Source of the DNA: Metarhizium brunneum
Taxonomy: Eukaryota > Ascomycota > Sordariomycetes > Hypocreales > Clavicipitaceae
Reading direction: 5' to 3'
Assembly (NCBI RefSeq): GCF_013426205.1
Contig: NC_089426.1
Location: 1,674,001 to 1,738,000, forward strand
DNA: 64,000 nt
The translations under genes and the position numbers were made by a program. The notes beneath the pieces were generated by a model that worked only from the letters and a program-made list of their open reading frames with translations, was not told where the DNA came from and searched no databases. Shown in pieces: positions 1-64,000 of this stretch (its first letter is position 1; every line of letters begins with the position of its first letter).

Positions 1-1077
1 GACAAGTGTAGCAAGACTATAGATTATCAATCATTGCAGACAAATGATTACAAAGGATAGATAAGCTGTCGTATTGTGCTGTCGTTGCCTATAAGAGGGT
101 TCTCGTCTCTCGAGTCTTGGTTCTGTTGTCCGGGGGATGGTAGCTCAGAATGCAATCAAAAGATTAAGCTCGTAGGCCACAAACCGGCTCGTGCGGTACT
201 CTCTTATTATTTGCAAGCTTTGATATTAAAACCAACGGGGAAAATGGTATCCGCTATAAAGCATGCCATATCAAAAGTTGTCACGGTTGGCAGCTGTTGT
301 CACACTGTTACACGAGGGCTACGATCACGGGACTTAGGGCAGAAGGCTCGGCCACTCCTAATATACTTAAGTAAATAGATCTTTTTGGTCAATTACGCCA
401 TGAGGCGAGCCAAGGAACTTTAGTACCAAAGACCGTTATTAGATGAATTGAGTCATGAAATTCCAAGCCGTTAGCCCCTGTCACAGCTAGCATCATTTCC
501 TAGAGCTTCTTCTTTATTTTCCGCTCTGGGGGCTCTGCCGATGGTCGCATTAGAATTATTGAAGTACTATTACTCCGTAATATTCAGTTAATTATTATTT
601 CTGGCTAAATAGTATTGCATTTATTTGCATCACTATCGCTATTAAATGCAGAAATCAAGCTTGTGGGGTTCCTCAACAACCAAGCTAAATTGGACTCAGG
701 TTCAGACTCTCAGATACCCCTTACTAGAAGTCTTCTCAACTGCTGCTATCTGATTGGCCACGAACCCCCTAGCTCATTCACCATTTGACCTTGAAGCCGT
801 TGACATGGAGTCATTGACGGTGCTCCTTCCAACTGACAGCAGTGGGGCTCTGGGGTGACAGCGGGTGAGTGCAGAAGAACGCCCCCACCTGCGGCGGTTA
901 TTGGTGTCAATAGCTCGGCACCGTCAAGTGCCTGGTTGCACACTAGGTTTGGCTGCCGAAACCATGATCCCATCCCAAAAAATACCAACTTTTAAACCTA
1001 CCAGAGGTATTAAACTGAGTAGAGATTGATTGTTACTACGTGCAGCCTGGAAACCTACACCTTAAGATAGACACATC
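1..1077. other. Left-edge intergenic DNA, no gene recognised
   Basis: I see no convincing coding region on either strand. Positions about 540-650 are clearly A+T-rich compared with the flanks, which is how old mutated repeats often look in fungi, but no element can be named. The segment downstream of 1078 is the 3' flank of the minus-strand O-methyltransferase. Confidence 0.4.
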
Positions 1078-2486
1078 CTAAACTCCAGACCTTACCCCAG
1101 CCTGTTTTACTTCCTTCCCCGTTACCTTTCTCCCCTCTATAATTGCATAATCCGTGCCCTTGAACCTCCACAGCTTCTCGACCTCCAAACCAGCCTCGCC
1201 CATAATGCTCTTGAATTCCTCGAGCGTCCTCTCTTTTCCACCAAGCAGCATCATCAGGATGTCATTTCCAATTGACACAGGAGATGGCAGGTCTCCCAAA
1301 ACGTTCTCAACGATCAAAATGCGGCTATCGGGCGCCATGGCACTCGAAATCTGATTGAGGATCTTGATGCAGTCAGCGTCGCCGTAATCGTGCAGACACC
1401 GCCGAATATAGTACACAAAAGCTTCCTTGACAGGCTGCTCGGTATGAAAATCCAATGCAACAAGCCTGGCCTGCTTGATAGGACCATCAGCTTGAGACCT
1501 GACCATCTCCAGTACGGGCTCCAAGTCTTCAAGCACACATCTCTCCATTGGCAAGCCGGTGGCCTCGACAATTGCTTCCAGCGCATGGCCCTTGCTGCCG
1601 CCGACATCTACAACAAGTGGTCGATCTGGCCACTCAGCAGCCTTGTCGACTACCCACTCGAAGCTATAGTCACCGATAATGCCGTGTCTGGTGGCCATGG
1701 CTTGCATAGCTAGCATGAAGGTCCTCTTCATCTCCGGGCTGCGGTTCATGTGCTCCCAGATGGTGAGAGAGGCATTGCCGACTGTGAAGGCGATTGGAGT
1801 GTTTTCTCTACCTATAGGCTCGCCGAGGCCAAACTTGTCAAAATAATCCGGCAGCCTGGCCAGGGTCTTGAGATGGGCATCGAAACTATATGAAACAGTC
1901 AATCAACAAACCGCGCTCCTATGAGAGACTCAGTATTGCATTGGGAGGTGTTTGAAGACGTCTTACCCCAGGCAAATGAGGGCATTAATCGGATTGCCAG
2001 ACAGCAACACCTTGCTTTGTGCAGTGTGCGCAACTGTGCCCTTTTCTGTTTCTTCAAGAACACCATTTGCTACCAATGCAGACCCGAAACGAGCTGCAGA
2101 GACCATGTCAGCAAATGCCACACAAAATTAACTTGATCTATGAAGAATTTTGATGGCATACCGATCAAACCTGTTTTGGCTCCAATGCCGCTCGCCAGTT
2201 CTTGGTACGAGATGGTTCCGTTGGTAGGAATCTTGTCGAACAATCCCCACTTGATGAACAGCCTCATGGCGACAAACTTGGACAGACAGACCATTTGGTC
2301 CATTACATTGTCCAGAGGGTCTTTGAGCTTAGCAAGCAAAGAATATGTAGACTCAATAATGCCGGCATGGTCTTGCTTGGCCGTAGGATTGACACGGAGA
2401 GTGTCAGCAGAAGACAGAAGCTGCCGTGCCACAGCCTCCATTCTGTCAGCCAGAAACATGGCACTTTGTCCAGACTGCTGGGCCAT
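1078..2486 (-). CDS. SAM-dependent O-methyltransferase (Methyltransf_2 type), 3 exons, 419 aa
   Basis: Exons on the minus strand are 2486-2162, 2093-1967 and 1885-1078. The junctions GTATGC...CTGCAG and GTAAGA...ATATAG restore one frame of 419 codons. The N-terminal third is the helical dimerisation region usual in this family. The SAM-binding glycine motif VVDVGGSKGH lies at about residues 242-251. The motif RRCLHDYGD places the expected catalytic base at about H316. The family methylates hydroxyl groups of aromatic or polyketide metabolites; sterigmatocystin 8-O-methyltransferase is a well-known fungal member. The substrate cannot be read from sequence. Neighbours are a decayed Zn2Cys6 regulator and an MFS transporter on the other strand, which fits a small secondary-metabolite locus, but no polyketide synthase or NRPS is in the window. 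A role in specialised metabolism is inferred from family and context. Confidence 0.88.
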
Positions 2487-3135
2487 TGTGAATGCTTCGA
2501 AATTCGTATGCCTGTGTCTATGCGGAAGCGCGGGAGGGGATGGGGGGAGAGAACTCTAGGGAACAAAAGCGCAAAGGGTGGAACAAAAAGATGAAGCCAG
2601 GTGATTCTCGACAAGCACGCACATGTTGGGCCGGACATTGCAGTCACCTCTTCATGTTGTTGGCCCTGTTCACTGCCTTGCAACAGGTCTCGGACACAAA
2701 CCGGGTTCGGACATGGCAAACACTCCGGCCAGATATTTCGTTTAATTTAAGGCTGTAACCAACCTGCCCAACAATTACTGTGGAGAGCAAGCCGCACTTG
2801 ACATATCAAAGACAAGTGTACCACAGATACTGGCATGATTCGGAGAATTCTTGACGAAGGTGAATATCGATGCGCCATGTTGGACTTGAGCACATCTTCA
2901 CTAGGTGTCGTCAGCGTCAGCTGCAATGACTTACACTCGACCTGTTGTCGTGAATTGAGAGATGAGGGCTTGTGGACGGCAAATTTTCTGTCGCCGCTTA
3001 GCAAAAATTCACACTCGCTGGGGACAAACCACAATCTTCCCCAATTCCCCCAACTTTCGTCATTTCTTCCCTGTTATTTCCCAGTCAACCGACAATTATT
3101 GTTGACCGTTGTCCTCAATTATTCACTCGGCCGGA

Positions 3136-3756
3136 ATGAACGGATCTAGTTCGGTTGGTCCTCGTGGGAGGCGTCGACCTGCGACATCCTGTGAGCCATG
3201 CTGCCGCGCTTGTAAACTTCGATGTGACAGGTCACTTCCATGCGGGAGATGTAAAGGGCAGAAAGCATGACGAAGTGTTTCTGCTGAGTTGATGCCAGAC
3301 ACCTTCGTTTGTTGCTACAGGAAGTGAAGGTTCATCTCTTCTGCCTGCCCAGCTCGCACAACCACCGCCACGCCACAGACACCTGCTCCTGCTCCTGCTC
3401 CTGCTCCTTCCACGCCGCTTTTGCATGATAATGTTGGACCGTTTGACGAGGTTACGGGAAGACGTGCGAGGCCCAAGGCCCTATCCGAGCAATATGCTGG
3501 TGGTTGTCGAGAAGAGCGCGGCTTGGAGGGGGCAGCAGCCCAATACAACTAGGATGATGCCGCTGCGGAACAGTCAAGATAAGGTCTGGCTCTTTGGGTG
3601 CGGCCATTGGATTACGACAATGTCGATGGAGTTAACCATGGTGCGTGAATTCTAAATAAACCCTTTCTTTTGTCTCTAATTTCTCACAATTAGTTGCAAG
3701 GTGATCTCGTCAACTGGGATATATCTCAGCTCCTCAACTTGCCCAACTTTGAATGA
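3136..3756 (+). pseudogene. Decayed Zn2Cys6 transcription factor
   Basis: An ATG at 3136 opens a 44-codon frame with a zinc-cluster-like stretch (CEPCCRACKLRCD, then PCGRC). It stops at 3268-3270 before the sixth cysteine; a cysteine in a suitable place (TKC) exists in another frame just downstream. One extra residue disturbs the spacing between the second and third cysteines. Further on, an Ala-Pro repeat (about 3370-3415) and linker-like sequence lie in a frame that stops at about 3550. A plausible last exon (3694-3756, after TCACAATTAG) encodes LVNWDISQLLNLPNFE. No splice choice I tried joins these pieces into one frame. It lies between the O-methyltransferase and the MFS gene, where a pathway-specific regulator would be expected. 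Alternatives are sequencing errors or introns I did not find. Confidence 0.4.
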
Positions 3757-4149
3757 GGCGACGTGACGTGCACCGGCACAATAGTCGAAATGTGCTGATA
3801 GAGATGGGGTTCTGACATGCCAACTACCAACTACAAGCTCCAAGGCTACTCCCACTTCTTCTCTACATCTCGCGTGGCTGAACATTGAGGAGGCAGATGG
3901 AAAGGAGAGTTAGCCGACTGAACTGCAGTCACTCCTGCAATTCGCCCCAGCCCTCTCGATAAGGAAACCACAACACACAAATCCCGAGGCAATCTTTTGC
4001 ATGGCGCCCGTTTGGTTCTTTTGTTTGTTTTTTAAGCTCTTCAAGGTGATCAGGTCTAAGTGGCCCATCTACTTGTTGGAATTATTCGCTTGTATCATTG
4101 TGACCTCGGGTATCTTTTTTGCAACCGAGTATTCGTTTCAATCATCAGC

Positions 4150-5826
4150 ATGACTCCCACTTTCTCCGAAATCTCTTGCGAGGCGTGTTCTTCCACTGCA
4201 ATGGCGACAGACGAGCCAGATTTCACTCAGGGTGGCAACAAGGGGACGATAGCAGCCAGTCAGTTTGAAGTTGCAGCCGACAATGACATCTTCAGAGGGA
4301 ATCATGCCGCCCAGACTGCCAACGACCATGAACAGAATATGTCCATGAGATACGCCATGAAATACTACAGCATCGCCATAGTTTGGGCTGCTGTGATGGC
4401 TGCTCCAATCATCATGGAAGCCTACGAAACGGCAATGGTGCCAACGTTCTTTTCCTACAAGGCATTTCAGAAAATATTTGGTTACAGGAAGCCTGGCACA
4501 GACGAATATTTTATTCCGACTTATTGGCAATCTGGTATCACCATGGCTGCCTCTTTTGGTCAACTTGCTGGCCTTTATTTGGCACCTCATGTCGTCAACC
4601 ATAAGGGATACCGCGTCTGCAGCGCCGCCGCATTCATCTGTGCTGGGCTCTTTCTCATGCTTGGCTTTTGGTCCATGGACACAGGTCGTGGTTTGGCTGT
4701 GTTTCTGATTGGCGAAATGTGTCTGGGCGTGCCTTGGGGCATGTTTCAAGGCATCACGCTTCCTTATGTTTCTGATATCACACCGCTCAAGCTGAAGGGC
4801 CCGGCAACGACCATGATCAATGTCTTCTGGCTTATTGGCCAGATGATTTCAGCAAGTGTCATGAGCGGTGCGTCTGCGATTGGCAGCTTGGAATGGAGTG
4901 TCAAAACCCCAATGATTATTCAATATGCTTGGCTAATTCCTCTTTTGGCTCTTGTTTTCAAGGCGCCTAACAGCCCTCTCTACCTGAGTCGAAAGGGGCA
5001 AGATGAGCAGGCTAGAGCAACTCTCCGGCGACTCAACAAGGACCCCCTGTTCAACGAAGATGGAGCCCTCGCTATGATCCGCGCAGTCAATCTTCACGAG
5101 AAGAAGACATCAACAGATATGGGGCTTACGGGATGTTTCCACGGTATCAACCTGCGACGAACGGAGATTGCTGTAGTTAGTTATGTTACGCAGCAGTGGG
5201 TTGGCACGCCTCTCATGTTTTATTCAGTCAAGGTCCTCCAGAAAGGCGGTCTATCGCAGGCTTCTTCACTGTATCTCACTATTGGCATGTACGGTCTTTG
5301 CATCATATCAACAGTGTCGTCGATGGGGGCGATGCGATTTTGGGGACGGCGAAGCTTGTGGCTTTGGGGATTATCTGGCGAAATTATGTGTCTGGGCGCC
5401 ATTGGCACTTTGTCGTTTTTTCTCGACAAGCACGATGAGAAGAAGTCGGGGCTTCCCTGGGCCATTGCTACGTTCCTGATTCTATATGCGGCCATCTACA
5501 ACTTTACAATCGGACCGGTTTGCTATACGATTGTGGCGGAAACGCCAGCTACTAGACTCAAGGCTGCGACCAACTCGCTTTCCCGTGCAATTTACATAGT
5601 TTTTTCCGTGGCGAACTTGTACCTCGTTCCGAACCTTTTGGAGAATGCGCCCGTTGGATGGGGTCTCGGGACCAAGGCAGCTCTGGTTTGGGCGGGCTCA
5701 GCCACGGTTTGTCTGATTTGGGCTTTCTTCCGCCTGCCAGAAACGAAGGATCGCAGCCCTGCCGAGGTCGATCTTCTATTTGAAAGGAACATCAGGGCTC
5801 GCGACTGGTCCAAGGCGGTTGTGTAA
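4150..5826 (+). CDS. MFS sugar-type transporter (alpha-glucoside permease-like), single exon, 558 aa
   Basis: One uninterrupted frame. The first in-frame ATG is 4150; the frame extends upstream only through a GTG, so 4150 is preferred, with 4201 a possible internal start. About twelve hydrophobic segments follow a roughly 60-residue polar N-terminus. The family's C-terminal signature appears as LPETKDRSPAEVDLLFE near the end, and AETPATRLKAATNSLSRA resembles the conserved loop before TM11. This combination is characteristic of fungal MFS sugar transporters, especially the maltose/alpha-glucoside group, which act as plasma-membrane proton symporters. Length is normal for the group. The substrate is inferred only at family level. 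It is adjacent to the O-methyltransferase locus but sugar-porter relatives are common elsewhere, so membership in a cluster is uncertain. Confidence 0.85.
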   Translation: MTPTFSEISCEACSSTAMATDEPDFTQGGNKGTIAASQFEVAADNDIFRGNHAAQTANDHEQNMSMRYAMKYYSIAIVWAAVMAAPIIMEAYETAMVPTFFSYKAFQKIFGYRKPGTDEYFIPTYWQSGITMAASFGQLAGLYLAPHVVNHKGYRVCSAAAFICAGLFLMLGFWSMDTGRGLAVFLIGEMCLGVPWGMFQGITLPYVSDITPLKLKGPATTMINVFWLIGQMISASVMSGASAIGSLEWSVKTPMIIQYAWLIPLLALVFKAPNSPLYLSRKGQDEQARATLRRLNKDPLFNEDGALAMIRAVNLHEKKTSTDMGLTGCFHGINLRRTEIAVVSYVTQQWVGTPLMFYSVKVLQKGGLSQASSLYLTIGMYGLCIISTVSSMGAMRFWGRRSLWLWGLSGEIMCLGAIGTLSFFLDKHDEKKSGLPWAIATFLILYAAIYNFTIGPVCYTIVAETPATRLKAATNSLSRAIYIVFSVANLYLVPNLLENAPVGWGLGTKAALVWAGSATVCLIWAFFRLPETKDRSPAEVDLLFERNIRARDWSKAVV

Positions 5827-6440
5827 GAGGGGGACATCGTGAGGGCCGAGGGAGCAGTTGGTAATGGCGGGATTGGCGCATGCTGCATACGCACTAGCAG
5901 AAGTGTTAAAAATAGCCTATTAATGAATGTGATGAAATTTTTAGTAAAGATGATGAATCTACGTGGCCCTCGCTGGAATTTTCCATATCCATGACTTGTA
6001 TAATGTATTCCTGGAGACGCGCAGAGAAGTGAAGATGGAGGCAACATTGAAATACTGAACTGTCAACTAACTCATGCTAGTAGGACCTATGCACGGACTA
6101 CACCAGCCAGGGACTGTTGCAGGCACCGCCCCACATGCCAGGCATCTTCAGTTTGTTCCTCTGCATCACACCAGATCTGGACTTCATCACTTCACCGTGT
6201 TCTCTTGCCACATGATATTCATGGTACAACGCCGGAACATCGAGTCAAACCTCACATTGGATCCCTCAAAATGTCCCTCAAGCGGTACTACAAACAATGG
6301 TTCGAGACGGAAGGCGTCTCGCACATTTAACCTTTGTACGGAGTATGTGGCCGAAAGAACAAAATCCAGTCTATTAAAATATACCCTCATATGCTCAATC
6401 TATCATCCTCTATATCCCCTCCGGAAGTGTATACGGCCCT

Positions 6441-8660
6441 CTACTTGCGCAGCTTCAAAACAATCCACGAAGCGATTCTATACCCGGCAATAATGGAAAT
6501 CATGATGCCGACATTCTGGCCCATGTTGCCAGTCGAGTAGCCGTACTGGTCCAGGACAGCCTGGCCGGCAATCTCGCAGCGATCAGCCAATGGCGACTCG
6601 TACATGCAGCGACAGCCCTCCCCGCAGGCGTACGTCCGCTCGGCAAACTCATTCACCATCATGCCCTCAAAGACGTACTTCTGGTAGTCCCAGTAGTGAA
6701 AGACGTACTTGTAAAAGGCGTTGAGAATGGTCGGGGGGACCATGAAGCCGCCGACGGACATCCAGAGGCCGTTTGCGAAGGCCACGAGCGCCAGGGAGAT
6801 GACGAAGCTGGGCACGAGGGAGGACATGAAGACGACGAGCGACTCGGCGGCCAGCAGGTCGAGGAAGAGCCACATGATCCAGGTGAAGAAGGCCTTGGCC
6901 GTGGGCTGGAAGTTGGACAGCCAGTACGAGATGACGGAGAAGAGGACGGAGATGAAGAACAGGTAGGGGACGCCGATGAAGAAGTTTGCGACGACGAACT
7001 CGCCGGCGCCGTAGAGCCCGTTGCGCAGGTCCTTGACGTACTGGAGGCGGTCCTCGAGGAAGGCGGGCACGTAGGCGACGGCCATGAAGGACATGAAGGC
7101 CGACCCGAAGAAGATGGCGTTGATGAAGGGCTGGATGGACTCCTGGTCCGGCGAGAGGCGCACCCACACGGTGCCCATCATGACGGCGAGCCCCGTGTAC
7201 ATGGCGATGCGGATGCCGTAGGCCACGACGTCGCGGTACGACTTGATGAAGGATCGGTGCAGGAGGGTGAGGGTGAGGCGCAGGGGCGACGGCCTCCGCA
7301 TCTCGGACAGGTCGAGCGGGTGCGCGGTCGCGGAGAGGTCGGCGACGAGGGCGGCCGCCTCGCGGGCCTGCGGCGACTCGAGCCACTGCGTGTGGAGGGC
7401 GTCGAGGCGCGCCGACGCCCTGGCGGTATCGTGCGAGAAGTCGAGGTTGACGAGCTCGAGGAGGAACTCGGCCGGGTTGGTGTAGTTGGGGACGGCGGCG
7501 CCGAGGGCGCGAAAGTGCGGCACGACGGCGGCGACGGGCCCGCAGAAGTGCGTCTTGCCGGCCGACAGGAGCACCAGCCGGTCGAAGAGGTTGAAGGTGG
7601 CCGTGGACGGCTGGTGGATGGAGCAGACGACGATGAGGGCGTGGCGCCGGGCCACGGCGCGCAGGTAGCTCACGACCTCGCGCGAGGCGGCCGAGTCGAG
7701 GCCCGAGGTGGGCTCGTCGAGGAACAGGATGCGCGGGCTGGTGATGAGCTGGCTGGCCACGCCGATGCGGCGCTTCTGCCCGCCCGATATGCCCTTGCGG
7801 ATGGGCGTGCCGATGAGCGTCGACGCCTGCGCCGTGAGCCCGAAGGAGGCCAGGAGGGAGTCGATGCGGAGGATGCGTTCTTTCCGGGGGAGCGAGCTGT
7901 GGCTTTCATGTCAGCCCTTGTGTCTTTTGGTGTTGAGGAGGGGGGAACAACCTCGTGCTGGCGAGACGGGAGGAAAACTCGAGCGTCTCCCGCACCGTCA
8001 GTGAGCCGATCAGCGCGTCTTCTTGTTCCACGAAGCAGGTCAGTTGGCGAAAGGCCGATTGCGACACTTGATTGCCGTTGATGAGCACCTTGGCCTGGAC
8101 GTCGCTTGCGTTGGTTGGCCGGCGTGCGAGGACGTTGAGCAGCGTCGTCTTGCCGCAGCCCGAGGGGCCCATGAGGGCGCAGATTTCGCCTGGCCAGAGG
8201 TGTTAGTATGTGAAGACTGTCTTGTAGATAGGGGATGACGTTGGAAGCGTTGTATATGTATATATCCATGCTATGAGTTTATACATGTGTGTTTGTGTGT
8301 GTGTGCATGCGTATATAGGTATGGATGTGTATAACGTGTGCACATATGAGGACGCATGTATGCATGTATACACATCCGTGTGTATACGCCAATGTATACA
8401 CGCATCTCTGACCGTATATGTGACGAGCAAACAAAGGCCTCAAACTCACCAGCCTGGACTGCGCCCGCCGCGTCGTCCACAATCTTCTTCGGCTTCTTCG
8501 TCTCCCTGTCCTTGACGGTGACGGTGACCCCGCTCCAGGTGATGTTCTTGACGGTCGAGTTGTCCAGATGCCTGTCCGCGACGGGCTGCTGCTCCGGGTC
8601 CGTCTTGATGCCGACCGGCGGGGGATCGGGCTTCTCGCAACCCATCGCCTGTTGGGCCAT
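6441..8660 (-). CDS. ABCG (White-type) half ABC transporter, 3 exons, 634 aa
   Basis: Exons are 8660-8450, 8189-7952 and 7896-6441; introns are 8449-8190 (260 bp, repeat-rich) and 7951-7897 (55 bp, donor GTTGTT). Order is nucleotide-binding domain then membrane domain. Visible motifs: Walker A GPSGCGKTTLLN, signature ISGGQKRR, Walker B ILFLDEPTSGLDSA and the H-loop IHQPS. Six hydrophobic segments follow in the C-terminal half, with a cysteine-rich extracellular loop (CGEGCRC) before the last one. One NBD and one membrane domain in 634 aa is the half-transporter size, so a dimer is expected. Family members export lipids, pigments or drugs; the substrate here is unknown. The third exon is strongly G+C-rich at third codon positions, more so than its neighbours, so the opposite strand is artificially open over about 1.4 kb. 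Confidence 0.9.
8247..8405. repeat. Alternating purine-pyrimidine low-complexity tract inside an intron
   Basis: The tract is made of TATG, TGTG, TATA and CATG words in near-unbroken purine-pyrimidine alternation. It fills most of the first intron of the ABCG gene, whose splice sites (8449 and 8190) lie outside it. It is an imperfect microsatellite and makes this intron several times longer than most others in the window. Confidence 0.7.
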
Positions 8661-10802
8661 GTCTGCGTCGACGTATTTTATACGTCCTTTTTTTCCCGTC
8701 TTCCTCTTCCCACGAAAAACAAAACGAGCAGGATTCCGGGTATACGCTTTTGGAAAAGAGAAAAAGAGGATTCGGGCAGGAGGCGGGGAAGACACCAGCT
8801 CTTTGTATTGGGAGTGCAAAGCTGGTAGGCGAGACGCAGGCTGTAGGCAGGGATCCTGGCGGACCCGTGAGCAATATATGCAGCGCGATGTCAGTTTTGG
8901 TACGACGGTTGGTGTACGACGTCGAAGAGGGGGGGGAGATGGCCGAAATTAGGAAATTATTGCTCCTTGGACATTGGTATAACGTGGCGGCGAGAGAAAG
9001 TGCCATATTTATATACATGCGATCCCCCATCCGTCCGTCCACCCATCCGCCTATCTTTTGATAGATGATACATACGCTGGCAGAGCCCGAGGACGTATCT
9101 CCATACACAGCTCTGCGCGTGCGGCTGCCGTGGTGGATACATCATACGTCAAAGTACTGTATGTACATGTAACGGTTTGCGACCCGCGAGGCGAGTGGCA
9201 GAGTTTTGGTCCCCGGCTGCCCGAACTGCCATACTTTACTATGCGATCCCAGCGCGCCCGAGGGCCCGTGGCAGCGCCGCGTTGCGCTAGCATACAGAAT
9301 CGACGTGACGTGCCATCTGTCAAAATGTTTGCTTGCCCGCCTGAGGCTTCAGCCTGTCGTGTCGGGTTGCGCCTCGTCGGGGATCCGGGGTCCACCGTGT
9401 GCGGACCCATCGATTTTTTGATAACGTCAATTACTCCGCACTCCCAGATGCGTCTCAACTGGCTGGTGCCTTGGCATTTTAGATTTTGGCCGTGGCTTCT
9501 GACACCTAGTGAAAACTGGCGGGGCAAATTGCCCTATTGGCTGCGCCGTGGCCGTTGGCCCACCCCGCCGTGCTACGGAGTACACCTCTGCTCTCTGCCA
9601 AGTTGAAATTCGGGAGCCTCCCTAGCCTTGGTCGCCGACGACTGACGTCTGCATACCAACATTACACATATGCTGGCGGCTTGCCACTGCCGTTGCCAGG
9701 TCGCCGTCTTTGTCAGGCTTGCTTAGCTTTTTTTCTTTCATCTCCTCGTCTCAGCTGTACGGAGTACGCAAACGCCTCCCTTCCGCCCGCCAAGCTAGAG
9801 CCCAGCAGCAGCAGTCTGCGCTCTGTCCTCTCGTTCGCCGCCACCAATGCCTCTTCATAGTCAACCAAGCAACACGCTCGACGGCCGACTCCGTAAGTAT
9901 GCGGCGCGTATCGGCCCTCGTCCATGGTCGCCGAACCATCATCAACTACTCCGTACTCGTTCTAGTATCCAAAAGGTCGGCGGCCAAGACCCGCCCTGCC
10001 GCCTAACCCACGTGGGAGATGTCAAGACGTTGTGTGAAACCGGCACACCTGCGCGTCCATCGTCCCCTCCCGAACCCCCCCCCCCCTTCGCATCTATTTT
10101 GTTCTTCCGGGCCCTTGTGCTCATGTGAGATCGCGCAGCCTAGCTGCTGATCCGATCCGATCCATTGGGAGACGGCCAACCTCACAAGGATGCACGCATG
10201 TAGCCATGTTGACATGACAGCATGTACATAGGCCTACAGGGCTGTAGGGCTGTAGGGCTGCAGACAGCACCTTGACCGTTGTTTCCCGCATCCCCCCTCC
10301 CTCCCCCTTTGCTCTATGCTCCGTGCACATTCATCACGGGATTTAAATCTCCGAGCCTGTGGTTACTCCGTATCCTGAGTCTGTCTCACGTCTCCCCATG
10401 TGCTACAGTAAACGAGGACAAAAAGAGACGCATCCACCTCAAGCAACGACTGCGGAGCAAGCAAGCAAGCACCTGAGCACCACAAGTTCCAATGATACCT
10501 ACCGAGTAGGCTGGCCCAAAAATGCCGAGGACCCCTTATCAAGTTACCTGAAAGCCACTCATGTTTATTCAGACGATGCTTTGAAACCCATTGTATTCAT
10601 GCCATATATTTCAATTCCGATTGGCCAACTGTGTCACCTAAACATGATTCGGTCCGAAAATACCACTCAAATAACTAGATGTGAATACATAAAAGAATAG
10701 CTTTTGCATAGTGTTGTAACATGTTGCGCCGCACGCCGCATCGCGCCGCCTTGACCTCGAAAACCCTTCCTTTGTCTGTCCAGTCATCATTGCCTTCCTG
10801 CT
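8661..10802. other. Intergenic DNA with short repeats, no gene recognised
   Basis: This holds the promoter of the minus-strand ABCG gene and the 3' flank of the next minus-strand gene. It contains copies of the TACGGAGTAC/GTACTCCGTA motif near 9577, 9757 and 9955, a cytosine run near 10077-10086, and a short tandem repeat of GGCTGTAG near 10235-10262. Several open frames exist but none has family resemblance or splice logic I can support. Confidence 0.5.
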
Positions 10803-13017
10803 TCACCCCAGGAGATTGGGTATTGGCTCGAAATTTTCAATTTCGTTGATAATCGAATCGTCCGTGGCAATCGTATTCAGCATTTCCTCCTGGGAAAGTC
10901 CCAGCCAGAACTGTGAATTAGACCGCTGCTGCTTCTTCACCTTGTAAATTTCCTGTGCTACCGCCTTCACCTGTCCACGGGCACGGTCAGCGGCTCCCCA
11001 GACCTCAGAGAGGCGGTTCAGTGCCCCAATATTTAGGCGAATTTGCTGCCGAAGGTCGTCGTCGTCGTGAGGTATGAAGAACAAAGCCCACCTGCTCAGA
11101 TGGACAATCGATGACAGCGTGATAACGCATGTGAAAAAGTGAGTATGCGAAAGCAACGATACGCGGTGGGTTATCATTGTACTGATGCTGTTGGCAGATT
11201 CGATAGTATGTCTGGTATGTGAATTGAATAAGTCGCCGGCAGGGATAGCCTGATGAGGAGCACATGAGTTGATATCTTGGGTTGGAGATGAGTCCAGTTG
11301 AGAGTGTGGCTGATGAAGCATGATGGAAGTAGCTTGATTCATCATGTGTGCCTGAAACATCATTTCGTCCAGCTGTCCATTCTTTTGCAAAGCGTCTCGT
11401 TTCGACTGCGGCAGATGAAGCCGCCAGTTTGTGAGAAGTGTTTCGATCTTCCCCAGATTTTCGTCTTCCGGTCCAAAGATAGGAGGGGCTCGCATCAATT
11501 TTCCTAAATTCCGAGCACACAGTACTCGATATGCGAAGGATGAAAATTCGCGGTCTTCTCCAGAAAAGTCTTGATCTTCAAGGTCGTCCAAGTACAGAGG
11601 GATAGGTATTCGCTACAGCTCCTGGTTAGCTCGAATGAAGGCAGAGAGCTTTAAAGGGGATATGAAAGCAAAAGGGAACAAACTGCGCACTCACGCCGGA
11701 CATATATTGGTCTTCTTCGCAGGGTAGTGCGGCTCTAGCCGTGACATCAAACAGGAGAAAATTAGTTGCACGGTGGACGCCAGCAACCATTCCGTCAATG
11801 ACAAATAAGTCCCACCAAGTGCGTCGCCAGCTTTCCTCCAGTACGGGAATGCCACGCCCGTGGTTTGCAGCGAATTCTCGCGTGTTCAGTCCCAGTTCCA
11901 GCGCAAAGGTCTCCGCTTCGCTCAAAATACTCCTTGCCCTGTCCTGCTGACAACTTCCGTCAAGACCAACAATGAGGAGCATCATAGCTTGAACTAGAAA
12001 CCCGTCCTTGGACCGATTGGGGCCGCATATGAGGCTGAATGCTTCATTAAACAGTCGTTCTCGAGTAGGGCTACCAACATCGAGGAAAATAGACCCGATC
12101 CATCTCATTGCTGCTAATACTGGTTTCAAAGAGGCCTCCTTCGATATGTGCGAAAGGAAGTTCGGGGGCAGGACGAACGGATGAGAGGCATGAAAGTGGT
12201 GGTAGAACGAATCGAAGCATCGTTCCTCTGTGGTAGGAACAGGGATGTGCATAGTAAGTCGACTTCCGTTCTGGTTTGCTGCCCACGGCGAAGGTTCTAT
12301 TCCATTAACTGCACAATAAGACTTGTACAGCTGCATGTTAGTAGGCGGCTGCGCCTGGGGGAATTGAGTGGCCTGGGTATCTTGCGCAGGAATACCCGGC
12401 GGACCAAACGTGCTGCCCATAACCGTGGGCATATTAGCCGACCCGGTTCGTGCTCCGAGTAGCATTGGACAATCCGAACTGCTTGGGCTTAGGTCAGGGG
12501 GCGACGTGGCCTGTCTCTTGTTGGGGTTCTGAACTGTGCCACGACGAGGGCCTTTGTATCCTCTCCTGGAAGCAACATAGACACATTCATTCTGTGTATT
12601 GACACAACGGGCACATGGTGTTTGCCCATCGCATTTGAGATGTTTGCTGCGCTAATAGTGTAAAACGATTAGCATAGGTGGTCAACGCGGGAGGCTTATA
12701 GGAATGCGCCGTTGAGGAAGTTGCAAAGTGGGAAACAAATGCTTCAAGCCCACAAAAGGGCAGTCCAATACGAGGCAGAAAGGGTCATGGGAACTTACGC
12801 ATGCCAGGCAAGCGGCGGGCACAGTTGATTCTCGCGAGCGTCCGTCATTGCTCATATCAGGAGGTGTGCTCTTCTCCGCATCTGCAACACCAGCAGCGGG
12901 GGTTGTGCTTTGTGCCTGAGAGCTAGGCGATGATGCGGAAGACATGGAAGCTGCCCGGTTTTGGAACGCTGAAAAAGAGCTGCCATCCGGCTCGGAAACT
13001 GAAGGGTTGACAGCCAT
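10803..13017 (-). CDS. Zn2Cys6 transcription factor with fungal-specific regulatory domain, 3 exons, 661 aa
   Basis: Exons are 13017-12799, 12651-11695 and 11612-10803; all junctions are phase 0 (GTAAGT...CTATTAG; GTGAGT...GCTGTAG). The first intron splits the zinc cluster right after its second cysteine. The full cluster is C70-x2-C73-x6-C80-x5-C86-x2-C89-x6-C96, a canonical binuclear zinc DNA-binding domain. A Ser/Pro-rich linker follows, then the fungal-specific transcription factor domain (about residues 190-520), including SWRRTWWDLFVIDG. The start at 13017 is the first ATG in frame with the cluster; an extension upstream reads through what looks like leader sequence. These proteins are nuclear regulators of catabolic or secondary-metabolite genes. 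No paralogue with a known target is recognised. The nearest genes are the ABCG transporter downstream and, more than 2.5 kb away, the HeLo gene. Confidence 0.88.
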
Positions 13018-15635
13018 AACCACGCCGTTGGATCTAAAACTCAGGATCCTGGTGCTAGAGAGCAATCGTACAGGAAGAATCAAGAATATCCACAAGCTCA
13101 CGACCCACACGTGTCGAAGGTGTTGAAGTTGCCAAAGGCGTCGTAGGCTGGGTGATTAGTGTCAAAAGAGGAGACGAGTGAGCGATAGACGAACGAAAGG
13201 ATGGGATTTCCTACTAGTCCGGATCGTCTGCTTTGTGGTTTCCTACGGGCTGGGTGCTGCCACAAAGAGTAAGGCTCCCACAAAGTGTCGATCCAAGGTT
13301 GTGATGGGTGGGGAAGGTTTGGCGGCAGCAAAGAAGCAATTTTGTGGCGGCGGAGTCTCAACTATAGTAGACATTTGTGCATCATTGCATTACAGCATCA
13401 TCATGCTTGTCCCCCCAAAAATGCGAGCGGTTGTGTCCTTGTCTTGGCCGTTTTGGATGTGTTCATGTGGAATGTCCAGGCCGTGTAGGTTGTTCTCTGG
13501 CTTTGCCATAAACTTGGAATCGTGGCCACCTGGCTTGATCTATGGCCCAGGAACGCGTCGTACGGGGTGTTGAGTTCTCTATTTATTATTGTGTGAGTGA
13601 GAGGGTTGGGCAAAGGCTGGCTTGGCTGCTCACCGGCTGGTGAAGGGCCAGGCGTCTCCATACCATGTCCTGGACTCCTGGGATTCCGGGCTGCAGCGCA
13701 GGAGCTGGTGGAAGTCAGTGGGAAGGTGTGGATGTCTGTGTGGCTGGTCAGTGTGTAACTCGAACAATTGACAGCAAATTGCACAGCAATGAGACGAGAA
13801 CAATACGGAGTACAGTATACGGAATACTCGGCAAAGAGCCATGGAGTGAGAATACACAATTGCCAGGCTTGCGCGGACGCAGTCAACGAGTAGGGCGTGA
13901 GCATCTGCTATGTATGCTGCATATGTGCTCTGTGCGGCATGGTGGTCGCTCTTTCCCAATTGCTTGAGTCAAATCCAAACCCGGTCAACGTCGTTGAGCC
14001 ACGAGGAAGGCGCATCAGGCCATCTGCCCGTCTTGCCGTCTGCTCATTGGCGACCATCCAACTTCCATGCAGCTTGATGAGAAACACCGATGGGCGACGG
14101 ACAATAGGCAATCGTCCAACGTTCCTTCCTCATGTCAGCTTGGTAAATTCGTTACATCCATTGGGTCGCCCAAACCTTTCCAATCTCATTTTTCCTTTCT
14201 CTCAAATGCAATTTGCAGTCCGTGCCAACCAACATGGCCCATGCTGCTATCCAACTGAGACCCCCTTTCTCTTTGTCTCTCTCTTTCTGAATCTCGGCCC
14301 TAGCTCCCTGCTCTGTCCTCGCCCACAATCTAGATTGAACACTGGGCGGACCAGGCGCAAAAGAGTGGGTGTTCTACACAACAGCCGCATCGCCCGCATC
14401 GCATGAAATGAAACCCCAAGTCCTGTTTTGACAGCATAAAGGTCGCTTCTGTGCAGCAGCCTATTGAGTTTAAGTTTCTTTTCCTTTGGTACTGCCTTGT
14501 CTCGCCAGTGTGACAGCTACACTCATTTCGGCCTTACAGATGACGAAGGTGAGATCTACTAAACAAAAAACACGGCATGTCTCAGAATGTGGCCAGATCT
14601 ACGGAGTACGGGGTACAGAACCAGCAGTATCCATGATCCTTGCTCGTACCTCTGACATTTCTGACTTTCGCTGCATACTCGGTGCTTTTACCGCGCATTC
14701 CTTGGGTCACTGCTGCTTATTTCGGAGTGCAAGACGATAAATGAATGATTTGGCGGGGACCCTATTACTATTCATTTCGCTGCTCAACCAGGCCCTGTCA
14801 CCCGCATAGCTACGCAACAGTTGTTCTTGTTGGACGGCCCACGAGAGTAGTATTTTCCAAGTCTTCATGCGAGGGGGCAGACAGCAATGAACCTGAATCA
14901 AATATTGAGGACAGCGTCCGTATTCCTTCCCGTTTGCCTCGCTTACAAATAGGCGATGCGCCGTGGGGGCTAATTTGTCTGGTAATATAGCCGTCACTTT
15001 CAGCCCAGCTGCAAGTCTAATACGGTACTCCATACTGCAGCTCGAACGCGGGAAATAGTGCCATCCCGTCGATACGTATCGAATGGCTATCGAGTCTCCG
15101 GGCCCCAGCCACAAAGAGTCATTTCCATTGGCAAGGGCTCTACTCCATATCCCGGCAGTCTGGTTACTTCACATACGTTGCACAAAGAAAAAACAGAGCC
15201 ATGGCATCGTATGCGCGGTATTGGACGAGGTGCGCGCGGGGTTGCGGATAGCCCTCCCGTACTCCGCATTACGGAGTAGCATTATCGCAAATCAGAATAT
15301 GAGATATCATCAGAGCTGCTGGGGTCCAGACCAGACCCAAGTGCTGACACCATTCATCAAGCGACACAAGCACAACACCTCAAGCTGAAAGTATTGGGCT
15401 CTCACAATTGCTCTCTACTTCTTAGCCCACGTGGCTACGAACAGACTCATTTCTCTGCGTACTGGAGCATGTTTCGTGCTTTTAGCAAGCCTGTTGCACG
15501 TTGTTGGCTCTGAGTTCAGCTTTCAGCTTCTCATCAACCACACCCCATCATGCATTCAGGAGGCAAAGTACCCGAGAGCCGACCCAGATTGTAAAAACTG
15601 ACGACATTATCGCCCCGTTCGTTGCCCGGACGGTC
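13018..15635. other. Intergenic DNA, divergent promoter region
   Basis: This 2.6-kb stretch separates the minus-strand Zn2Cys6 gene from the plus-strand HeLo gene. Copies of the TACGGAGTAC motif occur near 13806, 14601 and 15272. No coding region, tRNA or mobile element could be supported. Confidence 0.45.
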
Positions 15636-17639
15636 ATGGACCCAGTCTCTGTTGCTGGCTTGGCCCTCGGTGTGGCATCACTTGGTCTCCAGGTGTACAC
15701 TGGTTGTATCCAAGGTACGAGTCGCCTACAGGTCTCCACGAGATTTAGTACTCAAACAGTAATGAGACACTGATACACCTTGTCGTCGCCGTTTGAAGGC
15801 ATACAGCTGTTGGTTACTGCATTGGGGTACAATGACGAGTGTAAATACCTCAACTTGAGGCTTCGGATGGAACAGCAGCGTCTTTTTGCTTGGAGCGAAA
15901 CTTCGGGCTTGTTGGATCTAGAATCTGAAAATCATGATAAGATCCTCAACTCAAACATATTCAGTTTGCATCGCCAAACAGTGCTTGACATGCTGGTACA
16001 AATCCGATGCTTGTTTGACGAGTTCACTAGTCACCAGCGCAGACACAATAATCTAAAAACGGATCGAGATGACGAAAACTTGGTCGGTGCGCCAGATAAA
16101 GACGCGAAAGAGGCCAACTTTCCCATATCGGATAGGAAGCGAGACTTTATCAAAAAAGCGATGACGGCTTGGAAAGAAAAATCCCAAGAGGGGTATCAAA
16201 GGCTTCGATGGGTGTCATTCGATAAAGCCGCTTTTGAACTGGTATTGTCCAAATTCTCCGCTTTAAACGACAACATGACCAATATATTGGATCATTCACT
16301 GCAGGTAGAAATCCGACACACAGTGGAAGACACGAATAGGGGAGTTTTGCTTTTGCATCACAAGGTTGCAGATTTAAGTCACCTTGTGCTGGCGTTGAAA
16401 TCGCAGCTAGATGCGGGAGCTGCCTCACTCCCGACCGCTTCTCCCCTGTCAAAGTTGGAAAGGGAAGCAAGTCTCGATGCCTTGATGCAATTATCTAAAC
16501 TTGCCAAGTTCAAGGCACTTAACGAAACTCTTGATCCAAAGACTGGAAGGCCCTCTCAGGCAGACAAAGCGGCGGCTGAATTCCTTGAACTTGCAAACCC
16601 ATCTCAGCCAGGCAATATCCAGATTCCGCGCTATCTAATAGAGCTCGGTTCAGAGGTAGATGAATCGGAAGCTTCACGCTGTGAAGCGCTCATGAAAACA
16701 CCCGCAGGTAGGAAGAAGGTCTGGATAGAGTGGAAAGACTACGATACAACTGGGCTGCGCGAAGACTCCTTATCGAAGGAGGACATTATCGATCGAGTGA
16801 GAAAATTGGCATCTCTACTGAGTCACAGTCCGAAGCCCAAGGCTTTCAGAACACCACATTGTCTCGGGTTCTTCGATAAAGCTGACCCCGATATCCCTGC
16901 TGAGGATGTCGATATTCTTGATAGGCGGTTGGGTCTGGTATTTGAGCGGCCTTGCAATGATTCACTGCATCCCACACTTCCGCCAGTGTCCCTCCACAGC
17001 CTTCTTCAAGATGATCGTGTTCGAAAACCACGCGTAACAGAACGGGCCCGACTGGCAACGGCACTGAGTACTTGTGTCCTATACCTTCATGCAGTCGACT
17101 GGTTACACAAGGGCCTTCGGAGCCGTAATATTCTCTTCTTCCGTACTCGCACCGGGACCGTCGACTATGGTCAACCGTATCTCTCTGGGTTTGACTATTC
17201 ACGCCCGGGGGGCTCGGACGAGATGACAGACGTGCCTGGAGATGATGCAGAGCATGACTTGTATAGACACCCGGATACGCAGACAAACAGGAGGAAGGAG
17301 AGGCAGCGCTCCAAGAAATGCTTTGACATTTACAGTCTGGGAATTATCTTTGTCGAGTTGGCTCATTGGAAGACGGTTGACAAGGTCCTTAAGATCGACA
17401 TGCGAAGGGCTCGGGGCAAGCCAGAAATTTTGCGACAAATTCAAGACGAGTTGCTTGGTGATGAGCGAATGGCAGATGTTGGAGGTGAGATGGGCGAAAA
17501 GTTTGAGGATGCGGTTAGGACTTGTCTTGGTGGGGGGAACAGACTCGGACTTCACCAAGGGCGTGAAGATGCGGCCGAGAAACTATCGACAACATTTTAC
17601 GAGAATGTTGTCAAAAAACTTGGGCAGATTGCGGTGTAG
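15636..17639 (+). CDS. HeLo-domain pseudokinase (MLKL-like architecture), 2 exons, 639 aa
   Basis: Exons are 15636-15714 and 15799-17639; the 84-bp intron (GTACGA...TTTGAAG) joins in phase. The N-terminus, MDPVSVAGLALGVASLGLQV, and the following helices match the HeLo (HET-s prion-inhibition and propagation) domain, about residues 1-220. From about residue 300 a kinase-like fold is visible: a beta3-like WIEWK with K339, the helix VLYLHAVDWLHKGLRSRN, and LSGFDYSRP. The catalytic loop reads HKGLRSRN (about 463-470), so the HRD aspartate is missing. The DFG position reads SGF at about 489-491, so the metal-binding aspartate is also missing. It is therefore probably a pseudokinase. HeLo domains of HET-S and the four-helix bundle of MLKL are known to be related membrane-targeting domains. 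A role in regulated cell death or incompatibility is inferred. No NLR or amyloid-motif partner gene lies beside it. Confidence 0.85.
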
Positions 17640-18171
17640 GGAGTCGGGACGCATCCAAGGACTAGGGCGTGAATGATGCAGACTAGCTGGCAATTGGTTG
17701 TGATGCCGCTATTCGTTTCTCAACGGAATAGCCATGTTCATAATAATATGACGAGAATTCCTACAGGGCCTCGATGTGCGGCCCAACTCGGAAGAACCGG
17801 ATCAAAGCACCGCTGTCAGTTATCTGACTGTCTGTGCAGTGTGCAGGTGGATCTCAGAGCTTGGAACTCGGGAATTTGGGTCCAGAGCAGTCAGGTGAAT
17901 TAGGTGATGCTTTGGGATTGGTGCTACATGATATAATTTCAGTGCATAATCAACCGCATCCTGTTTCTTCTGCCCCGGCGTCATGCGAAGGGCAAGCAAC
18001 GTTCGCCTCTGTCCTTGGGCCAGACCTGGGTTGAGATCTGGCAGACATGATGCATCTGGCATTTGCACAGCCCCTCCCGAGTCCTCTCCTCTCGCCACAG
18101 CGACTCCCCAGTGCCGACTCCCGGAACCCCACACTCAGCTCGCATCTTGATATCGGAATCAAAGTCAAATT

Positions 18172-18478
18172 TTAGCAGCAGCATTCGCAGCACTCGAAGC
18201 AGCAGAGGCCGGCGCAAAGGCCGCAGCAGATGGCCTGTTTCTGGGTCAGCATTGGCCCATTCGCACTTCAAGTAAAGGCTCAAGCGCGATGTTTTTTTTT
18301 TCTAGGGGGAAGGGGATGCCGACAGGCATTGCACAAGGAAACGCCGCAGTCAGTCGCAAGTGGAAGCGGGCGTGGCTGGTCAAGGCGATGATGAAGTGCG
18401 TCACGGACGAGACAGATGGGATAAGCTTACCTCGCCTTCCTCGCCGCCGCCTCGGAGGCGCATGGAGTCAGCAGACAT
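18172..18478 (-). CDS. Tiny cysteine-rich protein (CYSTM-like tail), 2 exons, 38 aa
   Basis: Exons are 18478-18431 (16 codons) and 18240-18172 (22 codons plus stop). The 190-bp intron has donor GTAAGC, a TGCTGAC branch point and acceptor ACCCAG, and is phase 0. The product begins MSADSMRLRGGGEEGE and ends with the cysteine-packed KQAICCGLCAGLCCFECCEC followed by two more cysteines at the C-terminus. Ten of the last 18 residues are Cys. The pattern, a short polar head and a C-terminal hydrophobic Cys-rich segment, resembles eukaryotic CYSTM-type tail proteins, which associate with membranes. I recall similar tiny proteins in other ascomycetes but cannot check. It is easily missed because both exons are very short. 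Function is unknown. Confidence 0.7.
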
Positions 18479-21400
18479 GGGCTCAACAGGGCGCTGCAAA
18501 GTCGACTGTCAGCGGAGGGTTCGCAACAGATGCTGTGGTCACGGTGTAAATTGATAGCTATTCATGTGGCCAACGGGACGAGCCGACTTGGCAACAATGA
18601 ATGGCACGGGCAAAACAACAAGGCTCGCGGCGCAGAACGTACGGGCTGCTCAGTGCTAGTTCGGGACTCGGGAACGACCGCGGGAGCAGGCTCCTGAGTC
18701 ATCTGTTGTTGCGTAGCAGGCATAGTTGGCTTGATATGAGGGCTTATCGAGCGATGCTATAATATTGAGCGTCTGGGAAGCGGAGGGGCAGCGATGACGA
18801 CGTGACGTATGAATGTTGGAGACTCGAGCACACAAGCAGCGCGCGGGAGTGGGATGACGGGCCTTTTAAAACCAACATCAGAAAGCTGGATGAACGGGTG
18901 GTCGGATTGGCCAGGGGCCCTTTCCCTTCTACGTAATTCGGACTATTCGCGTCTGGTTTGGGAAGACGGAAAGGATGGCGGCAAGCTTCGACTCGCGGCG
19001 TCGCGCCTCCCGTTGGGGACGACACAGCCTGCTTGGTACCACTACGTATCAGACTTGCCAGACTCGGTTGGCGATCGGTACTCGTACGGGGGCTTATCAG
19101 CTCTGCTCTGTACGATGCCAATTGCAGCCGGGACTACATGGATGACGGGAGGTGAGGATGGGTTCTGGCCATGGCGGTGCTGTGGCGTCGGCACAAGACT
19201 GCCGAGCTCGTACAGCTCCAAGAGTGATGGGACGGAATATTTATGGAGAAGACGCATCATTGTGTTGGTGCACACACTCGCAACAATCGGCCTTTTGTCC
19301 CTTGACCGTTTCAAGAGGGAGCAGGGTGGTGCGGGAGCTCAAGCTGGGCCGACGATTCGCCCAGTGGCATCGTGGGGTGAAGCCACGTTTGGGACGCGAT
19401 GGTTGTCATTTTTTGTGCGGATGGACAATGATGGTTCCGCATGGTTCTTGATATATCTCGTCGCAACTGCCAACGACCCTGTTTCAAGTTTCGAAAACAC
19501 ACACACACACGCAACGAGCCATCAGACTTATTGTTCCTATCCCTGTGTCCACGACAGCCATTTGCTTTTTTGATGCCGAGTGTCGCATATTGTTATTGTT
19601 CCCCCACAGATTGGAGGTTTTGACGTCCAGGGCTTTCGCGCCCCCTGCCATCGTCCCATGGGCCTTTCGGAACATCGGCACCGGCCAAGCCTCCCCCTTT
19701 TCCTAATCCATCATGGCGCCGGTGACGACAGTCTGGCGGTCCCGGCCCACGGACGCTGACCCTGGGCGTGGGCTTGGGTTTGGCGGGCAAAAGGCTCGGA
19801 GCGCAGGAGGCGTGCACGACACGTCCCTGGCCGATCCAGGAGCAACAAAATCCTGGTTGTGCGCGTCCATGTCCAATCATGACTGGTTACTCCGTACTCC
19901 GTACAAGGCCCGGACTTGCGGGTGCTGCGTTGTCATTGTGGCTATGAGTCGTGCTGACTACGTTGTGCGCCGGCCAGACGGTCGTGTCGGCCGGTCTGTG
20001 GGCATGGGACTCGGCCGGTTTCCGAGGGCGTTTATGCGTTTTGCTCTTGATGACGGAGGAAGGGTGCAAGCCTCTGATTAGCCGCCCTGGATGGGGATTG
20101 TTTTGAGCTCGCTGACAGAACGTTGCGATTGGGGGCTTGGTGCTTCTACTACTGCGCAACGATGGGTGCGGCAAATCTGTTGTAGGAGTTGGGAGATGTC
20201 GGGTTTTGGCGGCTGTGAGTTGTACGAATGAGGTGAGTGGCCAAGTTGAGGTATGAGCGTGAGCTATGGTCTTGGTATTGGTTTCATTCATTACCCGAAG
20301 TCTTTTCTTATACGTCTGACCGTTGGGAGCCATTTACTGATTCTTGAACTAGACATATCTTTTTTTATAGTAACGCGAAACTCTACGCCTTCTGCCACCC
20401 ATCGACATGCGTCCCACTCATTCGGGTAGACTATCCGGTAGGGGAAATCACCCGTCAGTCATCAGCTCTGCGTCTCAAATTGCTGGCTTTTTTCACCAAT
20501 GGCACGAAGTCCTATTGATCCTACGGAGCGTCTTGGGGAAATCTGGGGCCCCAGAGTCCATGTTGAAAGATTCTATTGACTGGGCCTCACACAGCCTTGG
20601 GCGCAAGGTGAGACCTCCTCTACTTGTCGGGCATACCTCGACGTCCGTCAAAGATAGCCAGGGCGCGGGCTAGATTTCGGTGCCTGCTGGCCTCGAATTC
20701 ATGCCCTACAGTGAACGGCAGTCCCGGCCTGGCCAACTTCAAAACATGGCGTAGGTGTTCTTCCGGCCAAACTGTGTATAGAAATACTGTTGCTAGTTGT
20801 GGCACTGGGTTGTTACGCCTTCGAATTGACTGCATGCCGACAACAAAGCTTGAATATACCAGGCAAGTTGATGAAAGATGGGTGCCGAAAGACATGGGCG
20901 ACACGATCGGCCTTTATCAAGATGAATACATATACGGGTGAACATGTCACAAATCCCCGGAAAGCGATACTTATTGGGCAGTGACTGGAGTCACCATTAC
21001 CGTCAACTGTATGCGTTGGAGCCATGTCGAAAACACCAAGCCAAGATTCAAGAACCAGATAGCTAAGCCAAATGAGTGTCGGTTTTATTTCGTTGCAAAA
21101 ACCAAAGAGTCTCAAAAACAAAACATGAATAATAAAGAAAGACGTGTGACAAAGTCCCAAGTTGCTGTCGGCTCCAAACCGTCCCTGTATTATATGCCCC
21201 ATCCCGCTCACATTCTCCTGGTCCTTGCGAGCGCTCGGTGCAAAGTTGCCACAAGGCTCATAGATACACATTGTAAACTTCAGGCGTGCTGAAGAAATCG
21301 ATGGTGAATTCTGGTGGAGGATGCGGTGATATTTCGGACCGAAGCGGGCGGTTTTTGCAATCTTTTTTTACTTCTTTTTGGCCAGACGGGTTTTTGTCAC

Positions 21401-21855
21401 AGATACACAGATACGTGTCCTGCCACTCTGATAAATCTCCCCTGGAAGCAAAGTCGATGGAACCGGAGCTTCGTATGTAAACTCAATGTCGTCATGGTGT
21501 GAGCAGTCTCGCCCCCAACCAACCAACCAGCCAACACAATATAGCGCGGACAAAAAAGTATAAACGACAACATGTTAGAAAGAAATGCATGATTCAAAAT
21601 GTGCACAACGACCAACACGGAGGTATCTCCTTTTGTGCTGGGTGGCAAGTGTTTCGTCGTGCTCGGGAAGGGAGTCGACGATGCGAAAGATGGGCTCTGA
21701 GCAGCGAGCCAGGCCCTCCGTATGTTCCCCGGTATGAGCAATGAGCAAGTCATGATGCGAAGGCTACATCTAGACAGATTCATTGTCTCTTTCGACATGG
21801 CGTCGAAAATGAAGGGACTTGAGAGATGCGAGCATGATCGTATGTGTCACCCTAT
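18479..21855. other. Intergenic DNA, no supported gene
   Basis: About 3.4 kb without a gene I can defend. A double copy of the ACTCCGTAC motif occurs at about 19886-19905. Coding-like but unassignable minus-strand sequence at about 20620-20960 (ending RRGMPDK) could be part of an unrecognised gene or a relic; no splice model was found. Confidence 0.35.
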
Positions 21856-22863
21856 TCACTGGCGTCGATTCGCAAATTTTCTTAGATACGCAGGGTTTGA
21901 TATCAAAACTGCAAGTCTTGGTCGTGATGGATCGACATTGGGTCGCAATTTGCGAATCTCATCAAATAGCATTCCTACCACATCGGGCTCACCTTGAAGA
22001 TCGATGGAATGTTCTGGTGTCTGGATGGGATTAGTACCACTATGCTGCGGTAAGAAGGCACAGCAACTCGACATTGCTACGTAGCATTAGTCAATACTTA
22101 CAAAGCTCGTTTGCGGGGCGGTATATGTAGTCTCGGAGTCCTTCTGCTCCTGCTTCTGCTCCAGTGTACGTTTTAAAGTCCTAATCTGGCGGGGAACTCC
22201 ATGTGCGAACTGATAGAAAATCTGGACGGGATTAGTATCCCCGTGCTGCGGTGGGAAAAGCAAGATTCGTACTTGAACTTGGTACTTACATTGCTCAGCA
22301 GCTCATCGCTGTCATTCCTAAGCCGGTCAATGAACCCTTGAAAAAGGTATTTCCTAATAGCACGGAGTTCTGGGTCCTCCCAGTCCTCCAGTTCTCCTTC
22401 CTCCAGTTCTTCGCCCTCTAGTGCTCCGTCCGCTCTCCTTTTTAGACCTTTAAGCAGGTGAATCTAGACGAGATTAGTACCACGATGTTGCGGTCGAAAG
22501 CACGATTATGACTGAAATTAGTACTTACAGAGTCAAGTAACGCCCTGTTGATACATTGATACACTTCGGTTCCGTGCATGACATGCACCCGCTCTGCGAT
22601 GCGGACTACCTGTAGACGCCATTAGTCATAGTGGCACTATCGACTTGACGTATTATTTGTAGTTTGGGGTTGGCACTTACGGGGAGAGGGTCGTCCGTCT
22701 CAATGTTCGCCAGCAGGCCGCGAAAGTATCCGTCCAAGAAGGACAATGCCGAATGATGAGGGTCATCATATGCTTTCAAAAAAAGGACACCACCTAAGTT
22801 TTTGGCGACCAGATTCTTCAAGGCTTCCGCAAAAGTTGCATGATGCTCATTATTGGGTTTCAT
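21856..22863 (-). CDS. Unknown protein, 5 exons with look-alike introns, 240 aa
   Basis: No single open frame shows this gene. Exons are 22863-22681, 22609-22529, 22463-22290, 22221-22102 and 22020-21856 (61, 27, 58, 40 and 54 codons plus stop). All four junctions are phase 0, all donors are GTAAG, and acceptors end CTACAG, TCTAG, TCCAG and TCCAG. The product starts MKPNNEHHATFAEALKNLV. It has a strongly acidic stretch around residues 100-125 (GEELEEGELEDWEDPE) and a charged, probably coiled, segment QKQEQKDSE near residue 175. There is no signal peptide or membrane span and I recognise no family. The start is the first ATG of the leading exon; the same frame extends upstream without another ATG. 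The upstream flank is CT-rich like a fungal promoter. Introns 2, 3 and 4 resemble one another (see findings). Confidence 0.7.
22021..22101 (-). repeat. Intron 4 of the unknown gene: introner-like copy
   Basis: 81 bp, GTAAGTATTG to CATCCAG. Its last 31 bases (ACCGCAGCATAGTGGTAC followed by TAATCCCATCCAG) match the ends of introns 2 and 3 of the same gene at most positions. The shared block contains the branch-point word ACTAATC. Confidence 0.55.
22222..22289 (-). repeat. Intron 3 of the unknown gene: introner-like copy
   Basis: 68 bp, GTAAGTACCAAGTTCA to CGTCCAG. The end reads ACCGCAGCACGGGGATAC followed by TAATCCCGTCCAG. It resembles intron 2 at both ends and intron 4 at the 3' end. Confidence 0.55.
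22464..22528 (-). repeat. Intron 2 of the unknown gene: introner-like copy
   Basis: 65 bp, GTAAGTACTAATTTCA to CGTCTAG. The end reads ACCGCAACATCGTGGTAC followed by TAATCTCGTCTAG. It aligns with intron 3 over nearly its whole length. Confidence 0.55.
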
Positions 22864-23817
22864 CCTGGCACTAGATGGCCACGCCTTTGTTTGTTGGTGG
22901 TAGACGCCAAGGTGAGAAAGAGCCAGCTGAGTTGCTGCGTCAGTCCGGACCAAAAATATCCGTCGAGAGTGGACGATAGAGAGCAGGAAGACCCAGCGCA
23001 AATGCAGGCTGTAAGCTGTAGGCTGTGTGAGGTTGTGTCGAGGGAAACTCGAATCCTAGACCAAGGTTTATTGAATTGTTGAAAGCAAAGGTGAAGATGA
23101 AGGAGATGAAGAATGAGCCGAGGTCTGGCTCCCCGTCGAGGTTTATATACCTGAATCCCCAGTAATATTCATAGCCTTAGGGCAGAGTGAGGAGCTGCAT
23201 CAAATCATGAATAATGACATCTCCTGTCCCTGTTCAGATGCTGTTTATCAACTATCCGCCGTCGCAGCCACAGCCTCACCACGCAACCGGTTTGAACAAA
23301 GGGCCACCTCCAAAACATCAGAAGCGACACAAACGAGTCCTGGGCCTAGTCGATTTTCACCGGACTCTGAGCATAATCAAATGGTCAGCAGACCTCGTCC
23401 TTTGGTGCTTCATCATACATCCCGTCTGCATCAGATGGAAACTGGGTCCTGCACAGGAACAAAGCGCCGACGGAAGGGGGGATCACAAGCTCGCTTGCAA
23501 TGAAAGCAGCCCCGTCCTCTCCATCAGTTCTTACCAAGATCAACACGGGTTGCGCCCGTGTTCAACTTTTTCTCATTCACCACACAAGCTCGCGGCCATG
23601 TCAGAGGACCACAGCTCGCCATGCATGGCGCCGCGCCGTAAACATACGACTCCCCTATGAACAGCCAGCCATGTTCAGAAACCGGACAAAGAACGACAGG
23701 AACACAGTAGCCACCAACGAGGGCAAGGTGGCAAGCAAGTCTTCTTGAACCACGGTAGCCCGCCGGGACCTCTTCCCAGGATATGATACGGCCTTGTGAG
23801 CGCCTCCTGATAACGCA

Positions 23818-24345
23818 TCAGTTCCTGGTTCCGGCGATGCCGTGAAGGAAGAACAGCCGGCCGTCGTTGATAAATCGAACATTAGGTTCTCCAGGCTGGC
23901 TCTGCCTCCCCGCCGCCTGGCCAACAACGTATATGGCCTGCGCAGGCGTCGGGGAGAGGCTCTCGAAAAAGTCCACTAGACAACCTGCGAGAAGCTGGGA
24001 CGTATACGTCGCTGATGACCACTTCCAGTCCGCCCTCCGTCGGTCTGGGGACGGCATCTGTGTCGAGGCGCTCAATCAGAGCGTGTACTCGGCACTCGCT
24101 GTCGTGACGTGGCTTTTCTGTGTCCCTTTGTAGGGCACACTCTGGTCCGGCAGCGAAGCACGCCTGGTAGAGATGGTCAATGGAGCGCTCAATGTCTTCG
24201 ATATTTTGGCTGCAGCCCCGTACCGTTGTCAGACTGCAAACATCGGATCCGTAAAGCTGTAAGGAGCAGGCATACGCTGGCGATCCCGGTTCGCCCAGAA
24301 CTTCAGAGCCGAATTGCCGCAGTCACGCAGTCCCATCAACAGTGA
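23818..24345 (-). pseudogene. Possible relic of an alpha/beta-hydrolase (TAP-like C-terminal part)
   Basis: Reading the minus strand from about 24260, one frame gives coding-like sequence: NIEDIERSIDHLYQACFAAG and then PECALQRD. This resembles the stretch CxxAGPxxCAL found after the catalytic region of secreted fungal TAP-type alpha/beta-hydrolases. From about 24000 the likely continuation, LVDFFESLSPTPAQAIYVVG, is in a different frame, ending at the stop at 23818-23820. The nucleophile and N-terminal half are not found; the adjacent regulator gene ends at 24484. This is therefore at best a 5'-truncated, frame-shifted remnant. The family call rests on pattern memory and could be wrong. Confidence 0.3.
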
Positions 24346-24483
24346 TTGTTATATAAGTGTAGGCTCGCATGACGACATGTGTAAGCAGATAAAACATAAT
24401 CATTAGTCGCTGCATGATGCTGCCTGTTCTCACCACCGTACACATTCTTCATGGAACTCGTACTTGTCTCTCCAATTGCCCAG

Positions 24484-26708
24484 CTATTGCCCCAGCCTCG
24501 CCCACAGCTCAATCAACGAGCCAAGCTGGCCCTCCACTTCCTCCAAAAGCGGCCCCGAATTCCTCGCAAGAGCTTCCTTGACATTGTCTGGCTGCGGAAG
24601 CACAAACGACACGGGCAAGTCTGGCTCTATGGCTTCCACACCCCAGCCGTGGAGGTACCGCCGCGCAGACTCGGGAATGGTCTTCCCCATGGCCCATGCA
24701 AACGCTTGTATGCCCTGCAGCAGGTACCCCAAGACCTTCATGCGGTTAATGCCCTGCTGGGCAATCATACAGGCTGTTGAGAAGGCCGGATGAGTGGCCG
24801 AATCATCCAGGAGCGGGATGAGGGCGTACATGCAAAGGTGTATGTGGCGATATGCAAGACCACCCAGGGATTGCCATTTGTTCATGTAGACCCCTATGAG
24901 CTCCACGTCGGCGATGCAGCGTTTGCGTAATATGTCTCTGACAGTTGTCCCAGGGAGATCGTAGAGGTTGTGAAACGGTGTGTCGAGGGGCACGTCGCGA
25001 AGAATGGTGAAGATGATTTCCGTTTCGTGCATTCTTGAGAGCTTTGAGTTAGGGCTTAAGGAAATACAAGTGCGTGTTTTGGGATTTATTATACCTTTTC
25101 ATACATGTTTCCGGTGTCATGTTGCTCCAACAGTGAAACCTGGGCGGTAGTTGAGCTACATAAGCCAACAACCTACAGTAGAAGCTCTTGCGGATACGCA
25201 AGTCGCTATCACTTCCGGTGATGGCGCCTTCGCAGACGTACTGCATCAGTTCATTCCAGAGCTCAGTTAAATTACAATTTATGGTATTGATTCCCGGAAC
25301 CAAGGGGACAGCACTGGTGGCTTCGTCATACAAACGGCCCAAAACATCCATGTTGGCAGTACCAAATTCGTCGGGCGGTTTAGGCACCTTTGGCGCGGGT
25401 AAAATGGACGGATGGGAATAGTAAAAGGCAATTCGACTGGTAGTACTTAGCTCATGGTTTTTTTTTTTCGCGAAATTTACAACTCACCTTTCCATAATGT
25501 ACAAACCCCAAAGCACGCGGCTAATGATACACTTCTCCTTTTGGCTACCAGGTCTGCTCTCAAGGGCCTGAAACTTCTCCTCCAACGACAGCCTGCTGAG
25601 CAGAGCATACGCCGTGTAAAGATATATTCGGGATATCTTGTCTCTACCTTTGATGGCCATCGTGAGGTACATAAGGACGAGGGCGACGATGTTGGGGATC
25701 GACGCACAACCTTGTTCCCGTTCATATAGCCCCTTGGCCTCTTCAAAAAAGCGATCTGAGAGGTTTTGTTTCGCAATGACTCCAAATTGCTTTGCTCTCT
25801 CAGAAAAGTTCTGTTAAATTAGTTCAATGGTCTAGTATCAGAATCAGGGGAACTAACACTTTCAACCGCACAGATGGCATTGACTAGGAACGGTGTGCAA
25901 TATCTAGAACCAATTACATGTCCAGACTTCATATCCTCGATAAAGACGTCTTTTTCGAGAACAGGGAGAAGATAGGTACCATTGAAATGAAACAGATTTG
26001 TGATGAGCTCAGACACAAGCCCGTCGCCCGCAACAATCGTCCACGGTCGAGCTGGAACCTTGATAATGCTCCCATCCAGAGCCAGGCGATCCAGCCGTTC
26101 CAGCTGATAATTGCCGTAAGTCTCGGACGGTGAAGGGTTCGGGAACAGCACCTCAGCTTGTCTCACAGCTTCAAAGAGAATGAAGGGTTCGCCAGACTCT
26201 CTGATGTGACGAAACAATTCCAACGCCTCATCCCAGGGCTTAGTACATAACAGCTGAAATAGCTCCCTGTACTGGTCATTCTCACTCATCAAGTCGTCTC
26301 GCTTCTGCTTGAGCACGCTAGTCAATGCCTTACCCCTTTCAAGCTCATAAGTACACGACTCGCCTCTACTGTGGCAGCGTTTACAGGTTGGTCTAGAGCC
26401 ATTGCACTACCTCTCTAAGCATCCACTCGTATCTCAGAAACAGTATATGGGAAGTTTTGCCAACTCACCTTGGCCTTTCGTCGCCTGCAATTCTGGCATG
26501 CGACACTGATCATCGCCCGCTTGGGTCTGATGAAGGCACGGGGCGGAGTTGACCAGTTACTTTGGCCATTGGACGGCGCGGACGGCGCATACACCGATAG
26601 CTTTGGGCAGATGGGTAATTGTCCTTCCCCTGACGGTTGCTTTGAATTCATCATGTCAAGGTTTTGTGGCTCAGAAATGTTGAAGGTTGTAAAGAGGCTT
26701 CGTAGCAT
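24484..26708 (-). CDS. Zn2Cys6 transcription factor, 5 exons, 667 aa
   Basis: Exons are 26708-26469, 26406-25858, 25810-25488, 25436-25095 and 25033-24484. Introns are 62, 47, 51 and 61 bp and all junctions restore frame (total 668 codons with stop). The first intron interrupts the zinc cluster after RRRKAK. Joined, it reads C71-x2-C74-x6-C81-x6-C88-x2-C91-x6-C98, a canonical binuclear cluster, followed by a short basic/coiled linker (LTSVLKQKRDDLMSENDQYR). The remainder is the fungal-specific transcription factor domain, with the motif LWGLYIME then a run leading to PKPPDEFG, typical of the central helical region. The start at 26708 is the longest ATG; 26654 (MMNSKQ) is also possible. Expected role: nuclear regulator of unknown targets. 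The nearest neighbours are decayed genes on both sides, so context gives no target. Confidence 0.87.
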
Positions 26709-27169
26709 TCGGAGCTCAACTTATACGGGGCATGGAGTCGAGTGGTTAAGAAATAAAGTCGGTGCCAGAAAATTTGCGGTCTGGCGCTTTCGACGTTTCC
26801 ATTGCAGGTACCAATGGAAAAGCTGTCCTAATACGGAGTCAAAATTCTGGTGAATAAAGAATGACAAGTCGACGGCATCAACGGCTGCAACTGCATGGCG
26901 GTATCGAATCACGTCGAGGCGGAAAAGACGTCCGGTCCTGCGAGAAGACCCCCTGGCTGCTGATTTCCAGGTTTGTGAATCGTCGCTTTAGATCGATAAA
27001 TGCGATGTGTCACATCGGCTTAACGTAACGGCCAGCCCTGTTGAGCAGCCAGCTTACCATGGGGGGAGCCAAAGCCACTTGGAGAAGCCTCTAATCGCCT
27101 TACATATGTATGTATAGCCCTTGCTATACTACGACGTTAATAGACACACAGCCATCTCAGCACTTGATA
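26709..27169. other. Intergenic DNA upstream of the regulator
   Basis: This is the probable promoter of the minus-strand Zn2Cys6 gene and the 3' flank of the decayed gene. Nothing else is recognised. Confidence 0.4.
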
Positions 27170-28604
27170 TTACGACATGTCATCAAGGCGCATCCTTGGA
27201 GGAAACTCAGCCGCAAGCTTCAAAATGCCAAAAGAAACCCGCCCATTCTCAAGGCTTTTATGCATCCAATCACAATGGTTCTCGTATCTACCCACCAGCC
27301 TCATCAAGAATTTGCCCATGAGGAGACGGGGCGGGGATTGAAGGAAGCCGAAAAGTGCCATGGGAGACAGGATTCCTAGATCCTTATCATGACCCGGCAT
27401 TGTGACCAACTGCCATGTGCATCCCATGTCCGGGTTGCGGCCCGTATGGCTGGTGAGGCTGTTAGACACGTCTTGCAGAATCGGCATGACTGGCACGGAG
27501 TACTGCCGCTGGATGGGCTGCTAAGGCATTGGTGGCAGTGGTGGTTGCATGTAGTCGCCCTGTTCTGGGCCTTGCGGTTCGACGTTACGTGAAACCACTC
27601 CGAGTCTCTTACTACCCTTTCTCCCTATTCTGAGAGGCGTGGAAGATGGTCAGGATGTCGATATCGATGACGGCAATGCCCTCGACCGTGTCGCCGGAGA
27701 TGGCACCAATAATGGCTTTGCTGCCATCAATTCCGTTTCTGCGGCTCCTGATGCCATTATTATTTATTAGCATTCCTGGTGCTCCCTCCGCCACAACTTC
27801 CTGTTGATGCTGCCTAAGTTTTGTCATCGATTTGTGCCAGGAAAATGTTGCCAGGCGTTGAAATAAAGTTGTCGTCTGTGCAAATGGCGAATTGATGGCG
27901 TAAGTCCTGGTGGTAGTACGGCGAGACCATTTTGGAACGCGGCGGTACTCGGACAAGTGAGATCAAAGTATATATTGCCCATGTCATTCCTACTGCAGTC
28001 ACTGCCAAGGGGACTACAGTGTCATTGACCATAACAGAAATGAGTCGTTCGTTCACGGTGTCCTAGAGGGTGAGTTGTGATCAGTCAATACCCGTATTTT
28101 CAACCGCCATTCTACGAAGGGCAGGAATGATGCAAGGGTCAAGCTGGCACAACTCACTCGAGCACAAACCGTATCGGGTAGGCAAGTCTATCTCCTATTC
28201 GGGCGAACATTGAGGACCTGTCGAATGCCATTACCACCCACGCATCAAAACTTCTGCCAATTTTGTTATAGTTGCCGAGCTGTTGTGAAAACGGAAAGCG
28301 AACTGGCCCCAGACGAAGTTGACGTCCTCGTAGGTGACGATTCGCTCAACAAGGTTGTTCACAACATTGTTTCAGGGGCAGCCGAGATAGAGATGCAAGG
28401 AAATCCAGCGGTGGGTGGAACTTGGAGAGTATGTTGTTGTCTACCTTAGAGCAGCAGAGCTCGACGTCAAAAAAGAGCCACGGATTGCTGTTCAAGTTCA
28501 GACCGGTAGAGAAGAATAGGATGAGAGAAGTTGTGACGGAGGCCGAGAGCCTGAGAAAATTTCATCGTTGTGATTCCAGTCCTACTCCATCCTCTGCGCC
28601 ACAT
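27170..28604 (-). pseudogene. Decayed gene for an unknown, possibly membrane-associated protein
   Basis: The minus strand carries consecutive coding-like blocks that change frame several times. In order: a block from 28604 containing MKFSQALGLRHNFSHPILLY; a block with NNLVERIVTYEDVNFVWGQF; a block ending ARIGDRLAYPIRFVLE at about 28160; after a probable 5' splice site (GTGAGT), a block with AVGMTWAIYTLISLVRV (one hydrophobic segment) ending at 27814; a block with GMLINNNGIRSRRNG ending at 27612; and a last block with an in-frame TAG just before QPIQRQYSVPVMP, ending at 27170. Frame changes near 28370 and 28235 fall inside otherwise smooth sequence, where no GT-AG intron fits. This points to pseudogenisation or to assembly errors rather than splicing. 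No family recognised. Confidence 0.4.
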
Positions 28605-29923
28605 TGTCGATGGTTGATATCCAACTATTGAGAGCTCTAATCAGAGGCAACTATAACGACAACTGCAGCTGGTGAATAAACGTGAAGCGCCATATCAGGT
28701 CCACCATGGCTCCAATAGACCTCTATGCATTTTACCGAGATTTGAAAACGGAGGCTGAAGTATCTATCCTCCAGGTGGTTGATGATGACGGACGATTGAG
28801 TTATCATTTCATGAGCTGGAACGTAATGTGCACTTGGTATCAGGGAAACATTGACGCGGCCTGCTGTGTAAGGAGCATAGTCAGGCCCCTAGTTGATACG
28901 AATTGCAGGAAAATGGTCGTGGGAGGCTTTTCAAAGCTAAAAAAGAGCACGAATGTCTCTCAGGGGGCAAGATGATTGGCGTAGTTGTTCATGAGACTCA
29001 CGAGGTTGCGACAGATGAATGGGGAGAGGCGAGTCACGTGTGAAGCTTTCGACAAACGTGAGCTGCCGTGATCACTTGACAGCTCGGAAGTTGTGAGGCA
29101 AGTGCCATCGATGCCTTGGCTGCATTCATTTTCATCAACTGTTACCACAGGCTGCGGCAGAATATATTTGCCGACCAAGAAGTCGATATACACTAATATA
29201 CATACTGTAGTGTCAATAGTAGAATGTAGAGCGCGACGTATAGATAAGTACGTAAGTAGTTAGGTCTTGGGAGGTACCTAACCTGGTCAAATTCCTGGGC
29301 ACTTTTTCCCCCAGTGTAGATTTTCGCAGCAAATACCTGAGGCACTTGCATGGACAGGCAATTAAGCCCAAGTTGGACGACACTGTGCGTCGCCTCAGTC
29401 CATCGACAGATTTCAACTCTTCCAAAAGCTGGCATCTCCAGATTTCAGGTCCCGCTCTTCAACAAGGCCGGGGAGGTCTAGCCACGGGTTTGGTCTATCT
29501 CAAGGCCCCGAGTTGCCGGCCCACTGGTGCCTGAGCAAATTCGCCCACTGGTCCACAAAGTTTCCCATACGCTTATCGAACTGTGGCTCCCCAAGACCAA
29601 TGAGGCTGAGGCGTCTTGTGCCAATCATTCATGCGTGACACCCAACTCTGTGCGTCGACGTCAACACCATCAATCCAGTCTCAAGAGACTGTCCCGTGTT
29701 GAAAAACGACACCAGCTTTTTTCCATCATCCCCTATTTGCCAATGTCTTGATCGTCTGCTTGTGCGGCTCGACGCTACTCTCCTGAAACGACAGGGAACT
29801 CATCACCAGCCCGGCCGTCCGCGTCATCCTACTGTTGGTTTGGCTGAGTTGCCTCGCTTCCCTCCAGTGCAGGCAATCTCGAATTTGCTTGCGAGACCAA
29901 ACACCGGCTCGAATCTCGACATA
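28605..29923. other. Region with scattered coding-like fragments, then kinase promoter
   Basis: Minus-strand pieces at about 28960-29193 (QGIDGTCLTTSELSSDHGSS) and 29193-29435 look coding and may be upstream exons or relics of the decayed gene at 27170-28604. A plus-strand frame at 28706-28975 (MAPIDLYAFYRDLKTEAEVS) is also open. None could be linked into a gene. The last few hundred bases are the probable leader of the kinase gene. Confidence 0.3.
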
Positions 29924-32900
29924 ATGGCCTCCTACGGCTATCAAACCGCACCTCACCAGGGCTCGAGACATGCACAGCACGGAGGATACGCGCCGCAGGC
30001 TGCGCCGTCGCACGGCGGTGCGCCCGCTGGCACATTCTCCCCTGGCACCAAGATCCAGGTTGGCAGTCATCGAGTCGTTATTCAGAAATACCTATCAGAA
30101 GGAGGATTTGCACATGTCTACTTGGTCAAACTCTCCAAACCCATCGACGGTACCGATCTGGCGGTTCTTAAGCGTGTTGCTGTTCCCGACAAAGAAACGC
30201 TGCGGGGTATGCGTACCGAAGTTGAGACCATGAAACGACTTAAAGGACACCGACCGATCGTAACATATATCGATTCCCACGCTTCAGAGCTGAGAGGTGG
30301 CGGATATGAGGTTTTCCTCCTCATGGAGTATTGTGATGGTGGCGGCTTGATTGACTTTATGAACACACGCTTGCAGCATCGATTGACGGAACCCGAGATA
30401 TTGCACATTTTTTCCGATATCGCTGAGGGCGTTGCTTGTATGCATTATCTCAAACCTGCCCTCCTACATCGAGACTTGAAAGTTGAAAATGTCCTCATTG
30501 TGAACCGCGGGTCGTCGAAGCGGTTTAAAGTATGCGACTTCGGATCCTCCGCCCCTCCACGAGCTGCACCGACAACCGTAGTCGAGTGTCGACTTATGGA
30601 CGAGGACCTTCAGAAACACACAACACTGCAATATCGAGCGCCCGAAATGGTTGATGTATATAGAAAGCAACCGCTCAACGAAAAGTCGGATATTTGGGCA
30701 TTGGGTGTGTTGCTGTATAAATTATGCTATTACACAACCCCTTTTGAAGATCAGGGACAGTTGGCTATATTGAACGCCAGTTTCAAGTATCCTAGTCATC
30801 CTGTCTTCTCGGATAGACTGAAAAAGCTTATTGGTATGGAGTTTGGTCTTGATTTCCAGCAAGATTTTGTTACGCCAAAAATACTAACAAGCCTCAAGGG
30901 TCTATGTTGAAAGAGAACATGCAGTCTCGGCCGAACATTTACCAAGTCCTAAAGGAAGCATGTGCCATGCAGGGCAGACAAGTTCCCATACACGATGTAA
31001 GTCGCTCCCTTAATGATGTTACTGTTCATACCTAACGTGGCCTCAAGATATATTCGGGCCAAGCGAAACGAGAGTCGAGACCTGCAAGTCAACCATCACC
31101 CACCAAGTCTCAACAAGGCCATCAAGGAGCCGTCGTGGGTGCAGTATACTCGCCACCCGAGCAAGAAGAGCACAATGTCCCTGATATCGTGCCCATGCGA
31201 CGGGGCCGTCCTACTGTTTCACCCGGGCCACAAAAGCAAGACCCGTCGCGAAAAGTCACTGTAGGTGATCCATTTGCCGCCCTCGATTCAACGAGTAGTC
31301 AAAAGGCTCTCGGGGCCGACGAGCTATCTGCGCGTTTCCCGACTTTGGACCAGTTCTCTCTTCTTCACGACAAGGGAGCTAAATTTGACTTCGACTCATC
31401 GGCAATTTCACCACAGTCTCAACACGTTGAGGCCGACCAACACGTGGCAGAGCGTCTGGCCGACGAAGCATTTGCCTCGCTACAACAGAGTCCAGAGAAA
31501 CCGGCTCCCTCCCCACGACCTCACTCTCTCACTCCCCCTTCGCAGCAGCCTGAACACCTTTCCACTCCTCCTGTTGACCGATCTCCGTTGAACACGTCAT
31601 CAGCGCCCACAACAACGGAGCAGAGCCAACCCAGTCGGGCCTCCTCGATTATCAGCAGTAACCCCGAGCTGAAGGCCATTTCGGCTCAGACTAACGCAAA
31701 ATATGTCTCGACTGGAACGATGACGTCTGAGTTTTCTTCCAGAGTCTCAACGCCTCAATTTGAGAAACATTCAGAGAAGAAGCTCCCTGAACGTACCCCG
31801 TCCCGCGCAGACCAGGATTCGCTGCCTAATCACGCTCGCCCTCAATACCTCAGACGACCATCTCTATCGTCACGGCCGTCTTTGGAGGATCATCGAATTC
31901 AGGCCCAGTCGACGGATTCTACGTTGAGCTCATCAACACATGTCAGTCGGCCACGCCCCGCCAGCACCAGTTTTGAGTCCAGCACTCTGGATTTCCTGCG
32001 GGAAAGGGAATTGGCTGCCAAGCCTTCTAGGATGACAGTGCAGTCATCAATGCAAAATCCACAGCGGCGGCCGGCAGCTGCACCTCAGACAATCAGGGTA
32101 GAGGGCAGAAAGCAAACAGAAGAGGACCTGTTGCTAGACGTGACGAACTCCCCAGTGACAACTCAAGATGAACAAACGGATATCAATCGGAGATCGACTG
32201 CCTCAACAGCTTCTGGTCTTAAGAAATTAGCAGGCAAATATGGTGACGCTTTCAACCGGTTTGAAGGCGCTTCACCTCAGGAATCTGTAGGTATAATTCA
32301 GTCTGAGCTGCCTGAGCTACCCGAGTTGCCACAAAAGTCGACATCTCACCATGATGCAAAAGTTCCACCGAAGCAGGAACCAGCTGTTGGTCCCAGTGCC
32401 AATGCCCTGATTGATATTGAGGAGGACAGCATGACGCCAGAAATGAGGCGTGAGCTCGAACGTCAAAGGCTTGAAGAAGAAGAAAAACGAGTTGCTGCTG
32501 CTCAAGCTGAATATAAGAACCGGGTTGGCTCATCTGGGAAACCGGTTCCTGGCCCCAAGATCGTGGGGGCTTCACAACGCAAAGCCAGCACGATTCAAAG
32601 CCGCGTGCAGAGCTTGCTCAGCGAGGAGCAGAAACCATCTCCTGTTCAAAGGACTGCCCACGGTTATGGCAAGTACACCGATGAGCAGTCGGCGGCGCCT
32701 TCCGGTCAGAAACCAACGCCAAGCATCGTTCGCAGGTCAATGGCTCCCAGACCAATAAATGCGACCCCTTCCAATGACTCCGGGTCCATCACGGTTTCTA
32801 CATCCCATTCAATGCCAGCACCATCCCAGCCAAGATCTACGGGGCAAAAGCCACCTGCGCCGAAGAAAAAGCCCACTCATCTAAATAGCTTCCCAACAGG

Positions 32901-33105
32901 ACATCGTCCGCCGTCACCAATTAAGCAGAGCCAACATGCCCAGCCCGAGCACCTCATTGCAGTAGACCTCCCAGGTCAACCTGTTCTTGAAATGTCAATC
33001 CAGGATAAAGAAGACTATATCGAAGATTTTGCAAAGCGATTTCCCAGTTTAAGTTCAATAGAGACGGAATCTCAAGGCAGTCGCCGCAGTGAATCGCGAC
33101 GATGA
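29924..33105 (+). CDS. Ark1/Prk1-type (NAK family) actin-regulating serine/threonine kinase, 3 exons, 1021 aa
   Basis: Exons are 29924-30833, 30899-30996 and 31048-33105; introns of 65 and 51 bp join in frame, the first with branch word ACTAACA. The kinase domain occupies about residues 45-330: VVIQKYLSEGGFAHVYLV, catalytic lysine in LAVLKRV, catalytic loop HRDLKVEN (about 182-189) and CDFGSS (about 204-209). The G-S-S after DFG and the EGGFAHVYLV start are typical of the Ark/Prk/NAK group. The 680-residue tail is disordered, rich in Ser, Pro and Gln, with a short charged helix around TPEMRRELERQRLEEEEKR and proline-lysine motifs (PPAPKKKP). Yeast Ark1/Prk1 phosphorylate endocytic coat and actin-patch proteins at the plasma membrane; the same role is inferred. 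The next gene, mak11, starts about 300 bp downstream on the same strand. Confidence 0.92.
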
Positions 33106-33411
33106 ACAGCCTCTGCAAGGTTTAGAATATAAATGTATTTTTCATGATGGCATAAGCATATAAATGAATCAGTGCTCTGCACGTTTACGAATTAATGCCA
33201 TTTAATTCGATAATAAACGAACCAAATGTTGTGACCACATGCTGAATTGTCGAATGTTTTGCCTTGCTTTGGTACATGTCTGGCCCACTTTATTTTAAGT
33301 TCTTATCTTATCAACGCTGCCCAATTTTTTTTTTCTTGAGTAGCACCATCAACCACCTATCGCCAACTTATATCAAGTTTATCAACCAGCATTTAATCAC
33401 AAGACAGTAAA
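33106..33411 (+). promoter_or_regulatory. Short spacer: kinase 3' flank and mak11 promoter
   Basis: 306 bp between tandem genes. It is A+T-rich after 33106 (probable 3' UTR) and contains a T-run near 33327-33334 before the mak11 start, as in many fungal promoters. No specific operator was identified. Confidence 0.35.
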
Positions 33412-34884
33412 ATGGCTAAAAGGAAGAGACAAGCCGTGAACGGAAACGATTCCGCCGCAGCTAACCCTGTCCCGTCCAAGAAATCCAAGGCAGCCGACAC
33501 CAACCCGAAATCTAAAACGTCCTGTCATCCCGAAACCATCCAGATCATTGTCGGATCTTATGATCAAGTTCTGCACGGCTTAACTGCCACCATTTCCGAC
33601 GACAAGGCCGAATTTGCAGATACCTTTCTCTTCAACGCACACAACTCCGCTATCCGATGCGTGGCAGTGTCGCCTCCCTCCGCAGCGGTCCCCGGACAAA
33701 CACAAAAGGTGCTTTTGGCATCTGGAAGCACGGACGAGCGAATCAACATCTTCAATTTATCGGCGCACCCTCCTAGTCGGAAAAACCAAGATCTTCTCGC
33801 CAAGATTGCGCCGCGGCCTATTCTTGAGAATTCCAAGAACAGAGAACTGGGGACGTTGTTCCACCATACTTCGACAATAACTGCGCTTCGCTTCCCGTCG
33901 AGATCAAAACTTCTCACTGCCAGTGAAGACTCTACCATTGCGATTGCCAGAACAAGGGACTGGTCTGTATTGAGTACCATCAAGGCGCCTATTCCCAAGG
34001 CTCAAGGCAGACCGAGTGGTGATACGGCGGCATTTGGGGCAACGCCCTCGGGTGTGAATGACTTTGCCATTCATCCTAGTATGAAGTTGATGATCAGTGT
34101 GTCCAAGGGCGAGAAATGCATGCGCTTATGGAATTTGGTCACGGGCAAGAAGGCCGGTGTGTTGGGCTTCGGCAAGGACATGCTGCAGGAGATTGGAGAG
34201 GGACGGCATTCTACAGGGGAAGGGAGAAAAGTCGTCTGGGGAAATGTCGATGGTGCGGATGAGTTTGCCGTAGGGTTCGACCGTGACGTGGTGGTCTTTG
34301 GGATGGACAGCGTGCCCAAATGTCGCCTTATGACGGGGCAGAGAACCAAGGTCCATCAATTTACCTATGTCAGCGCCGACGAAAGGTCGCTTTTGGTGGT
34401 CGCTACCGAAGATGGACGGATACTCTTCTTTTCCACCAAGAAGGACGATTTATCACCGCCAGGGGAAGTCAATGGGAAGAAGGGGACCCTGTCCAGTGCC
34501 AAGTTGGTAGGCTTTGTAGGTGGGAAAGCAGAGGGCATATCTGGCCGGATAAAAGATATCGTGGTCTTGCCAAGCGAGGTTAACCAGGGGACGTTGTACT
34601 TGGTGGGAGCAAGCAGTGAGGGCAAAGTCCGGGTGTGGACGCTACAAGCAAAGGATTTGGTTGCGGCCGCTACGAAGGATAAGACGGGCGAGAATCCAAT
34701 TGGGAAATTGGCTGGCACATTTGAGTCGGAGAATCGCATTACGTGTTTGGCGGGATATGTGATGATTCCTCGGCCAGACGGTGCGGAGGATAGTGAAGAA
34801 GAGGGCCCGGAAAGTGAGGTTGAGGAGAAGGACGGCGACGACGACGACGACGACGATAATAGTAGTGAGGATGGAGATGAGTAA
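33412..34884 (+). CDS. mak11: Mak11/PAK1IP1-type WD40 ribosome-biogenesis protein, 490 aa
   Basis: Single exon with a clear ATG at 33412 (AAAATGGCT). A Lys/Arg-rich N-terminus (MAKRKRQ, PSKKSK) looks like a nuclear/nucleolar signal. WD40-like repeats follow: FLFNAHNSAIRCVAVSP then LLASGSTDERINIFNL; HTSTITALRFPSRSKLLTAS; GVNDFAIHPSMKLMISVSKG with KCMRLWNLVTGKKAG; later repeats are weaker. The C-terminus is a long acidic run (EEEGPESEVEEKDGDDDD...). This arrangement matches Mak11 (PAK1IP1 in animals), needed for 60S subunit assembly. In Mak11 orthologues an insertion separates the first two repeats, as here (RKNQDLLAKIAPRPI). Housekeeping function is expected. It is convergent with the broken gene downstream. 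Confidence 0.85.
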   Translation: MAKRKRQAVNGNDSAAANPVPSKKSKAADTNPKSKTSCHPETIQIIVGSYDQVLHGLTATISDDKAEFADTFLFNAHNSAIRCVAVSPPSAAVPGQTQKVLLASGSTDERINIFNLSAHPPSRKNQDLLAKIAPRPILENSKNRELGTLFHHTSTITALRFPSRSKLLTASEDSTIAIARTRDWSVLSTIKAPIPKAQGRPSGDTAAFGATPSGVNDFAIHPSMKLMISVSKGEKCMRLWNLVTGKKAGVLGFGKDMLQEIGEGRHSTGEGRKVVWGNVDGADEFAVGFDRDVVVFGMDSVPKCRLMTGQRTKVHQFTYVSADERSLLVVATEDGRILFFSTKKDDLSPPGEVNGKKGTLSSAKLVGFVGGKAEGISGRIKDIVVLPSEVNQGTLYLVGASSEGKVRVWTLQAKDLVAAATKDKTGENPIGKLAGTFESENRITCLAGYVMIPRPDGAEDSEEEGPESEVEEKDGDDDDDDDNSSEDGDE

Positions 34885-35339
34885 CACACATATCTGTTGC
34901 AATATTGGAAGATAACGACTGTGTATCACAGCAATGTGTAGCATCTAAGAAGTACCTGGCTCCGTGTAGTGTTGTATCTACGACATTACCGGATGTACAA
35001 TTACCTGCGCTCCCTCCTTGTGATAAATATAAACCAGAAACATACTCCTATATCTGGGGGCCCTGCTGTGCTCAGTAGCCGGGAATTGTGTAAATTCATC
35101 CCAACCAAGTGGAGAGAAGTTGCTTCTTTATCCGTTATTCCGGGAGAGTCTTGCCATCACATCGCACGAGGCGACGCGCTTCGCAGCAAATTCATGTTCC
35201 ACCTGTCGTAGGAATCGCGGCAGAAGGGTACACGGGTTTGGCAACCAGAATACTAGTGCTCCAAACAAAGGTCGTCCTGCATTCCAAGGCTGCATTGTTC
35301 TCGGATCAACCCGAGGACACACACAAATCATTTTATCAT
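34885..35339. other. Convergent intergenic spacer
   Basis: 455 bp between the 3' ends of mak11 (plus) and the broken membrane-protein gene (minus). No feature beyond presumed 3' UTRs. Confidence 0.4.
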
Positions 35340-36024
35340 TCAACGTTTATATTTTACCAAGACGATGGTGTTGATGACACGGAGCTGCACGTCTCTGTCC
35401 GACGTCAACATGTGGCCGCAAAGTTTGGTATGCACATACGAACCCTTGTCGATGGCCATCTTCTCGTGGGGACCCATCAAGGCGCAATGCATCTTCTCCC
35501 ACTGCATGTGCGGGCGGTATTCCCCATCGACGTACAGGCCCGTATGCTCGCCCGTCATGATTTACTGATGTGTCAGGGGTTGCCTGCGATTCGGATCCAT
35601 GAACCATTCTCACCCGGTCAAGTGCTGCGACAGCTCGGCGTCGTAGCAGCGCTCCGGCAGCCAGCAGAACGAGATGACGTCCAAGTAGCAGCCCCGGGTC
35701 CGCGCCTCGGCCGGTGTCTCACCGCACGGCTTCTCCATGACCTGAGCCTGCTGAATCTGTCTTGATATGGCGGCTGGCTTGTTGATGGACAGCTTCTGGG
35801 CGCCGAACCAGCCGACGAGGGCACCGAGCAACGCGATGAGGCTCATGCCGAGAATCACAGGGGCAAGACGCGGGACGGAGTATCGGCCGCCTCCTCCAAC
35901 CCGCTGAAAATAACCACGAAAGCAATCCAGTATTGAATTCGTCATCGTCTTGGTAACCTAGTTGTCTATTGTCCCATGGCTGATTCACCTGCCTAAAATA
36001 GCTGCGAGGCTGCGCTGCGCTCAT
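35340..36024 (-). pseudogene. Small single-TM protein of a fungal-specific family, broken by two in-frame stops
   Basis: Exon 1 is 36024-35989 (MSAAQPRSYFRQ), intron 35988-35904 (GTGAAT...TTTTCAG), and exon 2 starts at 35903 in phase 0. Exon 2 encodes a membrane span (APVILGMSLIALLGALVGWF) and then a Cys-rich domain with PCGETPAEARTRGCYLDVIS and FCWLPERCYDAELS. The frame is then cut by TGA at 35610-35612 and by TAA at 35562-35564. Between and beyond these stops the same frame still encodes WFMDPNRRQPLTHQ and then IMTGEHTGLYVDGEYR, ending normally at 35340. I recall this arrangement from a widespread family of about 200-residue fungal membrane proteins of unknown function. No intron phase can remove both stops. 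CGA-to-TGA and CAA-to-TAA changes (RIP-type transitions) would explain them; stop read-through or errors are alternatives. Confidence 0.6.
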
Positions 36025-36262
36025 GTCCGGGAGGCGGCAGGGACGACAAGAAAAGGAACATGAACGTTGGACCAGACTCCAATGCCTGTCAGTACGTGGC
36101 GCCATCTGCCTGCCAGGCTCAATTCGCTTTGCTTCATGTGCACCGTTTGCCTGGCCGAGGGCCGGGTAGAACCTAATAAAGTCCGCCAACGTCAAAGCTG
36201 CCCAGACCGACACACTTCAAGAGTCTGATACGAGCCTCGTCAACGGCATAGGCAGGCGAATC
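36025..36262. promoter_or_regulatory. Divergent promoter
   Basis: 238 bp between the divergent starts of the broken membrane-protein gene (minus) and the ABCC transporter (plus). Such spacing often means shared regulation, but no recognisable binding site is assigned. Confidence 0.4.
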
Positions 36263-39200
36263 ATGTCGACATGCTTGGGTGATAACTCGATCGGCCCAGC
36301 TGTCGTAGGCTGTCGCGGTGACTTTGACTTCACCATCACTTTTGAGGAAACTATCTTGTCGATATTACCCTCGGCGTGCTTCATCTTCTTGGCAACGCCA
36401 CGACTCTGGGTACTTTCTAAACGCCAAAACACCAAAGTGAAACGTCACGCGACCCAATGGCTGAAATCAGTAAGTCTCCATCTCAGGTCGTTTGCAATGA
36501 ACGGGTTGCCTGAAGTAGGCAGCTAACCGGCTACCAAAGGCCTTCCTGGTTGCCCTTGTCGCCTTGAATCTGGGCATGCTAGCTCTGGCTGCTACATGGC
36601 GACCAAGGAATCCCGTCAACAACAAAATAGTCGCTGCAGGCGCCATGTCTAGCGTGGCAGCCTTGCTACTCCTGCTTCTCTCCAACATTGAACACATGAA
36701 GAGCCAACGTCCCTCCATACTCATCAGTCTCTACCTTTCTCCAACGACCTTGTTCGATGTCGCTCGCACAAGGACATGGCGGCTCGAGTCTGGCGGGCGT
36801 TCATACACTGCCATCTTGACGGCCAAGACTGTCTTGCAGTTCACCGTTATTCTTCTGGAAGCCATGCCCAAATTCCACTTGCTACGAGGCCATGAAACGC
36901 ACACGGATACAAGCCCTGAAGAAACCAGCGGCATATTCTCGCTCGCCTTCTTCTACTGGCTTAACCCGCTGGTTTACAAGGGCTCAAAGAAAATTCTCAA
37001 GTCGGATGATTTGTATCCGCTTGACAAGCGCCTCTCGGTGAGCAACCCGCTCAATGGCTTTAACAACTTGTCCGGTCGCTCCTTGAAACCTGATTTAAGC
37101 AGCGTGACGCTGCTCTTCCGCCTCGTGCAAACCGTAGGGCCATCACTTCTTAAGCCAGTCCCAGCACGGCTACTATTGATCGGGTTTTCATTTTGTCAAC
37201 CTTTCTTCATTCAGCGGCTTACTAGTTTTCTCCAAGAAGATGCATCATCCGTTGGGAGCATTGGCGTGGGGCTCATCGGGGCGAGTATCCTTATATACTC
37301 TGGATTGGCTTTATCCACGTCCATGTACTGGTATTGCCAGTACCGAGTCCTGACCAGGTTTCGCGCGACCCTTGGCCATATCATCTATGACAAGAGTCTC
37401 CAGCTACCCACAGTAGATGATGGCGTCTTGACTGTGATGAGCATGGACGTTAATCGCGTCTATGGGGGTCTTCACAACGTTCATGAGCTGTGGGCAAACA
37501 CGATTGAGGTCGCGCTCGCGGCATGGCTACTGCAGAGACAGATTGGGACTGCATCCGTGACACCAATTATCATTGTGGGCATTTGCGTTAGCCTCACCGT
37601 TGCCGTTGGCAAGTTTGCCGCAAAGTATCAAGGCGACTGGTCACAGAAGACGCAGGACCGTGTGAAACTTACATCGAGCGTGATTGCACAAATCAAGGAG
37701 TTGGAGTTATCAGGCAGGAGCACACAGATAGCAGCTCTAATGCAGCGTCTTCGCGAAGATGAGCTAGACGCGGGCGCCAAATTTCGTCTCCTTGGCACCG
37801 TCTCAACTTGCGTCGCCTTTGGACCTATGCTGCTTGCCCCTGTTATCACATTTGCCTTCACTAGTATCGGCCGAGGTCTCGACACCTCGCAGGTTTACGC
37901 CTCGCTGTCGTGCTTAACGCTACTTTCAAGCCCGCTCTCTCAGCTATTTCAGACAGTCCCATCAATGTTGGCGTCTACTGCGAGCTTCAAGAGAATCTAC
38001 GACTTTCTTTCCAAGCCGAACCGAGCCGAATACCGAAGCACCCTCCGTTCTGCCGGTGAAAAGGGGCAAGAGCAGGTCATCTCATTACGAGACGTCAGTT
38101 TTGGTTGGCAGGAAGACAAGTGGTCGCTAGTTAACCTCAACATTGCATTCTCTGACTCTCAGTTATCCATCGTCACAGGCCCCGTCGCGTCTGGAAAGTC
38201 AACGCTCTGTATGGGTATCTTGGGTGAAGTTCCTTTCGTTCAGGGTACAGTCAGCGTTCGACCGACCTGTTTTGGGCAAATAGGCTTTTGCGGCCAAACC
38301 CCATTTCTTACCAATGATTCTATTCGCGCAAACATCGTTGGCCCTGACCAAAAGTTCCATGAACAGCGTTACAAGTCAGTCCTACAGGCGACTCTACTGG
38401 ATGTGGACATTCGAAATATGTTGCAGCACGATGAGACGTTAGTTGGAAGCAACGGAATGAATCTTAGTGGCGGCCAGAAACAGCGAGTAGCCTTGGCTCG
38501 CGCCTTATATCTCGACGCAACTCTCTATGTTCTAGACGATACGCTCAGCGGCCTCGACACGCAAACGTCCAATGAGGTCACTCGGCGGCTTTTTGGGGCA
38601 GATGGCATCTTACGGACAAAAACAGTCATTTGGTGCACTCACTCAACTGAATACCTCTCGCTCGCGCAGCAGGTCATCGTTCTAGGAAAGGATGGCAAGG
38701 TGCAGAGTTGTGGTCCTTCCAATGCCGAGGCAACTAGCCTTGTTGAAGAGAGCATACTGGATACCACAGAAAAACACGGCATTTCGTCCTCTAGCAGTTC
38801 AAATGGCGAACGGCCGGTGGTCAAGTCCACGGTCGAGGGAGACAATGGCAAGCGACTACTCCGAAGCCGGCATGACGGAAAGGTCTACACCCAGTATATC
38901 AAGGCTCTTCGTCCCAGAATCTTGGTGTTAGCTCTTGTAACCGGAACCCTGTTCAGCTTTGGGTATAATTTTGGAACAGTGTGGGTAGGATTCTGGGCCA
39001 AAAACTCGTTCCATTGGCCCGATGATCAGTCTCAAGCATTCTACCTTGGCCTTCTCGCCCTCTTCGAAGTGTTCGGCCTTGTTAGTCTCGCCGGCTTTCT
39101 CGGTAGTACGCAGATGCAAATGCCCAGACAAGCAGGTTCTGAGCTCCATTTGAGGGCACTCAAGTGCTTATTCAGTCTGCCATTGACTTATTTTAGTTCT

Positions 39201-40752
39201 GTAGACAAGGGTACAACGACGAACCTTTTCTCGCAAGATATGGGCATGCTTGATAACCAACTCGTATTTGCTATTTCCAATACTTTACTATCAGGATTCA
39301 CAGTCATTGGGCAGCTAGTTGTCGTCGCTGTTGCAACACCGTACATTGCCATCGGATACCCCTTTTTCTTTGGAGTCCTGTACTTGCTCCAGAACTACTA
39401 TCTCAAAACGTCGAGACAACTTCGATTGCTGGACCTCGAGGCGAGAAGTCCTTTGTAGTGAGTCGTTGCTTGTTTTGGCTAGTATTTTCACTTTAAGAGG
39501 CTAACAGTCCATAAGTTCTAGGTTCCAGGACGTTGTCGCAGGTTTGATTTCCATCCGAGCATTTCAGTGGATGAATCAATACCAGAAAGCATTTGACCTG
39601 TTCTTGAACCAGTCTTTACAGCCGGATTATCTGCTCGATCTTGCCCAACAGTGGCTGACACTGAATCTGAACCTGATTGTTGGCATCATCGCCGTTGTAG
39701 TCACTTGCTTTGCCACACAAATTGTGGCATCATCTCATGCCGGACTTGTTGGCGCTAGTTTGGTGTCGCTCATGACGCTCAGCGAATTAGCATGCGCAAC
39801 CGTGCGATCATGGGTTCAGTTGGAGACCTCTCTTGGTGCAGTGAAGCGCCTGCAGGATTTCGACGATAATCCTACTCGAGAGGCTGACCAAGGTAGGGAC
39901 CCTCCAGTGGATTGGCCAACGTCAGGACAAATTACCATTGATGGCGTTTCGGCCGCTTATGGCAGCAAGACATCTGAGAACGCTTTGGTACTTCGTGACA
40001 TTCACCTCAGCGTCAGCGGTGGCGAGAAGGTTGCGATTATTGGCAGGACAGGAAGGTAGATATTTGCTTGAGCCACAGCTTCGTAACAAGAGTTCCTGGG
40101 ATACTAATACCAACTTCCCTTTAGCGGAAAATCATCGCTTCTCCTCCTTCTTATGCGGCTGCTCCATACTACTCCTGACACCTCGGACAAGATGACGGTC
40201 GACGGGATTCAACTACAGCATTTGAGCCCTCAGGCCCTGCGGCAGAGGATCATCGCTGTTCCACAGGAACTGATGTTTCTGCCTGGCACGGAAACCTTCA
40301 GACAGCTCCTTGATCCTGATGGAAACCTAAGCGACGAGCAGTGTAGGACCGCTATTGTCGAGGTTGGCCTAAACGATCTTGTCGAGGACTTGGGTGGCTT
40401 AGACGCTCTGATGTCTGAAGACAAATTAAGCCACGGACAGAAACAGCTCCTAAGTCTTGCTGTAGCTGTGGCAAGAAAGCTGCGCAGAGATCAAGCCGAC
40501 ATGTCAAGAGACACGGATACAGAAAAGGGCAGCAGTAGAGGCATCTTGCTGCTTGACGAGGTGACAGCTAACGTGAATTTCGAAACAGAGGACAAGATGC
40601 TGGAAGTTATCTTTCGCGTCTTTGGCGACTACACTGTGCTAAATATCACGCACCGACTCAGGTCTCTGCATCAATTTGACGCCGTGTACTCAATGTCGGG
40701 GGGCAAGATCAATGCCATCAAGGATGCTGAGAGGCCATTCATGTATACTTGA
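36263..40752 (+). CDS. ABCC (MRP-type) multidrug ABC transporter, 4 exons, 1430 aa
   Basis: Exons are 36263-36469, 36540-39457, 39516-40055 and 40125-40752. The third exon's acceptor is the AAG before TTCTAGG, which restores SPLYSRFQDVVAG. The N-terminus (DNSIGPAVVGCRGDFDFT) is the TMD0 start typical of fungal MRPs. NBD1: Walker A GPVASGKSTL (about 615), signature LSGGQKQRVALARAL (about 711), Walker B YVLDDTLSGLD; the D after the Walker B aspartate is normal for NBD1 of this subfamily. NBD2: GRTGSGKSSLL assembled across the last intron, VPQE, an atypical signature LSHGQ (about 1323), Walker B ILLLDEVTANVN (about 1361) and ITHRL (about 1394). The full order TMD0-TMD1-NBD1-TMD2-NBD2 is present. 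These pumps export conjugates, drugs or own metabolites at the plasma or vacuolar membrane. The flanking UstYa-like relic hints at a former peptide-metabolite locus; this is inference. Confidence 0.92.
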
Positions 40753-40986
40753 AGATGGAAAGGCCAAATAGATAATACCTAGTGCATTTGGGCGTGTCGG
40801 GCTGGTTGATGCGTAAAATGGTGCATGTCGCCAGCAACTACTAGTCACGGCGGCATCAAATCGTACTGCTTCAATGTTGCCTCTTGTATCATTGGTCCAC
40901 TCGTAAAGGCCGATCCGTAAAGGTAAAGTGCACGCACTTGGGCAAAACGCAAACACAAGCATAAGCCACGACAAGCCCTCTTTCAC

Positions 40987-41394
40987 TCACCATGGTACGA
41001 GTGGATATACTAGGCAATGCAGCTGGTGGAAGATGCTGAGACCAAACATTGTCTCTCCATTTGCGTGGTCACCAAGGTGATGTGAATCTGCGACATGTCG
41101 TTCTATCTTTTTTGGCTCCATGGCTGAATCCCTTGTGGTTTGGCCCCGTGTGGTTCGGTTGGCTCAAGACAAGCGGCAAAGCGACCAGACAGCAAGAGCA
41201 AACGTAAGCACTACGAGAAGGCCTATTATGGCGACGAGCAGTTTGTACTTGGGTTCCCAGGCATACATGTAGTGCTTGCGTGGCCCATGAACACCATGCA
41301 AGATGCTGGCTGAGTTGTCACTGTGTTCTCCCTCATTGGTCAATGGCACGTAGCTTGGATCGTTTTTTATTTTTTCATCCATTCTCATTTTCAT
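40987..41394 (-). pseudogene. UstYa-like (DUF3328) protein, broken by an in-frame stop
   Basis: An ATG at 41394 opens a 76-codon frame with a short cytoplasmic head (PSYVPLTNEGEHSDN) and one membrane span (LLVAIIGLLVVLTFALAVW). It stops at TGA 41164-41166. The same frame continues beyond that stop and contains SIFHQLHCL at about 41011-41034, the first of the two HxxHC motifs of the UstYa/DUF3328 family, before another stop at 40987-40989. Family members are about 200-250 residues, with two HxxHC motifs about 30 residues apart; here the linker is short and the second motif is not found. UstYa proteins act in oxidative macrocyclisation of fungal ribosomal peptides (ustiloxin, cyclochlorotine and relatives). 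This copy looks inactive. A CGA-to-TGA transition would explain the first stop. Confidence 0.55.
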
Positions 41395-41839
41395 CCGAGT
41401 TTATTCCTCTTGTAGAAGACAAGGCCTCCAACCACATACACACCAAGAAGGCATAGAAAAATTATGGCGGGCCTGTTCCATGGTGCTGCCGGCCATGAAA
41501 AGCTTGCCGCGCGGTAGGATGTGTGCATTTCAGTCATCCAGCACCACAAACTCTCTTTGGCTCGATGAGTTTGCAGGCTCCGACATGGAGTAAGCTACGT
41601 TCCACGCTGAAGAACTGAAGGACTTGTTGGGGTCCTCATCATTCATGACTTGCGCGCCAGCCATCACGCTGGAAGCGACTTGGAGACTGTTGTCGGGAAG
41701 CTGAAGGCAGGCACATGCCAATCACTTGGGCATCCATCTGAGAAAGTGTCGTATGCTGTTATTGGATAGTTTATTTCGGGACACTGCAGGCTAATTGTCC
41801 GTTGTGGCCAATTTAATGGAGTGCTTCGAAGTACTTGGA
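41395..41839. other. Intergenic DNA, no supported gene
   Basis: A minus-strand open frame at 41530-41721 exists but has no recognisable relatives and no splice link to the UstYa-like frame. Confidence 0.35.
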
Positions 41840-42020
41840 GGTATCCCCTATATTATATAAAAGCTCCAGTTAAGTATATATAAGAGTATATATTTAATAT
41901 AAAGCTATATTTGGAGGGATACATGTATTTACTAGTAAATTTAGTAATAACTAAAGTCCCTATCGGAAGGCTTATTATAAATAGCTATATTATAATACGA
42001 AAACTTAAGCTGCTATTAAA
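41840..42020. repeat. Extremely A+T-rich island, probable decayed repeat
   Basis: The stretch is dominated by TA, TATA and TTAATA words and stands out sharply from its roughly 50 percent G+C surroundings. Its left part (GGTATCCCC near 41841) and the GGGATAC near 41915 form an imperfect inverted pair. It looks like a small inverted-repeat or RIP-mutated element. No coding capacity. Confidence 0.45.
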
Positions 42021-42043
42021 GTCGCCCGAGGTTACCAGTTGCC

Positions 42044-42067
42044 TACTCCGTACTTAAGTACGGAGTA
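42044..42067. repeat. 24-bp perfect palindrome made of two TACGGAGTAC-type motifs
   Basis: TACTCCGTACTT is followed directly by its exact reverse complement. It lies next to the A+T-rich island and consists of two head-to-head copies of the motif dispersed through the intergenic DNA of this window. Confidence 0.75.
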
Positions 42068-43303
42068 CACGGGTATTGTGGGGCTTGTGGCCTCACTGGA
42101 GCCCTCACATCAGCCGGTAGAGCCACAAACGGCCAGGGTTAGGTGGGACTTGCTGGAGACCCACGTCGCTATCCACCTCTACATGTGGTACTACTGCGTA
42201 CATGTACAAATGTGGGTGTTTTCGATGTTGTTTGATCTGTTTGGGCTGGCAAGCCGGGCGGGCAGGGCTGCCTGGCAACTGACAACTGACAAGCTGCTCA
42301 AGTGGGCGAAGGGCTTGGCAAGAGTGACAACATGGAAGAGGAAAAGGTTGCTCGCTGCGACTCCAATTCACATGCTAGACAGTACGACCAGACGTACAAA
42401 GTGCTTTCCTTTCCATAACACTTTACCTTGCTTCTCCCATCTCTAACCCTTCCAAAGGGCTTCTTCAAGACCACATTGGCAGCCACTGCATATGTACTTT
42501 TACCTTGACCTCTGTCGACGGCCATTCCCATCCTGCTGTTCTGCCCGACCATCCTCTTACTGGCCGCATGGCCCTGCTGCATTCCACCCGCCCACACACC
42601 ACATGCCAACGTTGGGCTGAACTTCAAGAGAACGAGCAAGAAACACTGCCCAGCACTCCGACCTCGTCGTCTCCGACCTGACGTTGAACATCGCCATTGT
42701 CTACGACTCTCTAGCCGATTCCCGCTAGCATAGCCTGTCTCCCTAGTTTTTATGTAAAGCTGGCTCCATTACTGCTGCATCCTTGATTCATGCAACGCCG
42801 CAAAGCGGGCTGGTTGTCGGTTTGCATTGTTTGGCTCCTCACCACCAAAACCAGAGCTCTACAATAACGAGCAAATCCCCCTCCCAAACCCCCTTCACAT
42901 CAGGGGTCCGGTGTTTCATTCGAACAGCAGCTGCCTCCACATCATCCATTCGTGTTGGGTCGCTCGTGGGGGCTCCCAGGAGACATTGACCATATCGGCA
43001 AGCTTCTTGACATTGTCGCCGCCTTGGGAAGTTGAACCGTCACCCCGCTGACCACCCGAGCTTGCATCTTCATTCCTCACCTGCCGCCTCATTTTCTTCT
43101 CCTTACTCTCTTACTCTTGGCTCCCTTTTTGCATCAAAAAGTCCGCCTGTCCTCGGATTCAAATACTTTGACAGGCAACTTCGGACAACGTCGCATAATT
43201 GTGTAAGCCATCAGCTTGCACCCAGACCATCTCCACGTATTGAGACGCCAAAAAGGCCGGGGGCTACAGCATCGATTTAATACAAATCCCCACTTCCAAC
43301 ACC
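42068..43303. promoter_or_regulatory. Upstream region of the coiled-coil gene
   Basis: About 1.2 kb without a gene. From about 43040 it is C+T-rich, as in many fungal promoters and leaders. No specific site is assigned. Confidence 0.35.
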
Positions 43304-44842
43304 ATGCAAACGTCTACATCCCCGGTCGTTGACCAATCTTCCCCATGTCAAACCCCCGTCCAGGGGCAAGATGTGTTCTGCAACAGTCCTCTGAGCACCC
43401 TTCGATCTGCCGATTCATCTTCTTCTGCAGCCCTAACCAGTGTTGATAAGAGCTTGTTTCGTTCACCGTCTTTGCCCACAGCAGCCTCTACACGAAGACA
43501 AACTTGGCCTGAGCCAGCTTCTCCGACAAGGCAGTCTCCGCTGCGGAAGTCTACGGTCCCAGGAGACATACAAAGTTCGGACGAGGAGGTGTTTCCAGTT
43601 CCGGGCTCACCGTCTACGCTCGGTCATCTACGCAGAAATAGGGCTGCCATGTCTTTGACGGGTGACAGAAGGGGCAGAGAATCACTGGACAGATCTCAGG
43701 CTCGGCCTGGCGCTTGGTGCATGAGACGACATAACAGGGTCGTTGAAGAGAGTCCAGCAGAAGATCAAACGGCATCATCTGAATCCACACCTACCAAATC
43801 ACGCAGCTCTCCCACTGTTGCCGCCCTATCACCCGCAGCCAACATTGCTCGGCCAAAGCTCACTTCGCCTACTTCAGCATCCCGGTTCTCCCTATTCAAC
43901 ATGGCCTCGACCTTGAAGGGTCTAGCATCCGCTCCAGTCTCGGTGCTCCAGGACGACGAGCTCATGAATATGGACATTGACGCAGCTCTATTTCCCGGCG
44001 GTTCACCGTCCGACGGCGAATCCTTCTCACCCGCCGCTTTCAAGAATTTACAAATGAACGCCTTCGGTCTACTACGAAAATTCCAGACAGCCTACCAACA
44101 CAAGGCCATGGCATTGCAGGAACTCCATGCCGAGAAGGATGCCCAAGAAGAGGAGAAAATCGAAGCCGAGACTCGAGCTACTCATCTGAAGATGCAGTTG
44201 GAAGGCATGGCACAAAAAGCCGCAGAGACAGAAGCCATGATGCAAGCTCTGCTGGAGGAACTCGGTCGCGAAAAAAGACTTCGCGCAGAAGAAAAATGCA
44301 CCAGAGAAGGCGGCATCTTATCTTCAGGCATGTCAACCATATCCGAGGATCTCGGTGTGGAAGACGACCAAAGGAAGAAATACCGCCGTCGAAGTGGCGG
44401 AACTACCAAATCTGACGAAGCGGGCTTCGACACTGACGATGAAAGTGTAGATGAAGTCAGTGTATTTTCGAGGTCGCGCAGTCCCACGCTGCCAGCTAGT
44501 ATGTCCGACTCGCACGTCGTCTATGTCGACAACGGCAACCACAGCTCAATACCGCCGATACCGAAACCCACCATGCTGGAGCCGCCTCGTGCCACACGCC
44601 AATCCCAACCCCAAATGTCCACCTTTCAAAAGCTATTCAAAGGCATTTCTGGTGATCCTGGCAGGGATGGTGAGCGAGCTATTGTCCAAGCTTGTCAGAA
44701 TTGTCAGGGCCAAGATGCCGGCATAGCTTGGGATACGGCTAGTTTGCTAAGGCACGAGAATACGGGTTTGAAGAAAAGAATCGGGGAGCTAGAGAATGCA
44801 GTTGACGAGGCACTTGATGCCGTCATGGGCCTACGGGTGTAA
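43304..44842 (+). CDS. Conserved-looking coiled-coil protein of unknown function, 512 aa
   Basis: Single exon from ATG 43304 (ACACCATGC). The first 230 residues are disordered and rich in Ser, Thr and Pro (many SP/TP sites, possible phosphorylation targets). A helical block follows, FKNLQMNAFGLLRKFQTAYQ, then a long coiled coil rich in Glu, Lys and Ala (about residues 262-330). After another disordered part comes FQKLFKGISGDPGRDGERAI, a CxxC pair (ACQNCQGQD), and a C-terminal coil (LKKRIGELENAVDEALDAVM). No enzymatic domain is visible. The architecture suggests a scaffold or cytoskeletal/septum protein, but I do not recognise a named family. Smooth coding bias and clear start/stop support a real gene. 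Confidence 0.75.
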   Translation: MQTSTSPVVDQSSPCQTPVQGQDVFCNSPLSTLRSADSSSSAALTSVDKSLFRSPSLPTAASTRRQTWPEPASPTRQSPLRKSTVPGDIQSSDEEVFPVPGSPSTLGHLRRNRAAMSLTGDRRGRESLDRSQARPGAWCMRRHNRVVEESPAEDQTASSESTPTKSRSSPTVAALSPAANIARPKLTSPTSASRFSLFNMASTLKGLASAPVSVLQDDELMNMDIDAALFPGGSPSDGESFSPAAFKNLQMNAFGLLRKFQTAYQHKAMALQELHAEKDAQEEEKIEAETRATHLKMQLEGMAQKAAETEAMMQALLEELGREKRLRAEEKCTREGGILSSGMSTISEDLGVEDDQRKKYRRRSGGTTKSDEAGFDTDDESVDEVSVFSRSRSPTLPASMSDSHVVYVDNGNHSSIPPIPKPTMLEPPRATRQSQPQMSTFQKLFKGISGDPGRDGERAIVQACQNCQGQDAGIAWDTASLLRHENTGLKKRIGELENAVDEALDAVMGLRV

Positions 44843-45645
44843 CAAGCTTGTATGGAGACATGCATTATTTCTTTTATGTCGATAAAAATGCTCTCTGGAC
44901 TGGGACCTAACCGAAGACGGTTCATCACGAGACTGGGTAGACTGGATGGAAAAGGCGTTTTATTTGTGTAACGCATGATGATAGATAGATGTGCATATAC
45001 CCCATGATTAAGTGCAAATCAATCAGCTGTCCCGTATTCCTGATAATTTATGTGACTATCTTCTGATGGCTTACTTGATGGTGAATACCTTTGGCATTAT
45101 AAGCCTGTGGTTTGTGGCAATACAGCTTCTTGGTTCAAGAGCCAGATGTCCTATTCCACACTTCTAGTGTTACGAAGGGAGTTGTCCACTGGCAATGATC
45201 GACTGTTCCGATTGGAGCGAATTCCTTAAGCATCGATCGACTATTCGCACCGAAGCAGTGATACATCACGTATGCCACAAGAGCTCCATAAATGGTAGTC
45301 ACTGGCTTTCTTTTTTTCCACCTCGCAGAATGGAGTTACCAGAGCGTCAAACCTAAAATCTCCTGTAATCGGGCGTCTACTTCCACGCACAAGTCCCGTC
45401 TTGAAAACAGCAACACATCCAAGGCTGCTTTTGCATCAATAATTCTATTGCCCAGCTTATACACAGCCTAAGCAAATCGTTCAACAAAGAAAAAAGCCAG
45501 CTCTTTTTTCCTGGCCGCTCGTATATGTACATATTTCCTCTTCTACATCCCCCAATCTTTCGGGTTGTACACATTCCCTCGTCTCACTCAGATTCGAATT
45601 CTCGCTTTTCTCCCACAGCTCAGATCAACCTGCGCGATGGTATGT
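44843..45645. other. Convergent intergenic spacer
   Basis: About 800 bp between the 3' ends of the coiled-coil gene and the complex I subunit gene. Mostly A+T-rich, consistent with 3' UTRs. Nothing else seen. Confidence 0.4.
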
Positions 45646-46130
45646 TTAATGGTGGGCCTCGCCGTGATGCTCGTCCTGCATGAAGAAATGCTCGTAGACG
45701 CAGTATCCGGCGAAAGCGACGGTGGCGGTGCCCAGACCAGGTAGGGAGCCCTTGAAGCGGTTGAAGCGGGAGAATGTGCCTGTATATCTCCACGCCTCAC
45801 TGGAATTTCATCGAGTCAGTCATTGGTTTTTAGAGTCGTTTGGACTGCCGGAATTACGAAATTCGCTGGGTTCGTGGTGGGTGGGGGGTTGTAACGTACG
45901 CTCGTTCCCAGGGATCGTATCGCGGCTGGCCGGCGGCCTCTTTGAACGCTCGCATGTTGAAGCCGGTGATGTTGGCCTTGGACCCGCGGGCCGCTCGGAG
46001 TACTCTGTTTTGCCGGGCGTTAGTTATATTTCCTTCGATGGAAGGCGTTGCACGCGGGGAGCTAGTGAGCCGTCGCCCGCGCGCTCGCACAGGCAGCAAT
46101 TGCGCTGAGATCGTACCTGGTAGGAAGCAT
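45646..46130 (-). CDS. Complex I subunit B12 (NDUFB3 type), 3 exons, 90 aa
   Basis: Exons are 46130-46117 (14 bp), 46004-45900 and 45799-45646. Junctions AG|A and GC|T restore a 90-residue protein starting MLPTRVLRAARGSKANITGF. The middle exon gives NMRAFKEAAGQPRYDPWER and the last gives AWRYTGTFSRFNRFKGSLPG, then one membrane segment (LGTATVAFAGYCVYEHFFM) and a His-rich C-terminus (DEHHGEAHH). Motif order, size, single membrane helix and the WR-x-x-x-F-S-R-x-N-R-F-K-G sequence match the B12/NDUFB3 accessory subunit of mitochondrial NADH:ubiquinone oxidoreductase, in the inner-membrane arm. The first exon is only five codons, so the gene is easily missed or mis-started. It shares a 1.55-kb divergent upstream region with caf1. 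Confidence 0.87.
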
Positions 46131-47683
46131 CGTTTCCGATTAAGCCGCCTACGACCAGGGGGTGACGGAATCGGTGTGGTGAAGAGAGTGCGTGGTGATC
46201 GAGGCTAGAGGTTATTCGCAGTCTGGCACTCTGGAGGTTGGTTTGCCGGCTGCTTAGGATCCCACAGAATGGACGGCCGCTGATTCGTTACTGGCCGGAA
46301 CAACGTAGTTGCTGGTGAAGCAGCGTCCTTCTGAGAAGAAACAACTTGGGCCCCACGTACCTGCCAGCTTGTGCAGAGATGGTGCACGGGCCACTTGCAA
46401 TTGGGCAACACTCCAAGTGAACCCGAGTCGGTCTGAGCAGCCTGCCTTGCCTTGAATCGGAGGTCCCGTCGAGGTCTTCTTGAACTACACTCCGGCTTTT
46501 CAAGCATCACACGAAACGCAACCCACGCAGCTTTGCTAGCCTACGCACTGCACACCCCCAAATCGACGTGCGGCTACCTTTGCCCTTCGGCTCCCACAGT
46601 CTCACGGTACCCTTAACGCCCATCAAGCGAACCCAAAGGAACACACGCGTGCGAACCGAGTAGCTTCACTCTAATCCCTCGATATCTCCGGACCAATAGG
46701 ACTTATTTTCAAATCAGAACAGCGGCGGTATATCTGCATCCCACTCTTTCACTGACGTGTTGCCGCGATCCGTTCAGGGTTCATCTTGTCTGGTGCCTCT
46801 TTCTGGTTGGTGCCTTGAATACGGTTAAGGCCGGAGCGTCCGTCGTCTTCCCTCGGAACAGCTTCACCCGACACTTGCGCCTATACTCAATGAACCTTGA
46901 TCAGCACCTTTAGGAAGTGCCGGTGCATCATCCATATCCTATTATCACCCGAGAAGTTTGGACGCAGGCGTGCAGGCGAGCAGAGGGAGAAGCAGGGCGA
47001 CTACCTCGGGGGTTCAAACAGGAGCCTCTAAATCAGCTGCCACGAGAGTCGCAGCAGGAGAAGAAGCTGCAACAGCCACCACCACGTCCACAACCTCCTC
47101 CCAACGCTCCTCGTTGTCCGCGGCATATGCGACAGCCTGTTGAACACCTATCCGCATAGCAAGCGCAACAGCGACAGCAGGGACGACGAATATCCCCATA
47201 TACTCCCAGAGGCACTCGTCCACATTCGCCCATACGTCCACTTCCATCTGGGGATCAAATTCTTTCGCAAATAATATCTCGACAAATCCAACTGCGACAT
47301 CGAGTCATATCACAACCACAAACTCATATTTGTCCTTCACCGCCAAGGGGCCCTCCATCAACAGTCTTGCCGAAGTGGATTTCGCCGTTTATGAGGTGAA
47401 GAAGTGGGCCAAGTTATACGAAACAAAGCGCAGCAGTCACTCACGGAATACTCGTCGAGGTCGATAGTGTAATCGTCCGCGACCGCAACCTTTACGTCGA
47501 CAATCCCTTACTGACCATTGGCCGTTTCCAAGAACAACGAGGACCAATCTGCTTCGACAAGAACATTTCCAACAACCTGTTGGTAATATACTCGCCACTG
47601 CTTGACAACCACTGCGGCGGAAACTGGCTTCACCCGGGGCTTCTATCAGCTTCAACCAGGCTTCTCCGCCACTCTCCTACCAT
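46131..47683. promoter_or_regulatory. Divergent promoter region and long caf1 leader
   Basis: Lies between the start of the complex I subunit (minus) and caf1 (plus). The part from about 46900 to 47680 is rich in CAR and CCA words and is probably transcribed caf1 leader. Frames opening there lack ATG starts or homology. Leader introns are possible but not assigned. Confidence 0.4.
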
Positions 47684-49220
47684 ATGCCACCACAGATCCG
47701 GGGCTTCGGCGCTGGTCCTGGCGTTGGTGGGCCTTTCCACCAACCCGGATTCCCTTCTCATGGACAGCCTCAAGGCGGCCCGATGGGTGGTAACCAATAC
47801 CTGAATGCCAATGCTCAGATAAGCTCTTTTGCAGGAGCCAACGGCAACGCCTTTGCAGGTCTCAATGGGTCAGGATTTGCTGACTCCGGCTTCGGCAGCC
47901 AGAGCGCTAGAATGGGCTTTGCGCATGGTCCCGCTGCCGGATTGCAACAACCTCAACATGGGGGGCAGTTGCAGCACGGTGTATTGATGGAGCATCCGAC
48001 AATGAGAGCCCAAACTAATAAGGGAAGAATACGAGAGGTCTGGAAACATAATCTAGAGGAAGAAATGGCGGTATTGAGAGATATTGTGGACAAGTATCCG
48101 TACATTGCCATGGTAAGTCCTTATTACGCTTTATTTATGCTCACCCCACAACCAGCAATTCTACATTTTGAATGCTAACGCTACGAAACAACAGGATACG
48201 GAATTTCCCGGAGTTGTTGCCAGACCTATGGGCTCATTCAGAGGCAAAAGTGACTACCACTATCAATGTCTACGGACAAACGTCGACATGCTCAAAGTTA
48301 TCCAAATTGGACTGACTCTGTTCAATGAGGATGGTGAGACCCCACCGGCAAGGCCCGGACCGGACCTGGGACTTGGACCAAAAGCAATGAAGGCGGCCAG
48401 CCAGGGGCCTTTCCCGTACTCGTGGCAATTCAACTTCAAGTTCTCCCTCAAGGACGACATGTATAATGAAAAGTCTATCGAGTCGCTACAACAGGCTGGC
48501 ATTGACTTTAGTCTTCTTGAACGAGATGGCATCGATCCCAAGGCATTTGCGGCACTTCTCATTCCTTCGGGATTAGTATGCTTTGACGAAGCTAGATGGA
48601 TCTCTTTCCATGGAGGGTACGATTTTGGGTATCTCACAAAGCTGCTAATCTGTACACCGCTGCCCAACGACGAGGCCCAGTTTGACAGCAAGATGAAGCT
48701 GTATTTCCCGACGACGTACGATGTCAAGCACCTCATGAAGTATGCCATACGTCTACACACCCAAGGATTCCTCACGCCTAATGACCCAGCTGTAATTGAC
48801 ATCTTGAACAAATTCGAGCACAAGTCTGGCCTTGAGAATATTGCCGAGACCTTCAAAGTCAAACGAATTGGGTCAGCGCATCAGGCTGGGTCAGATTCTC
48901 TTCTTACTGGGAAAGTATTCTTCCAGATGCGAGATAGGATCTTCAATGGATCAATTCCTGAAGACCACATTGGTAGAGTCTGGGGTCTGGGGGTTCCCGA
49001 AGGTCCAATGGCCCCTATGATGCAGCAGGGTGGCAACGATCATGGCCAGAATGGCGGCACCCCAAGCACGCCCAACCAAGTACCCGCTAGCCTCATCAGC
49101 AGTCCTGCAGCTGCACAGAATCACAACTCCAATGGGGGTATGGCACACATGGGTCCTATGACTCCCGGGGGAGGTGGCGGCGTCTTTGGAAGCTTTGCCT
49201 TTGCCGGCAACAGCAGATAG
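47684..49220 (+). CDS. caf1: CCR4-NOT deadenylase subunit Caf1/Pop2, 2 exons, 484 aa
   Basis: Exons are 47684-48112 and 48195-49220; the 82-bp intron (GTAAGT...CAACAG) is phase 0 and falls exactly before the nuclease motif DTEFPG. The first 100 residues are Gly/Gln/Asn-rich and disordered. IREVWKHNLEEEMAVLRDIV at about 117-136 starts the conserved domain. DEDD-type exonuclease residues are visible: D144 and E146 (DTEFPG), D286 (HGGYDFGYL), D319 (TYDVKHLM) and D377 (HQAGSDSL). This protein trims mRNA poly(A) tails within CCR4-NOT in cytoplasm and nucleus. The C-terminal 60 residues are Gly/Pro/Asn-rich. All catalytic residues are present, so it should be active. Confidence 0.95.
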
Positions 49221-50063
49221 GGTTCTGCACACGGATGCCAGCTGCCGCCTATGTCGTAAAGCGGAGGACCTAGTACGCACTCTTTTTCCTTGTATCAATG
49301 GGATTGGTCCCTTTTCTGCACAATTGTAGCAGATGTAGTTGTTGATAATGATTCTATCTTGATATTGATTGTTTCGCATGCATTTGGGTTTGGTCGGTCC
49401 GGTCAAGAGGTGCTTGACCATCTACCTCTTACTCTTTATTACATATTCAAGAGTTTCCGCTGTCTCCTGGATTTGCTCTCTCTGATCGGTCATTGACATG
49501 GAATTGTGGGTCGTTGTGTCTCGGTCGAAAAGCGTAAAGGAAGCAAAGTTAGGCATCCCTCGTTGATTCTAGGAGGAATCCAGTGGTTTATGGAAATACC
49601 TGGACTGGAGATTTCTGGGAGTTTAGGATGTTAACAGGGTCGGGCTGGCACACGGAGTAGATTGCAGCGAATAGCTGCCTTTGTCAAGTCGGGGTTGTCT
49701 ATTGTCAAGGAAACTGGAATGACAAATGTGCCGGTTTGACCGGTCTACCGTCTATCCATAGTTTCCAAGCGATCATGTATTGTAGCGTCGTGCGTACACA
49801 AAGGGTCTGGAAGTCCCTTGGCACACTTTTTTCCTCAGCTAGTTGAGGTGGGAAAAAAGGGCTTGTAGCATTGAGTTGTGTGTCTTGAGCCATTCTGTGT
49901 TCTTGAAACGCTGTGACATAAATATAACAGGAAACACCATATAACCATAAGTTTCGCTTGCCCTTGTACGCCAAAACAAAAAAGTCATGATCCATGCCAA
50001 CAGTTCCCTAGTTTGTTATCCCTGTGTAATGACGTAGTGATTCTCAGCCGCAACAAAGACCAC
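49221..50063. other. Convergent intergenic spacer
   Basis: Presumed 3' UTRs of caf1 (plus) and fyv10 (minus). No further gene recognised. Confidence 0.4.
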
Positions 50064-51398
50064 CTACGTAATGTACACCTTCTTCAACCCTTCAGCAGCA
50101 AACACCTCTCCAGTCTGGATATCCTTCACCAATGTGGGCGGTAACCCCGCTTTCTTCGCCTGATCCTGCAACCTCTGTGATCCGTACACCCTTCCGTTTG
50201 GCAAGAGCATCAAATCGTGCTCCACGTGGCTCTTGGTATGATGCGCATATGGTACATTTCTAGCTAGCTCGTTAAGCTCCGTTGAGCAAATGGGGCACAC
50301 GCCGTGCCCGAGAGTTGAGGTGCCTTCTCCCTGGTGCGAGGCCGATGAGTGACATGCGGGAGTTTTCAGGGCAGACAGACCTGACGAGAGAGCGACGTGG
50401 AGGAGGGGAACAGACGGCAGTGCGAGGAGGTTGTTGTGTGCCTTGGTGAAGAGGTCTGCTAGCTCGGACCAGCGTGAAGGTTTATAGAAGTTGGAGTAGG
50501 CGGATGATGAGTGGCCGCCCGGGGGGAAGGCGAGGAGGCCGCATGCCTGGGAGACCTCCTTGGGATACGTCTTCCAGTAGGGAATCAGGTATTTTTTGGC
50601 GTGGGTGATGGCTTCGACGAGCTTGGGTTCGGATTGCGTGCGGATCAGTTCGACATATTGCTGAAGCCGCAGCATGAATTCTAGTTTGCTCTGAGATGTA
50701 TGTGAGTTTCCATGACAGGGGATATTAAAGGCGTCGGTGTGGCCATACCTCCATCTTTCGCAGCTCCTTCTTGTTGTCGGTACACCAGGCTAGTGCTTCC
50801 GTGACGCTTCCACCTAGGAGCGCCTCTCGAATTCGACTCATGTTCACAAAGGTGTCGACATCGACTAGGTCTTGCATGTCCTTTTCCTCAGCTAGCTCGC
50901 TCGCGCTCTGGTTGAAGCCATGTCTTAGGAGGTAATCTGCTAGTAGGCGGTCCAGCCGTCGTCGACTCCATGCCTCGTACTTGACGTCGTCTACGCTACG
51001 TATGGAGTATAGTTCGTCGAGGTGTGTGATGCGAGCGGCGGTTTGGTGGTGAATTCGTGCCTCTTCGTCTGCGTACGTGGTGAGCTTCCGCTTGACTCCT
51101 CGCATTCGGGTGATCATGGTGTCAATGTTGCGGAGGACATCCTGCTGTGAGGCTCGGCCTGACACGGCAGCCGTCGCAGAGTCCTTGAGCAGGGTCTTGA
51201 GCGTGGATGTGTCCTTTTCGATTGTGAAATGAGCAGATCGAAAGTTCTTGCGGAGAAGTTCGTGCGGGAGGCGTAGAAGAGGTTGGTCCTGTTATGCCGC
51301 CATGTGGTGTTAGCCGGTGGCTGCAGCGTTCTCGATGTGCTACGAACCAAGAGGAGGTGCTCATTGTGTTTGAGCGTGGATTGCTCGTAGTCGGCCAT
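50064..51398 (-). CDS. fyv10: GID/CTLH E3 ubiquitin-ligase subunit Fyv10/Gid9 (MAEA type), 3 exons, 405 aa
   Basis: Exons are 51398-51348, 51288-50749 and 50690-50064, all phase 0. The product begins [17 protein letters not shown] and continues [21 protein letters not shown] LisH-like segment ([20 protein letters not shown], about 129-148) is followed by the CTLH segment ([20 protein letters not shown], about 161-180) and a CRA-type helical region. A degenerate RING-like region begins [20 protein letters not shown] (about 329-348). This order is that of Fyv10/Gid9, the RING partner of Rmd5 in the GID complex, which in yeast marks gluconeogenic enzymes for degradation. Length is slightly below many orthologues but complete. 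Confidence 0.92.
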
Positions 51399-51862
51399 GA
51401 TGGGCGTCTGGGAGAGTCTACTGCGGACTATTCGAAATTTCCATTGATGAATCTAGGTTACAGGCCCCGGCTACAAGAATGTCGAGGTCGGGGGTTCGAC
51501 GATGATGTGATGAGGTCGACAGTGACCGTGACCGTCGATCGATGGGGAGATGTCGGGTGCTTGTGGACCCCACAGCCTAGAAGCTCCTGCATCGGCTTCA
51601 GTGGCGAGCCGGAGGCTTACCCTGAATGGGACGGGAACTTTGGCAGCGAAGTATTTTGGAGCTGCTATTCAAAAAATATACACGTTTTAATGCGGCTTTG
51701 TTTCCTTTGGGTTGGTCTTCCTTCTTGACATGTTTTCATTTTCTGGCTTCTGGTCGCGTAGGGGATAGGATGCAGATGTGAACATTTGAAAGCTTAATCA
51801 ACGAGTAGCTAATATGCTTCATTAGCTAGCCTCCCCGACCAACTCAGACGTGAACTCTTATT
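51399..51862. promoter_or_regulatory. fyv10 upstream region
   Basis: Probable promoter of the minus-strand fyv10 gene. No element identified. Confidence 0.35.
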
Positions 51863-52047
51863 AAACACCGATTTTATTAAATTATTATTAAAAAAAAAAA
51901 AAAAAAAAAAAAAGACTAGCTAATCACCGGGACCCACTAGCTCAAGAGGTGATTCATGACCTCACGCGCCGGCGAAAGCCTAGAACAAACTCTGCACGTC
52001 AGAGAGGCACTGACAGTGACTCACGACTGCAAACACCGATTTTATTA
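51863..52047. repeat. A24 tract with a 17-bp direct repeat at both ends
   Basis: AAACACCGATTTTATTA occurs at 51863-51879 and again at 52031-52047. Just after the first copy there is a run of 24 adenines (51890-51913). The arrangement resembles insertion of a short poly(A)-bearing sequence with target duplication, but the poly(A) sits at the left end of the insert, not at its 3' end as expected for a plus-strand retroposon. Confidence 0.5.
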
Positions 52048-54153
52048 TACTGAAACGCAACATCAAAGACTAAAACATCGAACCTGCATTAGCTGCTGCG
52101 GTCCGTTAAACTATTTCTATCTGTTGCATCACCGCACCTTGGTGGCATGGTAGGGAGTGCTCCGTACTGTGTAGGGTTTGTTGACATGTCTGATGCCTGA
52201 ATGCGCCCATGGGCAGACGGATCGAGACGAAACCGATGAATACACTGGAAGATAAAGGTTTCGACGCTGCTTACCAATAATACTATGAAAATAGTATACC
52301 TGCGTACGATACAAGCTGCACTTTGATTCACCGGCTGTCACTCAACCAAGGCGGGCACACACCATCGTTTCCGTGTTACCGTTGTTGAGACATGCATCTA
52401 TGGCTTTGATAAAAGCGCCATGGACAAACCATTGGATTGTAACACATGATTCCCGAAATAGCGTGTTTCACCAGGATCGACTTCGAATGCCGGCGAGACC
52501 TCGCAGATATACTGCGTGTGTGGGCATTTTAGGTTTTTGGCGTGACTCGGCGTGAGTCACGGGCGCGAGGTTTACCTCTATGATGGCGGCTGAGGCTATC
52601 GCGAGATGGCCTTGGCTAGCGGCCGTGGCGTGGCACTACATATAATTGCGCTGGTACGTCTGACGCGTTACGATGCGTGTATAGACGGTCTACTTTTCTA
52701 GTCTCTTACTGTCCTTGGCCTGGTACAGCCTAATACTGTTTTAGATTTTATGATTGTACGATACTTATATTGTGTGTGTAATTTTATTTGACTACAGAGC
52801 GAAACAATCAAAAATTAATTAATAGCGTGATTCACACCGCGCTCTACCACCTACCGTCGAGTGATGTGCTGATAGCAGTCTCTACATACTAGGTGGACCT
52901 TGAATGACTTGGATCTCGAGCTGTGGCATCGACCTTGACCTGTCCCTAGCTCGCCAAGCTTCACGATACTCCATACTAGTTGAAAGATGCAAGCCGGGAG
53001 GGGGTTGCACGGATTGGGCATTGGGCAGTGCCGTACCTGACAGGCAGCAAGATGGAGGTCTATTGACATGGCTGCTTCCTTATTTGCCTGCCACATCAAA
53101 CAGGAAAGACAAGCACGTCACGCTTACCCATGAGAGGCACGTGCAGTGAGGATTTGAGAGCCCAGCAAGCACACAACAAATGGAATTACCATCGCATTTC
53201 TTTCCAGGAATGGGTGTTTATGGCTGAGCACGGGTGCCGTCCTGTGATGTGACGAAGTTGGACACAAGGCCAACACTTGATGGCCGTGATTGCCCGTGAC
53301 AGATGGTTGAGCTGGAGGAGGGGGCACCTTCTCTAGTGCCGGTTCTCGAGCAGCCAGGTGTGGAATACAAGCGTACCTAGGTAAAGGGCTTATATGCCAG
53401 ACCCAAGTACTCCAATTCTGAGCACCCGCCTGCCAAAGCGCCTAGGTACCTAGGTACCATGAGAGCTTCCTTTACTTCCAAGGTTCGACAAGATGTTGCA
53501 AGCAGGCAGGCAAGCAGCTCTTTCTTCTTCTGTCTAGTCGTTGCGAGCAGCCAGGGCCCATTCGCCACGATTTCCTATTGGCTGTACTGTCCCCATTGTG
53601 TCAAACTATGTCAAGTGATTGGCTGACAGTTCTGAATGCCTGAGGCAGGCAAGTCTACCCACCTGAGGCAAAGCGCCATCTGGCCGCCCTCATTATTCAT
53701 CACTCAGCGTCTCCCGCTGCACGTGTTCCACATCCTTCTCCGCCGCGTGACCCAGCCAGTCGACCAGCCGCCCGCCCACCCACCCACTCTTGCCTGTTCG
53801 CCAGACGAGCGAGACGAGCGAACGAGTGAGCGACCCAAACTCGAAGCACCACCCCGGCCGTGCCTTGCCTCGCCCTTCCTGAGCTGTCTCTGATCCTCTG
53901 GTCCCAGGCGCGACCTGCTCAACCTGGTCCTACTCGGATTCTCGCCTCTTATAAATAAAAACATAAGAATCTCTCATCTTAGAACTACCACTTCACTTCG
54001 AGTATTATCCCGTCGCCCGCATCAGTTCTTCGCATTTTATTTTGCCCTGCGGTACTGTTACGCTTTGTGTCTTTGTGCAATCAAGCTGCGGGTCTGCCGC
54101 GACTTACATTTTCGACGCCCGGTCGGCGCGATATCACGAGATTTTGACCAAAA
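52048..54153. promoter_or_regulatory. Upstream region of the cbf1-like gene
   Basis: No gene recognised. Items seen: a hairpin of GTGACTC/GAGTCAC at 52542-52560, CCTAGGTA-type repeats at about 53376-53460, and CACGTG E-boxes at 53138-53143 and 53720-53725. C+T-rich sequence from about 53690 is probably near the transcription start. Confidence 0.4.
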
Positions 54154-54944
54154 CACGTGAGTTGGAAAACCCGTGATCTGGCAGTCTCCAGAGCACATGA
54201 TCTGCGAGGTATGTCTGTTCTATGCGCCTGCTCGTCCCTGTTCACAAAGTCGATTTGATGGTTTTCTTGGTGTTTTTGATGGAAATCTCGGTTCTCTGAG
54301 TCGTTTTGGCGAGGCAGACACGTTGCGAGGGAATTTTACTCACCGTCGCCACCATCCTCCTTGGCCATGGATTCCGTCTCATCGTCGCGCCAAATCGTCT
54401 AGTGACGACTTACATGCATCGTGAGATGACGGAGATGCGGCTGGTAACAGCTGCGACGTATTGACAATCGCTCGACGATGTGCAATGATGCGGATTGTTG
54501 TCCAATGTCGTCGCAACGCATCGTCACTGCGGTCGTGAGGAACAGGATGAGTGCGACTTCTTACCCGTCGCGATCCCATGACCTTTCTTTGCGTGACTAC
54601 GTCTCATATGACACACCCTTCCTCTCAATACATACCGCGTTTGGCGCCAAAATAGGAGCGAACGACATGAACAATTCATTTCTGTCAAGCAAGCGCTTCA
54701 TCCATCCATTTCCTTTTGTTTCTTCAGCGCTCTTCGATTCGAATAGCCCTGATTGCCCTTCGTCTCTCATCTCATCAAGAATTGACATGGAGCGAGGCGA
54801 AGGCTTGTTGTTGCCTATAGAATCGACAACGGAGATGGCCCTACTCATCATAGTCCAAATTGAGCTGTCTGCCTCCTCGTCATGTTGAACGCCATGATTC
54901 GTCTCTGCTTGGTGAACACATGCTAACATTTTCTTATGCAACAG
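54154..54944 (+). other. Probable 5'-leader intron of the cbf1-like gene, with an E-box at its start
   Basis: A donor GTGAGT (54157) or GTATGT (54209) can pair with the acceptor at 54941-54944 (TGCTAAC branch point at 54921-54927, then CTTATGCAACAG). This would remove about 740-790 bp of untranslated leader. The site CACGTG (54154-54159) overlaps the first donor. Confidence 0.4.
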
Positions 54945-55035
54945 TTCGGAGGCCCTTGACTCAAACAGCCCGCAACGCTGATTACCACAAGGGCCCAGGC
55001 CTTCAATCTACACCATCGTCGGCCTTTTCGACATC

Positions 55036-55999
55036 ATGTCCGATTCGGTTGCTACTGAACCTGCTGATTTGTCCAGTCTCACCAGCTCTCCTGGCTCTAA
55101 GAGAAAGCGTGAACTGGACAGTCCCGGCTCCCAACGTGCTAAGCGCGCTGCTCCTCCTGCAGCCATGACAGCTGAAACCGCTGCCTTCATCGAGAATGCC
55201 ATTGAGGCAACCCACGCCGCTGCGGCGAATGGCGTGAACGTCGCCGACTTCAATGCCTTGCAGCAGGCCGCGGCTGCTGACCACACCGATGCGTCTGATC
55301 CTGCGAATGCTACTAGCACGGCCCAGGCAGCACTTGGCATGTATCCTACTCTTCATGTCCCTCCTTCGACAGAGGAGCAGTTTGCGGCTCAGGTAGCCGC
55401 CGAGGGCGATCATCAGTCCGAAGCGGCATTCAATGCTGAAATTGCCCAGCCTGATATGATGGATCCCTCCGCAGTTACCCAGCAAACCCCGGCAAACGGA
55501 GGTCAGCCTCCGGCTCATCGATACTCTACATCATCGGCCCCGTCGAACCCCAAGCCTACTGTGGGCTCTGAGGAATGGCATAAGATGCGAAAGGACAATC
55601 ACAAAGAAGGCAAGTGGTGCACCCTGGATATTCTTCTGAACGCTCAAGCTAGGTCTCTGGCTAACCATCTTCAAAGTTGAACGAAGACGGCGCGAGACTA
55701 TCAATGAAGGCATCAATGAATTGGCCAAAATCGTTCCAGGCTGTGAGAAGAATAAGGGGTCAATTCTGCAGCGTGCGGTCAGCTTTATTACACAACTTCG
55801 GGAGAACGAAGAGCAGAATGTCGAAAAGTGGACTCTGCAGAAGCTTCTCACAGATCAGGCCATTACTGAGCTGAGTACTTGCAACACCAAGCTCAAGGAA
55901 GAATGCCAACGGGTGTTTAGAGAACTGGAGATTTGGAAGCGCGTGGCGCAGAATGCTGGCTTGGAGCCTCCTCAGCCAGAGGAGGAGTCAAGCCCATAA
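55036..55999 (+). CDS. cbf1: Cbf1-type bHLH transcription factor, 2 exons with a GC-AG intron, 298 aa
   Basis: Exons are 55036-55609 and 55677-55999. The 67-bp intron begins GCAAGT, not GT, has a CTAACC branch word and ends TTCAAAG. Joined, the sequence reads MRKDNHKEVERRRRETINEG, the basic region with the E, R and R residues that contact CACGTG. Helix 1 (INELAKIVP), a loop with KNKGSIL and helix 2 (RAVSFITQLRENEEQNVEKW) follow, then a coil to the C-terminus. The N-terminal 170 residues are Ala/Ser/Pro-rich and disordered. In yeast Cbf1 binds centromere element I and regulates sulfur amino-acid genes; filamentous-fungal homologues are CACGTG-binding regulators. The first-exon reading frame runs into the intron and stops without the bHLH, so correct use of the GC donor is essential. 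Confidence 0.9.
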
Positions 56000-58900
56000 G
56001 CAATATTGAGTGACGAAACAAAGAAAGCAGCCAATTTAGTAGTGTTTAGCGTAAAGTAATCCTAGTTTAAGGAGAAGATGAATGACACAGCAATAGCGGG
56101 AATCGAATAAAGAACATATCTATTGATGTCTAATGTGAATACTCTGGACTTGAGATTCCAGTCACCCATAGGAACATCTCAGAGGAAATCCTCCCCCCTC
56201 ACAGCTTGCATAGAAGGCCTAGACTCTGGGCAGATGCTTGGTAGCTGTCTCGTCTTGCAATGGCTGCTAGGGGCTGCTATTATTTGCTTCCCATTTCGTT
56301 GACTGACTGAGTACTGAAGTGGCCATACGTTTCGTGATCGGCGACGGCTCTCTAGCAACGGGCATCAAGACAACGATTAGACTTGGGCAGCAACAGTGAT
56401 GTGAATCGACAATGAGCAAAGAAACGGGTCTTCTCAGCTTTTCTGGCAGTCTATACTCTATCCAGAGGCCATGTTAAGCTGCAAGCATGACGAGGTGCGT
56501 TTTGCCACGCCACCTTCCTAGACTTGAACGCTGTTATGCGACGATTTGGTGGCAACCACAACGACAGGAGCCAATTCCCTATATTTTGAGAATTCTCTTC
56601 TCGAGTAAGGTCTGTCACCAAGCTTTCAAGCTTTAGGCTCTCCTGGAAATACATTAAAAGGATCGCTGGATGACGTCCCACGAAAACGGCGGTAAATAGC
56701 CCATTACTTCGTTTCGGAGGACTTGGCGTGCCATTCACAGATGAGCCCATGTCCTAGTTTCTTTGGTCAAGTCTTTCTCGCGGCGACCCTGGACACATTT
56801 CAATTGGAATATTTGCTGTGCCTTTCGTGTCTTTACACATCCCTGGCGTCACCGACAGACACCCGATAGTATTCACGTTTAGTAGGCACGAAATAATTTC
56901 GTGATAGCATGGTCACGCGCGACTTTGGGTCTTTGCGAAGCGTCAAGGGAGACAATCAGACTGGGCTTTGTTTTCAGCCTTTGATGGCAAGCACAACGGG
57001 TGTTTTGGGTTTCTGTGCTTCGAGGCGTCATCTGAATTAGAAGCCTTGAAAGGTGTAAGGAGGACAGGATGGTGTAGGTTCAAATGGTTTCGTTGGGTCC
57101 GACTTGACTTGCACTTGTGCCGCGAGGGATTGAGTAAGTGAACAGAGGACAAGTTCAATCTGGTATTGGGGCCTCGCTAACCCCTTTTATGAGAGTAGAT
57201 GGAAGGATGCGATGTCGATTAGAGAACGTCTAGACAACTTATAGAACGGGTGGTAGTTTAGGGAGTCTAGGTGAGGAGGATGTGGGTAGGGTTTTGTTTC
57301 CCTTTTCACAGGCTCCTTTCTACAATGGCGGTGGTACAATGCTGGCCGCCTTTTAAAATCTCGTAACAGGCTATGTGATGAAATGGTTCTTGAAAGTATC
57401 ACAACAGACCAGGGGTAGATGCCGACTTGGAGTGGAACGAGACTCGCCGTTAGAGGAACATTGTCACTGTTTATAAATTGTCTAAAGCTGAAGAGTTTGT
57501 ATGAAACAAGCGAGTTGTTTAGCTTGGGAACTTGATATATAAGTTCCAGGGTGATGTCGACAAAACGAGGTATTGGACTATATTTTGTCTTTTCTCATTT
57601 CGAGGGATATCTACTTGGAGAGGACCGGTGGCTTGGATAATTATCAGTATGTAGGACCATTAACCTTCTAGTTGATAATCACATATCACGGAGAGGATAT
57701 AATTTTAGCGTCTGCAGCATTCCCTGTCTATCCTACTCCGTACTTGTAGGGTTCTTCCATGAACCATGTTGCCTATTTTCCGAAACGAGATCCTTGCTAT
57801 GCATTACACCTGAAAAGAGTGTGCCTGTTCAACAATGTTTCCAAGGGCCGTCATGGAGAAAGCATGAACCAGGACGGGAGTTGACATGTATTTCGTGTTC
57901 CACAGCGACAAAGTGTGCTGATGGCCCAAAACGCCCGCCAACGCCAGATACATATACATGGCCAGCATTGCATCTCACAACAGTCCAGCAGGCGGGAATG
58001 AAGACGACGGCATGCGCATTCCACCCACTGCTAGAGTTTCCGCAGCTCATTGACTCAACACCACGCATCCGGGGCATGTGCGACTCGTCCATGGCCAAGA
58101 ATGCTTCATACGCATGATGGGCATGGGGCTTGCCGGTCTGCCAGGCATGACAATTGCCCCGACTCCCCGGTTTTGCGCGTACGGGCGCAGTATAGTCTCA
58201 GATGAAAGACACGTGTCGTAGATTAAACTTTGAGACTGTACTCGCTACGGCGTACATTCGCAATCAACCACCATGTATCACGTATCATATATGACAAGAA
58301 GGCATCTGCCCTGCCAAAACACCATGCCAGCAAGGAGGGTATATGTCGTGCGCAGTGACATGCCGCGAATCCCGCCGTCTTTGTAGCGTGCGCCAGGCTG
58401 CATGCAACGGAACTCGGCAGAGGGGATGAATGGCTGCCAGTATCAAAATCGAGCCGAGACGAAATAGAGTTCAGACGCCCGCCCCTGGCAGAAGGCGGGC
58501 AAGGGCAAGGGCAATGGTCTGTCGGCATAGTCGACCCCAAAATCTGATCTGGCATGAGATCAAAAGATCGGACGTGTTGTAGCTGCGGCGTGAAACTCTG
58601 TCACATTTTGTCTTTTTTGGCAGAAGGCGGCTAGTATCTCTCCGTTGTCCGTTTTCGGCAAAAACCTACGCCTCCTCGGCGTCGATACTCGGTATTGCGA
58701 TAGCTTGCTTGCTAGCCGGCTGCCCGTGTCCCAATCATGTCTCTGGGCGGATTCACCAAGAGCTGAATTATGTAGTTCTTGGTGACACTAGCTCGGTTGC
58801 CATTTTATCCAGGGCTCTTTCCGGCCAATCGCAAGTCGTCACCCTGTGTTGACACGCGCTAGTTCCACGCTGGACTTTAGCGGGGGAAGGACCGAGTTGG

Positions 58901-61900
58901 TTTCCGTTTCTCACAACGGCGCCAACTCCAACCAACTCGGGGCGTTTTCCTCCTCCCCTGGCAAGTCGATCAATGGCATCATGTATACTCCGTACCCGTA
59001 CTCTCTGTGCCATGACTATTGCTTAGTGCCAGTGGCCGTGTCGTCGTCGCAAAGCCTGGCCGCCCGAGCAGACGCCTCGTGTGACTCGGTGGCTGTTCGA
59101 CTATAGCCAGCTGCTGTCCAATTGCAATTGTACGCAGAGTGAGGCGCACAGAGTATACATACAAGCAATCTTCTCATGTGGCCCTCGACGGTTCTGATGA
59201 TCCCTTTAGGCAAAAAGAAAGAAAGAAAAAGACATCGACTAGCCAAACTCAATCGGAGGCCGACTGCATATGTGTGCGCATTGCTCCGCACCCCCCCCGT
59301 TGCCTATCCCCTCTTTATTCCCCAGCGACACACCTCAGATGCTCCTCAGAGGCATGGAGATGCCGACGGGGGTGGCCCAAGGGCGATGGATAGTTGCACT
59401 GGCGATACGTGCCAAGACGAGTCCCGCGCTCCCGCCCGCAGCTGAATCGTTGCTGTGGATCGGCAGCAGAGGGATGTTGAAGGTTGAAGCCCGGTTACGT
59501 TTTTTGCGTGAGACGTGACGCATGGTATACACATATGGCGCGACTCGTGCCATGGTAAATTGTTGGTGACTACGTTGCGTTGTTGCACGGCATTTGCTGC
59601 CGAATGCGCAAATCCGCAACTTTGCAGAGAGAGAGAGGGAGAGCAAAAACCGCGGCAGAGCACGACTGCATTCTGTACTCCGTACATGCTCGGCAGATGC
59701 TCTACACTGTACGAAGTCGTCCGCCTGGCCGCGCGAGCCATGTGCGTCACTGGTGCCGCTCGATAGGCCCGGATCTTGTCCGGCCACGCTACACAGCAGG
59801 ACAAGCTTTGATCCCGGTCGTATGGCAAATGCAGTCGTACATAATCCGTACATGACGTGTTGGTCGTACCGCGGGATTGTACGTACGGGTAGGAGTACGG
59901 TTGGGTTGCAGGCCGAGGGGGGTGTGTGGCATTGGTGTGTCGAATAGCACCAGATAGATGTAGGTACACGACATGGCATGCGACCGCGAGGCATGCCAAA
60001 AAAACAAACGAACAAGAAAGGGACAAAAAACCGCATGTGCATCTTTCGCGTATCACGACGTCTGAGCATGTCTGCCCTGCATGGGCGGAACCACCAGGCA
60101 ACGCGGTTCGGATACGTCGTCTTGGTCCTTGTTCTTCCAAACAGGAAGTCATGTCCAGCCTTGCCACCGCACAGACTCAACGTCAACCATATATATGTAC
60201 ATCTGTACATACGGAGTACGGAGTACTGGTAGTATGTATGTACTCTGTATGTATGTATTTGCTCTGCTCAAGGGTGGGCCAGAAAGGTTCCGGCCGACAC
60301 CAGGTCCAACCTCGATCCTTGAACCTTGCCCTCGGGGGCCAGGGGAGGCCAATGGAGATTGAATGTCTCGACTCTCGACCTGACCAACATGCTCTGTGTT
60401 GGGAGAGCAGCGGACCTTGGCTTTGGCCAGAAACGGGTTGCTCCCAGGTCCAGCATGGAAACCGGAGCTTTGAGGAACTATTGTCTTGCCTTGTTGGTTC
60501 GTCGTGTCTAAGCATTCGAGACACACAGCCCAACCGATGGTGTAGATAATCCCAAGTGTTGCTCCGCAGGCAGTTGTTTGGGCGAGCAATTCCAGGTCTA
60601 CATATAGAAAGGTTCTGCACAGTCCGTCGCAAATCATGGCCCTGCGTCGACACCACGCGTCCATCAAAACGCCCCCCTCTCGCCACAGTGTCTCACCATT
60701 TTTTATGTCCTTGGGTCCTTTATACATGTTCCGTATCCGGCCAAAACGTAAGGAATCAACACCCCCGGCCGGAAAAGAAAAAGAAAAGACAAAAAAAAAA
60801 AGATCCTCCCAGATGGCCACGCTGCGCAGCAAATGCCCTCCCCATGCGCCTCCCCGTGCCTCCCCAATCGTATCCCAATGCCAATCGGCCAAGCGACCAA
60901 GACTGCATGCTTGCTTGAGGGTTCCAGACCGCCGGCGGCCCATCTTTGATCTGCGAGGCCCTCGCCGCCGCCGGGCGTCACAACCGCGGCGCATAGTCGA
61001 GGAATCAGCCGCTCAGCCTACAAATTGTCCGCACGCCGCGCCCGTGCCAGAAGGACGTTCCTGCGGCGGCTGTCGCGGGGATCCGGGGTTATACTCTCTC
61101 TCGTCTTATCTATGTTCCTCGTCAGTCAGCTCCAGAGTCCACACCCCGTGCAAGGCCAGCTTCTGCCACGAACCCATGGGCTCTTGGATATTGCCATGTA
61201 TATGCCGGGCTGCTGCCGTTGGTCAATCTTGACCCAACAAGGAAGGCGGGCCGGGGCTGTTTATTGCATTCTTCTTGGTACTAATGTAGTAGTACGAGGA
61301 CGTAGTTGTAGATTATATGCTCCGCACTCCGCATCCGCCTTGGAATACCCGTCCCTGGGGGCCGGCTGCTGCAATAAACGCATGTACATACACAACTCAT
61401 ATCCGGACCGTCCCGGTACTTTCCTCCTCATCCATGTTGCCGTACTCCGTGTTGTAATACTACCTACTGCTTGGAACCATAGACGCTGAGGCCGCGTCTT
61501 GTTCATTGTCGTCTCAGAATCTGCTCCACCTCGACCAACATGTGCTTCTCCTACTAGTACCGGTGACACGTCAATGAGCATCTTGGTCCGCCACAGGACT
61601 GGCAGGGCATGGTATGTGTAGAATGGGAAGACTTGGCTATTGCGTATCGTTGCTGAGATGGCCGTGGTGGACCGCAATCTTCCTCTCTCGATTCGTCTCT
61701 CCTTCTCTCGCCCTTTATACTTGTCCTTCCTGCTTCTTGATGAACAGGGACAACTCGCACAGCATCGCCTTGCATAGCAGTATATATGTGTTGTATACTA
61801 CTGCCTTGCTTGGCCGCCTTGTCCTCGCTCACTCATTCGCTCCGGGCGTCCATCATCACAGCGAAACCACAGAGTTGGGGGCATTGCTCCGCAACAAATA

Positions 61901-63552
61901 TGTCAGTGCTCACCATTAAATCCTATCCTAGTCTTGTTCTTCCGACACTCCTGCCAACAGCCCAAACAGCTCTGCTCCCTTGGCCCGAGCCAACCCAGAC
62001 CCTCGTGCTGACTGGTCGGGATACGAGCATCATTGTCTCGTCTCGTCTCGTGGAATAGTAAATACGGAGCACTGTATATTCGCCTTCCTCCCTCATCTCT
62101 CACCTTCAGCTCGGCTCATCCAAACGTCATCCAAATCCCGCTCCTCTCGTCTGAGATTCTGCCTTGGGACGCGCCTGTGCCATCCCAACCTAGATTACAG
62201 CCCCCCACTGTCCAAGTCTTGTTGACTTGACAGCTTCCCACCTAGTTGTCTTTGCACGCCCCTTTGTTTCCAAGGATCTCTCCCAAGGTACCACGCGCTA
62301 AGCTCACAAGTCCCGATGCGCCTCGCATAAACATAAAAACAGTAGGACGTTCAGTCATGGTAGCGTAAGAAATGCCCGTAAGAAACCAAAAAACCACTCC
62401 ACCCACAATAACACCGTATCACTTATATACATCCAGGAGTGCAAGACAGGTAACAAGGAGGCAATGTAACTCAAGTCCGTAACTCAAGCCCCGACTGAGG
62501 ACCATGCAACGTTCATGCCAGGGTTATGCATGAGCCCATGAAATGTATTGGAACTGCATTCTGTCTTGAGACCATACAACCCATGGCAGACAGTTGCTGG
62601 CGAGGGAGCGTTATGAAAGTCCCGTCTCGTAGACTCGTCAGGCACTCGCCCTTGGCCTCTGTCCAGACACTCGCTAGCCGTAAGAAACGCTTACAATCTT
62701 CTCCAAGGACAAATACCATGAGCCGTAGACGCAAAGGAATCAAAAACAGTTGCTAAACACGCTGCGCCGGAGAAAGAACCGCTTGTTGCGCTAAACAGAC
62801 TGCCACGCCCCTCCGTCTTCGGAACGGATACTATTGGCAACTAGCTTTGGCGCCTTTTTCTCCTCGCGCCAAGTCATCAGGGTGCAACAACAGGTAAATC
62901 ATTACCGTGTAACAAACGTGCCTGAGCCCAATATCCGTCCGAAACGGAATCATGTATCCATTCAAACGCCATGGCCCAAGGCAACAAAGATACCAATTGC
63001 GCTGCTGTGAATTCTCTTCTTCTCAGGAAGTAAAAATAAAATTGTGCCATATTCTTCAAAATTAAAACCAAATGACCAAAATGCCTATCGCCAACCTTTT
63101 TTTCTTGTGGTATATCACAGCCCCTTATACATCAACACATCGTACCCAATCGAAGTTACTAGAGCATTCGCCGTCAAACCACGTCACTCCAGTAACAACG
63201 ATCCATATTCCTCGAAAAGCGCCGGGGAATATCCAGAGGTAAAACTTGCTCGCCAAGGGATAGTAGTAGTGGTAGTAATCCTATGGCTTGAATCATGCCG
63301 GCTCAACCCTCACTCCACGGTCCACGTACTAGATGGGCTGCTTTATGCAATAGTAGTTCTTCACCTGCAAAATTATCTTGCTCGAGGTTGGGTGACAATT
63401 GCTGTGGTAGGATGCCTAATAAAAGGGCAATCGCTTCATGATTGCGCTGAACGAAACTCTTTTTGGCACTTCTTGTTTTATTTGTGTCCGCCGTAGTGTA
63501 TATGCCTGATGCCTTTGGCATAGTGGTATGAAGTTGCCATATCTTGCTCATA
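56000..63552. other. 7.5-kb gene-free stretch between convergent genes
   Basis: I find no gene I can support on either strand. TACGGAGTAC/GTACTCCGTA copies occur near 57737, 58986, 59677 and (double) 60212-60226. Long open frames at 59.3-61.0 kb overlap on both strands and frames, as expected for chance frames in G+C-rich DNA. There are CT-rich stretches near 61.7 and 62.1 kb that look like promoter sequence with no coding region following. It may hold non-coding transcripts or long 3' UTRs. Confidence 0.4.
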
Positions 63553-64000
63553 TTATTGCATTTGGTTTCTGGAAACACCGTCTACCACTTGGGTGATGAC
63601 TCGCAGCCCGCTTCTACCGTCGTTAGGAACATAGTACCCTTGGGATTGATTAACCGGGGCATGAGGCATATCTCCTGTTCGGAATATCGGGGGCCCATTT
63701 GCCTCATAGTCTGGTCGTGGAGATCCTTCAAATGAGCCCCCTATAAATGGCGTATTGGGATTCATGGGAACTCCTTGGCCTATATAGGGGGGTTGCTGAG
63801 GATTGCCCTGAGTAGGGGTGTATGCATACATTGAACCTTGCCCTGGGCCAGTTGACCCAGGCTGAGGCTGTTGCCATTGCTGAGCATACATGCTGCTACC
63901 CCCTGGGCTAGCGTATTCGCTGAAGACCGACGGCCGTCGGCTGGTATCGTGGGGGCTGGTCACCATGTCCAGGGCTAAGGGCCCGCTAGGGGCAGTGACC
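63553..64000 (-). CDS. C-terminal part of a probable WOPR (Gti1/Pac2, Sge1/Ryp1-like) regulator, 5' end outside
   Basis: The frame is open from the right edge to the stop at 63553 (149 codons). It reads SGPLALDMVTSPHDTSRRPS, then VFSEYASPGGSSMYAQQWQQ, a Gln/Pro/Gly-rich low-complexity part (MYAYTPTQGNPQQPPYIGQG), GGSFEGSPRPDYEANGPPIF and RTGDMPHAPVNQSQGYYVPN near the end. From memory this resembles the disordered tail of the WOPR regulator Sge1/Ryp1, which controls development and virulence genes in several fungi. The DNA-binding WOPR boxes would lie outside the window, so the call is tentative. The visible ATG at 63966 is internal, as the frame continues upstream without a stop. Confidence 0.5.
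   Translation of the reverse strand, partial: VTAPSGPLALDMVTSPHDTSRRPSVFSEYASPGGSSMYAQQWQQPQPGSTGPGQGSMYAYTPTQGNPQQPPYIGQGVPMNPNTPFIGGSFEGSPRPDYEANGPPIFRTGDMPHAPVNQSQGYYVPNDGRSGLRVITQVVDGVSRNQMQ

What the first reader, a model, noticed from the sequence alone, without database searches (positions are those of the whole stretch)
22021..22680. Introns 2-4 (and perhaps 1) of one small gene look like copies of each other
Seen directly: introns at 22464-22528, 22222-22289 and 22021-22101 share a 31-base 3' block (ACCGCARCAY... then TAATCYCRTCYAG). Introns 2 and 3 also share their 5' halves (GTAAGTAC-AA-TTCA). All are phase 0 and carry the same ACTAATC branch word. Normal fungal introns of one gene do not resemble one another outside splice signals. 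Established: introner-like elements, introns that multiply as units, are known in some ascomycetes and algae. Inference: this gene has received several introns from one spreading template, recently enough for similarity to remain.
Basis: partly seen in the sequence, partly recalled or inferred. Interest (0 to 1): 0.8.

Follow-up and report, generated by a model that had tools for sequence, protein, structure and literature searches.

The report
Introns copied within one fungal gene
Three introns of one small fungal gene carry the same sequence block, and searches of the whole genome found no other copy, so one intron has likely been copied inside its own gene rather than spreading through the genome as an introner would.

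Summary
Introns 2, 3 and 4 of a predicted 240-aa minus-strand gene share 24-26 of their last 31 bases; the next pair among 2,207 pairs of local candidate introns reaches 19. Introns 2 and 3 are alike end to end. Intron 4 shares only its 3' block, and intron 1 is not demonstrably related. The likeness stops at the splice sites: flanking exons show none.

The introner reading does not hold as stated. Six whole-genome pattern searches matched only this gene. There are no target-site duplications or terminal inverted repeats and no unusual folding.

Best explanation: one intron was likely copied within its own gene, probably through RNA (reverse splicing, reverse transcription, recombination with the home locus); intron 4 probably lost its original 5' half afterwards. 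This resembles the near-identical intron pairs within single genes of Oikopleura (PMC3879977, passages): a new member of a known kind. Splicing is predicted, not observed. No orthologue could be reached (five homologue searches failed), so neither the gain nor its direction is dated.

The parts
22681..22863 (-). Exon 1 (183 nt, start codon at 22861-22863)
   Evidence: open frame after splicing; codon score of the whole CDS +0.078 in frame against -0.064 and -0.059 in the other two frames
22610..22680 (-). Intron 1 (71 nt, phase 0, branch ACTAATG); not demonstrably related to introns 2-4
22529..22609 (-). Exon 2 (81 nt, multiple of 3)
   Evidence: codon score of this exon alone is slightly negative
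22464..22528 (-). Intron 2 (65 nt, phase 0): end-to-end similar to intron 3
22464..22494 (-). Shared 31-base 3' block in intron 2 (branch ACTAATC to acceptor)
22290..22463 (-). Exon 3 (174 nt, multiple of 3); no similarity to the other exons beyond chance
22222..22289 (-). Intron 3 (68 nt, phase 0): end-to-end similar to intron 2
22222..22252 (-). Shared 31-base 3' block in intron 3
22102..22221 (-). Exon 4 (120 nt, multiple of 3)
   Evidence: its own codon score does not separate frame 0 from frame 2
22021..22101 (-). Intron 4 (81 nt, phase 0): shares only its last 31-36 bases with introns 2 and 3; the first 29 bases match nowhere else in the genome
22021..22051 (-). Shared 31-base 3' block in intron 4
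21856..22020 (-). Exon 5 and stop codon (stop 21856-21858)
   Evidence: weak coding signal when scored alone

Best explanation
Introns 2, 3 and 4 of this predicted gene share one sequence (2 and 3 from end to end, 4 over its last 31-36 bases), and they likely descend from a single intron that was copied inside its own gene, probably through an RNA intermediate. Shown: the similarity, its stop at the splice sites, the absence of exon similarity, and the absence of further copies within the reach of the searches. Inferred: an excised intron was inserted by the spliceosome (reverse splicing) at another place of its own transcript; the product was reverse transcribed and recombined with the home locus, giving a ready-made intron bounded by its splice sites. 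Also inferred: intron 4 was an older copy, or a copy whose 5' half was later replaced when its donor shifted. Untested: which copy is the source, and whether the introns are spliced in vivo.
For: Similarity far above other introns of the region and above shuffles. Sharp borders: 24-26 of 31 identical inside the 3' end, but 5-8 of 30 just downstream and 8-13 of 30 just upstream; none of the 10 exon pairs aligns convincingly (lowest DNA value 47 of 1,000 shuffles, lowest protein value 127 of 1,000). Splice-signal-bounded units with no in-register target duplication longer than 2 bases and no terminal inverted repeats at introns 2-4, unlike DNA-transposon introners. Confined to one gene: 6 whole-genome pattern searches matched only these places and a protein search found no second copy of the gene. 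[quoted passage not shown] the model of an intron reverse-splicing into its own mRNA (PMC3443670, section 6).
Against: Intron 4's 5' half is not related to that of introns 2 and 3, so it is not a plain full-length copy. All copies are phase 0, which exon-intron duplication would give automatically and random insertion would not. A weak, post hoc period of about 225 bases, with its double at about 450, remains in the locus when introns 2-4 are masked (27 of 1,488 random stretches of the region do as well). No orthologue was reached, so gain is not shown. Reverse splicing at a new site has not been demonstrated in vivo (PMC3443670, section 6). Copies diverged 20% or more from the consensus would mostly have been missed (33% detected at 20%).
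Confidence: 0.5

Rival explanations
1. Tandem duplication of exon-plus-intron units inside the gene: the introns stay alike while the exons, under diversifying selection, have changed beyond recognition.
For: All introns are phase 0 and exons 2-4 are multiples of 3 (81, 174, 120 nt), as exon duplication would give; copies are spaced 201 and 242 bases apart. With introns 2-4 masked, the locus keeps weak self-similarity at lags of about 225 and 450 (1 of 500 shuffles and 6 of 1,488 regional stretches reach both bands; 27 of 1,488 for any lag with its double; chosen after seeing the data). Fast exon change with conserved introns is a known false positive in introner surveys, e.g. Plasmodium var genes (PMC9860276, methods section).
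Against: No DNA or protein similarity between any two of the five exons beyond chance (10 pairs); identity drops to background within a few bases of both splice sites; the weak periodic signal comes mostly from 22701-23000 (exon 1 and upstream), not from the exons between introns 2 and 4; exons would have to change several times faster than introns that differ by only 17-23%.
Confidence: 0.18
2. A genome-wide introner-like element family, now so decayed that only the copies in this gene are still recognisable.
For: Splice-site-bounded copies; fungal ILEs are said to degenerate fast into ordinary introns, two ILEs in one gene are on record, and that paper takes introns of 81-87 bp as possible degenerated ILEs against 50-55 bp for regular ones (PMC4457414, introduction and one results section); introns 2-4 are 65, 68 and 81 nt.
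Against: No copy found elsewhere in 37.8 Mb with patterns that would catch most copies of the same age; no hairpin excess (z -0.2 to -1.0 for introns 2-4); lengths are ordinary for local candidates (median 74, n 68). It would be odd for the surviving three all to sit in one gene.
Confidence: 0.13
3. The 3' block is a functional splicing module (branch site plus acceptor context) kept alike by selection in three introns so that they are spliced together or regulated together; the 5' halves drift freely.
For: Intron 4 keeps 26 of 31 bases of the block although its 5' half has no detectable relation to the others; introns 2-4 are the only 3 of 68 strict candidates with branch word ACTAATC; any donor can join any downstream acceptor in frame.
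Against: Introns 2 and 3 are also alike outside the block, which asks for common descent anyway; no Rfam match at gathering score in window 15000-30000; of the three predicted folds only intron 2's forms a hairpin inside the block, introns 3 and 4 fold otherwise.
Confidence: 0.11
4. DNA-level copying: repair synthesis, template switching or gene conversion moved intron DNA between sites of the gene.
For: Short distances (201-242 bases); intron 4 looks like a partial copy.
Against: Such events have no reason to end at splice sites, yet the similarity does so on both sides for introns 2 and 3; conversion needs flanking homology, which is absent.
Confidence: 0.08

Closest known systems
Nearly identical intron pairs within single genes of Oikopleura dioica (Denoeud et al. 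2010; not held, seen here only as described in PMC3879977, passages)
   Same: Few copies, all members of a set within one gene, attributed to reverse splicing.
   Different: Here three members and about 77-84% identity in the 3' block rather than near identity; one member alike only in its 3' block; a fungus.
Fungal introner-like elements (Zymoseptoria, Fulvia, Dothistroma; PMC4457414, abstract, introduction and one results section read)
   Same: Introns alike over their whole length, at splice sites, with ordinary splicing signals.
   Different: ILEs occur in tens to hundreds of copies in unrelated genes (PMC4457414; PMC3879977, passages); here three in one gene, none found elsewhere, no excess of structure.
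Hypoxylaceae sister stwintrons and cropped introns (PMC8469720, abstract and passages read)
   Same: Seamless integration, no flanking duplications, low-frequency propagation.
   Different: Those have 45-55 base terminal inverted repeats and lie in many genes; neither is true here.
Intron gain by tandem genomic duplication (PMC4974935, search listing only; PMC3629103, passages)
   Same: Local origin within one gene.
   Different: In the two fission-yeast cases of PMC3629103 the similarity extends into neighbouring exons; here it stops at the splice sites.

Membership tests
Fungal introner-like elements / introners | Many copies in unrelated genes of one genome | tested here: not met
   Whole-genome patterns match only this gene; copies diverged about 20% or more could be missed
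Fungal introner-like elements / introners | Similarity spans the intron up to both splice sites and not the exons | tested here: met
   Met for introns 2 and 3; for intron 4 only at its 3' end
Fungal introner-like elements / introners | Stable secondary structure / internal symmetry | tested here: not met
   Fold z-scores -0.96, -0.19, -0.66 for introns 2-4 (intron 1: -1.90); no terminal inverted repeats
Fungal introner-like elements / introners | Longer than regular introns of the genome | tested here: inconclusive
   65, 68 and 81 nt against a median of 74 in 68 predicted local candidates, but above the 50-55 bp that PMC4457414 gives for regular fungal introns
Introners moved by DNA transposition | Target-site duplications, terminal inverted repeats | tested here: not met
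   Longest in-register run 1-2 bases at introns 2-4; 3-5 of 20 bases match in the TIR comparison
Intragenic intron transposition (Oikopleura type) | Similar introns within one gene, absent elsewhere | tested here: met
   within the sensitivity given
Intragenic intron transposition (Oikopleura type) | New intron absent from orthologues at that site | not testable with these tools
   No relatives of this genome held; five homologue searches ended in database errors
Intragenic intron transposition (Oikopleura type) | Intron spliced in vivo | not testable with these tools
   No RNA data; only open frame and codon score
Exon-plus-intron tandem duplication | Similarity extends into neighbouring exons | tested here: not met
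   a weak post hoc period of about 225 bases outside introns 2-4 remains

The most novel reading that the evidence does not exclude
A gene-private introner: a spliceosomal intron that has multiplied at least twice into its own transcript's gene and nowhere else, leaving a three-member intron family in one fungal gene. This would show that reverse splicing acts in cis, on the transcript from which the intron has just been cut, and that such local bursts can make ordinary-looking introns without any mobile element.
Probability: 0.35. Interest if true: 0.68.

Novelty: new member of a known kind. Interest (0 to 1): 0.47.

Why it matters
Where new introns come from is a long-standing question, and most introns have no visible source. 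A set of introns in one gene that are visibly copies of one another, with clean borders and no copies found elsewhere, is one of the few traces that copying within a gene would leave. A fungus that can be cultured and transformed would make the reverse-splicing idea directly testable. If exon duplication turns out to be right instead, the locus is a warning for introner surveys.

Tried and rejected
Intron 1 as a fourth copy: rejected (z 1.1-1.4; 3' block 260-415 of 10,000 shuffles). A possible link between the 5' halves of introns 1 and 4 (21 of 10,000 shuffles) did not survive comparison with real candidates: 4 and 9 of 156 others score as high. A hidden tandem array: Tandem Repeats Finder lists none of period near 225 in 21000-24000. 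Self-comparison shows weak peaks at lags 224-230 and 449-453 that persist with introns 2-4 masked; the overall maximum is ordinary (165 of 500 shuffles reach it), but both bands together are reached by 1 of 500 shuffles and by 6 of 1,488 regional stretches, 27 of 1,488 for any lag with its double. It was chosen after seeing the data and lies mostly upstream of the introns in question, so I leave it as an unexplained weak signal; I raised the exon-duplication rival by one point for it. Introns as copies of neighbouring exons (AGGT duplication): of 40 intron-exon comparisons on both strands none fell to 9 or fewer of 300 shuffles. Inverted repeats or docking sites as in mutually exclusive exons: none of 14 bases or more in 21500-23300. 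Known RNA family: none at gathering score in window 15000-30000. Known protein family for the gene: no Pfam match at E up to 1, no convincing PDB match (best E 0.11), no confirmed relative in viral contigs (13 pattern matches, none confirmed). A plain DNA search with one intron as query is too blunt: it did not find even the sister introns, so only the pattern searches count. The loosest setting lost intron 3 from the candidate list (probably through its filter for a stop in the unspliced frame, not checked). The profile of introns 2-4 found only these three, on which it was built, in the 264 kb held.

Full report
Setting. The window is C5:1674001-1738000 of a 37.77-Mb genome in 7 contigs. It looks like a filamentous ascomycete: short introns, a HeLo/DUF7580 protein, and Fungal_trans and CAF1 domains among the 8 ORFs scanned. 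The gene is predicted on the minus strand, 22863 to 21856: five exons and 240 aa once four phase-0 introns of 71, 65, 68 and 81 nt are removed. Codon use supports the frame as a whole: +0.078 in frame against -0.064 and -0.059, at about the upper quartile of real ORF pieces of this region. Scored alone, exon 2 is slightly negative, exon 5 is weak, and exon 4 does not separate frame 0 from frame 2. The protein has no Pfam match at E up to 1, no convincing PDB match, and no second copy found in the genome.

The observation. The 31-base 3' block is present three times and is not expected by chance. Against 67 candidate introns predicted in 264 kb around the locus, the three pairs are the top three of 2,207 for last-31-base identity (26, 26, 24; next 19) and for global alignment score (33.5, 25, 24.5; next 16.5). 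Eighteen other pairs of nearby introns reach at most 13 of 31. A looser list (180 candidates, 16,065 pairs, 111 other nearby pairs) again puts the three on top, next 19, other nearby pairs at most 16. The loosest list (219 candidates, 23,812 pairs, 171 other nearby pairs at most 17) lost intron 3; there i2-i4 leads with 26 and the next pair has 21. With splice signals held fixed, 0 of 5,000 shuffles match any of the three scores.

What is shared by which. Split into halves, the 3' block (without its last three bases) is shared by all three, 0 of 10,000 shuffles each. The 5' half without the donor is shared by introns 2 and 3 only: 10 of 10,000 shuffles, and 0 of 156 other candidates as similar to either. 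Intron 4's 5' half resembles neither (about 3,700 of 10,000 shuffles as good), and its first 29 bases match nowhere else in the genome with up to 3 mismatches. Intron 1 is not related beyond its signals. The full i2-i3 alignment has 53 identities, 11 mismatches and 5 gapped positions.

Borders. Just outside the introns the similarity is gone: of 30 exon bases, 8-13 match upstream and 5-8 downstream. None of the 10 exon pairs aligns well; the lowest DNA value, exons 3-4, is 47 of 1,000 shuffles and the lowest protein value, exons 1-3, is 127 of 1,000. No intron resembles one of the exons in 40 comparisons. The unit that was copied is therefore the intron, not an exon-intron block, unless the exons have since evolved far faster than the introns. 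One result points the other way: with introns 2-4 masked, the locus keeps weak self-similarity at lags of about 225 and 450. Both bands together are reached by 1 of 500 shuffles and 6 of 1,488 stretches of the region; any lag with its double, by 27 of 1,488. The test was chosen after seeing the data and the signal lies mostly in 22701-23000, so it does not show exon duplication between introns 2 and 4, but it is not explained.

Copies elsewhere. Patterns for the 3' block, the 5' half of introns 2/3 and the 5' end of intron 4 were run over the whole genome, with up to 2-3 mismatches except (none). They matched only these places; the backwards control gave 0, and 1. One search used intron 3's spacing and so found intron 3 only; one search found two of the three. 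The tool warns that its counts are lower bounds for repeats. A simulation with substitutions only puts the power of the pattern at 91% for 8% divergence from the consensus, 83% at 10%, 58% at 15% and 33% at 20%; the three known copies lie at 7-13%. A family of the same age scattered through the genome should mostly have been seen; older copies could be missed. Single-intron DNA searches do not count, because they missed even the sister introns.

Mechanism. There is no in-register duplication beyond 2 bases at introns 2-4 and no terminal inverted repeat, and folding is ordinary (z -0.96, -0.19, -0.66 for introns 2-4). This speaks against DNA-transposon introners and the structured fungal type. 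Length does not decide: 65-81 nt is ordinary among 68 local candidates (median 74), yet above the 50-55 bp that PMC4457414 gives for regular fungal introns. Units that begin and end at splice sites and stay in one gene fit intron transposition into the gene's own mRNA. A review calls this the most commonly purported route, with reverse splicing shown only back into the original position in a mutant (PMC3443670, section 6 read). [quoted passage not shown] the original paper is not held). [quoted passage not shown] The survey of 3,325 genomes kept only families of at least four introns (PMC9860276, abstract and one methods section read), so a set of three like this would fall below its threshold.

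What is weak. Splicing is predicted. Orthologues were out of reach: relatives are not held and five homologue searches failed. Intron 4 is at best a partial or remodelled copy. All introns are phase 0 and exons 2-4 are multiples of three, which is what exon duplication would give. The paper searches were seen mostly as listings, so I do not claim that no such fungal case is in print.

Noticed in passing
22102-22609 (exons 2-4): Exons 2, 3 and 4 are 81, 174 and 120 nt and all introns are phase 0, so skipping any of them would keep the frame; with similar intron ends, alternative isoforms are conceivable.
   Followed up: no
21600-23100: Weak self-similarity of the locus at lags of about 225 and 450 bases with introns 2-4 masked, strongest in 22701-23000; unexplained and chosen after seeing the data.
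   Followed up: partly
22464-22528: Intron 2 has an internal direct repeat, GTACTAATTTC just after the donor and GTACTAATCTC at the branch site (read from the sequence).
   Followed up: no
22385-22428: A Glu-rich stretch of exon 3 is encoded by a short imperfect tandem repeat of period 15, 2.9 copies.
   Followed up: no
15780-17639 (+): ORF of 619 aa with HeLo and DUF7580 domains, the prion-inhibition type of fungal protein.
   Followed up: partly
1078-1902 (-), 4060-5826 (+), 6441-7760 (-), 11626-12465 (-): O-methyltransferase, sugar transporter, ABC-2 transporter and fungal transcription factor domains close together; might be part of a metabolic cluster.
   Followed up: no
36564-40752 (+): Likely one long ABC transporter gene listed as three ORFs; only the first was scanned (ABC_tran and ABC_membrane).
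   Followed up: no
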